Below, piece after piece: positions 1 through 54,932 of a stretch of 54,932 nt of DNA. Source of the DNA: a virus; IMG/VR virus record IMGVR_UViG_3300010413_000058, positions 1 to 54,932 of that record, one strand, 5' to 3'. Made by a program: the position numbers and the translations under genes. The stretch's first letter is position 1. Each line of letters begins with the position of its first letter. A model generated the notes under the pieces. That model had not been told where the DNA came from and searched no databases. It worked only from the letters and a program-made list of their open reading frames with translations.

Positions 1-2
1 CG

Positions 3-50
3 GAAGCGCAAAAACAAGCACTCAGAAATCGCAAAGGAGGTAATCGATGA
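3..50 (+). CDS. Possible 3' end of an upstream gene (partial)
   Basis: The frame that ends with TGA at 48-50 is open to the left edge of the window and would overlap the next start codon as ATGA, the coupling used by many genes here. Only about 15 residues are visible (EAQKQALRNRKGGNR), too few to assign a function. A second frame closes at 41-43 and could be the true end instead, so this is tentative. Confidence 0.3.
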   Translation, partial: EAQKQALRNRKGGNR

Positions 51-1099
51 AAGCGAAGGATCGTAGAAAGCGAATGAGAGAGAAGTTGGCCCAGAGACAC
101 AAGGAGGCTTACGACAGGAAAGATTCTTGGGGAGCAAGCACAGGAATATTCAAATCCCCTCTGCCTGAGGGCGTAACTATGTGGAAATGTGGTGAGGGAG
201 AACATATGGTTGATATTATCCCTTTCATTGCAGGAGATAAAATACCTCCCCCTGACAAACCTGGAGAGGAGAGCTACATATTAGACATCTGGGTCCACAA
301 CAACGTAGGTCCATCAGACGCCAGATTTGTATGTCTGTCTCGGACCCTTGAACTGCCCTGTCCTATCTGCGAAGAGCAAGACAGGATGAGAGATTCAGAT
401 GGATATGATGATGACGAGATTAAAGCCTTGAACCCCAGCCGACGGGCAATATACAATATTATCTGCCGAGACAGCCCAAAAGAGGAAGCTAAAGGCATTC
501 AAGTTTGGGAAATAGCTCACTGGTTTATGGCTAAACATCTCGACGAGAGATCGAAAAAGCCTAAAGGCGGAGGCTACATCTACTATACATTGCTCGACGA
601 AGAAGGCAAAACAGTCTATTTCAAGAGGAAAGGTACAAGTCAGAGAGGTACTGAATTTCTAGCGCACGACTTCATTGACAGAGAAGAGCCTCTGGATGAG
701 AACCTAGTAGAGAAGGCACACCCTTTGGATCAGTTAATAGCGTGGCCTTCATACGATGAAGTGTACAACGCATTTCACAAGAAACCACCAAAGGCAGAAG
801 AGCCAGAACCTGAAGCGGCAGAAGAGCAAGAACCTGAAGCGGCAGAAGAGCAAGAACCTGAAGCGGAAAAACCTGAATCGGCAGAAGAGCCAGAGCCTGA
901 AGAACCTGAAGCGGAAAAACCTGAAGCGGAAGGTGAGCTTGTTTGTCCTGGTGGAGGCAAAGTCGGAATAGACTTCGAGGAACTTGAAGCTTGCAAGAAA
1001 TGTAAAATATGGGATGAGTGTGATGAGGAGTACACTCGGATCAAAAAACGCAGGGAAGAAAAGAAAAAGCCTGAATTGGCGAGGAGGAGTGGTAAATAA
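47..1099 (+). CDS. T4 gp32-like single-stranded DNA-binding protein with acidic repeat linker
   Basis: This 350-residue protein most likely coats single-stranded DNA during replication and recombination. The basic N-terminus, the central region with a CPIC zinc half-site (near residue 106) and the later Cys in IICRD resemble phage gp32-type proteins. Residues about 250-297 form a Glu/Pro-rich linker built from near-identical 24-bp DNA repeats (from about 809), matching the acidic tail that gp32-type proteins use to contact partners. A second Cys cluster follows (CPGGG, then CKKC and WDEC), before a basic end. Start ATG 47 has the site AAAGGAGG. It overlaps the recombinase gene by one base, and the neighbourhood (RecA-like, nucleases, SbcCD-like) supports the role. 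The family call is by motif and context only. Confidence 0.7.
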   Translation: MKAKDRRKRMREKLAQRHKEAYDRKDSWGASTGIFKSPLPEGVTMWKCGEGEHMVDIIPFIAGDKIPPPDKPGEESYILDIWVHNNVGPSDARFVCLSRTLELPCPICEEQDRMRDSDGYDDDEIKALNPSRRAIYNIICRDSPKEEAKGIQVWEIAHWFMAKHLDERSKKPKGGGYIYYTLLDEEGKTVYFKRKGTSQRGTEFLAHDFIDREEPLDENLVEKAHPLDQLIAWPSYDEVYNAFHKKPPKAEEPEPEAAEEQEPEAAEEQEPEAEKPESAEEPEPEEPEAEKPEAEGELVCPGGGKVGIDFEELEACKKCKIWDECDEEYTRIKKRREEKKKPELARRSGK

Positions 1100-2151
1100 T
1101 GGCAGAACTTGTCAGACGTGCCGCACAGCAAGTAGAAAATGAGGCGATGTCCGACGAGGAAAGAAAGCTTATTAACAGGAAGCTTAGTTTTGATAGGGTC
1201 ATTTCCACAGGCTCTACCCTGCTTGACCTTGCCATCAGTGGCAATAGAATACGGGGTGGAGGCATCCCTCCAGGCATTATACTTGAAATATTCGGTCCGC
1301 CTGGAGGGGGAAAGACCCAACTTCTCGTCGAGATATGTGCTTCTGCCCAAGCAAAAAAAGGTAGCGTCCGCTTCTTAGATCCAGAGGCTAGGCTAGACAA
1401 AGAATATTCTGAGCTGATGGGGATGAGTCTGCAGGAAGAATGGGCAGATTATCATAGACCTGATCTAGTAGTCCAAATGTTCAATGATTATGTCTGGCCT
1501 TGGGAACCAGAAACCTCTGACGCTATCAATGTGATAGCTGCGGATTCTTTGGCTGCTCTTAGTACCAAGCTTGAGATGGAAGACGAAGACAAAATGGGGA
1601 TGAAAAGAGCAAAAGACTTTTCGATGGGAGTCCGCAAAACATGCAGGTTAATAGCTAACAATGGATGGATTCTAGCTTGTACGAACCAATTACGACAAGG
1701 ACAACACGGCGATGTCACTCCAGGAGGAAAAGGTATTCCATATTTTGCTTCAGTGAGAATAAGAATAGCACCCAAATTCCAGAAGAATAAGATTGAAAAA
1801 ACAGTCACAGTAGATTTTGGAAAGAAGAAACAAGTAAAAGAGATCATCGGTATTATAAGTAAGTGCAAAGTAACAAAGAACACAGCCGACAATCCTTTCA
1901 GGGAAGCTCTGGTGTATATCATATTTGGCTATGGGTTCGATGATATTAGAGCAAATCTTCAATGGGCTAAGGATATGTCAGGCGACACGTCTTATGATGC
2001 CTTTACACACAAATACCAAAAGCTAGAGGATGCTGTTATTCACATTGAAAATGAAGGATTGCAAAGTAAGTTGAGGGACAAAGTGATAGATATGTGGGAA
2101 GAAATACAGGAGAAACTGAAAGTTAAAAGGGCTCCAAAAGTAAGATTCTAA
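1099..2151 (+). CDS. RecA/UvsX-like recombinase
   Basis: A 350-residue strand-exchange ATPase of the RecA superfamily. It shows Walker A GPPGGGKTQ (about residues 66-74), a conserved Glu in LDPEARLD, Walker B-like VIAADSLAAL, and a C-terminal core motif TPGGKGIPYFASVRIRI that mirrors the loop and strand after RecA's L2 loop. The length is near that of RecA and UvsX. The end is basic. It lies directly behind the gp32-like gene and is followed by a 5' nuclease with a 14-base gap. This order is the familiar phage recombination set: binding protein, recombinase, nucleases. RecA and UvsX/RadA subfamilies cannot be separated by eye. Confidence 0.9.
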   Translation: MAELVRRAAQQVENEAMSDEERKLINRKLSFDRVISTGSTLLDLAISGNRIRGGGIPPGIILEIFGPPGGGKTQLLVEICASAQAKKGSVRFLDPEARLDKEYSELMGMSLQEEWADYHRPDLVVQMFNDYVWPWEPETSDAINVIAADSLAALSTKLEMEDEDKMGMKRAKDFSMGVRKTCRLIANNGWILACTNQLRQGQHGDVTPGGKGIPYFASVRIRIAPKFQKNKIEKTVTVDFGKKKQVKEIIGIISKCKVTKNTADNPFREALVYIIFGYGFDDIRANLQWAKDMSGDTSYDAFTHKYQKLEDAVIHIENEGLQSKLRDKVIDMWEEIQEKLKVKRAPKVRF

Positions 2152-2165
2152 GGGAGGTGATCTAT

Positions 2166-3035
2166 TTGAAAGTCGATTATATAATTGTTGATTCCGATTT
2201 CGTCTGCTACCAAAACAAACACTCAATGAAAGAACTGTCTTGGGAAGATAAGCACACGGGAGTTATATTCGGCTTTCTAAGAGACACCTTATCTCTGGCT
2301 AAGAATCTGGAATGCAATAATTTTATATTTGTCTGGGATTCCGATAAGTCAAAAAGAAAGAAGATGTTTCCAGACTATAAAGCCAACAGAACAACCAAAG
2401 AAAAGACCCCTGAAGAGGAAGAACTGAGCAGGATTACTCATCCTCAATTTGACATAATCAGAGATGAGATACTTCCATACATCGGATTTAAAAATAACTT
2501 TATACAAGATGGCTTAGAAGGGGATGATCTGATAGCTAAGATAATCTTAGACCATGACTGGACTAACCTTGCGGTCGTAACGATAGATAGTGATCTTTAT
2601 CAGGTTCTCAGCCCTAATGTATTTATCTATAACCCCAGAAAAAAGAAAAAGTACACCCTAGATGACTTCAAAAAAGACTGGGGGATTGACCCTTGGCAAT
2701 GGTCTAACGTGCTGTCTTTAGCTGGTTGTTCTACTGACAATGTTCCAGGAATAAATGGAGTAGGTAAGCCCACCGCTGCTAAATACATTAGAGGGGAATT
2801 GCCTCCTACAAGAAAGGTCGTTCAAAGGATACAATCAAAGCAGGGCAAGGAAATAAAGAGAAGAAATGATTGGCTGGTAAAACTTCCTTTTCAAGGCACA
2901 GTTTCCATGACGATAAGAAGCAAGCAGAAGCTATCAAAGGACAGGTTTATTAAAGTATGCAGGAGATACGGATTTGAATCTTTCTTGAGGAAAAGCAAAT
3001 ATCAAGAGTGGAAGGAGGTGATGGACCTTGTCTAA
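2166..3035 (+). CDS. 5'-3' exonuclease / flap endonuclease (T5/T4 RNase H family)
   Basis: This is a PIN-fold 5' nuclease like the 5' domain of DNA polymerase I, which removes RNA primers and flaps. Metal-binding acidic motifs are visible in order: VDSDFVCY near the N-terminus, FVWDSDKSKRKKMFPDYKANR, GLEGDDLIA and VVTIDSDLYQVLS. A helix-hairpin-helix follows in AGCSTDNVPGINGVGKPTAA. I choose the TTG at 2166 because the site GGGAGGTGA (2152-2160) is properly spaced from it, while the GTG at 2157 lies inside that site. The product has 289 residues. It overlaps the next gene by eight bases, so the two are probably translated together. Confidence 0.88.
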   Translation: MKVDYIIVDSDFVCYQNKHSMKELSWEDKHTGVIFGFLRDTLSLAKNLECNNFIFVWDSDKSKRKKMFPDYKANRTTKEKTPEEEELSRITHPQFDIIRDEILPYIGFKNNFIQDGLEGDDLIAKIILDHDWTNLAVVTIDSDLYQVLSPNVFIYNPRKKKKYTLDDFKKDWGIDPWQWSNVLSLAGCSTDNVPGINGVGKPTAAKYIRGELPPTRKVVQRIQSKQGKEIKRRNDWLVKLPFQGTVSMTIRSKQKLSKDRFIKVCRRYGFESFLRKSKYQEWKEVMDLV

Positions 3036-3576
3036 AGGTGGGGACTTCGAGTTGGAGATCACAAAAGAACTAAGTCTGTGGATAACTGATGGGAAGAGCA
3101 AAGAAGTTTTTAGAAGAGGAAGGAGAGGAGGGAGGGGAGACATAACTTACAGAGAACCTATCGGAAAACCTTTGATAGACGCTTGGAATATAGAGTGCAA
3201 GACTGGGTATTCTAGGAAATATAAAGCCACCCTTAAAAAGAAAAGGAAGATAACTAATTGGTGTATCATAGACCCGATTGACTCACGTGGATCTAACACA
3301 GTCTTTCAGGACTTCTGGGAACAGTGCGCCGAAGACGCAGACAAGACAAAAAGAATCCCTATACTCATCTTCAGGAGACCTTACATGATGACCTGTATAG
3401 CTTTCCGTCAATCCTTGTTCAACAGGATGATAGAAATATACGGTCCTCCTAGAGGTCAATATGTACTCGCCAACGTATTTGGCGAGACTTTAGCAATACA
3501 AACTCTCAAACAATTTTTTGAATGGGTTCCAAACCCAAACCTGATTTTAATGCCTAAACTGGTGAGAAGAGTATGA
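3028..3576 (+). CDS. PD-(D/E)XK nuclease, Holliday-junction-resolvase-like
   Basis: A 182-residue probable DNA nuclease. The N-terminal part has the spacing of a PD-(D/E)XK core: an early Glu in GDFELEITKEL, a Gly/Arg-rich loop leading to GDITY, and the ECK tripeptide in WNIECKTGY. Archaeal-type resolvases and several phage recombination nucleases share this pattern. The start is TTG at 3028 behind GGAGGTG inside the previous gene. It lies between a 5' nuclease and the SbcC-like gene, with a four-base ATGA overlap to the latter. The fold is likely; resolvase rather than another nuclease is an inference. Confidence 0.65.
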   Translation: MSKGGDFELEITKELSLWITDGKSKEVFRRGRRGGRGDITYREPIGKPLIDAWNIECKTGYSRKYKATLKKKRKITNWCIIDPIDSRGSNTVFQDFWEQCAEDADKTKRIPILIFRRPYMMTCIAFRQSLFNRMIEIYGPPRGQYVLANVFGETLAIQTLKQFFEWVPNPNLILMPKLVRRV

Positions 3577-4688
3577 CAGTAGATGGAATAGAAATAAAAA
3601 ATGTCCAGCCACATGAACACACAATAATTGAACCTTCCAAAAGAGTAACAGTAATACAGGGCACATCTCATTCAGGAAAGTCCTCAATCGTCCGAGCAAT
3701 AAAGAAGCTCATAGAGAATAGACCTATGGGAAGAGAGGGGTTATTGTCTTGGTTTGCTAGTGACAAAGATGAAATAAGCATTGGGATGTCCTTTGAGGAA
3801 GGAACATACGTCTACAGGGAGCAAACTAAATCAGACAATAGATATACCACTAGTGAGAGCAAGAAACCGCTAAGAGCCATACGAAGTGATGTTCCAGAGG
3901 AAGTGTTGGCTATAACTAAAATGAACTCAGTTAATATACAGTCCCAGCATGACCCTTACTTCATGCTTCAAAACACTCCTGGAGAAGTTGGGCGGATGTT
4001 CAATGAAGCGGTAGGGCTGGAAATAATCGACGAAACTATTTCCCAAGCTAAAAAATTGTTCAACCTAATAAATGCTCAGAGAGCAGCTTGCTACAAGCAA
4101 GTGGAAGACTTGGAGAATGAGTTTTCTAGATACAAAGGATTAGATGAAATAAAACCTTTTATAGAAGACATAGAAAAAGCCTATGAACATTTAGGCATTC
4201 TGCAAGTCAGCAGAGAGAAGCTTCTGTCCTATTGGCTTGACATGGAAGTTCTTGAAGGAGACATTCTCTTGACGAAGGAGTTTCTCAAACTGGAAGATGA
4301 CTATAAGAAACTGCACTCCCTCGCCTCCCTCACGAATGCAAAGATTAGGAAAAGACAGGAAATATATGCCCATGTACTTGAATGGACAATGACTGAAGCC
4401 AGAATTGCTGTGAACAGAAAATGGGTAGATCAATATGAAAAATTCATAGAGATTCGGAATATCGCTCAGAACATGTCAAAATTGCGCTCAGATCGCATCA
4501 ACTTGAAACGTGTACTCAGATATATAATCGACACAAAAAACGAAATCCAAGCTAAAACCGAAGCATTATCTGACACTCGCAGAAAAATATACGAACTGTT
4601 ACAGAAGACTAAGATTTGTCCTTTCTGCTACACAGAAATTGACAGAGATACCATTGACCACATCTGCGAGAGGAGGGGGATAAAATGA
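3573..4688 (+). CDS. SbcC/Rad50/gp46-like ATPase, N-terminal half ending at the zinc hook
   Basis: This 371-residue protein carries the first half of a Rad50/SbcC-type SMC ATPase: Walker A GTSHSGKSS (residues 30-38), Q-loop region NIQSQHDPYF, then a long coiled coil with many Glu, Lys and Leu. It ends with a zinc-hook motif (Cys349-Pro-Phe-Cys352, and Cys365), just six residues before the stop. Full SbcC proteins place this hook in the middle of the chain. No Walker B or signature motif is present; both lie in the gene at 5867-6487. It overlaps the metallophosphoesterase gene by ATGA. The protein should assemble with that nuclease and the C-terminal half to process DNA ends. Confidence 0.85.
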   Translation: MTVDGIEIKNVQPHEHTIIEPSKRVTVIQGTSHSGKSSIVRAIKKLIENRPMGREGLLSWFASDKDEISIGMSFEEGTYVYREQTKSDNRYTTSESKKPLRAIRSDVPEEVLAITKMNSVNIQSQHDPYFMLQNTPGEVGRMFNEAVGLEIIDETISQAKKLFNLINAQRAACYKQVEDLENEFSRYKGLDEIKPFIEDIEKAYEHLGILQVSREKLLSYWLDMEVLEGDILLTKEFLKLEDDYKKLHSLASLTNAKIRKRQEIYAHVLEWTMTEARIAVNRKWVDQYEKFIEIRNIAQNMSKLRSDRINLKRVLRYIIDTKNEIQAKTEALSDTRRKIYELLQKTKICPFCYTEIDRDTIDHICERRGIK

Positions 4689-5623
4689 AGATACTGTGTG
4701 GTCCCGACTTGCACATCAGAGTAAGACCTCCAGAACACAGGATAGACGATTTTGTGGCGACACAGAAGCACAAGATAAAATGGATACTAAACCTAGCTAA
4801 GAAGAAAGATTGCAAACTAATATTGTTTCCTGGAGACCTTACAGACCATCCTAAACTTCCTCACCACATAATTGACCATTACATCAGGGTGTTCAGAAAC
4901 TACCCCAATCAAACTAAACTAGCTGTTAGAGGGCAACATGACATGCTCTACCATGTAGAGTCTGACAATACTCCTATATCAGTGATGGACGCCTCAGGGG
5001 CAGTCAACTTGATCGGCGGTGCCTACTATACTGCTTCTAGAGAGCCCAACATGGGGTGGGTCGTAATATATGGCGCAGACTTTGACCAACCCATTCCTGA
5101 AATACAGAACCCTGACCCTCTGCAAGTCAACATACTACTTATCCACAAGATGTTTGTCCTTGACAGATTGTGGGAAGGGCAGGAAGACTTTGTTAGGTCT
5201 TTGATTTTCTTGAAGACAACTAAATGGGACTTGATAGTGTCTGGTGACAATCACCAACATTATATGTCGTTCGCAAAAGGAGACAGATTTCACGTAAACT
5301 GTGGTTCTCTAATGAGACAGAGCATCGATCAAAAGAACCATAAACCTGTAGTCTACATTTACGATACAGAAGAGAGGACTCTGAAACATTATCATGTCCC
5401 CATAGATCCTATCGAGAAAGTAATGGACCTCGAGAAGGCAGAGGAAGACAAACAGCAAAGTCTAGAGCTTCAGGCATTCGTCGAAAGTATTCAGGAGACT
5501 ACAGAGATAGAAGGATTAGACTTTGTTAAGAATTTAACTAACAGACTCCAACAAGAAGATATTAGTCCAGGTGTAAAACAATTAGGAGAAGAAGTTCTAA
5601 AGAAAGCGGGTGAACTCACATGA
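4685..5623 (+). CDS. SbcD/Mre11/gp47-like metallophosphoesterase nuclease
   Basis: A 312-residue calcineurin-like nuclease, the partner of SbcC/Rad50 in end processing. Metal-ligand motifs appear in order: PDLH (Asp8, His10), PGDLTD (Asp51), RGQHD (His85, Asp86), LLIHK, and SGDNHQH. The third motif is GQHD where the family normally has GNHD, so the Asn ligand is replaced by Gln. The C-terminal 80 residues are charged and helical and may contact the SbcC coils. The gene lies between the two halves of the ATPase and overlaps neighbours on both sides by ATGA, so all four genes (3573-6487) look like one translational unit. Confidence 0.85.
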   Translation: MKILCGPDLHIRVRPPEHRIDDFVATQKHKIKWILNLAKKKDCKLILFPGDLTDHPKLPHHIIDHYIRVFRNYPNQTKLAVRGQHDMLYHVESDNTPISVMDASGAVNLIGGAYYTASREPNMGWVVIYGADFDQPIPEIQNPDPLQVNILLIHKMFVLDRLWEGQEDFVRSLIFLKTTKWDLIVSGDNHQHYMSFAKGDRFHVNCGSLMRQSIDQKNHKPVVYIYDTEERTLKHYHVPIDPIEKVMDLEKAEEDKQQSLELQAFVESIQETTEIEGLDFVKNLTNRLQQEDISPGVKQLGEEVLKKAGELT

Positions 5624-5880
5624 AAACAGATGAAATCATAGACAAACTGGAAGGTCTTGAGGAAGATTTTGAGGAAAAAAAGAAAAGTCTCGCTAGGGAT
5701 GAAGGCCGACTAGAATCTTTACAAGAGAGGATGGAGAAGGAGTTTGGCATTAAATCCTTGAAGAAAGCAGAGAGTGAGCTTATCAGATTGGATAAAGAGA
5801 TCGAAGAATCAGAAAAAGAACTCCACGAAAAGTACAAAAATATGAAAGAAGCGATGGAGAAGATCGATGTACAATCATAA
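5620..5880 (+). CDS. Small coiled-coil protein within the SbcCD-like cluster
   Basis: An 86-residue protein, almost entirely charged heptad-like helix rich in Glu, Lys and Leu, with no catalytic motif. It overlaps the nuclease gene by ATGA and the C-terminal ATPase half by 14 bases. Its position suggests it is a separated piece of the SbcC-like coiled coil, or a small adaptor for it. Alternatively it is unrelated and only co-transcribed. No family is recognised. Confidence 0.7.
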   Translation: MKTDEIIDKLEGLEEDFEEKKKSLARDEGRLESLQERMEKEFGIKSLKKAESELIRLDKEIEESEKELHEKYKNMKEAMEKIDVQS

Positions 5881-6487
5881 GGAATTTACAGAATACAAAA
5901 ACTGGTTTTATGAATTAGCAGGTCAACGTGATCTGCTAGAAGTTCAACTGAGAAGGGCTGAGGAAGAGAAAAACCTTCTGGATCAAGGATACGAAGATGC
6001 TTTGTTTTTAAGAGCATTAGTCCAAGAAGTAGCCCAACAGACGATGAATAATCTCTCCTATCACATATCCAATATAGTCACAGCAGCATTGAAAGCCATA
6101 CCTTTCCCTGATGCTCCTGAGTTTGAAGCCGAGTTCGTAAAAGGAAGAAATCAGGTTGAGTGTAACTTATGGTTTGTCACCAATGGCAACAAAAGCAAGC
6201 CTATAGAGTCTAGTGGAGGCGGAGCCCTCGACGTTACCTCTCTAGCATTGAGGCTCACCTACTGGTCTCTCAAAAAGAACCGACCCACCTTCATCCTCGA
6301 CGAGCCTTTCAAATACGTCTCTGTCGATCTCCAAGAGAAGTGTGCCGAGATGATCAAGATGCTGTCAGAGAGGATGGGTGTGCAGATCATTATGGTCAGT
6401 CATCTTCCCAACATCAACATCACCGCTGATAAAGAGTACAGGGTGGAGATGAAGGATGGGAAGAGTGTAGTGAAGGAAGTTAAATAG
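5867..6487 (+). CDS. SbcC/Rad50/gp46-like ATPase, C-terminal half
   Basis: This 206-residue protein supplies the second half of a Rad50/SbcC-like ATPase. After a short coiled-coil N-terminus come the ABC signature region SSGGGALDVTSLALRL (residues 115-130), Walker B with catalytic Glu in TFILDEPFKYVS (141-152) and the H-loop IIMVSHL (174-180). No Walker A is present. Together with the product of 3573-4688 it makes a complete head, so the ATPase is split at the hook. The start at 5867 has GGAG eight to nine bases upstream, inside the preceding gene. It is the last gene before the repeat-rich small-gene region. Confidence 0.85.
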   Translation: MYNHKEFTEYKNWFYELAGQRDLLEVQLRRAEEEKNLLDQGYEDALFLRALVQEVAQQTMNNLSYHISNIVTAALKAIPFPDAPEFEAEFVKGRNQVECNLWFVTNGNKSKPIESSGGGALDVTSLALRLTYWSLKKNRPTFILDEPFKYVSVDLQEKCAEMIKMLSERMGVQIIMVSHLPNINITADKEYRVEMKDGKSVVKEVK

Positions 6488-6499
6488 CATTTTAGCCAT

Positions 6500-6548
6500 G
6501 GGAACATCAGTAAGTGGGGGCCGACACCGCTGGCATCTTTTGGAGGGA
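6500..6548 (+). repeat. Structured intergenic repeat, copy A (5' half missing)
   Basis: Bases 6500-6536 are identical to 7037-7073 in copy B (37 bases). They carry the 3' stem arm ACCGCTGG and its neighbour GCCGAC, but the matching 5' arm CCAGCGGT is not found just upstream, so the copy looks truncated. It lies between the SbcC-like C-half and the next gene, and the ribosome binding site GGAGGG of that gene follows directly. Confidence 0.7.
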
Positions 6549-6555
6549 GTGATGT

Positions 6556-6942
6556 ATGGAAGAAGTAAAGAAAACAATACAAAGGTTACGGGATTATGTT
6601 GATGATGATCGTATAGTGGGTTACAGGCCCAGTGTACTCACCAGACCCATCTGTCGGTCAGACATTATCTTGGTATTGAAGCGCATCTCCGAGCTTGAAA
6701 AGCGCATCTCCGAGTTGGAGGATATGGTTGAAGTTGCTAGGTCAGTAAGAAAGGAAAGAATTAGAGAGCTTGAGCAGCAACTTATAATTAAATCAATTGA
6801 AGAACGTAGGGAAGAAGCACTAAAAATTGTTAAGAAATATACTGAAGAATACAAAAAGCTTGAGCAGGAGAACGCTCGGCTTCGTGAGGAAATTAAGGAA
6901 TTGAAACTCCGAATTGCTGATATGGAAACTTATTTACAGTAG
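6556..6942 (+). CDS. Coiled-coil protein of unknown function
   Basis: A 128-residue protein whose residues about 35-126 are continuous coiled coil. A local tandem duplication (ISELEKRISELE) repeats an 18-base unit near 6680-6717. There is no signal peptide, membrane segment or Cys motif. The start ATG 6556 follows GGAGGGAG with normal spacing; an ATG four bases earlier is in another frame. It is flanked by copies A and B of the structured repeat. The function is unknown. Confidence 0.7.
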   Translation: MEEVKKTIQRLRDYVDDDRIVGYRPSVLTRPICRSDIILVLKRISELEKRISELEDMVEVARSVRKERIRELEQQLIIKSIEERREEALKIVKKYTEEYKKLEQENARLREEIKELKLRIADMETYLQ

Positions 6943-6960
6943 ATGAGAGTGATGACACTT

Positions 6961-7080
6961 TGCCAGCGGTCTGCTTGGAAGCTATACGGCCTAGGACGCA
7001 TAGTGGAGGGCAGTGTGGGGGAGGACAGTCGGCATTGGGAACATCAGTAAGTGGGGGCCGACACCGCTGGCATTTAAGGA
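6961..7080 (+). repeat. Structured intergenic repeat, copy B (complete)
   Basis: A ten-base stem pairs 6961-6970 (TGCCAGCGGT) with 7063-7072 (ACCGCTGGCA). A second stem pairs 7028-7033 (GTCGGC) with 7057-7062 (GCCGAC) and abuts the first, so the two could stack. Between them lies a further possible hairpin, CTATACG with CGCATAG. The 149-base gap 6943-7091 is otherwise empty of genes. The repeat ends a few bases before the ribosome binding site AAGGAGGGAG of the zinc-ribbon gene at 7092. Confidence 0.75.
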
Positions 7081-7091
7081 GGGAGAAAGAA

Positions 7092-7268
7092 ATGGCAGAT
7101 GCAGATGATAAAATCATACCTTGGATTCCAGAGGATCAAGGAGAGGGTATTAAGGATTTCTTTTCTGGGTATGTAACACGTTGCCCGAAATGTAACTCTA
7201 TGAATATTTGGCAGATGTTTATGGCTCATTACGGCTGTTTAGACTGTAAGCATAAATGGGGGGAGTGA
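7092..7268 (+). CDS. Small zinc-ribbon protein
   Basis: A 58-residue protein with two Cys pairs, CPKC (about residues 33-36) and CLDC (about 50-53), spaced as a zinc ribbon and surrounded by aromatic residues. The N-terminus is acidic. ATG 7092 is preceded by AAGGAGGGAG, which is directly downstream of repeat copy B; an in-frame upstream ATG at 6960 would run through the repeat and is rejected. Its TGA overlaps the next ATG by one base. Its partner is unknown. Confidence 0.75.
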   Translation: MADADDKIIPWIPEDQGEGIKDFFSGYVTRCPKCNSMNIWQMFMAHYGCLDCKHKWGE

Positions 7269-7474
7269 TGGATAAGCCTTGGATAGTTGGAAGATGGGAT
7301 ATTTGCCCAAAACTTCATGCAATGAATGACATGGGCATTGATTCAGAGCGAACCACAAAAGCAGGTAGGCGTATTTATAGCAGAACACGTACCTATAATG
7401 CCGAATGCTATGCTGAAAAAGATGGAGAAAGGTGTACTCGTCGTGGAAGGTGTATCTTGGCATACACAGACTAG
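7268..7474 (+). CDS. Small Cys-containing protein of unknown function
   Basis: A 68-residue basic protein with four scattered Cys residues (ICPK, ECYAE, RCTRRG, RCIL), which might bind a metal. The start at ATG 7268 overlaps the preceding stop (TGATG) and has GGGGGAG upstream. No family is recognised. Confidence 0.65.
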   Translation: MDKPWIVGRWDICPKLHAMNDMGIDSERTTKAGRRIYSRTRTYNAECYAEKDGERCTRRGRCILAYTD

Positions 7475-7490
7475 GCAGTGGGGGTGAGGG

Positions 7491-7634
7491 ATGGAAATCA
7501 TTGTTGAGTGCGTAGAGTGTGGTTCAATACTAGAGCAAAACAAAACCACGATAAAATGGGGAGATGTAGTTATCCAAGTGATTCCATGCGACTGCATTAA
7601 TATGGAGCCAGAAATCGCCAAACAAGCATTGTAG
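7491..7634 (+). CDS. Very small zinc-ribbon-like protein
   Basis: The reading frame from ATG 7491 encodes 47 residues beginning MEIIVECVECG, with a second Cys pair CDC near residue 33. This CxxC plus CxC arrangement is that of a minimal zinc knuckle. GGGGTGAGGG precedes the start. It lies between the gene at 7268 and repeat copy C. Nothing more can be said of its role. Confidence 0.6.
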   Translation: MEIIVECVECGSILEQNKTTIKWGDVVIQVIPCDCINMEPEIAKQAL

Positions 7635-7642
7635 GAATAAGT

Positions 7643-7720
7643 CCAGCGGTCCCGAAAGGGTGGGCATGGGATGTCGGCACAAGGAAGGCGTGGGAGCTGA
7701 CACCGCTGGCATTTAAGGAG
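7643..7720 (+). repeat. Structured intergenic repeat, copy C (short form)
   Basis: An eight-base stem pairs 7643-7650 (CCAGCGGT) with 7702-7709 (ACCGCTGG). The abutting second stem pairs 7673-7678 (GTCGGC) with 7696-7701 (GCTGAC), keeping pairing through a G-U where copy B has G-C. A small GAAA-capped hairpin (CCCGAAAGGG, 7651-7660) occupies the variable part. Total length is about 68 bases against 112 in copy B. The site AAGGAG of the next gene follows. Confidence 0.75.
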
Positions 7721-7726
7721 AAAGTG

Positions 7727-7894
7727 ATGAGTTGGACAAAAGTGGGAAGTTGCCCTCATTGTGGGGCACCAATTTATGAACCAATGGTCTGGCATGGAGT
7801 ATTGCCGCCACCGCCGCAATACACTTGTGCCTGTGCGCCAAAAGTGGAAACAAAGACAAAGTGGAAACAAAGACAAGCAATAATACAAGTATAG
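7727..7894 (+). CDS. Very small zinc-ribbon-like protein
   Basis: The frame ATG 7727 to TAG 7892-7894 encodes 55 residues: MSWTKVGSCPHCG at the start, a proline run (LPPPPPQ), then a CAC pair and a basic tail. The Cys pairs suggest a zinc knuckle. The site AAGGAG lies just after repeat copy C. No family is recognised. Confidence 0.6.
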   Translation: MSWTKVGSCPHCGAPIYEPMVWHGVLPPPPQYTCACAPKVETKTKWKQRQAIIQV

Positions 7895-7904
7895 ATAAAT
7901 AAGT

Positions 7905-8001
7905 CCAGCGGTCTAGGTGCTGATGAAGAGGGTGGGCTGTCAGCTTAAACTACTGGATAAAGCAGAATAGGGGTAGGTCGACACCGCTGCATTTAAGGAG
8001 G
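7905..8001 (+). repeat. Structured intergenic repeat, copy D (divergent)
   Basis: The stem pairs 7906-7912 (CAGCGGT) with 7983-7989 (ACCGCTG). The second stem can pair 7939-7946 with 7975-7982 in seven of eight positions, two of them G-U, and again abuts the outer stem. The middle is unlike copies B and C. The trailing CATTTAAGGAGGGAG is as in copy B and includes the ribosome binding site of the next gene at 8007. Confidence 0.7.
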
Positions 8002-8006
8002 GAGTA

Positions 8007-8120
8007 ATGACAGTAAAATGCCGTAATTGTGGTTATATATGGAAGGGAAAGATAAGAGAACCCGCTCCAATGTATTGTCCTTGTTGCAACCATACTGCGT
8101 GTTGGTGGACATTCTGGTAG
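8007..8120 (+). CDS. Tiny zinc-ribbon protein (37 residues)
   Basis: The frame ATG 8007 to TAG 8118-8120 gives 37 residues with two clean Cys pairs, CRNC (5-8) and CPCC (24-27), and several Trp residues at the end (ACWWTFW). This is the minimal rubredoxin-knuckle or zinc-ribbon arrangement. GGAGGGAG lies directly upstream, after repeat copy D. Confidence 0.65.
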   Translation: MTVKCRNCGYIWKGKIREPAPMYCPCCNHTACWWTFW

Positions 8121-8148
8121 ATTTGAAAAGGGTTTACAGGAGTAGGAG

Positions 8149-8547
8149 ATGAGTGATTATATAGTTCAGCATGTTATGGAGATTGTGAAAAAAATACACG
8201 ATGATACTGGGGTGAGATTGAAAGAGTTCTCAGTGACATGGGGGTACAGCTTAGATATAGGTCGCTGTTTCGTTGGTGGAGGCAGGGTTGAAGTCTTCCC
8301 ACTAGAAGGCCATCAGTTAGATGCGGACTACTTCACTCGCATTATAGACACTGCTAGTAAGGCTTACGAGAGATGGAATGTGATGTTTAAAAAATTCACT
8401 TTTGATTGGAAAGATGACGAATTAGAAGGGTGTCACTATAGGTGGGAAAGGGAAGAAGATGAGCAAACAAGCGAAGAGAGGACGGAAGTCGAAGAAGGAA
8501 CAGAAGAAAGCCAAAAAGAGAAGGATGAAGAAAAGCAGAAAAGGTAA
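8149..8547 (+). CDS. Unknown protein with a strongly acidic C-terminal tail
   Basis: A 132-residue protein: an alpha/beta-looking N-terminal part (residues 1-100) without a recognised motif, followed by about 30 residues that are nearly all Glu, Lys, Gln and Asp. The N-terminal third (KIHDDTGVRLKEFSVTWGYS) is reminiscent of small conserved phage proteins, but I cannot name the family. The start has GGAGTAGGAG upstream. Its tail-coding DNA is also open in another frame (see 8459-8560). Confidence 0.65.
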   Translation: MSDYIVQHVMEIVKKIHDDTGVRLKEFSVTWGYSLDIGRCFVGGGRVEVFPLEGHQLDADYFTRIIDTASKAYERWNVMFKKFTFDWKDDELEGCHYRWEREEDEQTSEERTEVEEGTEESQKEKDEEKQKR

Positions 8548-8560
8548 GGGTGGGAAATGA
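8459..8560 (+). CDS. Candidate overlapping gene for a 33-residue highly basic peptide
   Basis: In the +1 frame relative to the acidic tail of 8149-8547, ATG 8459 opens a 33-residue frame that is more than half Lys and Arg (begins MSKQAKRGRKSKKEQ). AAAGGGAAGAAG lies upstream, and its TGA at 8558-8560 overlaps the following ATG at 8557 as ATGA, like the next three junctions. It may be a nucleic-acid-binding peptide, or merely the alternate reading of GAA/AAG-rich DNA. Confidence 0.3.
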   Translation: MSKQAKRGRKSKKEQKKAKKRRMKKSRKGKGGK

Positions 8561-8715
8561 GGCCTCCCTCATGGATGGATCAGGGTAAATACTGCCTTCT
8601 CTACAAAGAGTGCGGATGGTTTAAGGTAGAACAATTCATCAAAGAAGGTAGCTGTCATCTGAGATTAAAATGCACAGGGACATGGCACAGTTGCCCTATG
8701 AGGAAAAGAAAATGA
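8557..8715 (+). CDS. Small Cys-rich protein
   Basis: ATG 8557 to TGA 8713-8715 encodes 52 residues with five Cys residues, two Trp pairs and a basic end (CPMRKRK). The gene overlaps the next by ATGA. It may bind zinc, but the Cys spacing is irregular (positions 13, 19, 33, 39, 46). No family is recognised. Confidence 0.55.
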   Translation: MRPPSWMDQGKYCLLYKECGWFKVEQFIKEGSCHLRLKCTGTWHSCPMRKRK

Positions 8716-8852
8716 GAACTCGATGCTGCAAGTGTGGAATTAAGTACAGTAAGAAAAAAGGTAAGGGTCTAACGTGGAGAGACAGATTTGAGAATGAACA
8801 CTGGACATGCGACAAGTGCGTCCCAAAATTAGGATGGAGACAGGGAAAATGA
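8712..8852 (+). CDS. Small zinc-ribbon protein
   Basis: ATG 8712 gives 46 residues, MRTRCCKCGIKYSKKKG then DRFENEHWTCDKC, with two Cys pairs as in a zinc ribbon. I prefer it to the upstream in-frame ATG at 8670 because it overlaps the previous stop as ATGA, the local pattern. It in turn overlaps the next gene by ATGA. Confidence 0.65.
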   Translation: MRTRCCKCGIKYSKKKGKGLTWRDRFENEHWTCDKCVPKLGWRQGK

Positions 8853-9121
8853 TAGAAATACAATACGCTAAATCTTCCTCGTTGAAGATTGAGCTAATAC
8901 GGTTTTTTAATAAAGGAAAATCGCAACTTGCCTTAGTCAAGTGCTCTTTACTTATAAATGGAATTCCTATTGCAGAAACCACTAAGGCTTTGGAAGCAGG
9001 TAGTACATTGGAATTTTCTAACCATCAAGCCGTTATGAATCAGATAAGTTACGAAGGATTGGAGCCTTTACTCGAAAACATCGAGAAGGTTAAAGGCCTG
9101 CTCTTACCTACAGGAGAATAA
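8849..9121 (+). CDS. Unknown small protein
   Basis: A 90-residue protein with alternating hydrophobic and polar residues that suggests a small beta-rich fold, without Cys clusters or membrane segments. The start at ATG 8849 overlaps the preceding stop (ATGA). It ends the chain of four overlapping small genes; the next gene has its own strong site. Confidence 0.6.
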   Translation: MIEIQYAKSSSLKIELIRFFNKGKSQLALVKCSLLINGIPIAETTKALEAGSTLEFSNHQAVMNQISYEGLEPLLENIEKVKGLLLPTGE

Positions 9122-9150
9122 AGAAAATGATAACCAAAGGAGGTGATAGC

Positions 9151-9447
9151 ATGAAACTGAAAACCATCCTACCACTGCTAGTTATATTTGCTCTCGCAAT
9201 CCCCCTAAAGCCAACGAATTTGAAAGCAGATAGGGAATCCTATAAAGAGCACGTATTCGATGAGTTGAGGAAAGATATAGACAAGAGTCCATATTACTCC
9301 AGAAGAGAAAAAGCCGACATGAAAGTCAAACTATACGAGAAGATGTATGGAAAAGACGACTTCGAGATACCCCTTATTGCATGGTTGGGCATCATTCTGG
9401 CTATAATTGGGTGCAAGATTGCGATTAAATTAGGGAAACAAAAATGA
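9151..9447 (+). CDS. Small membrane or secreted protein with two hydrophobic segments
   Basis: A 98-residue protein with an N-terminal signal-like segment (residues 4-20, MKLKTILPLLVIFALAIP), a charged helical middle and a C-terminal hydrophobic segment (about 74-92) with a basic tail. This would place the middle outside the cytoplasm, anchored at the C-terminus. Start ATG 9151 has AAAGGAGGTGATAGC upstream, so the ATG at 9127 is rejected. It overlaps the next gene by ATGA. A lysis or envelope role is possible but unproven. Confidence 0.7.
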   Translation: MKLKTILPLLVIFALAIPLKPTNLKADRESYKEHVFDELRKDIDKSPYYSRREKADMKVKLYEKMYGKDDFEIPLIAWLGIILAIIGCKIAIKLGKQK

Positions 9448-9611
9448 AAGTGCCATTCGGGAAATTTAAAGGGTTAGACATAGAGGAAGTACCCTCTAGA
9501 TACCTCCTCTATCTGACGGAACAGGACTGGTTTAACGACAAGTTTGTGCAACTGTCGAATGAAGTGGTGAAAGAGTTGGAGTGGAGAGATAAATGGGACA
9601 AGCACATTTAA
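9444..9611 (+). CDS. DUF3820-like small protein
   Basis: ATG 9444 to TAA 9609-9611 gives 55 residues: MKVPFGKFKGLDIEEVPSRY, then YLTEQDW, and an end rich in VKELEWRD. This PFGKyKG, evP, YLxxL, W, ElxxR pattern is that of the DUF3820 domain, also found at the end of some exonucleases; its role is not established. It overlaps the gene before it by ATGA and ends four bases into the stop codon of the convergent gene. Confidence 0.7.
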   Translation: MKVPFGKFKGLDIEEVPSRYLLYLTEQDWFNDKFVQLSNEVVKELEWRDKWDKHI

Positions 9612-9943
9612 CCATCACTATCCTTATCCCGCAATTTTATCCCCAGTGCTTTTTCGTAACTCTCAATCTTAGAATTAGGAATTTTTGCATTTTCACACAG
9701 ATCAGCCATAATAAGATTACCCAACATCAACCGTGCATTTATCATCTCTAATGTTCTGTTTAACTTCTCCCGAAACTCCTTCTGTTCCTTTGCTCTACGT
9801 GCAAGATTTTCCATGCAAACCTCGCATTGCTCCTTTGTTACGAACTTCTTCTCCATGCGGTGAGCATCCCAGAGCCTTGTGATACCAAAAGTTAACAGAA
9901 CTGACACTCCAACTGCCATTCCAACTGCTGTCGCAATTTCCAT
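9608..9943 (-). CDS. Membrane-anchored coiled-coil protein at the end of the late operon
   Basis: A 111-residue protein with one N-terminal transmembrane segment (about residues 4-21), then a charged helical region with a CxxC (CEVCMENL) and a predicted coiled coil (about 45-75). The arrangement resembles small spanin-like or holin-associated phage proteins, but no motif proves it. It is the last minus-strand gene, downstream of the 3-TM protein, and its stop overlaps that of the convergent gene by four bases. Confidence 0.65.
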   Translation of the reverse strand: MEIATAVGMAVGVSVLLTFGITRLWDAHRMEKKFVTKEQCEVCMENLARRAKEQKEFREKLNRTLEMINARLMLGNLIMADLCENAKIPNSKIESYEKALGIKLRDKDSDG

Positions 9944-9954
9944 CTTCCCGAGCC

Positions 9955-10230
9955 CTATGATCTAGGCCGTGCTACAGCCCGAGTAACTTCATAGAGCCCA
10001 GTAGCAGCCGCACCTTGAACAAGTCCATACAAACTATAATCTACGATGTTTACTATAGTCCAAGGAAGCCCCTGATATGGAATAGCTAGTATCCCAAGCC
10101 CAAGTCCTGCCAAAAGGGCGATAAGAGACTTCCACCTATCCTGAACAGCGGGAGCAAATTTGAAAGCAATACTTAGGAATAGCATCAAGATGACAGGCAA
10201 CGCATATTTACCAAAAGTTACTTCGTCCAT
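9955..10230 (-). CDS. Candidate holin, three membrane segments
   Basis: A 91-residue hydrophobic protein with three probable transmembrane segments (about 9-27, 36-54 and 60-82) and a charged end (VTRAVARPRS), the size and topology of a class I holin. GGAGGTGGGTA precedes the ATG. Neighbours on both sides are small membrane, lipo- and peptidase-like proteins at the end of the late operon, which is where lysis genes usually lie. Other small phage membrane proteins would look the same. Confidence 0.55.
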   Translation of the reverse strand: MDEVTFGKYALPVILMLFLSIAFKFAPAVQDRWKSLIALLAGLGLGILAIPYQGLPWTIVNIVDYSLYGLVQGAAATGLYEVTRAVARPRS

Positions 10231-10242
10231 TACCCACCTCCT

Positions 10243-10419
10243 TTACTCTGGAACCTCAGGCAGTTTCTCGGAAGGACGCTTGAAGTGCTCCATTTTCACT
10301 GTAGCCCAATTAGCATCGATCACCGACTCATCCACCCCTGCCGTCTGTAGATACTGCAACACTAGCCCTATCATTGAAAACCCTAAACTTATTGCCATTT
10401 CCACTGCTTCATCTCCCAT
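10243..10419 (-). CDS. Small protein with a weakly hydrophobic N-terminal helix
   Basis: The frame from ATG 10419 encodes 58 residues (MGDEAVEMAISLGFSMIGLV, then a hydrophilic end), with AAAGGAGTACAACT upstream. The first 25 residues could be an amphipathic or short membrane helix. It sits between the lipoprotein gene and the candidate holin gene. Its function is unknown, with a lysis-related role possible from context. Confidence 0.65.
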   Translation of the reverse strand: MGDEAVEMAISLGFSMIGLVLQYLQTAGVDESVIDANWATVKMEHFKRPSEKLPEVPE

Positions 10420-10431
10420 AGTTGTACTCCT

Positions 10432-10782
10432 TTACATTGGGTACACCCCGAGTTGGTTCAAAAACATTATGAGTTCACTTTCGAGGTTGGGTGGGACTTG
10501 CCCGTCTAGCTCCACAACAGGTATAAGAGATTGAATAGTCTTGTCCAACCCTACTAGAGCCACTCTCTTCTGCCTGAGATACTCTTTTTGTCCTTCAGTG
10601 AGATCAGGTCTCACCACAGACACCATATACTTGTCGTACTCGGCTTTGTAGACGTTCATGGCGTAGGTCATCTTCTTCTTAGCTGACCAAGTAGTGAAGG
10701 GCTGCTCCTTTGCCTGTTGAAACGCAGCACACCCAACCACAAAAATAAGAATCAATAACAGCGAAACCCTTTTTCTCAACAT
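10432..10782 (-). CDS. Small lipoprotein in the lysis region
   Basis: The 116-residue product begins MLRKRVSLLLILIFVVGC: positive residues, a hydrophobic stretch and a lipobox-like VVGC at residues 15-18, so it is probably a lipoprotein. The mature part is helical, charged and about 98 residues long. The start at 10782 has AAGGAGGTGAGAGGT upstream. Its position beside a peptidase-like gene and a candidate holin suggests an outer-membrane spanin (Rz1/u-spanin) or similar role. It is longer than classical Rz1 and not proline-rich. Confidence 0.65.
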   Translation of the reverse strand: MLRKRVSLLLILIFVVGCAAFQQAKEQPFTTWSAKKKMTYAMNVYKAEYDKYMVSVVRPDLTEGQKEYLRQKRVALVGLDKTIQSLIPVVELDGQVPPNLESELIMFLNQLGVYPM

Positions 10783-10787
10783 ACCTC

Positions 10788-11132
10788 TCACCTCCTTCTG
10801 ATTGTCCTCGAATCATGCACCTGATAGTGTAAGTGCAAACCCTGCCCTGTATCGTGAAAGATGCAAACTTTCTTATCAAGGCGAGTAGGGTCGTAAATCC
10901 ACCTATCATTCATCTTTCTCTCTATCTCATTCCCTAAACTCAATATATGACACCCCTCATCGATGCCCCTTAGAGGGATGACTTCGTGGACGCTAGAAGG
11001 AGGTCCATCTGGAATGCGATACAAACTCGTTATCCGCCCAATGTAATCAGGGAACTCTATGGCCCGATCCATCATCAAATTAATCATATCTCTGTGGATA
11101 AACTTGAGATTGTATAAATCTATCAACCACAT
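10788..11132 (-). CDS. M15-like zinc peptidase, candidate endolysin
   Basis: A 114-residue protein. Its C-terminal two thirds show the ordered residues of small phage M15-like (D-Ala-D-Ala carboxypeptidase type) proteins: SSVHEVIPLRGIDEG (His49, Asp58), NDRWIYDP, and FHDTGQGLHLHYQVH (His100, His102). In this fold one His and one Asp plus a later His bind zinc. If active it would cut peptide cross-links of the host wall. It starts behind AGAGGTGATTT and lies beside membrane and lipoprotein genes. The family assignment is by pattern memory, so moderately certain. Confidence 0.55.
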   Translation of the reverse strand: MWLIDLYNLKFIHRDMINLMMDRAIEFPDYIGRITSLYRIPDGPPSSVHEVIPLRGIDEGCHILSLGNEIERKMNDRWIYDPTRLDKKVCIFHDTGQGLHLHYQVHDSRTIRRR

Positions 11133-11158
11133 AAATCACCTCTTCTGTAAGAGTTTCC

Positions 11159-11291
11159 TCAAAAAGGGTTGCCAAACACATCTCTCATATATGTAAAAGC
11201 ACAAACAATACCAGAGATTGCCCCTCCTACATTCACCCCATCTGCACCATATATGCATAGGGTGGAGTCTGTGCTGAAGCCAACTTTTCAT
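11159..11291 (-). pseudogene. Frame-disrupted small membrane-protein gene, or two uncorrected indels
   Basis: No intact frame covers this stretch well. If one base is added in the AAAA run just after ATG 11291 and one in the GGGG run near 11233, a natural-looking 44-residue protein appears: MKKLASAQTPPYAYMVQMG continuing VNVGGAISGIVCAFTYMRDV. It would have one hydrophobic segment, fitting a lysis cassette. Both repairs are single bases in homopolymers, so sequencing error is as likely as mutation. The uninterrupted frame here (11136-11336) gives an improbable Trp, His and Cys-rich peptide. Confidence 0.4.
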
Positions 11292-11308
11292 CACAAAACC
11301 CGACAGTG

Positions 11309-11608
11309 TTAAGCTGTAGCTGGATCGTAAATCCATCTATAGAATTCCTCTCCATAACCCTTAAAACCCCCCGGCAGTTCAGTATAGCCCTGAAAACACC
11401 ACAGTCCTCCTTGATCAAAATCTTCTGCTAGGGTAAAGTATTGGGCTTTGGTTGTTTCGACGACGTTGGCGTTCCCAGCCGAAGGGAACACTCCTGTTGT
11501 CCCATCAGGTTTCCTGTAATTTATTTTTAAGACATCTGGAGCACCTAAGGTCACATTCAGATTGGCTTTGATTTCAACATCCACTTGACCAACATATATT
11601 TTCCCCAT
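11309..11608 (-). CDS. Small phage structural-type protein
   Basis: A 99-residue protein rich in beta-type residues with the pattern KIYVGQVDVEIKANLNV, then LKINYRKPDGTTGVFPS and GFKGYGEEFYRWIYDP. The repeated linear pattern of alternating residues suggests an Ig-like or beta-sandwich domain, as in small proteins that accompany tail fibres. It follows the 21-residue-repeat protein by 12 bases. GGGAGAAGTAGGG precedes the ATG. Its exact role is unknown. Confidence 0.6.
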   Translation of the reverse strand: MGKIYVGQVDVEIKANLNVTLGAPDVLKINYRKPDGTTGVFPSAGNANVVETTKAQYFTLAEDFDQGGLWCFQGYTELPGGFKGYGEEFYRWIYDPATA

Positions 11609-11620
11609 CCCTACTTCTCC

Positions 11621-13825
11621 CTAATTTAACCGAGAATCCCCTTCTAATGTTACTGAACTCTCACTATCTCCGTCAATATCTGTTTCAACTAAACTGTCCT
11701 GAATAAGAGACATAGTTAATTCAGTGTCTCCAAGAAGTTGCTCAATAATCCTCCTAACTGTCAAGCTTACATACTCTGTCAAAATCATCCCGTCTAGAGG
11801 ACCGACAGCTTGAAGAATATTAGACCTCATTATAACATGTTCACGTATTCTGGCAGAGTCTACTACTGTCAGCGGGAGAAAATGAGAGAACAAATAGACT
11901 GAGGCAAGATCGGCGATAACTGACCGATCTAACCCCGTAGCATTCACTTGAGCAAGCAGAACTGAAGCCTGTTCCTTTACAGCTAAAGCCTCTTTTATAG
12001 AAAAATTCAACGCCCCTATAACCACAGAGACAGCTTCACTCACCCTTGCTGCATCAAAAACATCCTTATGTAACTGTTTGATAACCAACGATACCAGTTC
12101 TTTTATTCTCTTCCTGTCTGAAACATTCCCATAAAGTACCCCAGGTTCAACACGAAGTACGTTTATTGTCTCTTTAATAGCTGCCAGATCAACAACCGAA
12201 ACATTCAACTGAGAGTACAGTAATTCGACAACCTCTTTCACCGAAACGAGATCCAAAGCAGAGATATGCAACCTATCTATTAACGCCGTGACACTCTCTC
12301 TGACAGTCAAGGTATCGAGGGTCTGGATAGCAACCGTTGTAGTTATATTGATAAACTCTGATATGCTGAGAGTGTCTGACTCGGAAACATTGAATTGGCG
12401 TAGCAGAATATCTATGTATTCAGAGATAACCGCCCTATCAAGAGCCGATGAATAATTAATGAGGGTCATCTGGATCAGTTCTTTGACTGATGCCTTGTCT
12501 ATGGCTTGCGCCTGCAGGAATAGAGCGGCGGCTACATTGACATAGACATACTCAGCTAAGGTCAGCTTGTCGGCTGCTGGGGAAAGATGCAATCTATCAA
12601 TAATGAGGGTGACAAGTTCGGTTACAGTTAAATCATCTGAAGGAGAAAGCTGGAGTTGTTTGAGTAGCATGGCGACTTTATCGGTCACAGTTAACTTGTC
12701 AGTCGCAATTACATACCCAGCCTTTAACAGCAGCATTTGGATAGTTTCTTTGATTATGCTGGCATCGAATACAGGCCTCTTCAGAGCTGGAATAAGGAGA
12801 TTGATATACTCACTCACCTCTGTCATATCCGTGACATCGATATGGAGTACATTGAGGAGCATCGTGACAGCTTCAATTATCCCAGCCTCATCCGCCACCG
12901 TAATATGCAATTTATCTATCAGAGTGGTAACGGCTTCTTGGATAGTTGCACTGTCGGCCACCAATCTCTTTAGCTCTGGGATTCTATCAGCTAGAGTTTC
13001 GGCCATCCCAAGAGAGTCAGAAACCCGTATGCCAAGAACAGGAAGCAGAACGGAAATATTTTCCAGAATATTAGCCTTATCTGAAACATCCATGGTAAAT
13101 TCAGGAATAGCGGAGAGAAATACCGTAACTGCTTCCTTTATAGTCGCCGCATCATATACATCAATCAGATTCCCAAATGTTATAGACCATAAATCAGCAG
13201 AAATTGTGTACGTCCCCACCGCCTTAATGACATTAACTAATTCTTTGATAGTGGAGGCGTCTTGAACTTGGCGAAGCAGAGTCGGTATTCGTTTAACTAA
13301 CTCTTCGTTACTGGCGAGCTTGTCGGCTACATTGATGAAGAGTTCAGCAACGGCGGAAGGAGATGCTTCGACATACTCTTTAACCGTCGCCTTATCCGAG
13401 ACATTAATGTGGAGTGTTGTTATGATAACGGATAAGGCTTCTGCAACTCTGTAAGCGTCGCTGACATTGATGTTGAGCTTATCAACCAAGAGCGACACCA
13501 CATCTTCAATCGTACCCTTATCGCTCACCAACCGCTTCAATTCAGGGAGAAGGTCAGATGTGGTATCAACAACCCCAAAAGAATCAGTTACATTTAGAGA
13601 TAGGATAGGGGTAAAGGCAAGGCGATCTAAATACTCTTCAACATTCAATTTGTCGGAAGCATCGATGAAAAGGATAGAAAGAAATGGGGAGACACTTTGG
13701 TACTCTTTTACCCGAGCACTATCGACGACGTTCAGATAATAGACAGGAACTCGCTCACTATCACTCTCAGCAGCCTTGAACTTGTCGCTGACATTGATAT
13801 TCAGTTGTCTAATTCTAATAGACAT
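11621..13825 (-). CDS. Large protein of about 31 tandem 21-residue repeats
   Basis: Nearly the whole 734-residue protein is a tandem repeat of about 21 residues, roughly LHINVSDKATVKEYVSVLID: a short beta-like segment ending in xVxD, then an amphipathic helix with a conserved Glu. I count about 31 units by eye, some with insertions (near residues 200 and 540). No signal peptide, Cys or catalytic motif is visible. The last 40 residues are acidic and outside the repeat. It is probably an elongated solenoid-like fibre, rod or adhesin; it lies between structural and glycan genes and the lysis region. The family is not recognised. One repeat copy also ends the protein at 16337-16945. Confidence 0.8.
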   Translation of the reverse strand: MSIRIRQLNINVSDKFKAAESDSERVPVYYLNVVDSARVKEYQSVSPFLSILFIDASDKLNVEEYLDRLAFTPILSLNVTDSFGVVDTTSDLLPELKRLVSDKGTIEDVVSLLVDKLNINVSDAYRVAEALSVIITTLHINVSDKATVKEYVEASPSAVAELFINVADKLASNEELVKRIPTLLRQVQDASTIKELVNVIKAVGTYTISADLWSITFGNLIDVYDAATIKEAVTVFLSAIPEFTMDVSDKANILENISVLLPVLGIRVSDSLGMAETLADRIPELKRLVADSATIQEAVTTLIDKLHITVADEAGIIEAVTMLLNVLHIDVTDMTEVSEYINLLIPALKRPVFDASIIKETIQMLLLKAGYVIATDKLTVTDKVAMLLKQLQLSPSDDLTVTELVTLIIDRLHLSPAADKLTLAEYVYVNVAAALFLQAQAIDKASVKELIQMTLINYSSALDRAVISEYIDILLRQFNVSESDTLSISEFINITTTVAIQTLDTLTVRESVTALIDRLHISALDLVSVKEVVELLYSQLNVSVVDLAAIKETINVLRVEPGVLYGNVSDRKRIKELVSLVIKQLHKDVFDAARVSEAVSVVIGALNFSIKEALAVKEQASVLLAQVNATGLDRSVIADLASVYLFSHFLPLTVVDSARIREHVIMRSNILQAVGPLDGMILTEYVSLTVRRIIEQLLGDTELTMSLIQDSLVETDIDGDSESSVTLEGDSRLN

Positions 13826-13837
13826 GAGAGTGCTACC

Positions 13838-14095
13838 TTAATTCGTCTGGACGTTCACCCCTGAATCTCCCTCAATTACTACCCTATTCTTTCCAAGAAT
13901 ACTGAGAAGTGCCCGCTGAAAATCCTCAGCGACTCCAAGTCTAGTTATCAAATCAACGGCAAGTTGGGCAGTTTGGATTCTATTCAGTCCAAATCTATGC
14001 ATCAATTTTTGGTCACACTTAGGGCATCGAATTGTAAACTCAATATACACCCTGTCGCCTTCACTTCCAACATTGTAGTAATGTTTGTCTGTCAT
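13838..14095 (-). CDS. Small protein with one CxxC zinc half-site
   Basis: An 85-residue protein. The N-terminal half is beta-like and contains one CPKC (residues about 24-27) with His33 nearby; the rest is a helical region and a hydrophilic end. It overlaps the glycosyltransferase gene by ATGA. It may be a small regulatory or structural partner; nothing firmer can be said. Confidence 0.6.
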   Translation of the reverse strand: MTDKHYYNVGSEGDRVYIEFTIRCPKCDQKLMHRFGLNRIQTAQLAVDLITRLGVAEDFQRALLSILGKNRVVIEGDSGVNVQTN

Positions 14096-14934
14096 TTGTA
14101 TTGCTCCTCTTCTCCATGAGCAGGATACTGAATCCCATTCATGTCAATGTGCTTGCAGAAAACACTGGTATCACAGAGAAAGGGGTATCGCTTGCGGTGC
14201 AAATTAGGGTAACCTGCTTTCTTCAGATACCCACCTGCCATAACTTTGTCGTACCATGGCAAGTCTTCTGTACCTCTAAATTTCCCGATAACTTTCCCCG
14301 TCTCTGGATCTATTTTCTGATAGCTTGGTGTTTCAAATATCTTCTTAATCCTATGGCCTGGTCTAGGTTCGTAGTGCTCTACATCTTCACTCATAATCTT
14401 CAGCAAGTCAACTTTGATCATGTGGCACCCTAGACCCATCCCATCACACCAGACTTCCTCACCTATTTTAAACTTGTTGTAGAATGTGGTTCCTCTCCCT
14501 CTATAAACAAGAGGTTCGGCTGGATAGGATTTAGTAAAATAAAGACCTCCCCAAATAGGAACTTTATCTTCTATAACCCTCCAATTCCATTTGATGAGAA
14601 CATCAGGAGGAAGGAGAACATCGTGATCGACGAAAAACAACCACTCATAGCCATCCCTAATAGCCTTGTCAGCTATTATGTTTCTTGCATCTGCTACTGG
14701 AAACCCCAGAGGATGATACGTCGGCAGACCCCAAGCATACATTCCCTGAGACCAATTTGTGGGGGTTATGAGACCTTGTTGAGACCAATGCCATTCCGAT
14801 CTGATAACCCCAGTCATCGGAATTCCGAACATGATCCGTCTCGTCAATGGTTCTAGTGTTACAGGATGAGGTTCTCCTAGCAAAGGATTGCCTGAATTGT
14901 CTACGCTAATCTTAGGTGTCTTTGGATTTTTCAT
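14092..14934 (-). CDS. GT-A fold glycosyltransferase (GT2-like)
   Basis: A 280-residue enzyme likely to transfer a sugar from a nucleotide sugar. It shows a GT-A core: the early strand MFGIPMTGVIRSEW, the motif ADARNIIADKAIRDGYEW, and a metal-binding DHD (residues 103-105 in FFVDHDVLLPPD). GGLYF and an acceptor-side region with GMGLGCHMIK follow. The same pattern occurs in phage and bacterial glycan-transfer genes. Neighbours are zinc-ribbon-like proteins and a methyltransferase. The sugar and acceptor cannot be deduced. Confidence 0.75.
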   Translation of the reverse strand: MKNPKTPKISVDNSGNPLLGEPHPVTLEPLTRRIMFGIPMTGVIRSEWHWSQQGLITPTNWSQGMYAWGLPTYHPLGFPVADARNIIADKAIRDGYEWLFFVDHDVLLPPDVLIKWNWRVIEDKVPIWGGLYFTKSYPAEPLVYRGRGTTFYNKFKIGEEVWCDGMGLGCHMIKVDLLKIMSEDVEHYEPRPGHRIKKIFETPSYQKIDPETGKVIGKFRGTEDLPWYDKVMAGGYLKKAGYPNLHRKRYPFLCDTSVFCKHIDMNGIQYPAHGEEEQYK

Positions 14935-15238
14935 CTCTAAAAATCCTCTCTATCCAATCATCTGGTAATGCAGAGATCGGTCCGTGTAGAGATTGACATC
15001 CGGGTACGGAGGTGGACATAGCAGGCCACTCGAATATATTCCCACAAGTCCTGCAAATATACTTGACAAATTTCAACCTGTACCCTTTAACTACTTTAAC
15101 ATCTCCATATTGAACTACACAGGGTTCGTATCCTGGAGGACACTTCTCATAATAAGGATTAGCATCTGAAATCTTTATCTCATATTTCATCTCCGAATCA
15201 GTCAACCCATAATAATCGTTGTATTTTACATCACACAT
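14912..15238 (-). CDS. Small zinc-binding protein next to glycan genes
   Basis: A 108-residue protein with a probable zinc site formed by CRTC (residues about 62-65) plus other Cys residues (CPPGYEPC, and PGC near residue 80). The linkage to the methyltransferase (8-base overlap) and glycosyltransferase (23-base overlap) suggests a shared role. It resembles the other Cys-rich proteins that accompany glycan genes in this window. Its function is unknown. Confidence 0.6.
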   Translation of the reverse strand: MCDVKYNDYYGLTDSEMKYEIKISDANPYYEKCPPGYEPCVVQYGDVKVVKGYRLKFVKYICRTCGNIFEWPAMSTSVPGCQSLHGPISALPDDWIERIFRDEKSKDT

Positions 15239-15848
15239 CTTTTTTCACCTCTTCTACCTTCTCCAGCACAACCTCTAGGTCCCCGTCAGAAGCATAGGTG
15301 GGAAACTTCTTATCAATGTGCCAAGGTTTAGGTTTGTAAATCTCCCACAAAGGAAATCGTGGGTCAAAATACTGCCACGTATATTCATTTGCGGGGTTGC
15401 AGTGAGTTGGATCTTGGACGAATCTGTGATTGCACCCGTATGGCATAGATATTGCCAACTGCCCACCAACTCTAGCAATTCTCCACACCTCATTCATCCA
15501 ATCAATGACAAACCATGGTTTGATATGCTCAAAAACATGGCTTGCGACTATAGTTATACAGCACCCATCGGGGAGGGGCCATGGAAATATCTCCATGTCC
15601 CAAACGATGTCAACTCCTGGGAGGGCTCGAATGTCCAGATTGACAAAATTGGGCATAATATTTGATCCACACCCAACATTCAACAATATCCCGCCCTTTT
15701 CCTCGATGACTGCTTGCACTTTTTTCGTCGAAAGGTCCGCAACATCGGACCTCTGTTGTTTACCATGCACAGGGCACTCCTTTGCTTCCACTAGATCGCA
15801 AAAGCAATCGTGGTTGTTAAGCTGAAGTTGTCTGGATTTGCCACTCAT
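15231..15848 (-). CDS. Class I SAM-dependent methyltransferase
   Basis: A 205-residue enzyme with a Rossmann-type SAM site: motif I LLNVGCGSNIMPNFVNLDI, an acidic loop VDIVWDMEIFPWPLPDG, and the post-motif ASHVFEHIKPW followed by WRIARVGGQLAISMPY. Such enzymes methylate sugars or small molecules in glycan clusters. A Cys-rich N-terminus (CFCDLVEAKECPVHG) is unusual. The start at 15848 is a choice; 15863 is also possible, since neither has a clear ribosome site. It sits beside a GT2-like gene. The substrate is unknown. Confidence 0.75.
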   Translation of the reverse strand: MSGKSRQLQLNNHDCFCDLVEAKECPVHGKQQRSDVADLSTKKVQAVIEEKGGILLNVGCGSNIMPNFVNLDIRALPGVDIVWDMEIFPWPLPDGCCITIVASHVFEHIKPWFVIDWMNEVWRIARVGGQLAISMPYGCNHRFVQDPTHCNPANEYTWQYFDPRFPLWEIYKPKPWHIDKKFPTYASDGDLEVVLEKVEEVKKDV

Positions 15849-16320
15849 AAGTAAATTGTACATCCTGATTTGTATCCACAGTGCTCACGCCATAAGTCTG
15901 ACCACAAGCCAGAGACATTGCACCTCCAGTCGTCGAATACAGACCAATGTTCTGTATAGCGTGGGTGGTTGTGACGAAGTTCTGAGAACTGTCAAACGTG
16001 CCATACCATCTCATTGTGATGGCAGTGCTGGCGGTGAGAGTTGATCTGCTCACACTCTCATAGGAACTGTCACTATTGTCAGTGATCTCCCCCGGTAATC
16101 TGGTGGAGTTAGTGGCTGGTTCAGTCCCAGTTCCCAACTGTGCATAGTTGACTATCTGAGAACCAGCGTCAGCAGCCAACACTCTCACAAGAAAGTCCGA
16201 AAGGCCGGTTTGGGTGATCCGATTTGACCCCTTCAAACCGCTATCACCCACGACTTTGCCATCCTGTAGAATCTTTACTCTGGCAAAACCTCTGATTGAA
16301 AACACTTGAGCCTGTTCCAT
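15817..16320 (-). CDS. Phage structural-type beta-rich protein
   Basis: A 167-residue protein rich in Thr, Ser and Val, with a regular beta-strand pattern and no catalytic motif. It begins MEQAQVFSIRGFARVKILQD, like small phage baseplate or fibre-associated proteins. AAAGGAGGTGTAAGAAG precedes ATG 16320. It overlaps the methyltransferase gene by 32 bases. Its role on the virion is an inference. Confidence 0.6.
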   Translation of the reverse strand: MEQAQVFSIRGFARVKILQDGKVVGDSGLKGSNRITQTGLSDFLVRVLAADAGSQIVNYAQLGTGTEPATNSTRLPGEITDNSDSSYESVSRSTLTASTAITMRWYGTFDSSQNFVTTTHAIQNIGLYSTTGGAMSLACGQTYGVSTVDTNQDVQFTYEWQIQTTSA

Positions 16321-16336
16321 CTTCTTACACCTCCTT

Positions 16337-16945
16337 TTAGTCTAGGGTTTCTTTGTTCCTAAACTTGTCACTAACATTTATTGACAACGCCGCCACTGAG
16401 GCAATCGTAAGTTGAGCAGCAGCAGCAGAGGATCTTATGCTATATGTTATATTGTAAAAATAGAACGTGTATTGTATTCCTGGCACAGCATTATCCGTAT
16501 CTAAAGCCCAAAAAAATTCTCGCCATTGTTCGCTACCGCAAGCGATGGTGCCTGCATCTGGTAGATTCTTATCCTCTTTATTATAGTTGCTACCTAAATA
16601 TCCGCTTGCACAGGCAGCTCCACTTGGATCGTTAAGTCTCATTCCAACTGCGTCAGCCTGATCATCATTGAATTGGGTCGTAGTTCCAGGGCTAATCTCA
16701 TTAGCAGCATCCACATCTATGTAGGTACCGAGGTTGTTCGACTTCTCATACTGCAACTTAAACTGGGCACTATTGTAAGTCTTGTTACATCCAGGAGCAC
16801 CTATACCTGACCAGACAGCCATACCAAGAATGAATGGGCTTCCTTTCGTCCAATTAGCAACATCAGCGTCAATCGCACCTTGCGCCACAAAACTATCGTT
16901 ATAGATCCTGCTAGAGCCTATTGCATCATAATCAGAATTTGACAT
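16337..16945 (-). CDS. Structural-type protein ending in one copy of the 21-residue repeat
   Basis: A 202-residue protein with a beta-rich body (for example MAVWSGIGAPG, then FYFYNITYSIRSS) of the kind seen in phage tail-side proteins. The last 18 residues (SVAALSINVSDKFRNKETLD) match the consensus of the repeat in 11621-13825 and its first unit LNINVSDKFKAAES. It has no signal peptide. A structural role and a link to the repeat protein are inferences. Confidence 0.6.
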   Translation of the reverse strand: MSNSDYDAIGSSRIYNDSFVAQGAIDADVANWTKGSPFILGMAVWSGIGAPGCNKTYNSAQFKLQYEKSNNLGTYIDVDAANEISPGTTTQFNDDQADAVGMRLNDPSGAACASGYLGSNYNKEDKNLPDAGTIACGSEQWREFFWALDTDNAVPGIQYTFYFYNITYSIRSSAAAAQLTIASVAALSINVSDKFRNKETLD

Positions 16946-17266
16946 TTATTCCTGCTTTCTATATTCAATGATGCAGTTTTCGTCACTAACTGGGTCTTCT
17001 CCTAAACACCTCAATGGAAGCATGGAACCAGCAGTACATTCCCACTCCTCACCATTCTTCCTGAGCTTCACACAGTTTCCCTCATCATCGTGACCGAATG
17101 GGGCAGCCTTCCACATATCCATACAGCAAGCTCCGCACTTGTTGCACCTCACGGATTTAATATAAACGGGTTGGTCTTTGCCTGGCTCCTTATAAGCAAC
17201 CAACTCAGTGTTAGCATAAACCTTAACATAAGCGTCTTCAGCCCAATCTGGTATATCTATTTTCAC
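16946..17266 (-). CDS. YkgJ-like Cys-cluster protein
   Basis: A 106-residue protein with a Cys cluster CNKCGACC (residues 41-48) and further Cys residues at about 65, 77, 86 and 98. The CxxCxxCC pattern is that of YkgJ/CxxCxxCC-type proteins that bind iron or zinc and are poorly characterised. The GTG start at 17266 overlaps the sulfotransferase stop by one base, with GAGGAGCTACCCTA upstream. It could support modification chemistry, but this is a guess. Confidence 0.55.
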   Translation of the reverse strand: MKIDIPDWAEDAYVKVYANTELVAYKEPGKDQPVYIKSVRCNKCGACCMDMWKAAPFGHDDEGNCVKLRKNGEEWECTAGSMLPLRCLGEDPVSDENCIIEYRKQE

Positions 17267-17820
17267 TAGGGTAGCTCCTCTCGTCCTAGCAATACTTTCA
17301 ATCTCTCGTTGTAGGGTTTGTAGTAATCAAGAAGTAAACTCCTAACTTCATCATCCATCACTTCTGGGTACTCAGAGATGGATGAATGTTTGGGGAAATC
17401 AGGAAAGGTAACTTTGGGCTCCAATCCCAACCAGTTCTGCACATCAATGAAATACTGATTCGGAGTGGAATAGAACTCTTTCGTGAAATATATCCTGAAT
17501 TGCTGTCGATGAGACACCGAGAACCACCTCTCTAAATGATCTACATATCTCCCTCTCGACAGATAGGAGAAAAAGAACTGGCTACAAAAACATGCTTCAC
17601 TTCTCTGTATAGCCACGAAGGGTAATTTTTCAATTTTATTTATCAATACCTCATGCCAATAAAGAGACCATGCTCCGCTGACAGGCTCCCTCAGAAGGAC
17701 TATAAACCTAGCATCGGGACATGCCCTCTTAATTCTTTCCTCCACTCCTTCTATATCGAAGTATTCAGGGCTTGCATAGAACCCCATTTTTCCATGTATG
17801 AATAAATTAGGCTTTCCCAC
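17266..17820 (-). CDS. Sulfotransferase-family protein lacking the N-terminal PAPS loop
   Basis: This 184-residue protein resembles the C-terminal two thirds of PAPS-dependent carbohydrate sulfotransferases. It has FIVLLREPVSGAWSLYWHE (residues 39-57), which matches the 3'-phosphate-binding segment; GRYVDHLERWF; a later WLGLE; and a terminal YKPYNERLKVLL. The usual N-terminal loop (PKxGTT-type, 5'-phosphosulfate binding) and His are missing, and the upstream DNA is another gene. So it is either inactive, has a partner, or the loop is diverged. GTG 17820 follows CAGGAGATATA. It neighbours methyltransferase and GT genes. Confidence 0.65.
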   Translation of the reverse strand: MGKPNLFIHGKMGFYASPEYFDIEGVEERIKRACPDARFIVLLREPVSGAWSLYWHEVLINKIEKLPFVAIQRSEACFCSQFFFSYLSRGRYVDHLERWFSVSHRQQFRIYFTKEFYSTPNQYFIDVQNWLGLEPKVTFPDFPKHSSISEYPEVMDDEVRSLLLDYYKPYNERLKVLLGREELP

Positions 17821-19007
17821 TATATCTCCTGATACACTCTAAAGCTAACCCAGTTATTAGCATCATAATAATTGCTCAAGCTAGTTGTGATTGTCCCTTC
17901 GAGAGTGAACTCTTCATCCACAGACGCCGTATTATTGGTATCCATATCTACCCATTGCCCACCTCCTGTTACCCTATCTCGAATTTGTAATTTTATAGCG
18001 TTAGAAGATGGAGCCAATGAACTTTTCCCCTTCCAGGTTACCGCTATGGGGTCTGTATTATTACTATGTCGATTTTTAAACTGAAATATTGCATATTCAC
18101 CGTCTGCTGTCTGCAACGTGTATATATTATCATCCAGCCTTACATTCTTTACTTCTTCAATACTAAAAGAGTTTTCCAAATCATCGTCATTTGTAGGTAA
18201 AACTGCGTAGTCACCACGAGTATAAAGTATCCCCGTATAGGGCAATTTAGTAAACGGCTTATATGGAATAATGTGCTGATATGGGTTGTAGAGAAGTTGT
18301 GCCATTTGATTTGCGTCAAACATATAAGACCAGAAACCCGCCCAATAAGTCTTTGTTAACTGGATTCTATCACTAGCAAAATTTGCTATATACAATGATT
18401 CACTTGTAGGGCCAGCTACGGAAGGAGTAAGATTTCTCACCTCAACAAGATTTTTATATAAATAACCCGTAGTTCCATTCCAGGCAATAATCCATAACAC
18501 AATATCTCCGGCAACTATATCTGATGTGCCACCCAAACTGTAACTATCTCTCAATCCAAGTATATACTGAGTGCTTGAATATCTACCCCCATAAAGTCTA
18601 ACTCCACCGGCAAATCTGCCATTAGCAGGAGTATACGATGTGCTTATACTATCTATTCGTTGTACTACAGCAAAGGTAAATGGTGTAGCAAATGGATGAG
18701 TGTATCCAGTATCAATGCAAGCTCCCGAAGTTACACCATCATTGTAAATACCGCCTCCTTGCCAGGTTATCGAACTTGCTTCTATTATCGTAGCATCTAA
18801 ATCTCTAACTAGACACCGTGGAGGATGGGAGTCTTCGTTCAATATATAATAAAACTCGCACCTATCCGCTAACCAGTGAGCTTTGTCCATCTCGCACGGA
18901 AACGACGGTTTTTCGCACATTTCTACAAATGGATTGACATCTGTATTATAGAGAAATCTGCGCCTGGAAAACAATTGCTCTATATGGCGTTTTTGTCGTG
19001 CTTTCAT
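17820..19007 (-). CDS. Concanavalin/LamG-like phage adhesin or fibre protein
   Basis: A 395-residue protein with no signal peptide. The N-terminus is basic and His/Cys-bearing (LFSRRRFLYNTDVNPF). Residues about 80-250 have a jelly-roll-like layout (WQGGGIYNDG, FTFAVVQRIDS, GDIVLWIIAWNGTTGYLY, LYIANFASDRI) typical of lectin-type LamG modules in tail proteins. The tail part includes a second beta domain (YTLQTADGEYAIFQF, then VSFRVYQEI). Such modules bind glycan or structural partners. It ends one base into the sulfotransferase-like gene. Confidence 0.6.
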   Translation of the reverse strand: MKARQKRHIEQLFSRRRFLYNTDVNPFVEMCEKPSFPCEMDKAHWLADRCEFYYILNEDSHPPRCLVRDLDATIIEASSITWQGGGIYNDGVTSGACIDTGYTHPFATPFTFAVVQRIDSISTSYTPANGRFAGGVRLYGGRYSSTQYILGLRDSYSLGGTSDIVAGDIVLWIIAWNGTTGYLYKNLVEVRNLTPSVAGPTSESLYIANFASDRIQLTKTYWAGFWSYMFDANQMAQLLYNPYQHIIPYKPFTKLPYTGILYTRGDYAVLPTNDDDLENSFSIEEVKNVRLDDNIYTLQTADGEYAIFQFKNRHSNNTDPIAVTWKGKSSLAPSSNAIKLQIRDRVTGGGQWVDMDTNNTASVDEEFTLEGTITTSLSNYYDANNWVSFRVYQEI

Positions 19008-19010
19008 AGC

Positions 19011-19436
19011 CTATGCCGGAGAATAGGTTTTTACTTTGAGGGTCACTCCACTAGACGGAAATGATACTCCTGTTTTGTTTGTCAATCTGTACTTGTATTT
19101 AAGCGGCCCTATTGGATGCAGGTCGAGAGTAGCATACCGCTGCCCAGAAGCCTTTGCAAAGCGTATCCTACCAATAACCTCCCCTGCCGCATAAGAAGTT
19201 GGATAATTTGTTCCATCATAACTTGCAATCTGTCGTAGTTCACAATATGGAAAGTTGTCGCCACCCGACATATCAGTAGACGCCCCAAGATCAAGTTGAA
19301 ATACAGCATGACTCTCAAGATTGGACGTATTGTCGAGAGCATTGTCATCACAGTCAACACTTCCCTCGTCAGCCAAGCTGTTAAAGCCTGTGGTTTCTAG
19401 GGTTACTTCATTTGCCGCTGCTTCCCACCAAGGCAT
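19011..19436 (-). CDS. Beta-rich phage structural-type protein
   Basis: A 141-residue protein (start ATG 19436 behind AGGAGGTGAGTAAA; a GTG nine bases earlier lies inside the site and is not used). It is Ser, Thr, Asn and Gly-rich and beta-like, with no catalytic motif; a Cys appears in DCDDN. The family is not recognised. It lies directly before the LamG-like protein and after a similar small gene, and it is probably virion-associated by context. Confidence 0.55.
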   Translation of the reverse strand: MPWWEAAANEVTLETTGFNSLADEGSVDCDDNALDNTSNLESHAVFQLDLGASTDMSGGDNFPYCELRQIASYDGTNYPTSYAAGEVIGRIRFAKASGQRYATLDLHPIGPLKYKYRLTNKTGVSFPSSGVTLKVKTYSPA

Positions 19437-19448
19437 TTTACTCACCTC

Positions 19449-19862
19449 CTATTCAGGATAGTTTTTCGCATCTGCTACTATCTGCTCAAAGATAGTCGGC
19501 AGTCCTAGCTCTGTGGCCCTGGAAGCGTTTTCCTTCCTGGCATTTTGTAAGTTGCTCATTGTTGTTGAACCTACACCAAATATATATTCTACAAACGCTA
19601 CAGCTACGGTATTAAATGGGTCGATTTCTCCTATGCCACAAAACCCTATCCACTGACTTTTTTTACTGTCTGAAAGAGCCGCATATTCTGCTGCGCTGGT
19701 ATTATAAAATACCTCTGCTCCTGTCATGCTCAATTTGTTTATTTGGCGATAGACAGTGTTCAAATCGTTAGCAATTTCCTGATTTGACATACTGCTGTAA
19801 CCTCGCCCTAGAGGATCAGTAACAATTTCAGACTTCAAAATAAACCACTGATTCACATCCAT
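19449..19862 (-). CDS. Phage structural-type protein of unknown family
   Basis: A 137-residue protein starting MDVNQWFILKSEIVTDPLGR behind ACGGAGGTGAAAAACA. The text 'YSSMSNQEIANDLNTVYRQ' then 'SDSKKSQWIGFCGIG' reads as a helical domain. Several phage proteins of this region share a 'DPLGRGYSSM' style start, but I cannot name a family. It is probably virion-related by position. Confidence 0.55.
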   Translation of the reverse strand: MDVNQWFILKSEIVTDPLGRGYSSMSNQEIANDLNTVYRQINKLSMTGAEVFYNTSAAEYAALSDSKKSQWIGFCGIGEIDPFNTVAVAFVEYIFGVGSTTMSNLQNARKENASRATELGLPTIFEQIVADAKNYPE

Positions 19863-19877
19863 TGTTTTTCACCTCCG

Positions 19878-20159
19878 TTACTTGATTACTCTTAGTCTTT
19901 CCCTTTCCTTTTCTCTAGCATCAAAGATCGCCTCAAGTATGGACATCTGCCTGCGTACCCACTCCTTATGCTCTATAAATTGCTCCACATACCGACTATT
20001 CGTTTGCTTCAGTTTCTCAACCACCTCATCAAACGCTTCTACCCTAAGATAAAGCCTGTCTGCTTCATGGAAGAGAGCCAAGAGATCGGCTTTATCTTGA
20101 CCTTCTTCCATGTCTACTACTGCATTGTATAGATCGACAAATTTCTCACTCGGCTTCAC
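19878..20159 (-). CDS. Small charged helical protein
   Basis: A 93-residue all-helical, charged protein (DLYNAVVDMEEGQDKADLL, then VVEKLKQTNSRYVEQFIEHK) without Cys or membrane segments. I choose GTG 20159 because TTGAGG lies nine bases upstream; the TTG at 20174 has no site. It might be a coiled-coil chaperone or adaptor for the fibre genes, but the function is unknown. Confidence 0.55.
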   Translation of the reverse strand: MKPSEKFVDLYNAVVDMEEGQDKADLLALFHEADRLYLRVEAFDEVVEKLKQTNSRYVEQFIEHKEWVRRQMSILEAIFDAREKERERLRVIK

Positions 20160-20178
20160 GGTTCTTTGCCTCAATACA

Positions 20179-20640
20179 TTACGGTGTGCTTACATTTCTC
20201 AAGTTTGTTGGGGCTGCCATTGCTGCAAAGAACCTTATACCAAAATCCACGCCATCCTTGCAGTCTGCTGGATTGTCCGACCAAGCAAAATTACTTTCAG
20301 GAACCACAGGCTGGCTTGTAGCATCTTCTGCTAAAAACGAAGTTACCCCTACAAAATACGTGCCCTTAGTATTGAGGGTGATCGTATATTGCGTTTGATT
20401 AGTTGTCCCAACTTTAGCAGGATTTGCCTTACCTGGGTCAGTTGCAGAGTTAGCCAAATATACGTTGTACTCCATGTGGAATCCAGTTGGGATAGGATCA
20501 CCATCTACATCCTGTGTTACTGCATCCCACGATACTGTTGACTGATTAGCCGTTACCCAAGTCAGGGCCATAGCCGGAGTTACAACATAGCAGAGAATGA
20601 ATGGAATCATCAACAACATTGCCGCTAACTTTTTCTTCAT
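20179..20640 (-). CDS. Secreted single-domain Fn3-like protein
   Basis: A 153-residue protein with a clear Sec signal peptide (MKKKLAAMLLMIPFILCY, cut likely after AMA at about residue 25). The mature part is a single beta-sandwich domain of fibronectin-III type: WDAVTQDVDGDPIPTGFHME, YNVYLAN, and YTITLNTKGTYFVGVTSF. It is the last of four consecutive genes with signal peptides. It is probably exported, perhaps as an accessory to the large glycosidase. GGAGGTGTATT precedes ATG 20640. Confidence 0.7.
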   Translation of the reverse strand: MKKKLAAMLLMIPFILCYVVTPAMALTWVTANQSTVSWDAVTQDVDGDPIPTGFHMEYNVYLANSATDPGKANPAKVGTTNQTQYTITLNTKGTYFVGVTSFLAEDATSQPVVPESNFAWSDNPADCKDGVDFGIRFFAAMAAPTNLRNVSTP

Positions 20641-20651
20641 AATACACCTCC

Positions 20652-23600
20652 TTATGGTGAAGTTATTCCAAAAGCTCCATCTCCCGATGCACCACTGCTT
20701 AGCCCTAAGTTACCTGTAGCTGCAGGTTCAAATCCTACTACACCACCCGAACCCGTCCCTCCTTCTTCCTCCGTACTAAATGAACGAATTACTGGAGTTC
20801 CGCCAACGGGCGAACCATTAACGTCAATACCTAGCTTCGTCACTATGTATACTGTTTGCCCGTTAGGTAATGTATCGGCTGGGATAGTTTTGCTGTACAG
20901 ATTAGAGGCATCCCAAGGGTCGCCAGCAGGCCAATGCTTTGTTACACAGCCAGTATCAGCGCAAGCTGCCCAGTATGTATATTCATGTTCCCTATTGGTG
21001 TAGATTTGATTTTGGTCTATTTCAAGTGTTATGGTTTGGGTGACATCAACGTCAATCGCACCATTGCTAGGCGTAGACCCACTGTAGGTTGCGGCCAAGG
21101 GGATAAATTCATCAAGCTCCAAGGAATTGGATGAGCCAAAAAAACCACTGTGGTTTTCGTGGGTAGAGGTATTGCACATCCAGCCACCGTCCGCTCCCGC
21201 CCAGAACATGGCAAGACTAATTTCTGGAAAATCGCTTGAGATTATATCCAGCCACTCTGTTTTCAGGTTTAGCTTACCTTTACCGTTTGCTAAGCAACCA
21301 TCATTTGGATGGTCTGGGTCATAGTAAGCGTCAGCACCATGACCAGTTTCTGCAAGCCATAATATTTTATGATGTGCCTGGGAGTATTCTTTTAGATCAT
21401 CATAAAGGGTTTTGGTTCTACTGATGTCCGTTCCAAGCGTGGTTCCCCTACTGTTCATTATGTCAACATTTGCTCCTGGGTCTGACAGATTGCTGTAATT
21501 GATGTAGAGATTTCCGTACTCGCTATCGGACGCTGACCCACCTTGAAAATAATAAGTATTGTTAGTGTCCTTACATTCATCTATGCTAGCCGTCTCCGTT
21601 AATGTAGTGGCACTTACCCTGACGGAATACGGCCTCCCATTATAGTAATCTGCGTTCGTTGCTAAGTTGGCGTAATAAAGACCCGTTGCGTGTTGTGACC
21701 AAATATCTGCAATATCAATCCAACTTGCTGAATCATAATTTTTGATGGTGCATGGATTGAATGTGAAATTCGCAAAAGCTCCCACATACTGCGTCCACCC
21801 TATGACATCCACTACATCGTCGCCTGGGTACCAAACCCTCCAATCACTCCTGTCTGACGAAGTCTGAATACCTGTTTGTGAAACTGCCTGGTACGCAAAA
21901 ATCTCATTCGTTAGTCCCTGTACTGGAACTGTGCTAACTGTGCATCCACTATAGTTGGAACCTAATGGGTCGCCGCTTATGGTCCCACTAACTTGTGCCC
22001 ATGTTCCACTCGTCAACTCAAAGTAAACAACGTCATCAAAATCTGATTCATTGGCGTACAATGCAATGCCTGTCGCACCACCACCGAAGGTGATAGTTTC
22101 ATGTGCATTAGTCGGTATCCCATCAACAAGAGTTCCTTGAGCATAGTAGTTGTCAACATCGCAAGCACCATCTACAGTCGTCACCTTTCCAAAATTCCTG
22201 TGGACTTCAACGTATCTGCGAAATGCCGCCTTGAACTTTGCTGGTGTTGCGGTATCAGTTCTGTCTTTAGAGTAGTGGAACCATTCACCATTTGTTTCAC
22301 CCATTAACTTTGTCAATACCGTAGCATCTGCTTGTTCCTTCCAGTATGCTACATCAATGGCATTGGTCGTTACCATATTGAGAAATCTATCAGTTGAGGC
22401 ATACGTTCCTGGTGACAGAACCACTTCGGCCCAATCACCACAGCCAGTATGAGTACGGTAATTGCAGCCAATTATTTTATAGCTATCACCAGTTCTAACA
22501 TCATCGTTGTAAAAATCTGAACCAACCACCGTAGTCAGAAAGGTAGCCTCATTGCCCTGTATCTCATATTCAATTCCCTCTGCGTCACATCCATCACAAT
22601 CAGTAATAACCACGTAATAGCCGTCATAGACGTTATGTTCCCAATTCTGTGTACTATCTGTAAGATTTTGGGCCGTTGGATTAGACGTTAATGTACCGTC
22701 AGATTTTCCTCCTGATTCACACCCAAATAATACACTGCTTGTACTGCTATCATATAAATTCCATGCACAGTCGCTATCCCACGGATCAGAAAATTCGTGT
22801 GGTGACATGGCAATGAAGGCACCGTTATTCCATACTATTAAGCCTGTAGAAAAAGCATCATCCCACGGTGGAGTCCGTCTCACTCCACCACCAACAAATG
22901 CTGGCATTTCCCCGAAAGCACTATCGCAACTATTTGCACTGCCTTCCACATAATCATAATATGATCCAGTTGCACTGTCCCAATCGGCATCGCCATCGCC
23001 TAGCCACTGCCCAGGTATAACCTTGCCCGTACCCCTCAATGCCCATATATAATTCAGCATGGCTAGAGCATTTGCGTCATATTTATCGGTTGACCACACC
23101 AACTGATCGTCAGCATCCGTACCGTCACTTGTTATTCTGGTGAGCCACACCGCAACATTTGTATAGCTCGGTCTACCCTGCGCCGTGTCAAGCGTAAAAG
23201 AGCCATCTGATGTTTGCGTAATGGTTCCTGTGCTTCCATTTACATGACCATCTATCCTGTACCATTCGTAGTAATATTTCCCCGCTGGCAAGTAAACATT
23301 AAAAGGTGAATTAGCCTCTTGAAGAATTATATAGTCATGCCCAGGATTAGCCGTACACCACCCCGTAGTAGAGCAATCGCCACTTCCCATGCTTTGACCA
23401 TCATCGGGATACATACCTCCCAAGTCGAACACCTGCCTTGTCCACGACACGATCTTACCTGAACTGTACCTTACATCATCATAGGCTGTTGTTTCTAAAG
23501 TCCAGTCGTCAAAAGGTGTGTCATAATTAGTATAGTGGTAACCCCTAGTAAATAATTTCCACGGCAGCACCGCATCATCGTCATTTTGGCTTATGCTATT

Positions 23601-24626
23601 GTGGTCTATATCCACCATGATTGGCATTTTTACACTGCTATTTATAATAGGAATGTCGCCTGATTCCGGTGGGTTATTCGCTTTCAAGGTGAAACCGAAT
23701 GTATCCAAAGTATATTCGTCACCACCAAAGACGCTAAATCCTTCTGTTCCTTTAATTGTACTCCAAGTATAGGAACCTGGACTCGAACCACAACCACCTG
23801 AGCCTTCCGTCACCATACCTGGGGTAATCATAAAAAGTCTGCTATCGTAGTTTGTGGCAGCCTTGACATAGCCAATAAGGTCTTCATACGTTCCTAATGA
23901 TGGGTAACCCTGCTCATTGTATGGTTCAAAATACCAATTATCCAAATCATGCAAGTTATTCATTAATGCTTGCGCCCAAGCCTGTTGATAACTTTGCAAT
24001 GTTGAGGACGGACTTTCAAAAAACTCCATTGCACAACCATCGTCGTCGGTATCTGCATCCAAGCTGTTTTCGTTATTATCTTCACTAAACGGATTGCCAA
24101 ACCAGTTATTATCACCTGGCGTAGTTTTGAAGCAAAAATTTTCGTAGATCATCACACTTACATAGACACCTATGTCCTGCAAATCCTCAATCCTATCGTG
24201 TAGCCTAGTGAAGAAACCAGAATTAAACCCCTGTGTCAAATCGTATGTAGCTTTACCATCATTCGCAGTCCCTGGTCCTGTTCTGACATATATTTCTGGG
24301 TAACTACTATCATCACTGGTGTTATTACTGGTAGATGAAACGTCAATCCACAGGCGAATGAAGTTGTAGCCACGGGCTTGCAGAAACGTAAGATACTTGT
24401 CCCAATCAAGTGCTGAATCACCATCGTATGTGTTTCTCCCCGTACCAAGACTATGAGGATAATCACGGACTATACCGAATATCTGCGTACCGCTGAGATA
24501 CAAGGGGTTGCCGTTTTCATCAGCAAAGTATATGGGGTTCGATTTGTACACACTAATAGGTGCGGTAAAGGAAACCGCCGGAATCAACAATGCCACGATT
24601 GACAATAGTAGTATTACTCTTCTCAT
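20652..24626 (-). CDS. Secreted two-domain glycoside hydrolase (GH140/GH5-like plus GH26-like)
   Basis: A 1324-residue protein with a Sec signal peptide (residues 1-21). The first domain (about 25-500) looks like a clan GH-A TIM barrel of the DUF4038/GH140 type: YLSGTQIFGIVRDYP, RGYNFIRLWID, and FEPYNEQG with acid/base candidate Glu238. It ends with a beta domain (FNVYLPAGKYYYEWYRID). The second (about 505-1180) is GH26-like: GEMPAFVGGG, MGETNGEWF (Glu777), WYPGDDVVDVIGW (932-944), and WLAETGHG (Glu1093 as nucleophile candidate). A C-terminal Ig-like domain and a Gly-rich tail follow. It should cut beta-linked glycans such as mannan-like or related polymers; substrate specificity cannot be read. 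Confidence 0.75.
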   Translation of the reverse strand: MRRVILLLSIVALLIPAVSFTAPISVYKSNPIYFADENGNPLYLSGTQIFGIVRDYPHSLGTGRNTYDGDSALDWDKYLTFLQARGYNFIRLWIDVSSTSNNTSDDSSYPEIYVRTGPGTANDGKATYDLTQGFNSGFFTRLHDRIEDLQDIGVYVSVMIYENFCFKTTPGDNNWFGNPFSEDNNENSLDADTDDDGCAMEFFESPSSTLQSYQQAWAQALMNNLHDLDNWYFEPYNEQGYPSLGTYEDLIGYVKAATNYDSRLFMITPGMVTEGSGGCGSSPGSYTWSTIKGTEGFSVFGGDEYTLDTFGFTLKANNPPESGDIPIINSSVKMPIMVDIDHNSISQNDDDAVLPWKLFTRGYHYTNYDTPFDDWTLETTAYDDVRYSSGKIVSWTRQVFDLGGMYPDDGQSMGSGDCSTTGWCTANPGHDYIILQEANSPFNVYLPAGKYYYEWYRIDGHVNGSTGTITQTSDGSFTLDTAQGRPSYTNVAVWLTRITSDGTDADDQLVWSTDKYDANALAMLNYIWALRGTGKVIPGQWLGDGDADWDSATGSYYDYVEGSANSCDSAFGEMPAFVGGGVRRTPPWDDAFSTGLIVWNNGAFIAMSPHEFSDPWDSDCAWNLYDSSTSSVLFGCESGGKSDGTLTSNPTAQNLTDSTQNWEHNVYDGYYVVITDCDGCDAEGIEYEIQGNEATFLTTVVGSDFYNDDVRTGDSYKIIGCNYRTHTGCGDWAEVVLSPGTYASTDRFLNMVTTNAIDVAYWKEQADATVLTKLMGETNGEWFHYSKDRTDTATPAKFKAAFRRYVEVHRNFGKVTTVDGACDVDNYYAQGTLVDGIPTNAHETITFGGGATGIALYANESDFDDVVYFELTSGTWAQVSGTISGDPLGSNYSGCTVSTVPVQGLTNEIFAYQAVSQTGIQTSSDRSDWRVWYPGDDVVDVIGWTQYVGAFANFTFNPCTIKNYDSASWIDIADIWSQHATGLYYANLATNADYYNGRPYSVRVSATTLTETASIDECKDTNNTYYFQGGSASDSEYGNLYINYSNLSDPGANVDIMNSRGTTLGTDISRTKTLYDDLKEYSQAHHKILWLAETGHGADAYYDPDHPNDGCLANGKGKLNLKTEWLDIISSDFPEISLAMFWAGADGGWMCNTSTHENHSGFFGSSNSLELDEFIPLAATYSGSTPSNGAIDVDVTQTITLEIDQNQIYTNREHEYTYWAACADTGCVTKHWPAGDPWDASNLYSKTIPADTLPNGQTVYIVTKLGIDVNGSPVGGTPVIRSFSTEEEGGTGSGGVVGFEPAATGNLGLSSGASGDGAFGITSP

Positions 24627-24635
24627 ACTGCACCT

Positions 24636-26066
24636 TTATGGTTTGAATGCTGCGGTTACGCTCACCCAATTATCTGACGAAGACATACTAAATGCTTTTG
24701 CAGCCGTTGCACCTGCACTAGCCTGTTCAAAAACACCAAATGCCGCCAAGACTCCAGCACTCGTGTCCTGCTGTTCTTCTAGTATTTGTGTATCAACGCT
24801 AGGCCACGAACTTACCGATTGCACACCCGCTGTATCCTGTGATATGGCAACAAACACAAGGGAATTGTCTTGGTTGGTAGTCACTGAAGGAGCCGTGGCA
24901 GTAGAGCTTTCAGCCTCATCCTTGCCACTCACATCCAACGGAGAACCCGCTGCCCCCGTAACCCTTGCTATTGCACAAACGTAGTCGGCAGCAGCAGAAA
25001 ATGTCCAAGAATAATTTGACGGCTCACTCCCGCCGGCCACCTGGTACCAAACTGATAATGATGCGGAACTTCCATGTATGTCTTGCTGAATTACGGTAAA
25101 TTCTGAACTGTCAGAACTATGTGTTCGTCCATCATCGCTGGCTACCATCGCAACCAGTAAGTCACCGCTAGACGTTCCACTCGGTTTCGTAACTGTACAG
25201 CCAGTAGAATCGCCCTTTGCGTATTGGTAACTCTCGTAAACTGGAGTGCCTGAAGGTGGAGCTTCGCCAGGAGGTTCTATAAGAGCCGTACTGACTGTGA
25301 CTTCATCTACATAGTAATAACAGCTAGTAGTGGAATTTGAGGTATCCTCAAAGTAGATTGCCCTAACCGCATAGTCAGCGCCATCTTCATACAGGATATA
25401 GTTTGAGGAGTTGGTCTGTAACTGTGTTGGAGTGTCGGTCCACACTCGCAATTCACAGCCATTGGCTGTGTTGCGTCGCCCACGTAAAGCTATATAATAG
25501 ACATTTCCTGCTGTGAGGGTGAAATACTCGGAAGGAGAGGACGTCATATCAAAGGACAACTTTTGAACGCCTGATTCATCCCGCAGGTGAATATCACATA
25601 CTGAATTGCTGGTGTCGCTGTCGTTGATGTGTCCTATATAGCCAGAATATGCATCAGTTGGCACATCTGGGGCTTTATACCACCAGTGAAAGTATCGGTC
25701 TGTCTGGTCAGAGTTAAGAACACCCCCAATGTTACAGGCTGGATCACCATCGGTATTGCAGTTGTTATTGTTATTAACTTCTATTTCAACCGAATGAGAA
25801 AGATGTTTTGACCATGCCGTAGAGTAGGTGTTTATGTGGTTCCCACTTGCACCGCTATCGTCAATTACCCAATCATTCGAGCAGAAATCATCCGCTCCAT
25901 ATTCAAACGACTCTATGATGTCACCACCACCCCAATCAAGAGAGCCAGTACAACTGTAACCCGATTCTCCACCTCCGATGAATACAAGATTAATGCCACC
26001 AGGAAAGGCCAAACTAGGCACGGTCAATAAAAGCAGAAGAATTACGAGTGATAAATACCTTTTCAT
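24636..26066 (-). CDS. Secreted lectin-like protein
   Basis: A 476-residue protein with a Sec signal peptide (MKRYLSLVILLLLLTVPSLA, residues 1-20). Residues about 45-250 look like a concanavalin/LamG-type jelly roll: ESFEYGADDFCSNDW, FHWWYKAPDVPTDAYSGYIG, LTAGNVYYIALRGRRN, and YYYVDEVTVS. A linker is followed by a second beta domain (residues about 280-476, Ser/Thr-rich), probably another jelly roll. Cys pairs may form disulfides after export. It precedes the glycosidase gene by 9 bases. It is probably a glycan-binding or fibre-like protein; the last residue before the signal cut is Ala20. Confidence 0.6.
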   Translation of the reverse strand: MKRYLSLVILLLLLTVPSLAFPGGINLVFIGGGESGYSCTGSLDWGGGDIIESFEYGADDFCSNDWVIDDSGASGNHINTYSTAWSKHLSHSVEIEVNNNNNCNTDGDPACNIGGVLNSDQTDRYFHWWYKAPDVPTDAYSGYIGHINDSDTSNSVCDIHLRDESGVQKLSFDMTSSPSEYFTLTAGNVYYIALRGRRNTANGCELRVWTDTPTQLQTNSSNYILYEDGADYAVRAIYFEDTSNSTTSCYYYVDEVTVSTALIEPPGEAPPSGTPVYESYQYAKGDSTGCTVTKPSGTSSGDLLVAMVASDDGRTHSSDSSEFTVIQQDIHGSSASLSVWYQVAGGSEPSNYSWTFSAAADYVCAIARVTGAAGSPLDVSGKDEAESSTATAPSVTTNQDNSLVFVAISQDTAGVQSVSSWPSVDTQILEEQQDTSAGVLAAFGVFEQASAGATAAKAFSMSSSDNWVSVTAAFKP

Positions 26067-27094
26067 TAGTTACCTTCCACTATGTAAGCTGAGCACCATA
26101 TTTGAAGATAATCGATGTCTTCGCTGTCTACTGTTGCGTAAATAATACTGCCAGCCGAAATAGTTCCGCTATCAATAGTTCCGTTATCTTCGCATTCGTA
26201 CACATTGGTGCAGGTTATTGCTTCTATTGTAGTTGGCGACCCATCACTAGGGGAACTGTAATCCTTCAACGTCACTGTATAAGTCACTGTGTTGTCATCA
26301 AGTTTCAATCCGCAATCAGTTATTATTATGCCATGAGGGTAGTAATCGTCCTCTATCGGCCACAGCGGAAAAGTAGATACTGCCTGACCATCAGGGTCAA
26401 CAATCGTAGCGACTAATGGCTTATCCCTGCAGGCATATAGCCTTGACCCCACAGAATCACGGACCTCAATACAGGCATCATTGTTATCGTGAGCAATGCG
26501 GCCCTCGGCGGCTGTAGTAGGCTCGTTAGCATTCGGCAGAGTGATGTATGATACGTTCATGGTGTTTGACCAGGAGGGCGTGCCAGAGCTAACCATCAAC
26601 ACTTCGCCGTTATTACCAATGGCAAACCTGGTCAAGGTGCTTGAACTATATCTAAGCAGATCACCTTCTGCCCATCCTGAAATTGCCGCTAATTCGTCCA
26701 GTTCTGAGTCTTGAGGTTGTGCTCCTATACTCGCCACCGCTTCTGGTCCTGTTGTTGCTCCAGTTCCACCTGCTGGTATTGGTAGATTCTGCAATATCCA
26801 TCTACCATTTCCAGCTCCATCAGGATCTACTATACTAGGTAAATTTTCATCTTCACCACTATCCTCATCATATTTATAAAACAGAGGACCACCATAGGTA
26901 GAATCGGAAGGAACAACGGCGGTTTCTCCATCAATCATTCCTGTCAAATCATCTAAATCATACCCTGTGGTACAACCACCATCAATACATTTTCTGCCAT
27001 AATGTTTTTGCTGTGCCCACCCTTTACCCGGTAAAACCGTTAAAAGGAATGTGAAGAATACCAGGATCGTCATAATAGGGTATCTTCTCACCAC
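26066..27094 (-). CDS. Signal-peptide-bearing tail-fibre-like protein
   Basis: The product, 342 residues from GTG 27094, begins with a Sec signal (VRRYPIMTILVFFTFLLTVL, cut near GWAQQ). The body has the phage-fibre-type motif IPAGGTGATT (about residue 105), then repeats such as EAVASIGAQ and beta-rich regions with Cys pairs. The site AAGGAGGTGATTCTG precedes GTG 27094 (GTG 27091 is equally possible); the upstream ATG at 27124 lies before it and is rejected. A phage fibre normally stays in the cytoplasm, so the signal is unusual. Exact function is unknown. Confidence 0.6.
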   Translation of the reverse strand: MVRRYPIMTILVFFTFLLTVLPGKGWAQQKHYGRKCIDGGCTTGYDLDDLTGMIDGETAVVPSDSTYGGPLFYKYDEDSGEDENLPSIVDPDGAGNGRWILQNLPIPAGGTGATTGPEAVASIGAQPQDSELDELAAISGWAEGDLLRYSSSTLTRFAIGNNGEVLMVSSGTPSWSNTMNVSYITLPNANEPTTAAEGRIAHDNNDACIEVRDSVGSRLYACRDKPLVATIVDPDGQAVSTFPLWPIEDDYYPHGIIITDCGLKLDDNTVTYTVTLKDYSSPSDGSPTTIEAITCTNVYECEDNGTIDSGTISAGSIIYATVDSEDIDYLQIWCSAYIVEGN

Positions 27095-27107
27095 CAGAAT
27101 CACCTCC

Positions 27108-27620
27108 TTAAAGGAACAGAACACTTTCAGTTAAAACCATATTGCCCCCAGAAGCCGAGAAGTCAAACACAATCGCTTCACATTTTTCCAAATCAAATTC
27201 TCTGTAGAAATCCGTGATAGCTTCTCCACTAATAGGAACAACAGGTGTACCAAAAGTCCAAGCCTCTCCCGATGTATTAGCCTTGCAGGCTCTCACATCT
27301 ACAGTAAGTTCGGCAGCGACAGGACCAGTTCCTTTCACAAGCAGAGCAAAGCTTCTGGCAGCTTCAAAATCAAATAATTCCAAATTGAATGGTCCTGCTC
27401 TCTTCGTCTGTCCATCATTTATCGTAAGATCACTCTCGATGAGGACATCAAGTTTGGACTCTGTGGGTTCTATAGGGGCGGCAGTAGGAATATGGGAAAC
27501 AAGAGTTAGATCAGGGTCATACACATAATGGGAAACTTCCTCTGTAGCTCCATACAGAATGCTCTTTCCCCTAGCAACTAAGGTGGCTTGATCGGATCTA
27601 TCATTACGGTATCTGGGCAT
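27108..27620 (-). CDS. Phage structural-type beta protein
   Basis: A 170-residue protein that starts MPRYRNDRSDQATLVARGKS at ATG 27620 behind GGAAGGAGGTGCTGAA. It has a beta-sandwich style sequence (LDVLIESDLTINDGQTKRAG, then FALLVKGTGPVAAELTVDVR) and no signal peptide or catalytic motif. It is probably a virion or fibre-associated protein. It lies just before the signal-peptide gene group. The family is not recognised. Confidence 0.55.
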   Translation of the reverse strand: MPRYRNDRSDQATLVARGKSILYGATEEVSHYVYDPDLTLVSHIPTAAPIEPTESKLDVLIESDLTINDGQTKRAGPFNLELFDFEAARSFALLVKGTGPVAAELTVDVRACKANTSGEAWTFGTPVVPISGEAITDFYREFDLEKCEAIVFDFSASGGNMVLTESVLFL

Positions 27621-27673
27621 TTCAGCACCTCCTTCCATTTATAAAAGTATCACAAACAGTTAAACCTCGCAAT

Positions 27674-28186
27674 TTATTTTCTAATCTCCTTCTTGGCTAG
27701 ATAGAGAAGGACATACAGCATTGCTTTCAATGTGGTTTTCTGATCAGTAGTAAGGCTTCCAAATACGTTTTCAACATGAACAGGAATCTGGTCATAATTC
27801 AGGTTTTCAACTAGCTCAGTCAATCTCTGTTTCAGTTGTCTATTATCTGACATGCTAGACGCTCGGTTTGCTTGCTCAATCGTATATTCTGCATCAGACA
27901 ATAGAATTATCGTCTTCGTAACCCCGACAGATTGTAGACGCAATTTGTGACGTTCATAGTATCGCATGGAAACAGGTTGGGAACCCGCAACAGGTACAGC
28001 ATGAAGCTCAAAATTACCGTCCTTGTATCTAACGTAAATCTCACTGAGGTTCATTAGGTCAACCACTTTGCCAATTCTGTGATCAAACCTCAGTCTTTCC
28101 CATCCCACTCCTCTAGGAACAGGACCTACATTTACACCCCCTTTCCATGGTCTTACTAGAATATCCTCATTGAGTAGAACTCTCAC
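27674..28186 (-). CDS. Unknown phage protein
   Basis: A 170-residue protein with GTG 28186 and AGAGGACAGGC upstream. It begins MRVLLNEDILVRPWKGGVNV and has a helical end (NYDQIPVHVENVFGSLTTDQ). A 20-base overlap with the preceding gene suggests coupled translation. No motif, signal peptide or membrane segment is seen. It is probably part of the tail-side gene set by position only. Confidence 0.55.
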   Translation of the reverse strand: MRVLLNEDILVRPWKGGVNVGPVPRGVGWERLRFDHRIGKVVDLMNLSEIYVRYKDGNFELHAVPVAGSQPVSMRYYERHKLRLQSVGVTKTIILLSDAEYTIEQANRASSMSDNRQLKQRLTELVENLNYDQIPVHVENVFGSLTTDQKTTLKAMLYVLLYLAKKEIRK

Positions 28187-28661
28187 GCCTGTCCTCTATT
28201 TGCCCTACATCAATCGATAGAGCCGTTTCAAGTTTATCCACAACCCCACTTTCCTCCAGTGCCGACGCAAATCTGTTCATAACTAGCAGGGTATCTTGCA
28301 AGCCTTTAAATACCTTTCTCACCTGCTCTAGTTTTCTTATCACTCCCTTATTGAGAGCCGAACTCTGCGACAATCTGCTCCTCTGCTCCCCCAGAACTTT
28401 CCTCATCCCCCTGTAGACCCCTTCGTGATACTTCAAGTGTTGAGTCCAAAAGGAGGGGAGAAATACGTCTTCTTTCCTTAATTCTTTCGATGCTAGGGGC
28501 ATCCCTGTTTTGTCATCTAGCACCTTTTCCCAAGTCATCTCTACTGTCAAAGCCTTGACAACTGCCTTCTCAACCATATCCCGCACAGTGACTTCCAACT
28601 CCACTCTGACAGCCGATTTGATTGCCTCGTACAACCACTCTTTATCTTTCTTGGATAGCAT
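28167..28661 (-). CDS. Helical phage protein, possible chaperone or adaptor
   Basis: A 164-residue charged helical protein starting MLSKKDKEWLYEAIKSAVRV at ATG 28661, behind AAGGGGGGATTTT; the upstream ATG at 28727 lacks a site. A central block mentions WEKVLDDKTGMPLASKELRK, then coiled-coil-like residues to the end. It overlaps the next gene by 20 bases. It follows the collar-type fibre gene directly. No family is recognised. Confidence 0.55.
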   Translation of the reverse strand: MLSKKDKEWLYEAIKSAVRVELEVTVRDMVEKAVVKALTVEMTWEKVLDDKTGMPLASKELRKEDVFLPSFWTQHLKYHEGVYRGMRKVLGEQRSRLSQSSALNKGVIRKLEQVRKVFKGLQDTLLVMNRFASALEESGVVDKLETALSIDVGQIEDRRESSTQ

Positions 28662-28672
28662 AAAATCCCCCC

Positions 28673-29326
28673 TTATGGTATCTTGATTGGGTAAATCATT
28701 ATGCCTACCGCAGCTTGAGGTCTCCAAGTTCCTAACGACGACCCTGTTGAATGGGTTATAGTAGGATCTGGTCCATCAGTTGTATAACCAGCAGTATAAA
28801 GAGAACTACCAACAGTCCCCGACCTGGTAATCAAATTTTGGCCTACAATCGTATCCTTTGCTACTCCATAGCCTCCATAAGTGCCGGCTGTACTTGGAGA
28901 TCCTACATTCTCCAAAGTATGTGAGTGAGATGAATGATTCGGAATAGTAATATCATCTAAATTCCACTGCCCCCTCTTACCCCAGACAGAATAATCCTGG
29001 TAACCTCCCCTTAAAGCCAACACTCTATCACCATTAGCCGTATCCTCCGTAAAACCCTCTTCCTGAGCACTTGCATACACCCACATCCTCGTGATGTTAG
29101 CTTCCGTCTGATCTCTGAAAGCAATAATACCTCTCCATTGACCACTCGCTCCTCTATGTCTTAGCAAAGATCCAGTTGTATCATACCACAGTTGTCCCGG
29201 CTCTGCGCTGGGTGCCAAAGGGCCTGAAAACGATGATCTTACAGAATACAAAGCATTCTCAATAGCCAACATATCCTGCTCTGAGTCATTGGTCATCTCA
29301 AAAAGATTAGTGGCAAAATTCTGCAC
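28673..29326 (-). CDS. Tail-fibre head-type protein with a His-rich tip motif
   Basis: A 217-residue fibre-like protein. The middle has a beta fold with GQLWYDTTGSLLRHRGASG. Further on is the His motif NHSSHSHTLENVG (about 130-142), and the C-terminus RPQAAVGIMIYPIKIP closely matches the ends of phage collar and receptor-binding tips, where His pairs of this type bind iron. It lies right after the gpJ-like tail tip. GTG 29326 follows GGGAGGTGATGGAAG. Host recognition is a likely but unproven role. Confidence 0.65.
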   Translation of the reverse strand: MQNFATNLFEMTNDSEQDMLAIENALYSVRSSFSGPLAPSAEPGQLWYDTTGSLLRHRGASGQWRGIIAFRDQTEANITRMWVYASAQEEGFTEDTANGDRVLALRGGYQDYSVWGKRGQWNLDDITIPNHSSHSHTLENVGSPSTAGTYGGYGVAKDTIVGQNLITRSGTVGSSLYTAGYTTDGPDPTITHSTGSSLGTWRPQAAVGIMIYPIKIP

Positions 29327-29342
29327 CTTCCATCACCTCCCT

Positions 29343-32300
29343 CTATGTATAAAAGTTTATAGTCATAGCACTGACTAGACCTCTTATGGCCTCATTCGGG
29401 TCGAATATCTCGACTTGCATCTTGTAATATCTACCCTCAGTAATTGCAGCCAATATTTCCATCATTCTCGCTTCGTTAGCCATCTCTCCCGAATAACTGT
29501 CATCCCACATAAGTTTCATTCTAACGGTGGGAGCTGCGGTTAATTCAAGCAACTCATACCATTTCTTGCCTGTAATAACTTGGTACCATTTTTCTGAACC
29601 CGGAGGAAATAAATCTTCCCAAGTAGTTCCGCCTCCTATAGAGGAAAATGAAACATCAGCCCAAACCATCCTTGTGGCAATCGAACCAGCATCTACAATG
29701 TGACTTGTATAGATGGCATAGAGATTGTCTGCCCTAAATGATCTGTCTTGATAACCATATAAAATCCAATCAGATCCTCCCTCATCTCCATAAAACTCAA
29801 AATATGCGTCACTTACAAAGTCAAAATACCCATCATCGACAAATTCAAAATATGGATCTCCAGAACCCCCTCCACCTCCTCCCTCTATCTTAGCAGCCAT
29901 ACCGCCGCCATATTCACCACTAATATCAATCTCCCAAGCCAGAGTATTTTCCCCATCAACACTAAAATCACTTCCCTTGATACTTAGCCAATATTCATCT
30001 CCCTCTTCTACATCGAGACCACCAGCAGGCAACCTAAACGTAGTCCATTCAAATGTTGTGCCGATTCCTGTAACATCTATACCTTCCCCAGATAATATTA
30101 CAGATCCAGGATTTTCCCCGCTCATATCATAAATGTAAACACGAGCCTCCCCCGATGGGTCTCCTATTCTCATCAATTTGAATTGAAACTGGTCTATGGT
30201 GAAGTCTCTCTCTACGTTCCATTTCTGTGCATACTCATATGGGAATCCCCCTTTGTGAAATCTCTCCCCACTAACTAAACTAGAAATCCTTTCACCACTA
30301 TGTGTTCCCTGTAAGTAATCTTCGTATGAATACACCGTATGAGAAGCTCCAAAGAACTTTCCTCTAGGTATAACCTTAATATTATCAAAATAAATCGTAC
30401 CTAGATCACTCGTATTCTTACCAAATATCAGAGAAAACTCATCCTCCAGATCACTTAACGGTATTGCAAATTCGCCGGAAAACGTCTTTAATTCAGACTG
30501 ACTTGTGCCAGTTACATACCCATCCGCATACCCTCCATCCGTGACATTCCATATTCCGAAGAATATTTCCTTGTCACCTGCTGTTCCAGATTTACAATCC
30601 AACTGCACATCTAGAATAAGTTCTTCAAATAAATCTCCCATACTCTGCGAGGCAGATTGAGAGGACCCGCTAGTAGCATCCATCTCCAACATCTCACCTG
30701 ATATGCTCAGAGTACAATTCGTAGGAGTCCACCCATCAGTGTTAACACTAAAATGACCATTCCTTACCATGTTATAATAAATATCAGCCGAACCTTCAGA
30801 CGACCACCCTTTAGGAGTAGGTACTTTAGCTGTAGCCGATCTAGGGATTTCTCCATATACTTCATTATTGCTGAGAGTGTTGGCGTAGAATATGTGGGTG
30901 CCAGGCCTTACACCCTTTAGGCTGAGATTGGGAGACCTTAAGGCTCCTAAAAATACTCCACCCGTCCAAGCTCCTAATCGAAACTCATACAATTCAATGT
31001 CAGGGTCAGTTAGTTTTGTGGAATATAAATTGATTGCCTGCTCGGCGACAACTGCGGCTAGCCAGGGCAAACTGGATGGGGCAGTCACCTTTCCCGTCAC
31101 TCGGTGCTGTAATGGGGATATACTACCGAGGGCCAACTTAACACCCCATATGGAGACGGGTTGGAGTTTTATTAAATACAATTGGCCCTCTTCCACAGGG
31201 TCAATCGTAAAATTGGTATTCACATCATAGAGATACTTATAATCACTGTCTCCACTTCTCTTCACATACACTCTACAGTAATCATACCAAGGATAGTTGA
31301 TAGGCTGGTCAAAGGATATATGCAGACGGGTAAAAGTTCTTAATCTGTAATAATATGTTTCTTCGGTTATGCTTGGTCGATAAACTTCACCAGGTGATTC
31401 TCTCGGATCAACTAGGGCGGAAGAATAAACTTGATCCTCATTCAAATCATAATCATCATTATATAATACAGCATTCTCGTAGATGAAATCTATATCTACA
31501 AGACCATCAGTCCTGATCGTACTCCCTCTAACCCTGAACAACTCACCACTTATACCAAGTCCCCCTCTTCCAGTATAGCCATGCGTTATAGTAACAAGAT
31601 CGTGAGGATCAACTTGGAGTAATTCATCAGTAAATGTACCTCTAACTCCCCTATTTAATCTTGACCTCTCTAAAAAATAAACCCCAACATCTAATGCCTG
31701 CTGCTTACTCCCCATTCCTATAGCACTAAATTCTTGAATATTACCTACTACATCACCAACCTGAATATCATCTGTACTCCAATCCTTATCAGGATCAATG
31801 AACTTGACTTTGAACCCATCAGGTTTGTCCATACGAGAAGGCTCATACATCTCAATCATGGCCTTCCCCGTAGTCTCTTCTACTGCTACATGTTCATCTT
31901 TAATATGAAAGACGGGGACTTCATAATCTAAATCGGCATAGCGGAGATAAATCTTGTTGCTAAAGTGAACAAACTGACCTCTGAAAGACCTTAGAATAAC
32001 GTCAACAATGGTCTGAGAGGGAAGATCACTACCTATAGCATAGTTTAAATACCAACCTTGTAAATCACAATAGTTTGCAGCCTCAGTCCACGAATCAATA
32101 TCAATCTTAGAAACACTAACAGCCTTCCCATACCTAGTATTTGTCATATAGTCATAGAGACAGAGCACTGGATTATGGGAACCTACAGTCCAATTCAAAG
32201 GATCAGGATCAGAGAGATCAACATCTACCCAATTATAAGAAGCAGTCCTGAAATCATAAACCTTTCTTCCCTTTAGTAAATAGGTTCTGCTGGGAGTTCT

Positions 32301-32828
32301 TACAAAATAATCTTCATCATACTTCAGCCTCCACACTACATTGCACGTATATTTATAATGGTCGGTATGGCTGGGAAATGCTGCTGCTAAGTCTAGATCC
32401 TCAGTTTGATTTGATGCTCCGCTATGAAATGTAAAACTTTTAAGGTTTGAGGGGTATTCATTATGAAGAATCTCATCTAGCCATACTTGAGTTATACCAG
32501 TTATAGGATCTACATGTAAACCTTCACATTCCCCTTCTCCTAAAGAATCAACAATATATAAATATTTATTTTCATTTCCACCTGAATTTATAAATATCTC
32601 ATTAGAGCCAACCTTGTGCATTCCATAAATAAGCTTGATTGCAGCCTGAGTAGTTCGAGTATTTATCTGAAGTTTTCGACCTACGTCCTGATCGGGTTCA
32701 TGGATTGTTAAAGAGGCTTCAGCCCAAGCAGCCAACACAAGGGAAGCAGCCAACCAATACTGTTGAAAAGCAGCGGCTACGAAGGCCGCTACCATCAACC
32801 CTATTATCCTCGCTCTTTGGCTGCCCAT
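29343..32828 (-). CDS. Lambda gpJ-like tail tip / central fibre protein
   Basis: The 1161-residue protein starts with two short hydrophobic segments (residues about 7-40; gpI-like) and then matches the gpJ style: YIVDSLGEGECEGL, LCLYDYMTNTRYG and IDIDSWTEAANYCD (about 215-265), Fn3-type domains after about 480, and many Tyr- and Gly-rich parts. It ends with further beta domains. Near residue 1000 there is a Gly tract followed by three copies of an eight-residue D-x-YF-[ED]-F-type unit. gpJ forms the tip of siphovirus tails and binds the host receptor. It lies after the gpM, gpL and gpK-like genes, as in lambda. Confidence 0.8.
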   Translation of the reverse strand: MGSQRARIIGLMVAAFVAAAFQQYWLAASLVLAAWAEASLTIHEPDQDVGRKLQINTRTTQAAIKLIYGMHKVGSNEIFINSGGNENKYLYIVDSLGEGECEGLHVDPITGITQVWLDEILHNEYPSNLKSFTFHSGASNQTEDLDLAAAFPSHTDHYKYTCNVVWRLKYDEDYFVRTPSRTYLLKGRKVYDFRTASYNWVDVDLSDPDPLNWTVGSHNPVLCLYDYMTNTRYGKAVSVSKIDIDSWTEAANYCDLQGWYLNYAIGSDLPSQTIVDVILRSFRGQFVHFSNKIYLRYADLDYEVPVFHIKDEHVAVEETTGKAMIEMYEPSRMDKPDGFKVKFIDPDKDWSTDDIQVGDVVGNIQEFSAIGMGSKQQALDVGVYFLERSRLNRGVRGTFTDELLQVDPHDLVTITHGYTGRGGLGISGELFRVRGSTIRTDGLVDIDFIYENAVLYNDDYDLNEDQVYSSALVDPRESPGEVYRPSITEETYYYRLRTFTRLHISFDQPINYPWYDYCRVYVKRSGDSDYKYLYDVNTNFTIDPVEEGQLYLIKLQPVSIWGVKLALGSISPLQHRVTGKVTAPSSLPWLAAVVAEQAINLYSTKLTDPDIELYEFRLGAWTGGVFLGALRSPNLSLKGVRPGTHIFYANTLSNNEVYGEIPRSATAKVPTPKGWSSEGSADIYYNMVRNGHFSVNTDGWTPTNCTLSISGEMLEMDATSGSSQSASQSMGDLFEELILDVQLDCKSGTAGDKEIFFGIWNVTDGGYADGYVTGTSQSELKTFSGEFAIPLSDLEDEFSLIFGKNTSDLGTIYFDNIKVIPRGKFFGASHTVYSYEDYLQGTHSGERISSLVSGERFHKGGFPYEYAQKWNVERDFTIDQFQFKLMRIGDPSGEARVYIYDMSGENPGSVILSGEGIDVTGIGTTFEWTTFRLPAGGLDVEEGDEYWLSIKGSDFSVDGENTLAWEIDISGEYGGGMAAKIEGGGGGGSGDPYFEFVDDGYFDFVSDAYFEFYGDEGGSDWILYGYQDRSFRADNLYAIYTSHIVDAGSIATRMVWADVSFSSIGGGTTWEDLFPPGSEKWYQVITGKKWYELLELTAAPTVRMKLMWDDSYSGEMANEARMMEILAAITEGRYYKMQVEIFDPNEAIRGLVSAMTINFYT

Positions 32829-33247
32829 CTTATAACCGCCTCTATTGGGTAGTTTCTTTTGTTGACCAATCCCACCGAATCTCCTACAAAACTCGACAGA
32901 ATCAACCCGTTTCCTACATATATACCTGCTCCTAATACACCTTTACCATCTTTAAATAGAACCAAATCTGGGGGAAACAAGCAATAATTGTCTACCTTTT
33001 CTCCTAAACTAAGTACATAAGAAATAAAAGCGAATTTAGCCTGTTCGGGGAACTCAGACCACAATTTAGAATAATTTTCTTCAGTTATCCCTCTATATTC
33101 CTTAGGGATTTTAATTCCTAACTCTCTTCCTATAGAGTTAACCATCATTAAACAATCCATACCTGACAAATCTCTCCCACCCAACTTGTAGGGGACACCA
33201 ATATATTTACTAATTACACTAGAAAGATTAAGCTTTTGTTTAGCCAA
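32804..33247 (-). CDS. Lambda gpK-like NlpC/P60 domain protein, probably without the catalytic His
   Basis: A 147-residue protein. The core resembles the NlpC/P60 fold of tail-tip peptidoglycan hydrolases: YKLGGRDLSGMDCLMMV contains the Cys (about residue 31), then FPPDLVLFKDGKG and LGAGIYVGNGLILSS. In active enzymes the block before GIYVGNG is HV, with the catalytic His; here it is GA (Gly and Ala). The later 'IHAS' is ILSS. So the Cys remains but the His is not in its usual place. Start TTG 33247 follows GGAAGGAATCC. It lies between gpL-like and gpJ-like genes, as gpK does in lambda. Confidence 0.75.
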   Translation of the reverse strand: MAKQKLNLSSVISKYIGVPYKLGGRDLSGMDCLMMVNSIGRELGIKIPKEYRGITEENYSKLWSEFPEQAKFAFISYVLSLGEKVDNYCLFPPDLVLFKDGKGVLGAGIYVGNGLILSSFVGDSVGLVNKRNYPIEAVIRWAAKERG

Positions 33248-33899
33248 CTTTAGGATTCCTTCCCCACCAGATTATCTTGTCCTCAATGTCAGGCAACCAA
33301 CGATACCCTCCAAAATTATCCGTATTGTTATATTTGCTACAGGCGGCATAGGTGCGGTCGCATTCCTGAGTAGGATAATCCTTAGAATAACCACATTCAT
33401 CTCCACCAAATACTTTCCATCTACAGCTAGGAGAATGAAGATTAATCGTATTCATATCCCAACGGGTAAACTCATTGGTCATAGTTATGCGAATCTTCTC
33501 GTCAGGGTATAAATTCCAAGCGTCTATCTCTCCCGAAAACATTGTAATCGCAGCATCTCCCACAATCTGAAAATCACTATCCAGCAGCACCATTTTGAGC
33601 CCAATGGGTTGCCCCTGCTGCCCCGTTTCAGCAAAGTAATACGTCAACGATTGATCCAACACATCTATATCCACCGTTGCCTCATCGATAATTCTAGCCG
33701 TACTGTAGTTCACGGAGTCTACGGAGAAAGGGTAAGGCTCATACTTCGCCCCTTCAAAATATATAGAAACATCACAATCAGTTAAATTAAAATGATATGC
33801 CTCCCCTTGATCATTCACCACAGAGAGATTCATAAGTATAAAGGGCCGAATGCTCCCTTTCCTAATTTCGTCCAATAAATCTTGATCTATTTCTCTCAT
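33240..33899 (-). CDS. Lambda gpL-like tail tip protein (DUF2163 type)
   Basis: A 219-residue tail tip protein. The N-terminal part (PFILMNLSVVNDQGEAYHFN) and middle beta domain match the gpL/DUF2163 pattern. The C-terminal part has four Cys residues in the blocks SPSCRWKVFGGDECGYSK and QECDRTYAACSKYNN, followed by NFGGYRWLPD. gpL of lambda has such Cys residues around an iron-sulfur cluster. Its stop overlaps the gpK-like start. It lies in the order M, L, K, J seen in lambda. The family assignment is quite secure; the cluster is a family inference. Confidence 0.78.
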   Translation of the reverse strand: MREIDQDLLDEIRKGSIRPFILMNLSVVNDQGEAYHFNLTDCDVSIYFEGAKYEPYPFSVDSVNYSTARIIDEATVDIDVLDQSLTYYFAETGQQGQPIGLKMVLLDSDFQIVGDAAITMFSGEIDAWNLYPDEKIRITMTNEFTRWDMNTINLHSPSCRWKVFGGDECGYSKDYPTQECDRTYAACSKYNNTDNFGGYRWLPDIEDKIIWWGRNPKVG

Positions 33900-34528
33900 A
33901 ACTCATCATTTAAGAGCCCTTTCAGCTCCACCCCCGATCTTCCCACTATATTGTAAAAGTCCTCATAACTAAAGGCATCCTGCATAAATCTACATCTAAT
34001 CTTCAAAACACCTGTAAAATCGACCGTTACACGATTGCCTTCTTCTGGTGCCACAGTGAAATGTAAAATGTCTTCTCCATCGGAGCCAGCTTGAGGATCA
34101 ATCCAATATTCTCCTGAAGTTGCTAAAGGGTCTCCTCCTTTATACACCGTTTCATTGGATATACTTTTACCAGGTAGACTGAACTGAGTAGTGCTTCCAT
34201 CCCCCACACCTACATATTCACTCTCATAATCTTGTATCCCATAGTTGGATCTCTCGATGAAAGGGGCATCTAGGTAGAAACTGAACACTTCATACCTACC
34301 CATCCTTGCAACAAAGAATTTCCAAATAGTCCTTATATTCGCCGCAGTGAAGAACTTATTATTATAAGGTATTCGGATGTTGCGGCGGGGCACGGTCCAT
34401 TTCTGTCTTCTCTTTTCCCGCCCCGGTACATTTTCGTCATCAAATTGGGACACCAAGGTCTTCGTCTGAAATTCAATGACAATAGGAAAATCATAGTTTA
34501 TGTCTGAAAAATCAGGAAATTTAGCCAC
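33896..34528 (-). CDS. Minor tail protein, DUF2460 type (gpM-like)
   Basis: A 210-residue protein between the tape measure and the gpL-like gene. It starts MAKFPDFSDINYDFPIVIEF and has RRNIRIPYNNKFFTAANI, an FWKF-type block, and YVGVGDGSTTQFSLP (a short beta repeat often seen in DUF2460 proteins). DUF2460 proteins close the distal end of the tail tube. The GTG start at 34528 overlaps the tape measure stop by 8 bases, with AAGAGGGTAAGCC upstream. Confidence 0.75.
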   Translation of the reverse strand: MAKFPDFSDINYDFPIVIEFQTKTLVSQFDDENVPGREKRRQKWTVPRRNIRIPYNNKFFTAANIRTIWKFFVARMGRYEVFSFYLDAPFIERSNYGIQDYESEYVGVGDGSTTQFSLPGKSISNETVYKGGDPLATSGEYWIDPQAGSDGEDILHFTVAPEEGNRVTVDFTGVLKIRCRFMQDAFSYEDFYNIVGRSGVELKGLLNDEL

Positions 34529-37500
34529 GGCTTACCCTCTTTATGCTAGATACTAATTGTTTGTCTCCTTCCCTAATTGACTGTGTAGTAGCTCCGGCAA
34601 ACAAACTCCTATGTCTTCTCACCCATTCATCCATCGTCCGTGTGTCTGGGGTCATTATAGTTATATTAACATTACCTGCCCCTGCTGCTTCATCCCGAGG
34701 GGTAACAGTTTCACCTCTTTGCAATATGGCGGGGAACTCATCAGGACTAAGACCTGAATGCAGTCTAGGAGCGGCTTGGATGATCCACTGTGGAACCTGT
34801 TTGCGGGGGAATACATCGACGCCTATCTGACCACCTGAATGCTGCAAAGCTATTCTACCTAACCCAGCGTCAGAACTATATGTGCTTCCAGCCGCACCCG
34901 CTGTACCAGGTGTAGTTGTTCCACTAAGTGCCCCTAACATCCTTATCCCTAACGCAATCAACTCCGCCGTCGCCCTATCCGCCAAGAACTTAGCAATCTC
35001 TCTCAACAGAGCATCGAGAAATCCCTTCCAAGCATCGTGAGCACTCTTCAGATCACCTTTCATAACCTGAAAGAAATACTCTTCCATCGCTCCAGCCATG
35101 TGATTCGCTGAATTTTGTACGATTGTAGACCAATCCCTTGCAGCCAATTTAAAGTCTATCCCAGCTAATTCAAGACCTGCTCTCAGCTTCATAAGCCAAT
35201 CATCACTGTACTCCTTCATTATCGCCCATTTTTCTCTCTCAACAATTAATTCCTGCTCACCTGCATCCCTGAGCATTTTCTGTCGGTAGCGGATGTATTC
35301 TTCACTGTCACGAGGTAGACGTTTCAGGTATCGTTCGTGTTCCAAAATCCTCTTATCGGTATTATTCTTTTCTATATCATAAGCAATTTTAGCTACTTCA
35401 TTTTGGCCCTTTAAATATTCCTCTGTACCTTCTTTTTGTCTAGAAAGGAAATTTTCAGCAATGGACAACCTTTTATTTAAAATATCTCTCTCAATATCCA
35501 ATTCCTCTAGCCTTATATCCTCTCTACTCTTAAATCCATCTACCCATAAAGCTGTTTGTCTTTCAATGCTTATTTTTCCATACATTTCTTCCAATTCTAG
35601 TTGATCTAATTCACTCTGAGCGTAAATCTTTCTTCTTTCTGCTAGAAACTTTTGATCTATCTCAGCCCTTCCTTTAATATACTTCTGACGCTTTTTCTCT
35701 TTTTCTCCAGGATCAAGGTCTAATTTCAACTGCTCTTTATACCAAATATTCAGATCATCCAAATTCTTCTGTCGAGTTGCCTTGGCTTTAGATAACTCGT
35801 CAGTTTGAAGTCTAGCCATCAAAGAGTCATATTGTTTTTGAAACTTCAATTTGGTTTCGAGTTTCTTTTTCTCTGCCGCCTCTGTATTCCTTACATCCTG
35901 CTCCCCAAGAACCTTAATGAGAGCCATAATTCTCATATATTCATCCGCTCTCTGTTTGCCATATTTCTTCTCTATGTCAGCCTTAATCTTAGCAGCATCC
36001 TGAGCATCAGAAACCCCCCTGAGTTCTTGCATTGTGGCATTTTCTTGGAATTTATCTATTTGCTCTAATCTAACCTTATATTGCTCTTTCCAAGTTCTCA
36101 GCAAGTCTCCCTGCAACTTTCTAATTATCCTAACACGTTCCTCCTCAGTCCAAATCTCTTTCCCTATACCCTCAATAGTTTCATTTATTGCCCTAAGATG
36201 TAATGCCGCCCTACCCTCTGCAAGTTCCTTATCTGTAAGTCCTAATTCTTTAGCCGTAGTCTCCCAAGTTGAAATCCTCTGATTCATCAACTTTATTTGC
36301 TCTAGCAAAGCAACCCGCTCGATTGCAGTAAGTTGGTTGTAAATAGAACGCCAGTAGCTTGGCAGAGTAGATACAGCTTCCTTTTCTCTTTCAGCCTGCT
36401 TCTGTCTCTCGTAATTCGTCCAATAGACTTTCTGCAAATATTCAAGAGCAACGGCGGTGAATTGCTCCAGTTGACCTGCTGCTAATTCCATATCGCCTAT
36501 AAGATAAAATATCGATCTTCTCAAAAAGCTTATAAATTCAGGACCTTCACCTGGCTTCCACTCAATACGCAATTTAGAAAGGGCCTCACCTAAACGCCCT
36601 ACCCTCTCATTGAGTTCTGCCACGTCTTTATCACTAACTAATTGATCCACTACCGAAAACTCAGGTAACTCCATCCACAAAAATGACTGACCTGCACTCC
36701 TCACAGCCTTGGCATAATGAGCTATCTGTTTGGCTAACTGTTCAAAGGAAGCCATAGCATTCTTCTTAATAAGCTCATCTAATGCCTCACCCTGATCATT
36801 CCAAGCCCTAGTCAGTTCGTCGATATTACTTTTTAATTCGGGGAAATCCTCACCCAGTCTCTTCAATACGGCTAGGTACTCAAGAGTTCCAGGAGTTAGT
36901 TCCTTCAATTCATCTCTATATCTCTGCAAAGATTCCACGTTTTTGGCTGCTGCTCTCTCTTCTGCCTCCCATTTTTCAATCCTCTTATCCAGGTACCTAA
37001 ACAAAGCTACAAAAAAGGTGCCAAAAGCACCAGCAATAAAAAACAAAGGATGGGCAGTAAGAGTCTTCCTTAGTACACTCATCGCCACAGTAAATAAACC
37101 AACCTTCTCTGTGGCTTGCATCCACAATCTTACATTTATACCAGTAGTGAGGGCAGCAAATATAGGAATTATTGACTTCAACGCATACCCTAAAAACTGA
37201 AATGTTGAAAATAAAACAAGACCAATTGTATTCAAAGCACCCAATGACACAATAAACTGTCCGACTACAGGTATCTCTACTATGTAAGTGATAGCTTTTA
37301 CTACTTCCCTCAAAACCTCTAGCAGAACTTTAAAGGCCCCAGCAATACCCGCTTCACCTATATCGACTGCCAGCGTACCCAACCTATCCCGTAAGTTCTT
37401 AGCTGTTACTGCAAGACCTTCCATTTGCGTTTCAGCCATCCTCGTAGCTTCACCTGCCCGTATCGCAGCCTCGTACATCTTGTCGAAACCCTCGACCCCT

Positions 37501-38513
37501 GCTTCAGTTAAGGCTGCCACGGCAGGAGCGCCACGAAGACCAAACAACTGGAATGCTCTGGCAGCATCAGGGACGATCTTCACAAGTTCTTCAATAATGC
37601 CCCTCATCTTCAAACTTCCACCACTAAACTTGCTAAGATCCACACCCGCTGCTATAAAAGCCTCCCGTAGCTTTTCATTAGGAGCAACTAGGCGAGCTAA
37701 GACCTGTCTCAGCCCAGTACCTATCGTACTCGCTCGAATACCTGCATTAGCAAGAATCATAGTAGCTGCGGCGGTATCTTCAATCTGTAGACCAGCTTTG
37801 GCAGCAACAGGACCTAAATAGTTGAATGCAATACGGAGTTTATCAACGGTGAGCTTTGATCGGTTTATAGCGTTAGCCATAACATCAGCGACACGATTCG
37901 ACTGTGTTGCCTCAAGACCAAACGCCCGTATAACCGTAGTAAGCAAATCAGAAGATGTTTTGAGATCAGTCAACGTGCCAGTTGCCAGCTTTGCCACTGC
38001 CCCAATGGCATCCACAGACTCCGCAGCATCGAAACCTGCCTGTGCCAACAGAACCATCCCATCCGCAACTTCTTTCACAGAGAATTTAGTATCTTTGGCT
38101 ACATTGAATATAGCCTTACCCATCGTATCGAGTTCGGATTCAGTGGCATTAGTGATGGCTTGCAGATTATAGAGGGCTTGATCAAACTCGAATATTACCT
38201 CAGTTCCACTTCTAATAGAATTGATCAATCCATATGTCAGAGTTCCAGCTATTCCATACGCAGCAACAACCTTAAATGCTGCCATAATTCTTTCCAATCC
38301 CCCATGAACCCTACTCAACTGCTTGTTCATTTGGGTAAATTGGGTGGTTGCCCCTTTTACTCCTTCTCCTGCTTTCGTTGCTGCCACACCCGCCTGAGTC
38401 GTAGCTCCAGCAAAATTAGCCATCTGCGTCCGCAACCGAGCCAGGGCCTCAGTCACTGGGGCAATGTTGGCCGTAAACATTATCCCTAATGATAATTCTC
38501 GTCTATCTACCAT
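34521..38513 (-). CDS. Tail tape measure protein (TP901 core type)
   Basis: A 1330-residue tape measure. The N-terminal third shows the TP901 family core: SVKEVADGMVLLAQAGFDAAESV, then AFGLEATQSNRVADVMANAI and AATMILANAGIRASTIGTGL. Hydrophobic segments around residues 395-455 and 485-505 could cross a membrane during DNA entry. The middle (about 520-1150) is a long coiled coil. The end carries a Trp/Phe helix (HMAGAMEEYFFQVMKGDLKS) and a Gly/Ala-rich tail. By the usual ruler relation of about 0.15 nm per residue, a tail near 200 nm would be expected. It follows the chaperone genes, as in other siphoviruses. Confidence 0.92.
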   Translation of the reverse strand: MVDRRELSLGIMFTANIAPVTEALARLRTQMANFAGATTQAGVAATKAGEGVKGATTQFTQMNKQLSRVHGGLERIMAAFKVVAAYGIAGTLTYGLINSIRSGTEVIFEFDQALYNLQAITNATESELDTMGKAIFNVAKDTKFSVKEVADGMVLLAQAGFDAAESVDAIGAVAKLATGTLTDLKTSSDLLTTVIRAFGLEATQSNRVADVMANAINRSKLTVDKLRIAFNYLGPVAAKAGLQIEDTAAATMILANAGIRASTIGTGLRQVLARLVAPNEKLREAFIAAGVDLSKFSGGSLKMRGIIEELVKIVPDAARAFQLFGLRGAPAVAALTEAGVEGFDKMYEAAIRAGEATRMAETQMEGLAVTAKNLRDRLGTLAVDIGEAGIAGAFKVLLEVLREVVKAITYIVEIPVVGQFIVSLGALNTIGLVLFSTFQFLGYALKSIIPIFAALTTGINVRLWMQATEKVGLFTVAMSVLRKTLTAHPLFFIAGAFGTFFVALFRYLDKRIEKWEAEERAAAKNVESLQRYRDELKELTPGTLEYLAVLKRLGEDFPELKSNIDELTRAWNDQGEALDELIKKNAMASFEQLAKQIAHYAKAVRSAGQSFLWMELPEFSVVDQLVSDKDVAELNERVGRLGEALSKLRIEWKPGEGPEFISFLRRSIFYLIGDMELAAGQLEQFTAVALEYLQKVYWTNYERQKQAEREKEAVSTLPSYWRSIYNQLTAIERVALLEQIKLMNQRISTWETTAKELGLTDKELAEGRAALHLRAINETIEGIGKEIWTEEERVRIIRKLQGDLLRTWKEQYKVRLEQIDKFQENATMQELRGVSDAQDAAKIKADIEKKYGKQRADEYMRIMALIKVLGEQDVRNTEAAEKKKLETKLKFQKQYDSLMARLQTDELSKAKATRQKNLDDLNIWYKEQLKLDLDPGEKEKKRQKYIKGRAEIDQKFLAERRKIYAQSELDQLELEEMYGKISIERQTALWVDGFKSREDIRLEELDIERDILNKRLSIAENFLSRQKEGTEEYLKGQNEVAKIAYDIEKNNTDKRILEHERYLKRLPRDSEEYIRYRQKMLRDAGEQELIVEREKWAIMKEYSDDWLMKLRAGLELAGIDFKLAARDWSTIVQNSANHMAGAMEEYFFQVMKGDLKSAHDAWKGFLDALLREIAKFLADRATAELIALGIRMLGALSGTTTPGTAGAAGSTYSSDAGLGRIALQHSGGQIGVDVFPRKQVPQWIIQAAPRLHSGLSPDEFPAILQRGETVTPRDEAAGAGNVNITIMTPDTRTMDEWVRRHRSLFAGATTQSIREGDKQLVSSIKRVSRG

Positions 38514-38516
38514 CTC

Positions 38517-39238
38517 TTATCCTGCCTTCACTGTCCCCTTCGAGAACAACCCCTTAAACTTGCCCATCATCTTCTGGGTCAACTGCTCCCGTTCTTCAGG
38601 GGATAAGTTCTCGTAGTCAGCCGGATCTCTAAAGAGCATTGATTCCTTTTCTTTCCTCTTCTTCTCCTCTTTATCTATATCTACCCCACTCAGTGCCGCT
38701 TGAATCTTAACCCTTGCCCTCTCCTCGTCCGTTGCATGTTTCGACATAACAAACAGCTGGCTCAGTGTGAGACCTCCTTCTCTGTAGCCTCGTCTGTAGA
38801 AGTGGGAGAGGTCATATTGGGAATATCTTCTGAGGGTATAGGTGACAATTTCGGCGAGCGAAACTGTTTCTTGATCTTCTCCACGAGGCTCTTCACTTTT
38901 CCCGCTATACTTTCGTAGTTGACTTCATAAAGGATTTCAGCTATTTCGGCTGCTTGAAGGTTGGTGATCTCTTTGAGGATGTCTTCCCCTTCATCCGTCG
39001 CCTTCTTCAATAACACCGTAACATTGTCCTTGATAGCTGTAGCCATAAATGTCGCAATTCCCAACTCCGACTGATCTCCACTCTGCACGTAGGTCTTTAT
39101 TGCTGCGGCTACCAGATCAGTAACCTCCAACTGATCAGCCATAGAGAGAGGGTAAATCTGAATCTCCCTCAAACTTTTTATACCAATTGTTACACGCCTA
39201 ATTTGTGGGTTCAACTTTTGATCGTCCGTTATAGTCAT
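38517..39238 (-). CDS. Tail assembly chaperone, long form by -1 frameshift (gpGT-like)
   Basis: The extended product joins the first 114 codons of 39238-38897 to a second frame after a one-base slip at the GGGAAAA site (38903-38897), giving about 240 residues. The second frame stays open to the stop at 38517-38519 and reads naturally across the G gene's stop (EEPRGEDQETVSLAEIVTYT, then FYRRGYREGGLTLSQLF). This protein chaperones the tape measure, as in lambda gpGT. The ATG at 38747 inside it is not needed as a start. The gene lies between the tail tube and the tape measure. Confidence 0.75.
38762..39238 (-). CDS. Tail assembly chaperone, short form (gpG-like)
   Basis: A 158-residue, mostly helical, acidic protein beginning MTITDDQKLNPQIRRVTIGI. 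The ATG 39238 has GGAGTCGGTAAG upstream; an ATG at 39301 would read through the UUCG hairpin and is rejected. It lies between the tail tube and tape measure genes, where siphoviruses encode the G chaperone. It shares its N-terminal 114 residues with the frameshift product. Confidence 0.75.
   Translation of the reverse strand: MTITDDQKLNPQIRRVTIGIKSLREIQIYPLSMADQLEVTDLVAAAIKTYVQSGDQSELGIATFMATAIKDNVTVLLKKATDEGEDILKEITNLQAAEIAEILYEVNYESIAGKVKSLVEKIKKQFRSPKLSPIPSEDIPNMTSPTSTDEATEKEVSH
38897..38903 (-). promoter_or_regulatory. Programmed -1 ribosomal frameshift site GGGAAAA
   Basis: On the minus strand the heptamer reads G GGA AAA in the frame of the short chaperone, the standard X XXY YYZ form. 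Re-reading one base back gives GGG AAA A in the frame of the long extension, which has no stop for 126 codons. Lambda uses a closely related G GGA AAG site to make gpGT. Confidence 0.75.
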
Positions 39239-39262
39239 CTTACCGACTCCTTTTAGATTGTT

Positions 39263-39284
39263 CTGCTGCCCCGAAGGGCAGCAG
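39263..39284 (-). other. UUCG-capped perfect hairpin between tail tube and chaperone genes
   Basis: The minus strand contains a 9-bp perfect stem CTGCTGCCC with GGGCAGCAG around a TTCG loop, an unusually stable RNA hairpin. No T-run follows, so it is probably not a terminator. It may protect the 3' end of the abundant tail tube message or slow the transcript or ribosome. It lies 20 bases beyond the tail tube stop and 25 bases before the chaperone start. Confidence 0.75.
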
Positions 39285-39304
39285 TTGTATTTAGAGTCCA
39301 CTTA

Positions 39305-39898
39305 TTAGGTGAACTTAATCCAGCCAAGAGGCATAGTATCCCACACAGCACTGCCTCCCGAAACCTCACTATCTGCCCTCTTACTTTCAAACGTAAGAGT
39401 GACAGCCACAGCATCCTCAGCCTGTAGATCCATCTCAGTGGCAGGAACGGGCTGTGCCCTTGGGAAAATGATGTGCATGTAATTGGTACCATTCGGGAAC
39501 GTGTACATCGCTTCCATCCTCACGTAGTCAATATCCCTACTATCGAAGTCACCTAACTTCACTTCACCCGAATGAGCCGTGTCATAGCCTCCTCCTGTAG
39601 GATCAATACCCCGAGAGAGAGCAACATTATAAGGAGTGATTTCCTTGAAAGCACACTCCAACGCAGCAACCTCACGGAGGGGTATCTGGTGATCTTCCAT
39701 CAGAGGGAACCCTGACTCTAACTTCCACACATCGATGGTGCTGGTGAACTTAGTGTTAGCAAGAGCGCCAATGCTGTCATCAGAATCCAACTGGGGATGA
39801 ATGTCCCCAATATAAGTAGCACTCGTACCAACTCTAATCTGAGCCAGCCCCAATGCGACAGTAGAAGTATCTTTTGTTACAGGACCTGAACGTGGCAT
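39305..39898 (-). CDS. Major tail tube protein
   Basis: A 197-residue beta-rich protein starting MPRSGPVTKDTSTVALGLAQ. The order (tail terminator, small gene, this, chaperones, tape measure) is the normal place of the tail tube protein. The body has FPLMEDHQIPLREVAALECA, the segment GEVKLGDFDSRDIDYVRMEA and an end with AVTLTFESKRADSEV, all typical of tube subunits. ATG 39898 follows AAAGGAGGTGAGGTCGT; the GTG four codons earlier is inside the site. Confidence 0.8.
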   Translation of the reverse strand: MPRSGPVTKDTSTVALGLAQIRVGTSATYIGDIHPQLDSDDSIGALANTKFTSTIDVWKLESGFPLMEDHQIPLREVAALECAFKEITPYNVALSRGIDPTGGGYDTAHSGEVKLGDFDSRDIDYVRMEAMYTFPNGTNYMHIIFPRAQPVPATEMDLQAEDAVAVTLTFESKRADSEVSGGSAVWDTMPLGWIKFT

Positions 39899-39944
39899 AT
39901 ACGACCTCACCTCCTTTCACAATAAAGTAATCTAAATTTTTGTT

Positions 39945-40247
39945 CTATTTATGGTATGACTCAGCGGAACGCTGATTGTCTTTCGGTTGGTCCGATTGTT
40001 TGGCGTGTTCAAACGTATCTGTATTAGGAAAGTAATGGAGAATGTTGAATGCTCTGCAACTTCTCCCAATACACCTGATCTTTAATGATCCGTGTATGTA
40101 AATCTCTACTGGGCAGTATTCTCCAAGCCCATCTGTCTTAATCTTTTTGCCGAAAGCAAAGTACCACAGCCCATTTGGCAACCTACAAATCAGTTTCTTT
40201 CCACACTCTTTGCACCGAACAAAAGTCGTCAAATCTTCGACCCCCAC
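39945..40247 (-). CDS. Com-like zinc finger protein
   Basis: A 100-residue protein. The start VEDLTTFVRCKECGKKLICR followed by a later Cys pair (IRCIGRSCRAFNILHYF) is close to the Com family of Mu-like phages, in which two Cys pairs form a zinc finger and Com binds mRNA to allow translation of mom. Here no mom-like gene is seen. An insertion between the pairs is longer than in Com. GTG 40247 overlaps the terminator gene by 19 bases. It lies between tail terminator and tail tube. Confidence 0.55.
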   Translation of the reverse strand: MGVEDLTTFVRCKECGKKLICRLPNGLWYFAFGKKIKTDGLGEYCPVEIYIHGSLKIRCIGRSCRAFNILHYFPNTDTFEHAKQSDQPKDNQRSAESYHK

Positions 40248-40705
40248 TTCAACCTAGCATTCAGCATTTTGTATTTTGTCCCGTCATCGGCCTCGAACTG
40301 CTCTGATTCAGGGTCGAGTTGAACTACTAATCCTCCTATTACGTCCCAAGCCCCACTCTCGTAACTCCTATAAAACGTGATTCTCCTCCGCCCATCTGTT
40401 TGATCTGCGTCAGTCAAATATCCCATAACTTTATCCCGAAGCTGAGCCAATCTAAACCCTTCAGCGTCAAACCTAGTGCAGCAATAGATAGTGAGGAGCA
40501 TACTGGAAAGGGTGTCAGGATCAAGGAAACCAAAATTAACAGAAACCCATTTATCCACACTCTGAGCATCCCCTTGAATCTGAGGGCTACTGAGACCTCT
40601 ATCAAACGTGAGGGGAATGTTCTCGGCTCTGGCAAGATTATCTACGAAATATTTCTTGACAGAATCCCTTACGTTAGCCTCTCGTGCCGTAGGGTCAAGT
40701 ACCAC
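40229..40705 (-). CDS. Tail terminator / tail completion protein
   Basis: A 158-residue protein in the place of the tail terminator. It begins MVLDPTAREANVRDSVKKYF; the regions GFLDPDTLSSMLLTIYCCTR and YLTDADQTDGRRRITFY look like the alpha/beta fold of gpU-type proteins that cap the tail tube. GTG 40705 follows GGAGATAACAG. The call rests on gene order and general fold, not on a strong motif. Confidence 0.6.
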   Translation of the reverse strand: MVLDPTAREANVRDSVKKYFVDNLARAENIPLTFDRGLSSPQIQGDAQSVDKWVSVNFGFLDPDTLSSMLLTIYCCTRFDAEGFRLAQLRDKVMGYLTDADQTDGRRRITFYRSYESGAWDVIGGLVVQLDPESEQFEADDGTKYKMLNARLKWGSKI

Positions 40706-40708
40706 CTG

Positions 40709-40900
40709 TTATCTCCTAAAAAATAAACGAAATCTTTTATCTCCAAACATTGTATAGTTACCAAAAAGGATCGGTTTCACTATCTCCAATGTAGGATAAT
40801 CACAATTGGGACACGGTTGAATAGGAGTACCATCTGGCTGAAAATCATGCTCAAACTCAGCCTCTATCTCCCATTTACAATTACTGCATCTAACTAACAT
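40709..40900 (-). CDS. Small zinc-ribbon protein
   Basis: A 63-residue protein with two Cys pairs, CSNC (5-8) and CPNC (30-33), and a basic aromatic tail. The start overlaps the previous gene by 11 bases. It is one of several zinc ribbons threaded through the structural operon. Its function is unknown. Confidence 0.6.
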   Translation of the reverse strand: MLVRCSNCKWEIEAEFEHDFQPDGTPIQPCPNCDYPTLEIVKPILFGNYTMFGDKRFRLFFRR

Positions 40901-41108
40901 ATTTCTCAGCGTCCTTTACAAGATTATCAATGAAAGGCCAAAACACTTGCGTCATGTATTCCACGGATGGCAAGTTTCGAGGATCATCTTTTGACCTTTT
41001 ATCAAATTCCCCTAAACTAATTGCTCTGTGGACCATCCTCAATTCTTCGAGAGACATAGAGAAGGTTACGTGGACATCTCGAATTTGAATATCTTTTACT
41101 TCAGGCAT
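40890..41108 (-). CDS. Small unknown protein in the neck gene set
   Basis: A 72-residue acidic protein starting MPEVKDIQIRDVHVTFSMSL. ATG 41108 overlaps the previous stop (TGATG); a GTG nine bases earlier is also in frame. No family is recognised. It lies between the gp10-like and zinc-ribbon genes. Confidence 0.6.
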   Translation of the reverse strand: MPEVKDIQIRDVHVTFSMSLEELRMVHRAISLGEFDKRSKDDPRNLPSVEYMTQVFWPFIDNLVKDAEKYVS

Positions 41109-41695
41109 CAGTGCCACCCCATCAATATCTTCTGAGCTAGAAGATTAATAAAAGGTCCAGCTTCAAAATCCTGCAACACGTAGGTAAACACAGGGCGAGG
41201 ATGATGGTGTCCGCCCTCTCCAAAACTTCCCCCAAACTCCAGCACTCGTGCGTAGAAGGCTACAGGCTTAGCAGGACCTCTAATTGTCTTCACCCCTTTC
41301 CCTAAAGTTGTAAACCATGATTTACCAGGCTGAGACATTACTCCTGCAGGAATCCCTGCCATATACCCATAATGTCTCCCTGCATATCTCTGCCGCCGCA
41401 CTGTTATAGATTTCAGCAAATCACCCCACAACTGCCAATATGCCTGCTTCCCTGCTCCTGACCCATATATGAGTTTCCATTTCCTGTACCGCTCGCTTCC
41501 TGGTGTTGTGCCAAAGGGAACATAGCGACCTGCATATTTCTGAGTAACAATGGCAGCGACGATCTCTTGGTGAGCCTTTCGAGCCATTAGAAGAGGAACT
41601 TCATCTTTCCCATAGAACAACACGGCACTCTGCACTTTATGTGTTGCCCACATAATTCGTTCCATATCTTGTGGATTGGGGTAGATGTAGATCAC
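41108..41695 (-). CDS. HK97 gp10-like neck/tail completion protein
   Basis: A 195-residue basic protein. The early segment LLMARKAHQEIVAAIVTQKY and the later FYARVLEFGGSFGEGGHHHPRPVF have the look of HK97 gp10-type proteins, which join head to tail (the 'yArvlEfGt..' block before 'ph PRPf' is typical). GTG 41695 follows TTGGAGGAAATTGA. It lies between the last glycan gene and the tail terminator region, where such a protein is expected. Confidence 0.65.
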   Translation of the reverse strand: MIYIYPNPQDMERIMWATHKVQSAVLFYGKDEVPLLMARKAHQEIVAAIVTQKYAGRYVPFGTTPGSERYRKWKLIYGSGAGKQAYWQLWGDLLKSITVRRQRYAGRHYGYMAGIPAGVMSQPGKSWFTTLGKGVKTIRGPAKPVAFYARVLEFGGSFGEGGHHHPRPVFTYVLQDFEAGPFINLLAQKILMGWH

Positions 41696-42081
41696 TCAAT
41701 TTCCTCCAACCAGCCGTTCAGCACAGTCTCACCAACGTAACTGGCTATATTTACAGGATACAATCTTTTGTCGTGCAGCACAACATTATTTCTGAAGATC
41801 CGAGGACATTTATCAATTCCTTCACTTGATCGTCTGTACAGACTCAAATAATCGAACTGATCGCAATAAAAGAACGTCGGGAGTGCGTCGGATAGCGACT
41901 CTGTTAAGCGTTCGTCGTCATAGATATACAAAACATAGTCTGTCGATACTCCGAACTCTGAGAACGTCGGATCGAAGTCTGCTATAATCGTAGCCACAGG
42001 TAATTTGCCAAGTGACTCGATGCACTTCTCTCTCATCCTTTTATCTTCTTTCCCCGACCTCAGAACGATTGCCGTTAACAC
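41692..42081 (-). CDS. Reduced GT2-like glycosyltransferase
   Basis: This 129-residue protein looks like a shrunken GT2 enzyme. It keeps the block YVLYIYDDERLTES (acidic triad at residues 55-57), and then PRIFRNNVVL matching the 'Rlfr' element that follows in full GT2 enzymes such as the one at 45968-46708. The nucleotide-binding N-terminus is short. It may be a remnant or a partner subunit. GTG 42081 follows AAGGAG, and it overlaps the radical SAM stop by one base. Confidence 0.5.
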   Translation of the reverse strand: MLTAIVLRSGKEDKRMREKCIESLGKLPVATIIADFDPTFSEFGVSTDYVLYIYDDERLTESLSDALPTFFYCDQFDYLSLYRRSSEGIDKCPRIFRNNVVLHDKRLYPVNIASYVGETVLNGWLEEIE

Positions 42082-43316
42082 TACTTCAATTTCTCCTTAT
42101 CCTTATACTTCGCTTCCATCATGTCCCTCAATTCAACTATCCTCTCTGAAGACAGTCCTTCAGTGGACACAGTGGATTTGTAACTACCAGGAATCCCTTT
42201 GTACCACATTGGGGCACTATTGTATTGGAACTTTATGTCCCAGAGTTCTGGTTTCTCGAAGACAGGTGATCCTGGTAGCGGCTGGAAAACCGTGAAATCA
42301 ACGTCATCGGGTCTCGCCTCCTCGATCCACCTTTGTGTATCCAATATAGTGCCTTCAGTCTCTCCAGGTAGACCAACGATAAGAAACGCCTTGCATCTGA
42401 TTCCTGCTTTTCTGAGTGCCCATACAGCCTCAAGATTGCGTTGCGTAGTCGTTCCTTTGAGGTTCTTTTGGAGTATTTCGTCTGATCCACTCTCTACCCC
42501 CATTCCGACCTCTACTACACCCATTCGGGCTAAGTAGCTGGCAGTCTGGTCGTCTATAAGGTTGGACCGAGCAAAACACCTGAACCTGTAATCCTTCTGT
42601 CCAAAATATTCAGCTAACTCTCTTGTCCTCTTCCTACTCGTTACAAATACGTCATCAAAGATCATAAAAGCCTCAAACCCATATTCTTTATTCAAATGCT
42701 CGACTTCTCTGATCACGTATTTGGAGGAGGCTTGACGAAACTTTCGGGTTATTCTGGCGCAGAAGGAACAATGAAATGGGCAACCCCTCGAAGTCATCAG
42801 CGTAGTGGCGGGGCGAGAATCGATTGTGTAGTGATATTTCTTGATGTCAATGAGATCACGGGCAGGAAGGGGGAGGCGATCTATAGAGACTAAATCCGAC
42901 GTATTCCCAAGCACTTTCTCGTCACATTGCATCCCGCTTGTAAGATATAACATCAGAGCAGTCAACGCCATCTCCCCTTCGCCCTTGATCACATAATCAA
43001 AACCATTCTCAATGCACTCATGGGGCATATGGGTAGCGTGAGGTCCTCCTGCTATTAGAGTCTTTCCCTCTTTCTTCAACTGCCTAGCTATCCTATATGC
43101 TTGATCTCTCTGTGGGGTAGTCAGTGAGATACCTACTATGTTAGATTCCACTCTAACCAAATCATTGAAATCCGCAGCAGCCAAATCAATCACCTGAACC
43201 GTATATCCCCAATCTCTCAACACAGCCGCAAGATAAAGTATCCCAAGAGGGGGAAACACCTCTTGATCAATCAGAAAAGGACTGCTGGGGAATATTAAGG
43301 AAATGTCACAAGTCAT
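42081..43316 (-). CDS. B12-binding-type radical SAM enzyme
   Basis: A 411-residue enzyme of the radical SAM superfamily. Residues 1-135 resemble a cobalamin-binding Rossmann domain (FPPLGILYLAAVLRDWGY, IAGGPHATHMPHECI, YVIKGEGE). The 4Fe-4S site is Cys179, Cys183 and Cys186 (SRGCPFHCSFC). Later blocks VEVGMGVESGSDEIL and FLIVGLPGETEGT are standard for the family. This class methylates or rearranges unreactive carbons. It is flanked by methyltransferase and glycosyltransferase genes, so a glycan or lipid-linked substrate is likely but not shown. The start overlaps the preceding gene by 11 bases. Confidence 0.88.
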   Translation of the reverse strand: MTCDISLIFPSSPFLIDQEVFPPLGILYLAAVLRDWGYTVQVIDLAAADFNDLVRVESNIVGISLTTPQRDQAYRIARQLKKEGKTLIAGGPHATHMPHECIENGFDYVIKGEGEMALTALMLYLTSGMQCDEKVLGNTSDLVSIDRLPLPARDLIDIKKYHYTIDSRPATTLMTSRGCPFHCSFCARITRKFRQASSKYVIREVEHLNKEYGFEAFMIFDDVFVTSRKRTRELAEYFGQKDYRFRCFARSNLIDDQTASYLARMGVVEVGMGVESGSDEILQKNLKGTTTQRNLEAVWALRKAGIRCKAFLIVGLPGETEGTILDTQRWIEEARPDDVDFTVFQPLPGSPVFEKPELWDIKFQYNSAPMWYKGIPGSYKSTVSTEGLSSERIVELRDMMEAKYKDKEKLK

Positions 43317-43860
43317 ATCTTAACCTCTGAAACACCACATCAATCGTACAGGATCTATCATGGGGTATAGTGTCAATTTGAACTAACTTCAATAGGGGAA
43401 GGCGGGTCATTATATTCTGAATAAAAGGTTTTCCCACATTTACTTGATGGCTGGGATTTCCCCCTTCTTCTACCGTAGCATACCTTCCCCCTTGCATGTC
43501 AGGGAGCAGGAGAACTAAATACCCTTCAGGTCTGATCAATCTTCTCGCCCATCCATTGAGACAAGCAATGATTTCGTTTTCTGTTGGCAGGTCTTCAACC
43601 ATGTGGCTGCTGAAGACAAAATCGACAGGCTCGTAATGTACATACCGCACAGCATCCCAGTGAATAAACCTTCCCTCTGGAACTTGCATTTCACAAAGGG
43701 GTTGAGGAGATATGTCAACATGATAACAATCACCCAGAAGAAGAGGGCAACTGCCGCAGCCCATATCAAGACCCCGACCCTGAAGATAAGCCGCAACGTG
43801 TCCAACATTGAAGTCGAACTCGACCCTGACATTTTTTACGTCCTCCAAGCTATACTCCAT
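43306..43860 (-). CDS. Class I SAM-dependent methyltransferase
   Basis: A 184-residue enzyme. Motif I is GRGLDMGCGSCPLLLGD, a second acidic block follows (YHVDISPQPLC), and then FVFSSHMVEDLP and RLIRPEGYLVLLLPDMQGG, the usual order for small-molecule or sugar methyltransferases. It overlaps the GT4 gene by 11 bases and the radical SAM gene by 11. The substrate is unknown. Confidence 0.75.
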   Translation of the reverse strand: MEYSLEDVKNVRVEFDFNVGHVAAYLQGRGLDMGCGSCPLLLGDCYHVDISPQPLCEMQVPEGRFIHWDAVRYVHYEPVDFVFSSHMVEDLPTENEIIACLNGWARRLIRPEGYLVLLLPDMQGGRYATVEEGGNPSHQVNVGKPFIQNIMTRLPLLKLVQIDTIPHDRSCTIDVVFQRLRYDL

Positions 43861-44920
43861 TTAATTCCCCTGTCACATCCGTAACAAAACCCCTCTCTTT
43901 AACAATCTCAAAAAACCTTAGATGTCTCTCTGCCATTATTTTACTTGTGAATCTATGCTCGTACAGACGCCTACAGGATTCTCTAGAGATACTATCAATT
44001 TGCTTGAGGGCATCAACAGAGGATTGAATGGCTTGTTCTCTTTGTTCATGGGAATAGCCATCGTGATTAATAATGAATCCATGTTTTCCATGCTCTATTA
44101 TTTCACCTCCATTGTAGTTAATAGCTGAAGGTTCTTGAGAGTTTCCCCAACCTATAACAGGAACACCACACGCCAAAGACTCTAAGTTTATTACACCTAA
44201 CATCTCGTGGTACCCATTGAATATAGGATTAATTAGAGCCTTTGCCCTCCTCCAAACTCTGTATTTAATCTCGTCATCACATCCTCTTAACCATATGATC
44301 TGCCGTCCATCCACTTTTGGGAGTACATTATCATGGCAAAAAGGGTAGTGATAAGCAGGACCTATAAGGATAAGTCTCTCCCCTGCCCTCTTAGCTATAT
44401 CTATGGCTATGTCAGGGCACTTACCTGGGTCCATTCTTCCTATCCACAATGAAAAATTGTCGTGATCTTTGTCCCATTCTGGGTAAATCCATTCAGGAAC
44501 TCCATGATAAATCAAAGTACCTATCCCACCACTAACACTTTTGATTTTTTTAGAGTAAACTACCTTATTCTTGTCAATTCGGGGCAAATTGAAAAAGGGT
44601 TCTATAGTGAAAGGCCAATTACTTCTCAGATCATGGCTAATATAACCGGAGCCCATAAATGAATGTACATGGTCGAACTTTTTGTTTTTCTCAACCTCAT
44701 ACGCCTTAATTGCCTCAAGATAAATATCCCGATCGTCTTCCCAGGGGACCGACATCTCGACGAACTCAAATCCAGGCAAATCACACCCTTTTATAGAAAA
44801 CACAACACACTCATGCCCTATATCTCTCCACTCTCTAATCAAGTAATAGATGAGCCTTTCAGCCCCATAAATATGTCCTTCGCCGAATGGGTGGGCGTAG
44901 CCCAATACTGCGATTCTCAT
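43850..44920 (-). CDS. GT4-family glycosyltransferase
   Basis: A 356-residue GT-B enzyme. It begins MRIAVLGYAHPFGEGHIYGA, a GT4 N-terminus, with FSLWIGRMDPGKCPDIAIDI at the second domain, then LESLACGVPVIGWG, which contains the Glu-x7-Glu-type donor region, and a terminal helix. ATG 44920 overlaps the zinc-ribbon stop (ATGA) and follows AAGGAGTTGGGATT; the upstream ATG at 44953 is rejected. It probably adds a sugar to a growing glycan. Confidence 0.82.
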   Translation of the reverse strand: MRIAVLGYAHPFGEGHIYGAERLIYYLIREWRDIGHECVVFSIKGCDLPGFEFVEMSVPWEDDRDIYLEAIKAYEVEKNKKFDHVHSFMGSGYISHDLRSNWPFTIEPFFNLPRIDKNKVVYSKKIKSVSGGIGTLIYHGVPEWIYPEWDKDHDNFSLWIGRMDPGKCPDIAIDIAKRAGERLILIGPAYHYPFCHDNVLPKVDGRQIIWLRGCDDEIKYRVWRRAKALINPIFNGYHEMLGVINLESLACGVPVIGWGNSQEPSAINYNGGEIIEHGKHGFIINHDGYSHEQREQAIQSSVDALKQIDSISRESCRRLYEHRFTSKIMAERHLRFFEIVKERGFVTDVTGELNGV

Positions 44921-45231
44921 AATCCCAACTCCTTTAGCCGTTCTCTCTGCCATTGTTTCAATGTTTCGCCTACCGCTGTGTGCAATCTATTACCACACAC
45001 TGAACAAAAATTCACATCACCAAACAATTCAACCACCTGTTTGTGAAAACACGGGGTATTTATCTCTGTCTCAGAAAACAAAGGGGGAGGTACGTTAGGT
45101 TGCACATTGTCAACCCAATACATATCTCCACAGTAGGGACACCGATGTTTGCCTGGCACGATCTCAAAATCTGGCATACGCCAGAACCTGCCACACCCCA
45201 AACACATGTATCTATCCGTTGCTCTCCCCAT
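44917..45231 (-). CDS. Zinc-ribbon protein inside the glycan island
   Basis: A 104-residue protein with three Cys pairs: CLGC (about 10-13), CPYC (about 31-34) and CSVC (about 76-79), plus Cys61. The first two form a zinc ribbon; the third may form a second site. ATG 45231 overlaps the preceding stop (TGATG) behind AAAGGATTAGG. It may bind a partner enzyme or nucleic acid. The role is unknown. Confidence 0.65.
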   Translation of the reverse strand: MGRATDRYMCLGCGRFWRMPDFEIVPGKHRCPYCGDMYWVDNVQPNVPPPLFSETEINTPCFHKQVVELFGDVNFCSVCGNRLHTAVGETLKQWQRERLKELGL

Positions 45232-45968
45232 CACCTAATCCTTTCTGCCCACAGTTGGCCGTGACCTAACTTTGTGTGCTTGTGACTCCATTTTTTCTTT
45301 TCATTCTTAGCAAACCAGTGAAGAAACTCAAAATTCTGAGTCTCCACAATATCATCAAAGACCACAATACTTCCAATCTTTGAATAATCCCTAAAAAGCT
45401 TCCACTCCCTTATTATATGTTCAGTCGTGTGCAAAGTATCTTGAAAACAGAAATCCCATTCACCAATTCTAGGCATGACTTCTGTAAGGGTGTCATACGT
45501 CAATCCCTCTATGAACTCAACCTCAACATTCTTTAATCCTTTCATCTCCTCCAATCTCTTATTTCTCTTCTCAATCACTAATCCCCAAGACTTCCACCCT
45601 CTGGCACACACATGCTTTTCAGGGAAGTTCTTCCAATCGACTATTGGTCCTTCTTCAAAAGTTGGAGCGCAGCCATAAGGCTCCCCGAGAGAGTTAGCAG
45701 GAGAATGACCTACATCAAACGTGTATAACTTCCCTCCCCCATATTCACTCATTGCCTTAGCTATTTTATAAGTACCATAGCCCTCAAAAGTTCCCAGCTC
45801 CATTACTACATCGGGCTGCAAGACCAACAACGCTTGCACAATCATATCCATATTTGCATTGTCATGGACCCAGGGTCGCATAAAAGCCTCTGCCACACAT
45901 TCTTCGTGTGTTATTCCTTCACTCACTCTGGGCTTTATAGTATCCCAATTGTTTTCTAGAAATTCCAT
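45231..45968 (-). CDS. SAM-dependent methyltransferase (Methyltransf_24 type)
   Basis: A 245-residue enzyme. Motif I is VVMELGTFEGYGTYKIAKAM, followed by LYTFDVG. A central region FCFQDTLHTTEHIIREWKLF and SIVVFDDIVETQNFEFLHWF resembles class I methyltransferases of the type often found beside glycosyltransferases (including cephalosporin-hydroxylase-like ones). ATG 45968 overlaps the GT2 stop (TGATG) behind GGAAGGAC. The substrate is unknown. Confidence 0.72.
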   Translation of the reverse strand: MEFLENNWDTIKPRVSEGITHEECVAEAFMRPWVHDNANMDMIVQALLVLQPDVVMELGTFEGYGTYKIAKAMSEYGGGKLYTFDVGHSPANSLGEPYGCAPTFEEGPIVDWKNFPEKHVCARGWKSWGLVIEKRNKRLEEMKGLKNVEVEFIEGLTYDTLTEVMPRIGEWDFCFQDTLHTTEHIIREWKLFRDYSKIGSIVVFDDIVETQNFEFLHWFAKNEKKKWSHKHTKLGHGQLWAERIR

Positions 45969-46708
45969 CAATAGTCCTTCCAGTAGCCAGGGTTAGCACA
46001 TTCAATAATCTGTCTTTTTGGAGTTGTCTCGAATACATCGTGAGTAAGACCTAACTGTTTTCTTCTCGCTTGAGCCCTCAACCACAATTTCTCAATCCTA
46101 ACCCTATCCCGATAATCATCCTTCTCAAAATGCTCCAGATCAGATTCAAATTTATAGTACGGCAAATCTTGAGGCCAAAGCACATGATGAGGACTATTTA
46201 CCCAGTGCATTCCAACCTCTCTCATTATCAATCTGCATTGGTAGTCAGGGTACTGACCTATTTGATGACTGATCAAGGGCCACCCATCCACTGAACTAGG
46301 AATTGCATAAGGTGATTCGGGAAATCGCAAAGGCTCATAAGTCCTGCGAGGCACATGGCCAACTTTATAGTAAAACCCACCCTCCTTGAAAGTTTTGTCC
46401 ACAAACTCCAGTTCCCTCTTGAGCCCATCTGTTAATCGCTCGTCGAAGTCGAGGATGAAACACATCTGCCCATGTGGAATATAGGAAAGAGCGATGTTGC
46501 TTTGGGTCGTTTCCATATCGTGAAACCAGTTGAGCCACGGGTGTATGAAGACTTCCGGTTTCTCGTACTCTCTGAGGGCTTGGACAGTGAAATCTGTACT
46601 GCCCCCATCAACCACAATAATTCTTTCAAAGTAAGATTCATTATGGACATTTTTCATTACCCTTTCTACTTGTTTCTCTTCGTTCAGACACTTCATTAGA
46701 AGAATCAC
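45968..46708 (-). CDS. GT2-family glycosyltransferase
   Basis: A 246-residue GT-A enzyme. It opens MILLMKCLNEEKQVERVMKN, with VDGGSTDFTVQAL (nucleotide binding), and CFILDFDERLTDGL with a metal-binding DFDE (87-90). Then come YQCRLIMREVGMHWVNSPHH and acceptor-side residues. This is the WaaE-like or small GT2 style. GTG 46708 follows AAAGGAGTACAATC. It is followed by a methyltransferase through TGATG. Confidence 0.82.
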   Translation of the reverse strand: MILLMKCLNEEKQVERVMKNVHNESYFERIIVVDGGSTDFTVQALREYEKPEVFIHPWLNWFHDMETTQSNIALSYIPHGQMCFILDFDERLTDGLKRELEFVDKTFKEGGFYYKVGHVPRRTYEPLRFPESPYAIPSSVDGWPLISHQIGQYPDYQCRLIMREVGMHWVNSPHHVLWPQDLPYYKFESDLEHFEKDDYRDRVRIEKLWLRAQARRKQLGLTHDVFETTPKRQIIECANPGYWKDY

Positions 46709-46720
46709 GATTGTACTCCT

Positions 46721-47056
46721 TTACTTTAATCCTTTCTTCTTTTCTTCCAATTCCTTTATCTCCCGCTCTAAATTCAAACAATCGGTCTGTGCAGGTTGGG
46801 GCATACGTATGCAGTCTCTTGTTCCATATTGCTTGTACATCTGGTACAACATATCACGCTTGGTAGATATTCGGATGTCAACAAACTCAGCTTTGGAGAA
46901 AGCGGCTAAGAACTCTATCTTATCCTGTGTCTGCTCAAACTGCTCTTTGGTTTCTTCACAGGCTGTGAGGAAATCATTCATAGGAGTAAAATAGGATATT
47001 GCCCCTATCGTAGCCGCCACTATTGCTATCGCCACTGTTATATCCTTCCACGTCAT
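46721..47056 (-). CDS. Small membrane-anchored coiled-coil protein
   Basis: A 111-residue protein with an N-terminal hydrophobic segment (about 6-24, ITVAIAIVAATIGAISYF), then a charged helical part (about 31-55) and a C-terminal coiled coil (LEREIKELEEKKKGLK). Two Cys residues are in the later region. It overlaps the GT4-GT9 gene by ATGA and may tie glycan enzymes to the membrane. The function is not known. Confidence 0.6.
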   Translation of the reverse strand: MTWKDITVAIAIVAATIGAISYFTPMNDFLTACEETKEQFEQTQDKIEFLAAFSKAEFVDIRISTKRDMLYQMYKQYGTRDCIRMPQPAQTDCLNLEREIKELEEKKKGLK

Positions 47057-49113
47057 ATCCCAAACGCCCCCTTTGGTTGCAATAGCTTTGTCAATTCTTT
47101 TACAACCAACATTGGGTTAATGGTACTGATACAGGGAGACATGCAGGGAGCTTTTCCTGGCTGCCCCCAGCAGTTCGCCGTAATTGGACAAACATCAAGC
47201 TTGTTAGGTTCCAAATTGATGATAGTGCCGTTGTCTGACCTTGGTCCAGTTACTCTGGCAGGAGCAGGGCCGTACAAGACTATTGCTGGGGTTCCTAAAG
47301 CCCCAGCTAAATGGCTCAGAAACGAATCGATAACCACGGCAGCACGGGCATTTTTCATAACCCACGCAGATTGTCTCCAAGTCAACTTCTCCCTCAAATC
47401 TAAAACTGTTCTCCTGCATGCCAGATCCTTTCCCATCCCCAGTTGAACGAACTTATACTGGGGCATCATTTGAATCACGACATCCATATGTCTATACGTC
47501 CTATACTGCTTCTGAGCACCAGCCGTTTGCACCACGATGTACTCATCAGGGAGTTCGATTTCAGGTTTTTCGAGCTTTATGAACATATTATCAGGTTCGA
47601 CTTGGCAGAAATAAGGGTACATAGAATGGAGAGGGACATCGAGATTGTTCCAACCTCCAGGGAGAATCTTTTCTCCATGAGGATTATATACAATCTGATA
47701 TTTCCCTAACATTGAATCGTTCCAACTAATAATCTCATCAACATATGGGTTCCCTTCTACTATATCCCGATACATATCCTGAGTCATGTAGACGAGAGGA
47801 ACATCGGGGTGTCTCTCCTTAATTCCCTTAAAACATTGAGTGCTCATCAGCACATCGCCTCCCGAGGAGTGCTGGGCGAAGAGGACTTTGTTGATCTTGG
47901 GAGGTCCAACCTTGATGCCAGGCTCTGTAGCCTCATCCAATAACTTGTTAATATTACTCGATCTTTCCATCCACTGCCTGGCTGCTTTAGCACCTTTCTT
48001 TATAATATCTCTCCTCAACCTGTCATCCCTAACAATCTTATCCATCTTATCAACTAGATCCGAAAAACTACAACACACCGACTCGACAAACGTGCGACCA
48101 CGCTGGGCTATGATAGGCACATAGGTTAATTCGTGGCAATCAACAGGCAATCCTGCTCCATCCGCCAGCAGTTCTATCTGCGCTGTGGTGTTGGAGGCTA
48201 CTACGGGGCATCCACACAGTTGAGCCTCCAATATCGTCCAACTCAGTCCCTCATGCGTCGAAGTATTCACTAAGCAATTCAACGAATTATAAATATCTAC
48301 CATCCTCTTTCTATCATAGAATATGTTAGGCTTCTTGGCAACGACATCTCCCGTCTTTGCCCCATATACCGCAGCATAATCATTCAATGTTTGCTCTAAA
48401 TTGTAAACCCCAGTCGTCATATCCGTATGAAGATAGAGGGTAACATTTGGGTTCTGCTTTTTGACTTCAAAGAAGGCTTTAATGGCTCTCTGAGGATCCT
48501 TCCGAAACTGATTAGGTCCTATGAATCCAAATAGAAATCGCTCGTCAGACAATTCAGGGAACAACTGGTGGCGAACTGCTATCTTTTCTTCAGGAGAGTA
48601 GATCCTGAACACTTCGTAATCGTTGACGGGCGGACGGAAATAGCGAAGTTCTGGAACATAAGGTTTTAAAGTGTGGTAGCCATATTTGGAGTAAACACAG
48701 GGGAAATCAAACACGCTGAACCATTTGGCGAAATCGGCTCTTATCTCAGGGAGGTCGTAGGGCATAATACATATAGTTTTCATACCCCTCAATTCAGCCA
48801 ACTGCATCAACGCATCATACACATGGGCGTACATCCATATATCTACTCCAACAATAACCAACACATCCAACTCATTGTGCTGAACAAAATTAATCAGATC
48901 CTTCCCGCCAAAATCCCTTTCATCCCTAGCAATCGTCACGTTGTAGTTGGGGAGTTTGTCTTCAAACACTTTGTTTCTAATGGGGGGTGGATAAGGAGAG
49001 AATATAGCAGGGATATAATTGTTCCTGTCAACCTGCTCCAGCAGAGCAGCCATCATATTAGCATTGCCAGTGACTCCAAGCGGATGGTCTCCTACGAATA
49101 ACACATTCTTCAC
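47053..49113 (-). CDS. Fused GT4-GT9 glycosyltransferase
   Basis: A 686-residue protein with two GT-B enzymes in one chain. The first (residues about 1-385) is GT4: FVGDHPLGVTGNANMMAALL, FLFGFIGPNQFRKDPQRAIK, and NTSTHEGLSWTILEAQLCGC with the donor region. The second (about 400-680) resembles ADP-heptose-type GT9: VLFAQHSSGGDVLMSTQCFK, YIVVQTAGAQKQYRTYRH, then VVIDSFLSHLAGALGTPAIV and LYGPAPARV. Fusion would let one polypeptide add two sugars in turn. GTG 49113 follows AAAGGAGAGAATC. It is the first gene of the glycan island in the transcription order. Confidence 0.82.
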   Translation of the reverse strand: MKNVLFVGDHPLGVTGNANMMAALLEQVDRNNYIPAIFSPYPPPIRNKVFEDKLPNYNVTIARDERDFGGKDLINFVQHNELDVLVIVGVDIWMYAHVYDALMQLAELRGMKTICIMPYDLPEIRADFAKWFSVFDFPCVYSKYGYHTLKPYVPELRYFRPPVNDYEVFRIYSPEEKIAVRHQLFPELSDERFLFGFIGPNQFRKDPQRAIKAFFEVKKQNPNVTLYLHTDMTTGVYNLEQTLNDYAAVYGAKTGDVVAKKPNIFYDRKRMVDIYNSLNCLVNTSTHEGLSWTILEAQLCGCPVVASNTTAQIELLADGAGLPVDCHELTYVPIIAQRGRTFVESVCCSFSDLVDKMDKIVRDDRLRRDIIKKGAKAARQWMERSSNINKLLDEATEPGIKVGPPKINKVLFAQHSSGGDVLMSTQCFKGIKERHPDVPLVYMTQDMYRDIVEGNPYVDEIISWNDSMLGKYQIVYNPHGEKILPGGWNNLDVPLHSMYPYFCQVEPDNMFIKLEKPEIELPDEYIVVQTAGAQKQYRTYRHMDVVIQMMPQYKFVQLGMGKDLACRRTVLDLREKLTWRQSAWVMKNARAAVVIDSFLSHLAGALGTPAIVLYGPAPARVTGPRSDNGTIINLEPNKLDVCPITANCWGQPGKAPCMSPCISTINPMLVVKELTKLLQPKGAFGI

Positions 49114-49140
49114 GATTCTCTCCTTTAAAAGAGATTGCTA

Positions 49141-49779
49141 TCATCGGTCTCTAGTGTCGGTTTCTAACTCGGCAACATCTATGCCATCATATCTGCGGCG
49201 TTTTACAGTGGTAATCATATACCATTCGCCGCTTACAGGTGTAAAACGATCAAGGGATTGAATTTGATAAGATGAGGAGATGTAGAGTTCGTGCCTTTCC
49301 AACCCTAGCATCCCTAGCTCTACGTCCGTCTCCAATGAATGTCCGAACAGACTCTCCGTAACTAAAGCCTTGATATTGTCGTCTATAACATTCCATACAT
49401 GCTTCTTCTGATATGTCTGAGCATCCCAGTCTTCGCCTGACGACCGCTCTAGTTTTCCTGCCAGAACATTGCATTTGTAGAGGACGCTTTGGTACTCAAT
49501 TACTTCGTTCTCGAAAAGGTCAGGCGTCATGTTCATTAATAAGAACTTACGCCCATCCCCAGTGAACTCAACCACATCTCCAACCGCCGCTACGCTGTCG
49601 TACGGCAGAGATGCTTCAATGAAGTATTCTCGAATAAATGGTTTGGTTACTTGACGGTTAAGCTCAAAATCTAAGTAACCTGCCTCTACTTCTCCAGAGG
49701 CACCAGGTGCCGCCCGGACAGCACTGTACGCCGTGCCCACTTCTCTATAGACATCTTTAATATCGAACCCAATTGACAT
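49141..49779 (-). CDS. Head-tail connector/stopper-type protein
   Basis: A 212-residue beta-rich protein. It opens MSIGFDIKDVYREVGTAYSA and shows FTGDGRKFLLMNMTPDLFEN, and later SGEWYMITTVKRRRYDG, the sort of beta barrel used by head-completion stopper proteins. Start ATG 49779 overlaps the preceding stop. It is the last head gene before the glycan island. The assignment is by position and general fold only. Confidence 0.5.
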   Translation of the reverse strand: MSIGFDIKDVYREVGTAYSAVRAAPGASGEVEAGYLDFELNRQVTKPFIREYFIEASLPYDSVAAVGDVVEFTGDGRKFLLMNMTPDLFENEVIEYQSVLYKCNVLAGKLERSSGEDWDAQTYQKKHVWNVIDDNIKALVTESLFGHSLETDVELGMLGLERHELYISSSYQIQSLDRFTPVSGEWYMITTVKRRRYDGIDVAELETDTRDR

Positions 49780-50234
49780 TACTCCGTATCCGACGGGTTG
49801 ATCTTGACCCGATTACTTTCCTCATACGTGATGTCTTTTCCTGTGGTACGGTCGTAAGCGAACCCAGGGGCCAATTGATGTCCAAAAGCTTGCGTAGCCT
49901 CAACGCCCGCAAACTCGAACATCTCTTCCTCTAACGCCTTCTCAAACTTCTCATCCAACTGTTTGATAAGCGTGTTATAGTGATCAAACCTCTGATTCAA
50001 ACTAAATTGCTTGACTTTGAATTTATGGGCACTCTCGGAGTAGAGCATGAAGAAAAGGTGACGCTTTGTCCTCTCCATCAACCACTTTATTCGGAAACTG
50101 GTAGAGGCAGGAAGAGTGAAGCTTGTATCTCTCTGAGCATCATCCACAGCCAACTCATAGTCTATATCATCGAAATAGTTCGACAACCCCTTAATGCTCG
50201 TCTTCACCCTGTAAACTAACTCATCCCTAGTCAC
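49779..50234 (-). CDS. Head completion / adaptor-type protein
   Basis: A 151-residue helical protein starting MTRDELVYRVKTSIKGLSNY. The pattern of helices (DIDYELAVDDAQRDTSFTLP, then RIKWLMERTKRHLFFMLYSE) and its position after the capsid genes fit an adaptor that sits on the portal. GTG 50234 lies behind GAGGAAGAGGACA and overlaps the previous gene by 8 bases. The call is moderate. Confidence 0.5.
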   Translation of the reverse strand: MTRDELVYRVKTSIKGLSNYFDDIDYELAVDDAQRDTSFTLPASTSFRIKWLMERTKRHLFFMLYSESAHKFKVKQFSLNQRFDHYNTLIKQLDEKFEKALEEEMFEFAGVEATQAFGHQLAPGFAYDRTTGKDITYEESNRVKINPSDTE

Positions 50235-50682
50235 TGTCCTCTTCCCTCACGATAAGAGTGGGTTTCTCGTAGTTGATTCCCTCAGTCAACGACTGAATGA
50301 GTTCCTCAGCTTCATCTTTCCTCAAAGCCGCCCTGTTCATCTTCATACCAGTCTCAGTATTGATGACATTGTACCAACCGCCACCTTTGTAATCCATTTC
50401 GTAGAGAGGTCTGGGTTCTTTCTCCTCCCCTTCCTCCACCTCTAGCCCCTCTTTCAGCAAACTCTTAGCAACGTCGCTGAAAGAGGGCTGAGGTTCAGGT
50501 GGAGGTGGAGGAGGGACGGCAGGTTTCTGATCAACTTGTTCAAAAATCCTGACCGTCCCTCTATCCAGAGCTATTTCTGCGGCTATTTCTCGTGGCATCG
50601 TGTCGTAGTCAAAGACGTGACCCTTATACCACAATTCCGTATCTCCTCTAAGAGTCGCCAATAATTCGATCTTTTTAGCCAT
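50227..50682 (-). CDS. Unknown phage protein with a proline-rich linker
   Basis: A 151-residue protein with an N-terminal beta part (ELLATLRGDTELWYKGHVFD), a proline run (AVPPPPPPEPQP, residues 55-66), and an acidic C-terminal half with YEMDYKGGGWYNVINTETGM. The two ends look like small domains joined by the Pro linker. AAGGAGGTACAATCG precedes ATG 50682. No family is recognised. Confidence 0.55.
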   Translation of the reverse strand: MAKKIELLATLRGDTELWYKGHVFDYDTMPREIAAEIALDRGTVRIFEQVDQKPAVPPPPPPEPQPSFSDVAKSLLKEGLEVEEGEEKEPRPLYEMDYKGGGWYNVINTETGMKMNRAALRKDEAEELIQSLTEGINYEKPTLIVREEDSD

Positions 50683-50698
50683 CGATTGTACCTCCTTG

Positions 50699-51184
50699 TT
50701 AGAGTGGCTCCACTTCCACGAGCAAAACAGCGTTGCTCATCTCACTGGTAGGCGTAGCGGTTCTAGTGAGAGCAGCATTCCACTGAATCACATCTCCCAC
50801 CGAAAACTCATTCGCAGCCGCATTGACAACAGCCTGAGTAACACCTGTGTCTCCGCTCTGCAAAGTCGTCTTCTGCATCGAAGCCTCACCGCTGACGTGG
50901 GCGATCTTAGGTTTTGTAGTCAAACACGAAACCCCATTAATCAACACATCAGCCTCCAGAGATAGAGCATTTGAATCATCTTTACCGCTTTTCAGCACCG
51001 ACAACGCCACATTCATAATCTTTCCAGAATAGCGAGCCATACCTAAGGCAATTCCGTTAGCGGAAGCCTTAACCTCGCCTGATATGAGTCCCATTGGGAT
51101 TCCCATATCGACAGCGGCAACTTGCTTGTCAAATGCTGGGCTAGGAAATGGACCCCTCCAATATCTCGGTTCGGTCGGACTCAT
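50699..51184 (-). CDS. Small capsid-associated-type protein
   Basis: A 161-residue Ala/Ser/Val-rich protein starting MSPTEPRYWRGPFPSPAFDK. The pattern (MGLISGEVKASANGIALGMA, then LEADVLINGVSCLTTKPKIA) is beta-rich and has no catalytic motif. AGGAGGTGACCC precedes the ATG. It follows the major capsid gene, so it may be a head protein. No family is recognised. Confidence 0.55.
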   Translation of the reverse strand: MSPTEPRYWRGPFPSPAFDKQVAAVDMGIPMGLISGEVKASANGIALGMARYSGKIMNVALSVLKSGKDDSNALSLEADVLINGVSCLTTKPKIAHVSGEASMQKTTLQSGDTGVTQAVVNAAANEFSVGDVIQWNAALTRTATPTSEMSNAVLLVEVEPL

Positions 51185-51198
51185 GGGTCACCTCCTAA

Positions 51199-52422
51199 TT
51201 AAGCAACGGTTAAGATGTACACGCCATCCCTCTGGTATAGAACCGGCAGACCTTTATTCTGCACTCGAATCCATGTTCCTTCAGGATCCCACTCATCCAT
51301 CGAATCAACTTTCATGCCCCGGGTGCGGGTCAGGCCGAAAGGAGCTTCCATAAACTCAGCAATCTTCGTCCCTTGCACATTGTCACAGAACATGATGAAC
51401 TTGTTGGTGGGAAGGAACTTCTTGGTCATCGTAACGCAGTCCTCACTAGCCTTGAAGCTGGCAGTAGGAGCAGTGGAAACAGTAATCGTCCCCGCCGCAA
51501 CGTCAACGGCACTGATCGTTTCATCTTCCCAAGTGTCTGCGCTGACATCGTGGAACCTTAGGGTAGCTCCCACCTCAAAGTCCGTGGCATCGTCAACGTA
51601 GATCGTCGTTGTTGCTCCGCCCGTAACAGCCGCCGTCAACCAACCCTTCAACTGATACTGCTCGTCGTAAATGACGAAGTTGTCGATGTTGAGAAGATTG
51701 GCGAGGACTGCGGCAGGACGGGCAAACAGATCACCGTTGCCAAAAGCAGACTTCTTCAATAGGGTTTGAATTGAGGTGTTGAGGAACATGTACTTTAGGG
51801 TTTCGGTGGTCAGGAGGGCATAGTTCAAATCTGCCCCAACACTATTCCTGATCGCCAACTTAGCGTCGAATATATCCTCAACGATGTTTGCATTCGCCCC
51901 AGTGCTCCACAGACGGGAGGCGGCGAGAGTAACTACCTGAGCGGAGGGGATACCGTAGTCAACCGTGTGATAAATCCCCTTCATGTCAGTATAGCTGAAA
52001 CTCCCATTTGTGATCATCTTAGCGAACATCCACTCTTTCCGACGATCACACCGATTCCTCAGCATCTTCATATTTCGAGCCAGCATATTCTTTGCTGCCC
52101 AGTGTTGCTGCGTAGTACCTGGCATTCGGAGGTTATTCAGAAATACTTCATCGAAGTACATCTTCTCCTTCCAGAACGCAGCCGTGGCCTGGTGCTGTGA
52201 AATGCCGACAGGCTCGACTTGAGGCGCTTTGGCACCGGGGGCTACAAACGGGGTCATCCCCCTGCTACCAATCATTCCCTCCCACGTGATCGTATCTGAT
52301 TCAGCTGGAATGCTCCCCCAGAGTCCAGACAACACAAGGGAAGGGGACTGCATGAACATTTCTATTAATCTCTGGAGTCGAGCTAATCTCAACTCCGGAA
52401 TCTCGGCAGCGCCTAGTGGCAT
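51199..52422 (-). CDS. Major capsid protein (lambda gpE-like) with an inserted beta domain
   Basis: A 407-residue capsid subunit. The HK97-fold parts read like lambda gpE: FDEVFLNNLRMPGT, KEWMFAKMITNGSFSY, YALLTTETLKYMFLNTS and, at the end, EFMEAPFGLTRTRGMKVDS and VQNKGLPVLYQRDGVYI. Between residues about 262 and 330 is an extra Thr/Ala/Val-rich beta domain (TTTIYVDDATDFEVGATLRF, then TITVSTAPTASFKASEDC) that replaces a short loop in gpE-type proteins. Start ATG 52422 has GAAGGAGGTGAATAG. It lies between decoration and completion genes. Confidence 0.85.
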   Translation of the reverse strand: MPLGAAEIPELRLARLQRLIEMFMQSPSLVLSGLWGSIPAESDTITWEGMIGSRGMTPFVAPGAKAPQVEPVGISQHQATAAFWKEKMYFDEVFLNNLRMPGTTQQHWAAKNMLARNMKMLRNRCDRRKEWMFAKMITNGSFSYTDMKGIYHTVDYGIPSAQVVTLAASRLWSTGANANIVEDIFDAKLAIRNSVGADLNYALLTTETLKYMFLNTSIQTLLKKSAFGNGDLFARPAAVLANLLNIDNFVIYDEQYQLKGWLTAAVTGGATTTIYVDDATDFEVGATLRFHDVSADTWEDETISAVDVAAGTITVSTAPTASFKASEDCVTMTKKFLPTNKFIMFCDNVQGTKIAEFMEAPFGLTRTRGMKVDSMDEWDPEGTWIRVQNKGLPVLYQRDGVYILTVA

Positions 52423-52444
52423 ATCTATTCACCTCCTTCCATTA

Positions 52445-53158
52445 TTATTTCATAATCAGGAACTGCCCATCGACGCTGGCGCCGAGATCAGTCCTGGCTT
52501 GGGCGATCATGTTTGTCAACAATGCGTTATAGAACATGGCATTGCTGAGGACCATTGGAGCAACTGCACCCTTCGCATCTTCCCCTACACCTGTGTTGAC
52601 AGAGTGCATCAGCACCCCAACTGCAACACTGTAGGAGTTAGTGCTCGCAGCACCCGCCTCCACGTGAATGCAGGCGTTGTTGGCAACGGCGAAGGCTCCA
52701 CTGATGGACGCAGTTGTCGTTATTTTTGCCATGTGCAGGTAGGTCGTGCGGTCGATAGCCGTAATTGCCCCTAAGTTCTCCGAACTGGCAGCGTAGGTGT
52801 TATCATCAAGGATGATAATGTCGTCACCCACCACAAACTTGTAACTGTCCTCCATCGTGACGTAGAGGATGTTGGTGGCGGCGTCTGCTACAAGAAAAGC
52901 ACACGCCAGTTGGTGATCTGGGTTGGCTGCACTAGGCAAATTTGCTGCAATACCTGGCATAAGAGGAACGTACTTGCCGACATTTCCAGCAGCCGACAGA
53001 TTCTTCGCCAGAACTGTGCCGGCACGAATTACCCCGTAACCAGGGGCTAGGGTTACTTCTTTGGTCAGGGCTCGGTCGGGTTCACTGTAGAATATTCTTT
53101 TGTAGTCAGTTTGCCCGCCCCTGATGATGGACGGCATGTCCATAACCTGAGTCGTCAT
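52445..53158 (-). CDS. Head decoration-type protein
   Basis: A 237-residue Ala/Thr/Asn-rich protein lying between scaffold/protease and capsid, the position of lambda gpD. It has GYGVIRAGTVLAKNLSAAGN, YVTMEDSYKFVVGDDIIILD, and VLSNAMFYNALLTNMIAQAR. It is longer than gpD (about 110 residues), so it may contain an extra domain or belong to a larger decoration type. GAAGGAGGTGAATAG precedes ATG 53158. Confidence 0.6.
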   Translation of the reverse strand: MTTQVMDMPSIIRGGQTDYKRIFYSEPDRALTKEVTLAPGYGVIRAGTVLAKNLSAAGNVGKYVPLMPGIAANLPSAANPDHQLACAFLVADAATNILYVTMEDSYKFVVGDDIIILDDNTYAASSENLGAITAIDRTTYLHMAKITTTASISGAFAVANNACIHVEAGAASTNSYSVAVGVLMHSVNTGVGEDAKGAVAPMVLSNAMFYNALLTNMIAQARTDLGASVDGQFLIMK

Positions 53159-53185
53159 ATTCTATTCACCTCCTTCTCTGTTATA

Positions 53186-53719
53186 TTAATGCTGTGTTGC
53201 GGGCTTTTCGCCGGCTAGCTCCAGCATCTCGTTTACAAAGTCGTCGTCAGCCTTTTTATCGGCGGCGACATTGGCACCTTCACTGGAACCAGGAGGAGTC
53301 CCACCCCCCATCACTTTCTCAGTCGTGAATCCTTCCCAATCCTTGATCTCTTCTCTCACTGCCTCCCTAAACGCCTTCGCATCCAACACACCATCTTTGA
53401 CAAACTTGTCATGGCGGATCATGGAGCGAACTTTGGGATGCAGTCGGGAGGGGACATCGCTGGTGATCAACTCTTCGTTCCAGATGTGGTGAGCCGTGTT
53501 CTCGATTTCCCTTTCTGCCCTGAGAGCCTCAGCCTTCTCCAGCTTTAGCAGCCGCGAGTTGGTCTCGTCGAGATTCTTGGTCAGACTGTCGTTGGCCTCT
53601 AGGAGATCGGAAATAGTTTCATCCCTCTCATCGATCTCCTTCTGCATCTCAGCCCTAACCTCATCAACGATCTGTTGGTACTCCTCAGGGTGCTCGACTT
53701 TATACTCATTTCTATCCAT
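53186..53719 (-). CDS. Nested scaffold protein (lambda Nu3-like) with its own start
   Basis: The C-terminal part of the protease gene can be made alone from ATG 53719 (MDRNEYKVEHPEEYQQIVDE, 177 residues). The DNA just before it holds AAGGAGGTGAG (53738-53728), eight bases from the start, a better site than in many true genes here. The product is a charged coiled coil with an acidic end, as expected for a scaffold that guides capsid assembly and is then cut by the protease. Lambda makes Nu3 from gpC in the same way. Confidence 0.65.
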   Translation of the reverse strand: MDRNEYKVEHPEEYQQIVDEVRAEMQKEIDERDETISDLLEANDSLTKNLDETNSRLLKLEKAEALRAEREIENTAHHIWNEELITSDVPSRLHPKVRSMIRHDKFVKDGVLDAKAFREAVREEIKDWEGFTTEKVMGGGTPPGSSEGANVAADKKADDDFVNEMLELAGEKPATQH

Positions 53720-54742
53720 TCTCTTTCTCACCTCCTTCTTTTTAGGTTTAACCATCGTTGACAATCTATCCACAGCATGACCGAAAGATCCAATCCTATC
53801 GATCAACCCAACATCCAACGCTTTCTGACCGATAAAGATTTTCCCCTCAGCCATGTCACCCAGTACCTTCTCCTTCTCAACCCCTCTATTCTGAGCCACC
53901 ATATCCACAAACATCGTGTAATAGTGGTCGAGGCGCTCTTGGATATACTTGCGGGATTGGTCGTCGAGGGGGGCGGAGTCGTGGCCCATAGCCTTGTACT
54001 TCCCCGAGTACAAGTAAGTTTTCTTCACCCCCATCTGCTCCTGCTGTTTAGAGTAATCATAGTGAGCCGCTAAGACTCCTATACTGCCCACCCTCGACAC
54101 CGAATTGCTTACAATCTCGTCCGCCGCACTCCCTATCATATATGCCGCACTTGTCATTTGTCCATTAGCGTAAGAGACCATCGGCTTTACACCCCGATAC
54201 GAATGAATCAATTCGGCGACATCGAAGGGGCCGTCCACGGAACCACCTGGCGAATCTATGTCGAACAGCAGACCTTTGACCTCCTTGTCCTCCATCGCCA
54301 CCTGAATATCCCTCATCAGCAGTTCAGCACTCGTCCCACCGCTGATCATAGTGAAAAGGTTCATCTTCTTGGCGATGGTCCCATAGACAGGCAACACACA
54401 TATACCATTGTCTAGACAGTAGGGGCCGTCAGGGCGGTCTTGATTCTTCTTGATTCTAGCCAACTCTCCTTCGGTCAATTCAACTTGCCCTCCACTCACC
54501 CGAACGCCTAAAATCTTGTGCATGTTCTCCAGAGCTTCCTGAGTAATCGCCCAATACTCCTCATTCAAGAAATCGATCAGATGTCCGTATGTCAAATCTT
54601 CGCTCCTCGCTCCTTTACGCCAACTATCTTGACAGATAGCATGGCGCTGTTTCTGGTCTTTGTATTCGTTGGCTAGGGCTCGGTGGCAGCGTGAAGTAAA
54701 ATCCTTATTAGATTCGCCCTTCTTAGGTCTCGGAATCGGCAT
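53186..54742 (-). CDS. Prohead protease (S49/SppA type) with C-terminal scaffold region
   Basis: A 518-residue lambda gpC-like head protease. The N-terminal 45 residues are basic and Cys/His-bearing. The S49 core contains LLFDIDSPGGSVDGPFDV, the nucleophile Ser198 in GQMTSAAYMIGSA, and the base Lys248 or Lys250 in SGKYKAMG. After residue 340 the sequence becomes a charged coiled coil ending in an acidic, Gly-rich tail, typical of the scaffold. A strong internal start at residue 342 (53719) suggests a separate scaffold product. It lies right after the portal gene, as in lambda. Confidence 0.88.
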   Translation of the reverse strand: MPIPRPKKGESNKDFTSRCHRALANEYKDQKQRHAICQDSWRKGARSEDLTYGHLIDFLNEEYWAITQEALENMHKILGVRVSGGQVELTEGELARIKKNQDRPDGPYCLDNGICVLPVYGTIAKKMNLFTMISGGTSAELLMRDIQVAMEDKEVKGLLFDIDSPGGSVDGPFDVAELIHSYRGVKPMVSYANGQMTSAAYMIGSAADEIVSNSVSRVGSIGVLAAHYDYSKQQEQMGVKKTYLYSGKYKAMGHDSAPLDDQSRKYIQERLDHYYTMFVDMVAQNRGVEKEKVLGDMAEGKIFIGQKALDVGLIDRIGSFGHAVDRLSTMVKPKKKEVRKRMDRNEYKVEHPEEYQQIVDEVRAEMQKEIDERDETISDLLEANDSLTKNLDETNSRLLKLEKAEALRAEREIENTAHHIWNEELITSDVPSRLHPKVRSMIRHDKFVKDGVLDAKAFREAVREEIKDWEGFTTEKVMGGGTPPGSSEGANVAADKKADDDFVNEMLELAGEKPATQH

Positions 54743-54755
54743 CTCACTATTCTCC

Positions 54756-54932
54756 TTACTTTGCAGGAGTCTTAGGTTTCTTTTTGGGAGATGGTTCTAT
54801 GCGCTTCTCTTGCAGCATTTCGTCGTCTTCGGGGTCAGTGAGGCGCGGAAACATCTCCTCCTCCGTCGCATGTTGCAATCTGAGTTCCCTATAATTACCG
54901 AATCCCATCCTCTTAGCCAGCTGGGCTTTGGG
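54756..54932 (-). CDS. Probable portal protein, C-terminal end (partial)
   Basis: This frame is open to the right edge of the window and ends at 54756-54758. The 58 visible residues (AQLAKRMGFGNYRELRLQHA, then an acidic block and PSPKKKPKTPAK) have no diagnostic motif. Portal is inferred from the position just upstream of the S49 protease, as in lambda. It has a Lys/Pro-rich tail. Confidence 0.5.
   Translation of the reverse strand, partial: PKAQLAKRMGFGNYRELRLQHATEEEMFPRLTDPEDDEMLQEKRIEPSPKKKPKTPAK

What the first reader, a model, noticed from the sequence alone, without database searches (positions are those of the whole stretch)
6500..8006. Family of structured repeats placed before the ribosome sites of tiny genes
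Four gaps (copies A-D) share an outer stem CCAGCGGT/ACCGCTGG, an inner stem GTCGGC/GCCGAC directly stacked on it, and an end CATTTAAGGAG that is itself the ribosome binding site. Pairing is kept between copies by a G-U change in copy C, and the middle is variable in length, so the shape is conserved more than the sequence. This suggests a cis-acting RNA or a mobile repeat unit carrying small genes. I know of no named element with this shape.
Basis: partly seen in the sequence, partly recalled or inferred. Interest (0 to 1): 0.8.

Follow-up and report, generated by a model that had tools for sequence, protein, structure and literature searches.

The report
Start-site repeats joining shuffled phage genes
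An uncultured tailed virus repeats a GC-rich leader, sometimes able to fold into a hairpin, just before the ribosome site of tiny variable genes; genes appear to be swapped between related viruses exactly at this leader, much like the 'start-associated' repeats known from mycobacterium phages.

Summary
The repeat family is real. Copies lie before the genes at 6556, 7092, 7727 and 8007. B, C and D carry both stems; A has only the right half. Arm complementarity exceeds shuffles clearly in B and C, weakly in D. No pair changes on both sides, so 'shape conserved more than sequence' is not supported; the most conserved part is the right arm plus ribosome site.

Exact-pattern scans found true copies only in this virus and two relatives from one metagenome (L005/L080, L008/L081); all other hits were coding coincidences. 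In L081 two right-half copies precede other tiny genes. Homology between the two viruses ends at the ribosome site after copy A, and a 144-bp identical block starts at the ribosome site after copy C: the repeats mark joints of gene exchange.

Best reading: a start-associated leader that works like SAS/ESAS elements of cluster K mycobacteriophages and T4-type PeSLs, giving each acquired gene a ready translation start (perhaps with a hairpin or operator) and a short recombination homology. Function is inferred. It fails the sequence and promoter criteria of those families, so it is a new variant of a known kind.

The parts
6499..6549 (+). Copy A, right half only: TGGGAACATCAGTAAGTGGGG-GCCGACACCGCTGGCA-TCTTTTGGAGG, before the 128-aa gene 6556-6942; its first 38 nt are identical to copy B 7036-7073
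6963..7081 (+). Copy B, full: left arms CCAGCGGT (6963-6970) and GTCGGC, right arms GCCGACACCGCTGG (7057-7070), CATTTAAGGAG to 7081; before tiny gene 7092
7643..7720 (+). Copy C, full: CCAGCGGT...GTCGGC...GCTGACACCGCTGG-CATTTAAGGAG; before tiny gene 7727
7905..8000 (+). Copy D, full but decayed: CCAGCGGT...GTCAGC...GTCGACACCGCTG-CATTTAAGGAG (one G deleted, one inner mismatch); before tiny gene 8007
6556..6942 (+). 128-aa gene (coiled-coil-like) behind copy A
7092..7268 (+). 58-aa CxxC...CxxC (zinc-ribbon-like) gene behind copy B
7268..7474 (+). 68-aa gene, overlapping start, no own repeat
7491..7634 (+). 47-aa CxxC gene, no own repeat
7727..7894 (+). 55-aa CxxC gene behind copy C; 7715-7858, beginning at AAGGAG, is identical in virus L081, where no repeat precedes the gene
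8007..8120 (+). 37-aa CxxC...CxxC gene behind copy D
6258..6535 (+). Block shared with virus L081: last part of the SbcC-like gene plus copy A; 14 differences in 6258-6462, none in 6463-6535; homology is lost at the ribosome site

Best explanation
The units are start-associated leader repeats of a tailed virus. The constant part is a right arm plus Shine-Dalgarno block (GCCGACACCGCTGGCA followed by TTTAAGGAG or YCTTTTGGRGG), placed a few bases before the ATG of small genes; about half of the copies also carry matching left arms and thus an inverted repeat with variable inserts. Shown: the copies, their placement, their presence before different genes in a related virus, and breaks of homology at the joint. 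Inferred: the block gives whichever gene lies behind it a standard translation start (in full copies a hairpin would hold the arms away from the Shine-Dalgarno, or the inverted repeat binds a regulator), and the repeats serve as short homologies at which the virus's own recombination proteins (UvsX-like, gp32-like, SbcD-like, encoded next door) swap tiny genes between viruses.
For: Every gap over 30 nt between the genes from 5867 to 9121 holds a copy; the other junctions overlap or are at most 28 nt. Right-half copies recur twice in L008/L081 before other tiny genes. In L081 the same upstream gene plus copy A is followed by a different gene, homology being lost at the ribosome site; the gene behind copy C is 144/144 identical in L081 starting at AAGGAG but with unrelated upstream DNA and no repeat, while neighbouring proteins are only 51-68% identical. 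Copies A and B share 38 identical nt. The last 73 nt of the shared block, through copy A, are unchanged while 205 coding bases before them have 14 differences (P about 0.012, segments chosen after the fact). Elements are 52-63% GC against 40-46% in the small genes. In isolated full copies the Shine-Dalgarno is predicted 0.91-0.99 unpaired. Recombination genes.
Against: Only six distinct copies in two virus types, from short-read assemblies; the 144-bp shared block ends at the contig end of L081, so its far boundary is unknown. With flanking sequence the predicted openness of the ribosome site is only 0.17-0.98 and lowest in the half copies E and F. No sigma-70-type promoter or + strand terminator at the copies. 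No expression data, host unknown. Short conserved blocks could be by-products of gene conversion rather than of function.
Confidence: 0.6

Rival explanations
1. A cis-acting structured RNA (leader element) in which the outer and inner stems form in the mRNA and control translation or processing of the gene behind it.
For: Arms of B and C pair 14/14, rarely reached in shuffles; copy B is predicted to form both stems with probability 0.95-0.97 and the ribosome site stays free; high GC.
Against: No change on both sides of any pair, covariation score below the shuffle mean; C forms the stems at 0.5-0.6 and D's outer stem at 0.26; fold z-scores -1.4, -1.0, +0.7; three of six copies lack the left arms.
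Confidence: 0.25
2. A DNA-level inverted repeat: operator or promoter region for a phage regulator, as proposed for ESAS elements (with a SigA-like promoter in Adephagia).
For: Same architecture as ESAS: inverted repeat with variable spacer before a conserved start-site block, in gaps over 50 bp (PMC3203893, PMC11373665); the arm sequence is invariant rather than covarying.
Against: No sigma-70-type promoter on the + strand at the copies; left arms split by inserts of 22-57 nt; half copies lack the dyad.
Confidence: 0.3
3. A transposon-like or integron-like mobile unit (MITE, IS200/605 end, attC site) that moves itself and its gene by a site-specific enzyme.
For: Inverted ends exactly at the unit's borders; cassette-like alternation of repeat and small gene.
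Against: No target-site duplication; no RYYYAAC/GTTRRRY core; the exchanged block starts at the ribosome site and leaves no repeat in L081; no copies elsewhere in the virus or in the bacterial genomes scanned. Absence of a transposase or integrase was not searched exhaustively.
Confidence: 0.05
4. Neutral leftovers: a spacer duplicated a few times by recombination, with no function.
For: A and B share 38 identical nt, a recent duplication or conversion; D is decayed.
Against: Arms and start block are kept while the inserts differ completely; persistence in a virus whose proteins differ by 30-50%; unusually high GC for gaps.
Confidence: 0.15

Closest known systems
[quoted passage not shown]
   Same: Conserved block covering the ribosome site a few bases before the ATG of a subset of non-structural genes, in gaps over 50 bp; about half of the sites with an upstream inverted repeat with variable spacer; copies before unrelated genes in relatives; one orientation; essentially absent outside the group.
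   Different: Different sequence; 8+6-nt arms with an insert in the left arm instead of 17-bp repeats; arms nearly perfectly complementary; only 4 copies in one cluster of genes; no SigA-like promoter found; unknown host; joints of gene exchange seen at the repeat.
PeSLs (promoter-early stem-loops) of T4-type phages and the analogous motif of haloarchaeal virus HGTV-1 (Arbiol et al. 2010 and Comeau et al. 2014, known here only through citations in PMC3950731 and PMC4503421)
   Same: Repeated stem-loop-capable motif before genes in a variable region, associated with shuffling of genes between related phages.
   Different: PeSLs combine an early promoter with a stem-loop; no promoter or forward terminator was recognised here; sequence unrelated as far as can be told.
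Integron attC sites
   Same: Imperfect inverted repeat with variable middle next to small gene cassettes.
   Different: No consensus core; lies before the start site rather than after the gene; no integrase seen; exchange joints at the Shine-Dalgarno.

Membership tests
SAS/ESAS elements | Well conserved block at the ribosome site within a few nt of the start codon of several genes | tested here: met
   all four window copies and both L081 copies end in the Shine-Dalgarno a few nt before an ATG
SAS/ESAS elements | 13-bp consensus GGGATAGGAGCCC (cluster K) or GGGAAAGGACCCC (cluster EF) | tested here: not met
   Consensus here is GGCATTTAAGGAG / GGCAYCTTTTGGRGG
SAS/ESAS elements | Imperfect 17-bp inverted repeat with variable spacer upstream of about half of the sites | tested here: inconclusive
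   3 of 6 copies have an inverted repeat, but of 8+6 nt with an insert in the left arm
SAS/ESAS elements | SigA-like -35/-10 within the ESAS (Adephagia) | tested here: not met
   no + strand promoter-like site at the copies; host sigma factors unknown
PeSLs | Early promoter joined to a stem-loop | tested here: not met
   only sigma-70-type promoters were tested
PeSLs | Joints of gene shuffling between related phages | tested here: met
   two joints only
Structured RNA family (Rfam type) | Compensatory base changes in the stems | tested here: not met
   0 pairs with changes on both sides, but only 3 sequences
Structured RNA family (Rfam type) | Match to a described family | tested here: not met
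Integron attC | R'' RYYYAAC / R' GTTRRRY core sites at the arms | tested here: not met
   Read directly from the copies B-D printed
MITE / transposon end | Target-site duplication at the borders | tested here: not met
   longest shared flank word 3-4 nt, at unequal offsets

The most novel reading that the evidence does not exclude
A phage lineage uses a portable 5' leader (hairpin plus ribosome site) as a plug-in socket: any tiny gene recombined behind it is at once expressed, so that the leader itself is selected as a device for acquiring fast-changing host-takeover or anti-defence genes, arisen independently of the SAS/ESAS and PeSL lineages.
Probability: 0.2. Interest if true: 0.65.

Novelty: new variant of a known kind. 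Interest (0 to 1): 0.42.

Why it matters
It adds an unrelated virus lineage to the short list (cluster K and EF phages, T4-type phages, HGTV-1) in which a repeated start-site leader marks a variable region of small genes. If such leaders arise again and again, they may be a general solution for expressing newly acquired genes, and the leader can serve as bait to find fast-evolving phage genes, as conserved regulatory sequences were used to find anti-defence genes in archaeal viruses (PMC11065993). The function of SAS/ESAS is itself still open.

Tried and rejected
Pattern scans of viral contigs: hits to ACCGCTGGCATTTAAGGAG in L003, L004 and L006 are the end of a coding sequence before the next head gene; CCAGCGGT..GACACCGCTGG (L009-L020), GCCGACACCGCTGGCA (L021-L074 apart from L025) and the loose right-arm pattern (L086-L099) sit in coding-like contexts without the start-site layout, judged from the printed flanks. 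Two bacterial genome hits (L075, L076) are coding coincidences. BLASTN of copy C against phages gave only chance pieces, of the whole region none. Protein searches for relatives led back to the same two viruses plus a fragment (L079) that ends before the locus. A covariance model was not built: MAFFT misaligned copy B's left arm, and three sequences with invariant stems would give little more than a sequence model; arms were counted directly instead. Coding repeat: copy B is open in frame with its gene (TTG at 6960) but C and D are not, and the - strand frame shifts in D, so rejected. A hammerhead-like CTGATGA in D lacks a GAAA partner and was dropped. A homologue of the gene behind copy C in another virus contig (L101, 71% over 38 aa) has no repeat, so that gene also travels without it. 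In one search copy C was cut one base short; one search is the corrected run. The two PeSL papers are not held.

Full report
Setting. The window is a virus record of 54,932 bases of a tailed virus: major head protein (phrog_29), S49-type protease, gp32-like protein, 5'-3' exonuclease, PDDEXK nuclease, SbcD-like phosphoesterase and a UvsX-like recombinase. The finding lies directly behind this replication/recombination block, at the start of a stretch of tiny genes, several with CxxC pairs like zinc ribbons. No close relative is in the phage collection.

Observation. Copies B, C and D each hold CCAGCGGT, an insert x (57/22/26 nt), GTCGGC or GTCAGC, an insert y (23/17/32 nt), then GCCGAC/GCTGAC/GTCGAC joined to ACCGCTGG (ACCGCTG in D), then CATTTAAGGAG, the ribosome site. 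Copy A has only the right half and a different ending, CATCTTTTGGAGG. All four are confined to 6499-8000 in the window. All gaps longer than 30 nt among the genes from 5867 to 9121 hold a copy. The elements are GC-rich (52-63%) against 40-46% in the neighbouring small genes.

More than chance. With right arms fixed and the left sequence shuffled, pairing as good as observed arose in 0.17%, 0.09% and 2.2% of shuffles for B, C and D. The three are homologous copies, so these are not independent tests. The constant end ACACCGCTGGCATTTAAGGAG has no expected chance match in the window.

RNA shape or not. Counting pairs on the arms, 40 of 41 cells pair, 12 of 14 pairs never vary, two vary on one side (G-U), none on both. 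That neither proves nor excludes an RNA. Predicted stems are firm in B (0.95-0.97), half-formed in C (0.5-0.6) and weak in D's outer stem (0.26), and total stability is not unusual. No Rfam family matches.

Copies elsewhere. Pattern scans of the viral contigs found true copies only in IMGVR 3300009509_000906 (99.9% identical to the window, contains A and B) and 3300009509_000571 (L008/L025/L081), a related virus with 51-68% protein identity. The latter has two right-half copies (here called E and F), GCCGACACCGCTGGCACCTTTTGG, each before a different tiny gene. The bacterial genome scan gave two coding coincidences. Of six distinct copies, three carry the left arms (all with CATTTAAGGAG) and three do not (all with CAYCTTTTGGRGG).

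Gene exchange at the joint. Between the window and L081 the end of the SbcC-like gene and copy A are shared; the last 73 nt, including the whole noncoding leader up to the ribosome site, are identical, whereas 205 coding bases just before carry 14 differences (P about 0.012, with segments chosen after the fact), and homology ends at the ribosome site. Separately, the gene behind copy C is identical over 144 bp in L081, starting exactly at AAGGAG, but there it follows another gene directly, without a repeat. Copies A and B share 38 identical bases. These are two joints only, from short-read assemblies, and L081 ends inside the second block. A distant homologue of that gene occurs in another virus without a repeat.

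How it most likely works. Shown: placement, recurrence before different genes, joints at the ribosome site. Inferred: the constant right arm plus ribosome site is a ready-made translation start for whatever gene lies behind it; the left arms add a hairpin or a binding site; and repeats of 38-50 nt offer homology to the virus's own UvsX-type recombination. No sigma-70-type promoter or forward terminator is seen at the copies. Against a simple 'keeps the ribosome site open' role, folding with flanks leaves the site only partly open in several copies, least in E and F.

Known relatives in kind. Cluster K mycobacteriophages carry 13-bp start-associated sequences 3-7 bp before start codons of non-structural genes with gaps over 50 bp, about half with an upstream imperfect 17-bp inverted repeat with variable spacer; the authors found little support for mRNA hairpins and thought DNA-binding sites more likely (PMC3203893). 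Adephagia's ESAS contain a SigA-like promoter (PMC11373665), and a different pair of motifs with the same layout exists in Microbacterium cluster EF phages (PMC7302621). T4-type PeSLs and a motif of the haloarchaeal virus HGTV-1 are linked to gene shuffling (cited in PMC3950731 and PMC4503421). The present element works like these by layout, but fails their sequence and promoter criteria, so it is not filed as a member: a new variant of a known kind.

Verdict.

Noticed in passing
window 7092-8852: At least four tiny genes here (58, 55, 37 and 46 aa, plus a 47-aa one with a single CxxC) encode CxxC-type zinc-ribbon-like proteins; the first gene behind a repeat in L008 (8666-8839) is another. 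A cluster of interchangeable zinc-ribbon proteins is unusual.
   Followed up: partly
window 6258-6487 against L081: The C-terminal part of the SbcC-like protein is almost identical between two viruses whose neighbouring proteins are only 51-68% identical, pointing to recent recombination inside the gene.
   Followed up: yes
window 3573-6487: The SbcC-like protein seems split into separate genes (N-terminal ATPase part 3573-4688, C-terminal part 5867-6487) with the SbcD-like gene and a small coiled-coil gene between them; the same order is in L081.
   Followed up: no
window 42081-49113: Among the structural genes lies a run that looks like glycosyltransferases and methyltransferases, with a B12-binding radical SAM gene (42081-43316), unusual cargo for a tailed virus.
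   Followed up: no
window 7841-7874: Perfect tandem duplication of 17 nt (AAAGTGGAAACAAAGAC) inside the gene 7727-7894; contig L081 ends inside it.
   Followed up: no
window 758-938: In-frame Glu/Pro/Ala-rich repeats near the end of the gp32-like gene.
   Followed up: no
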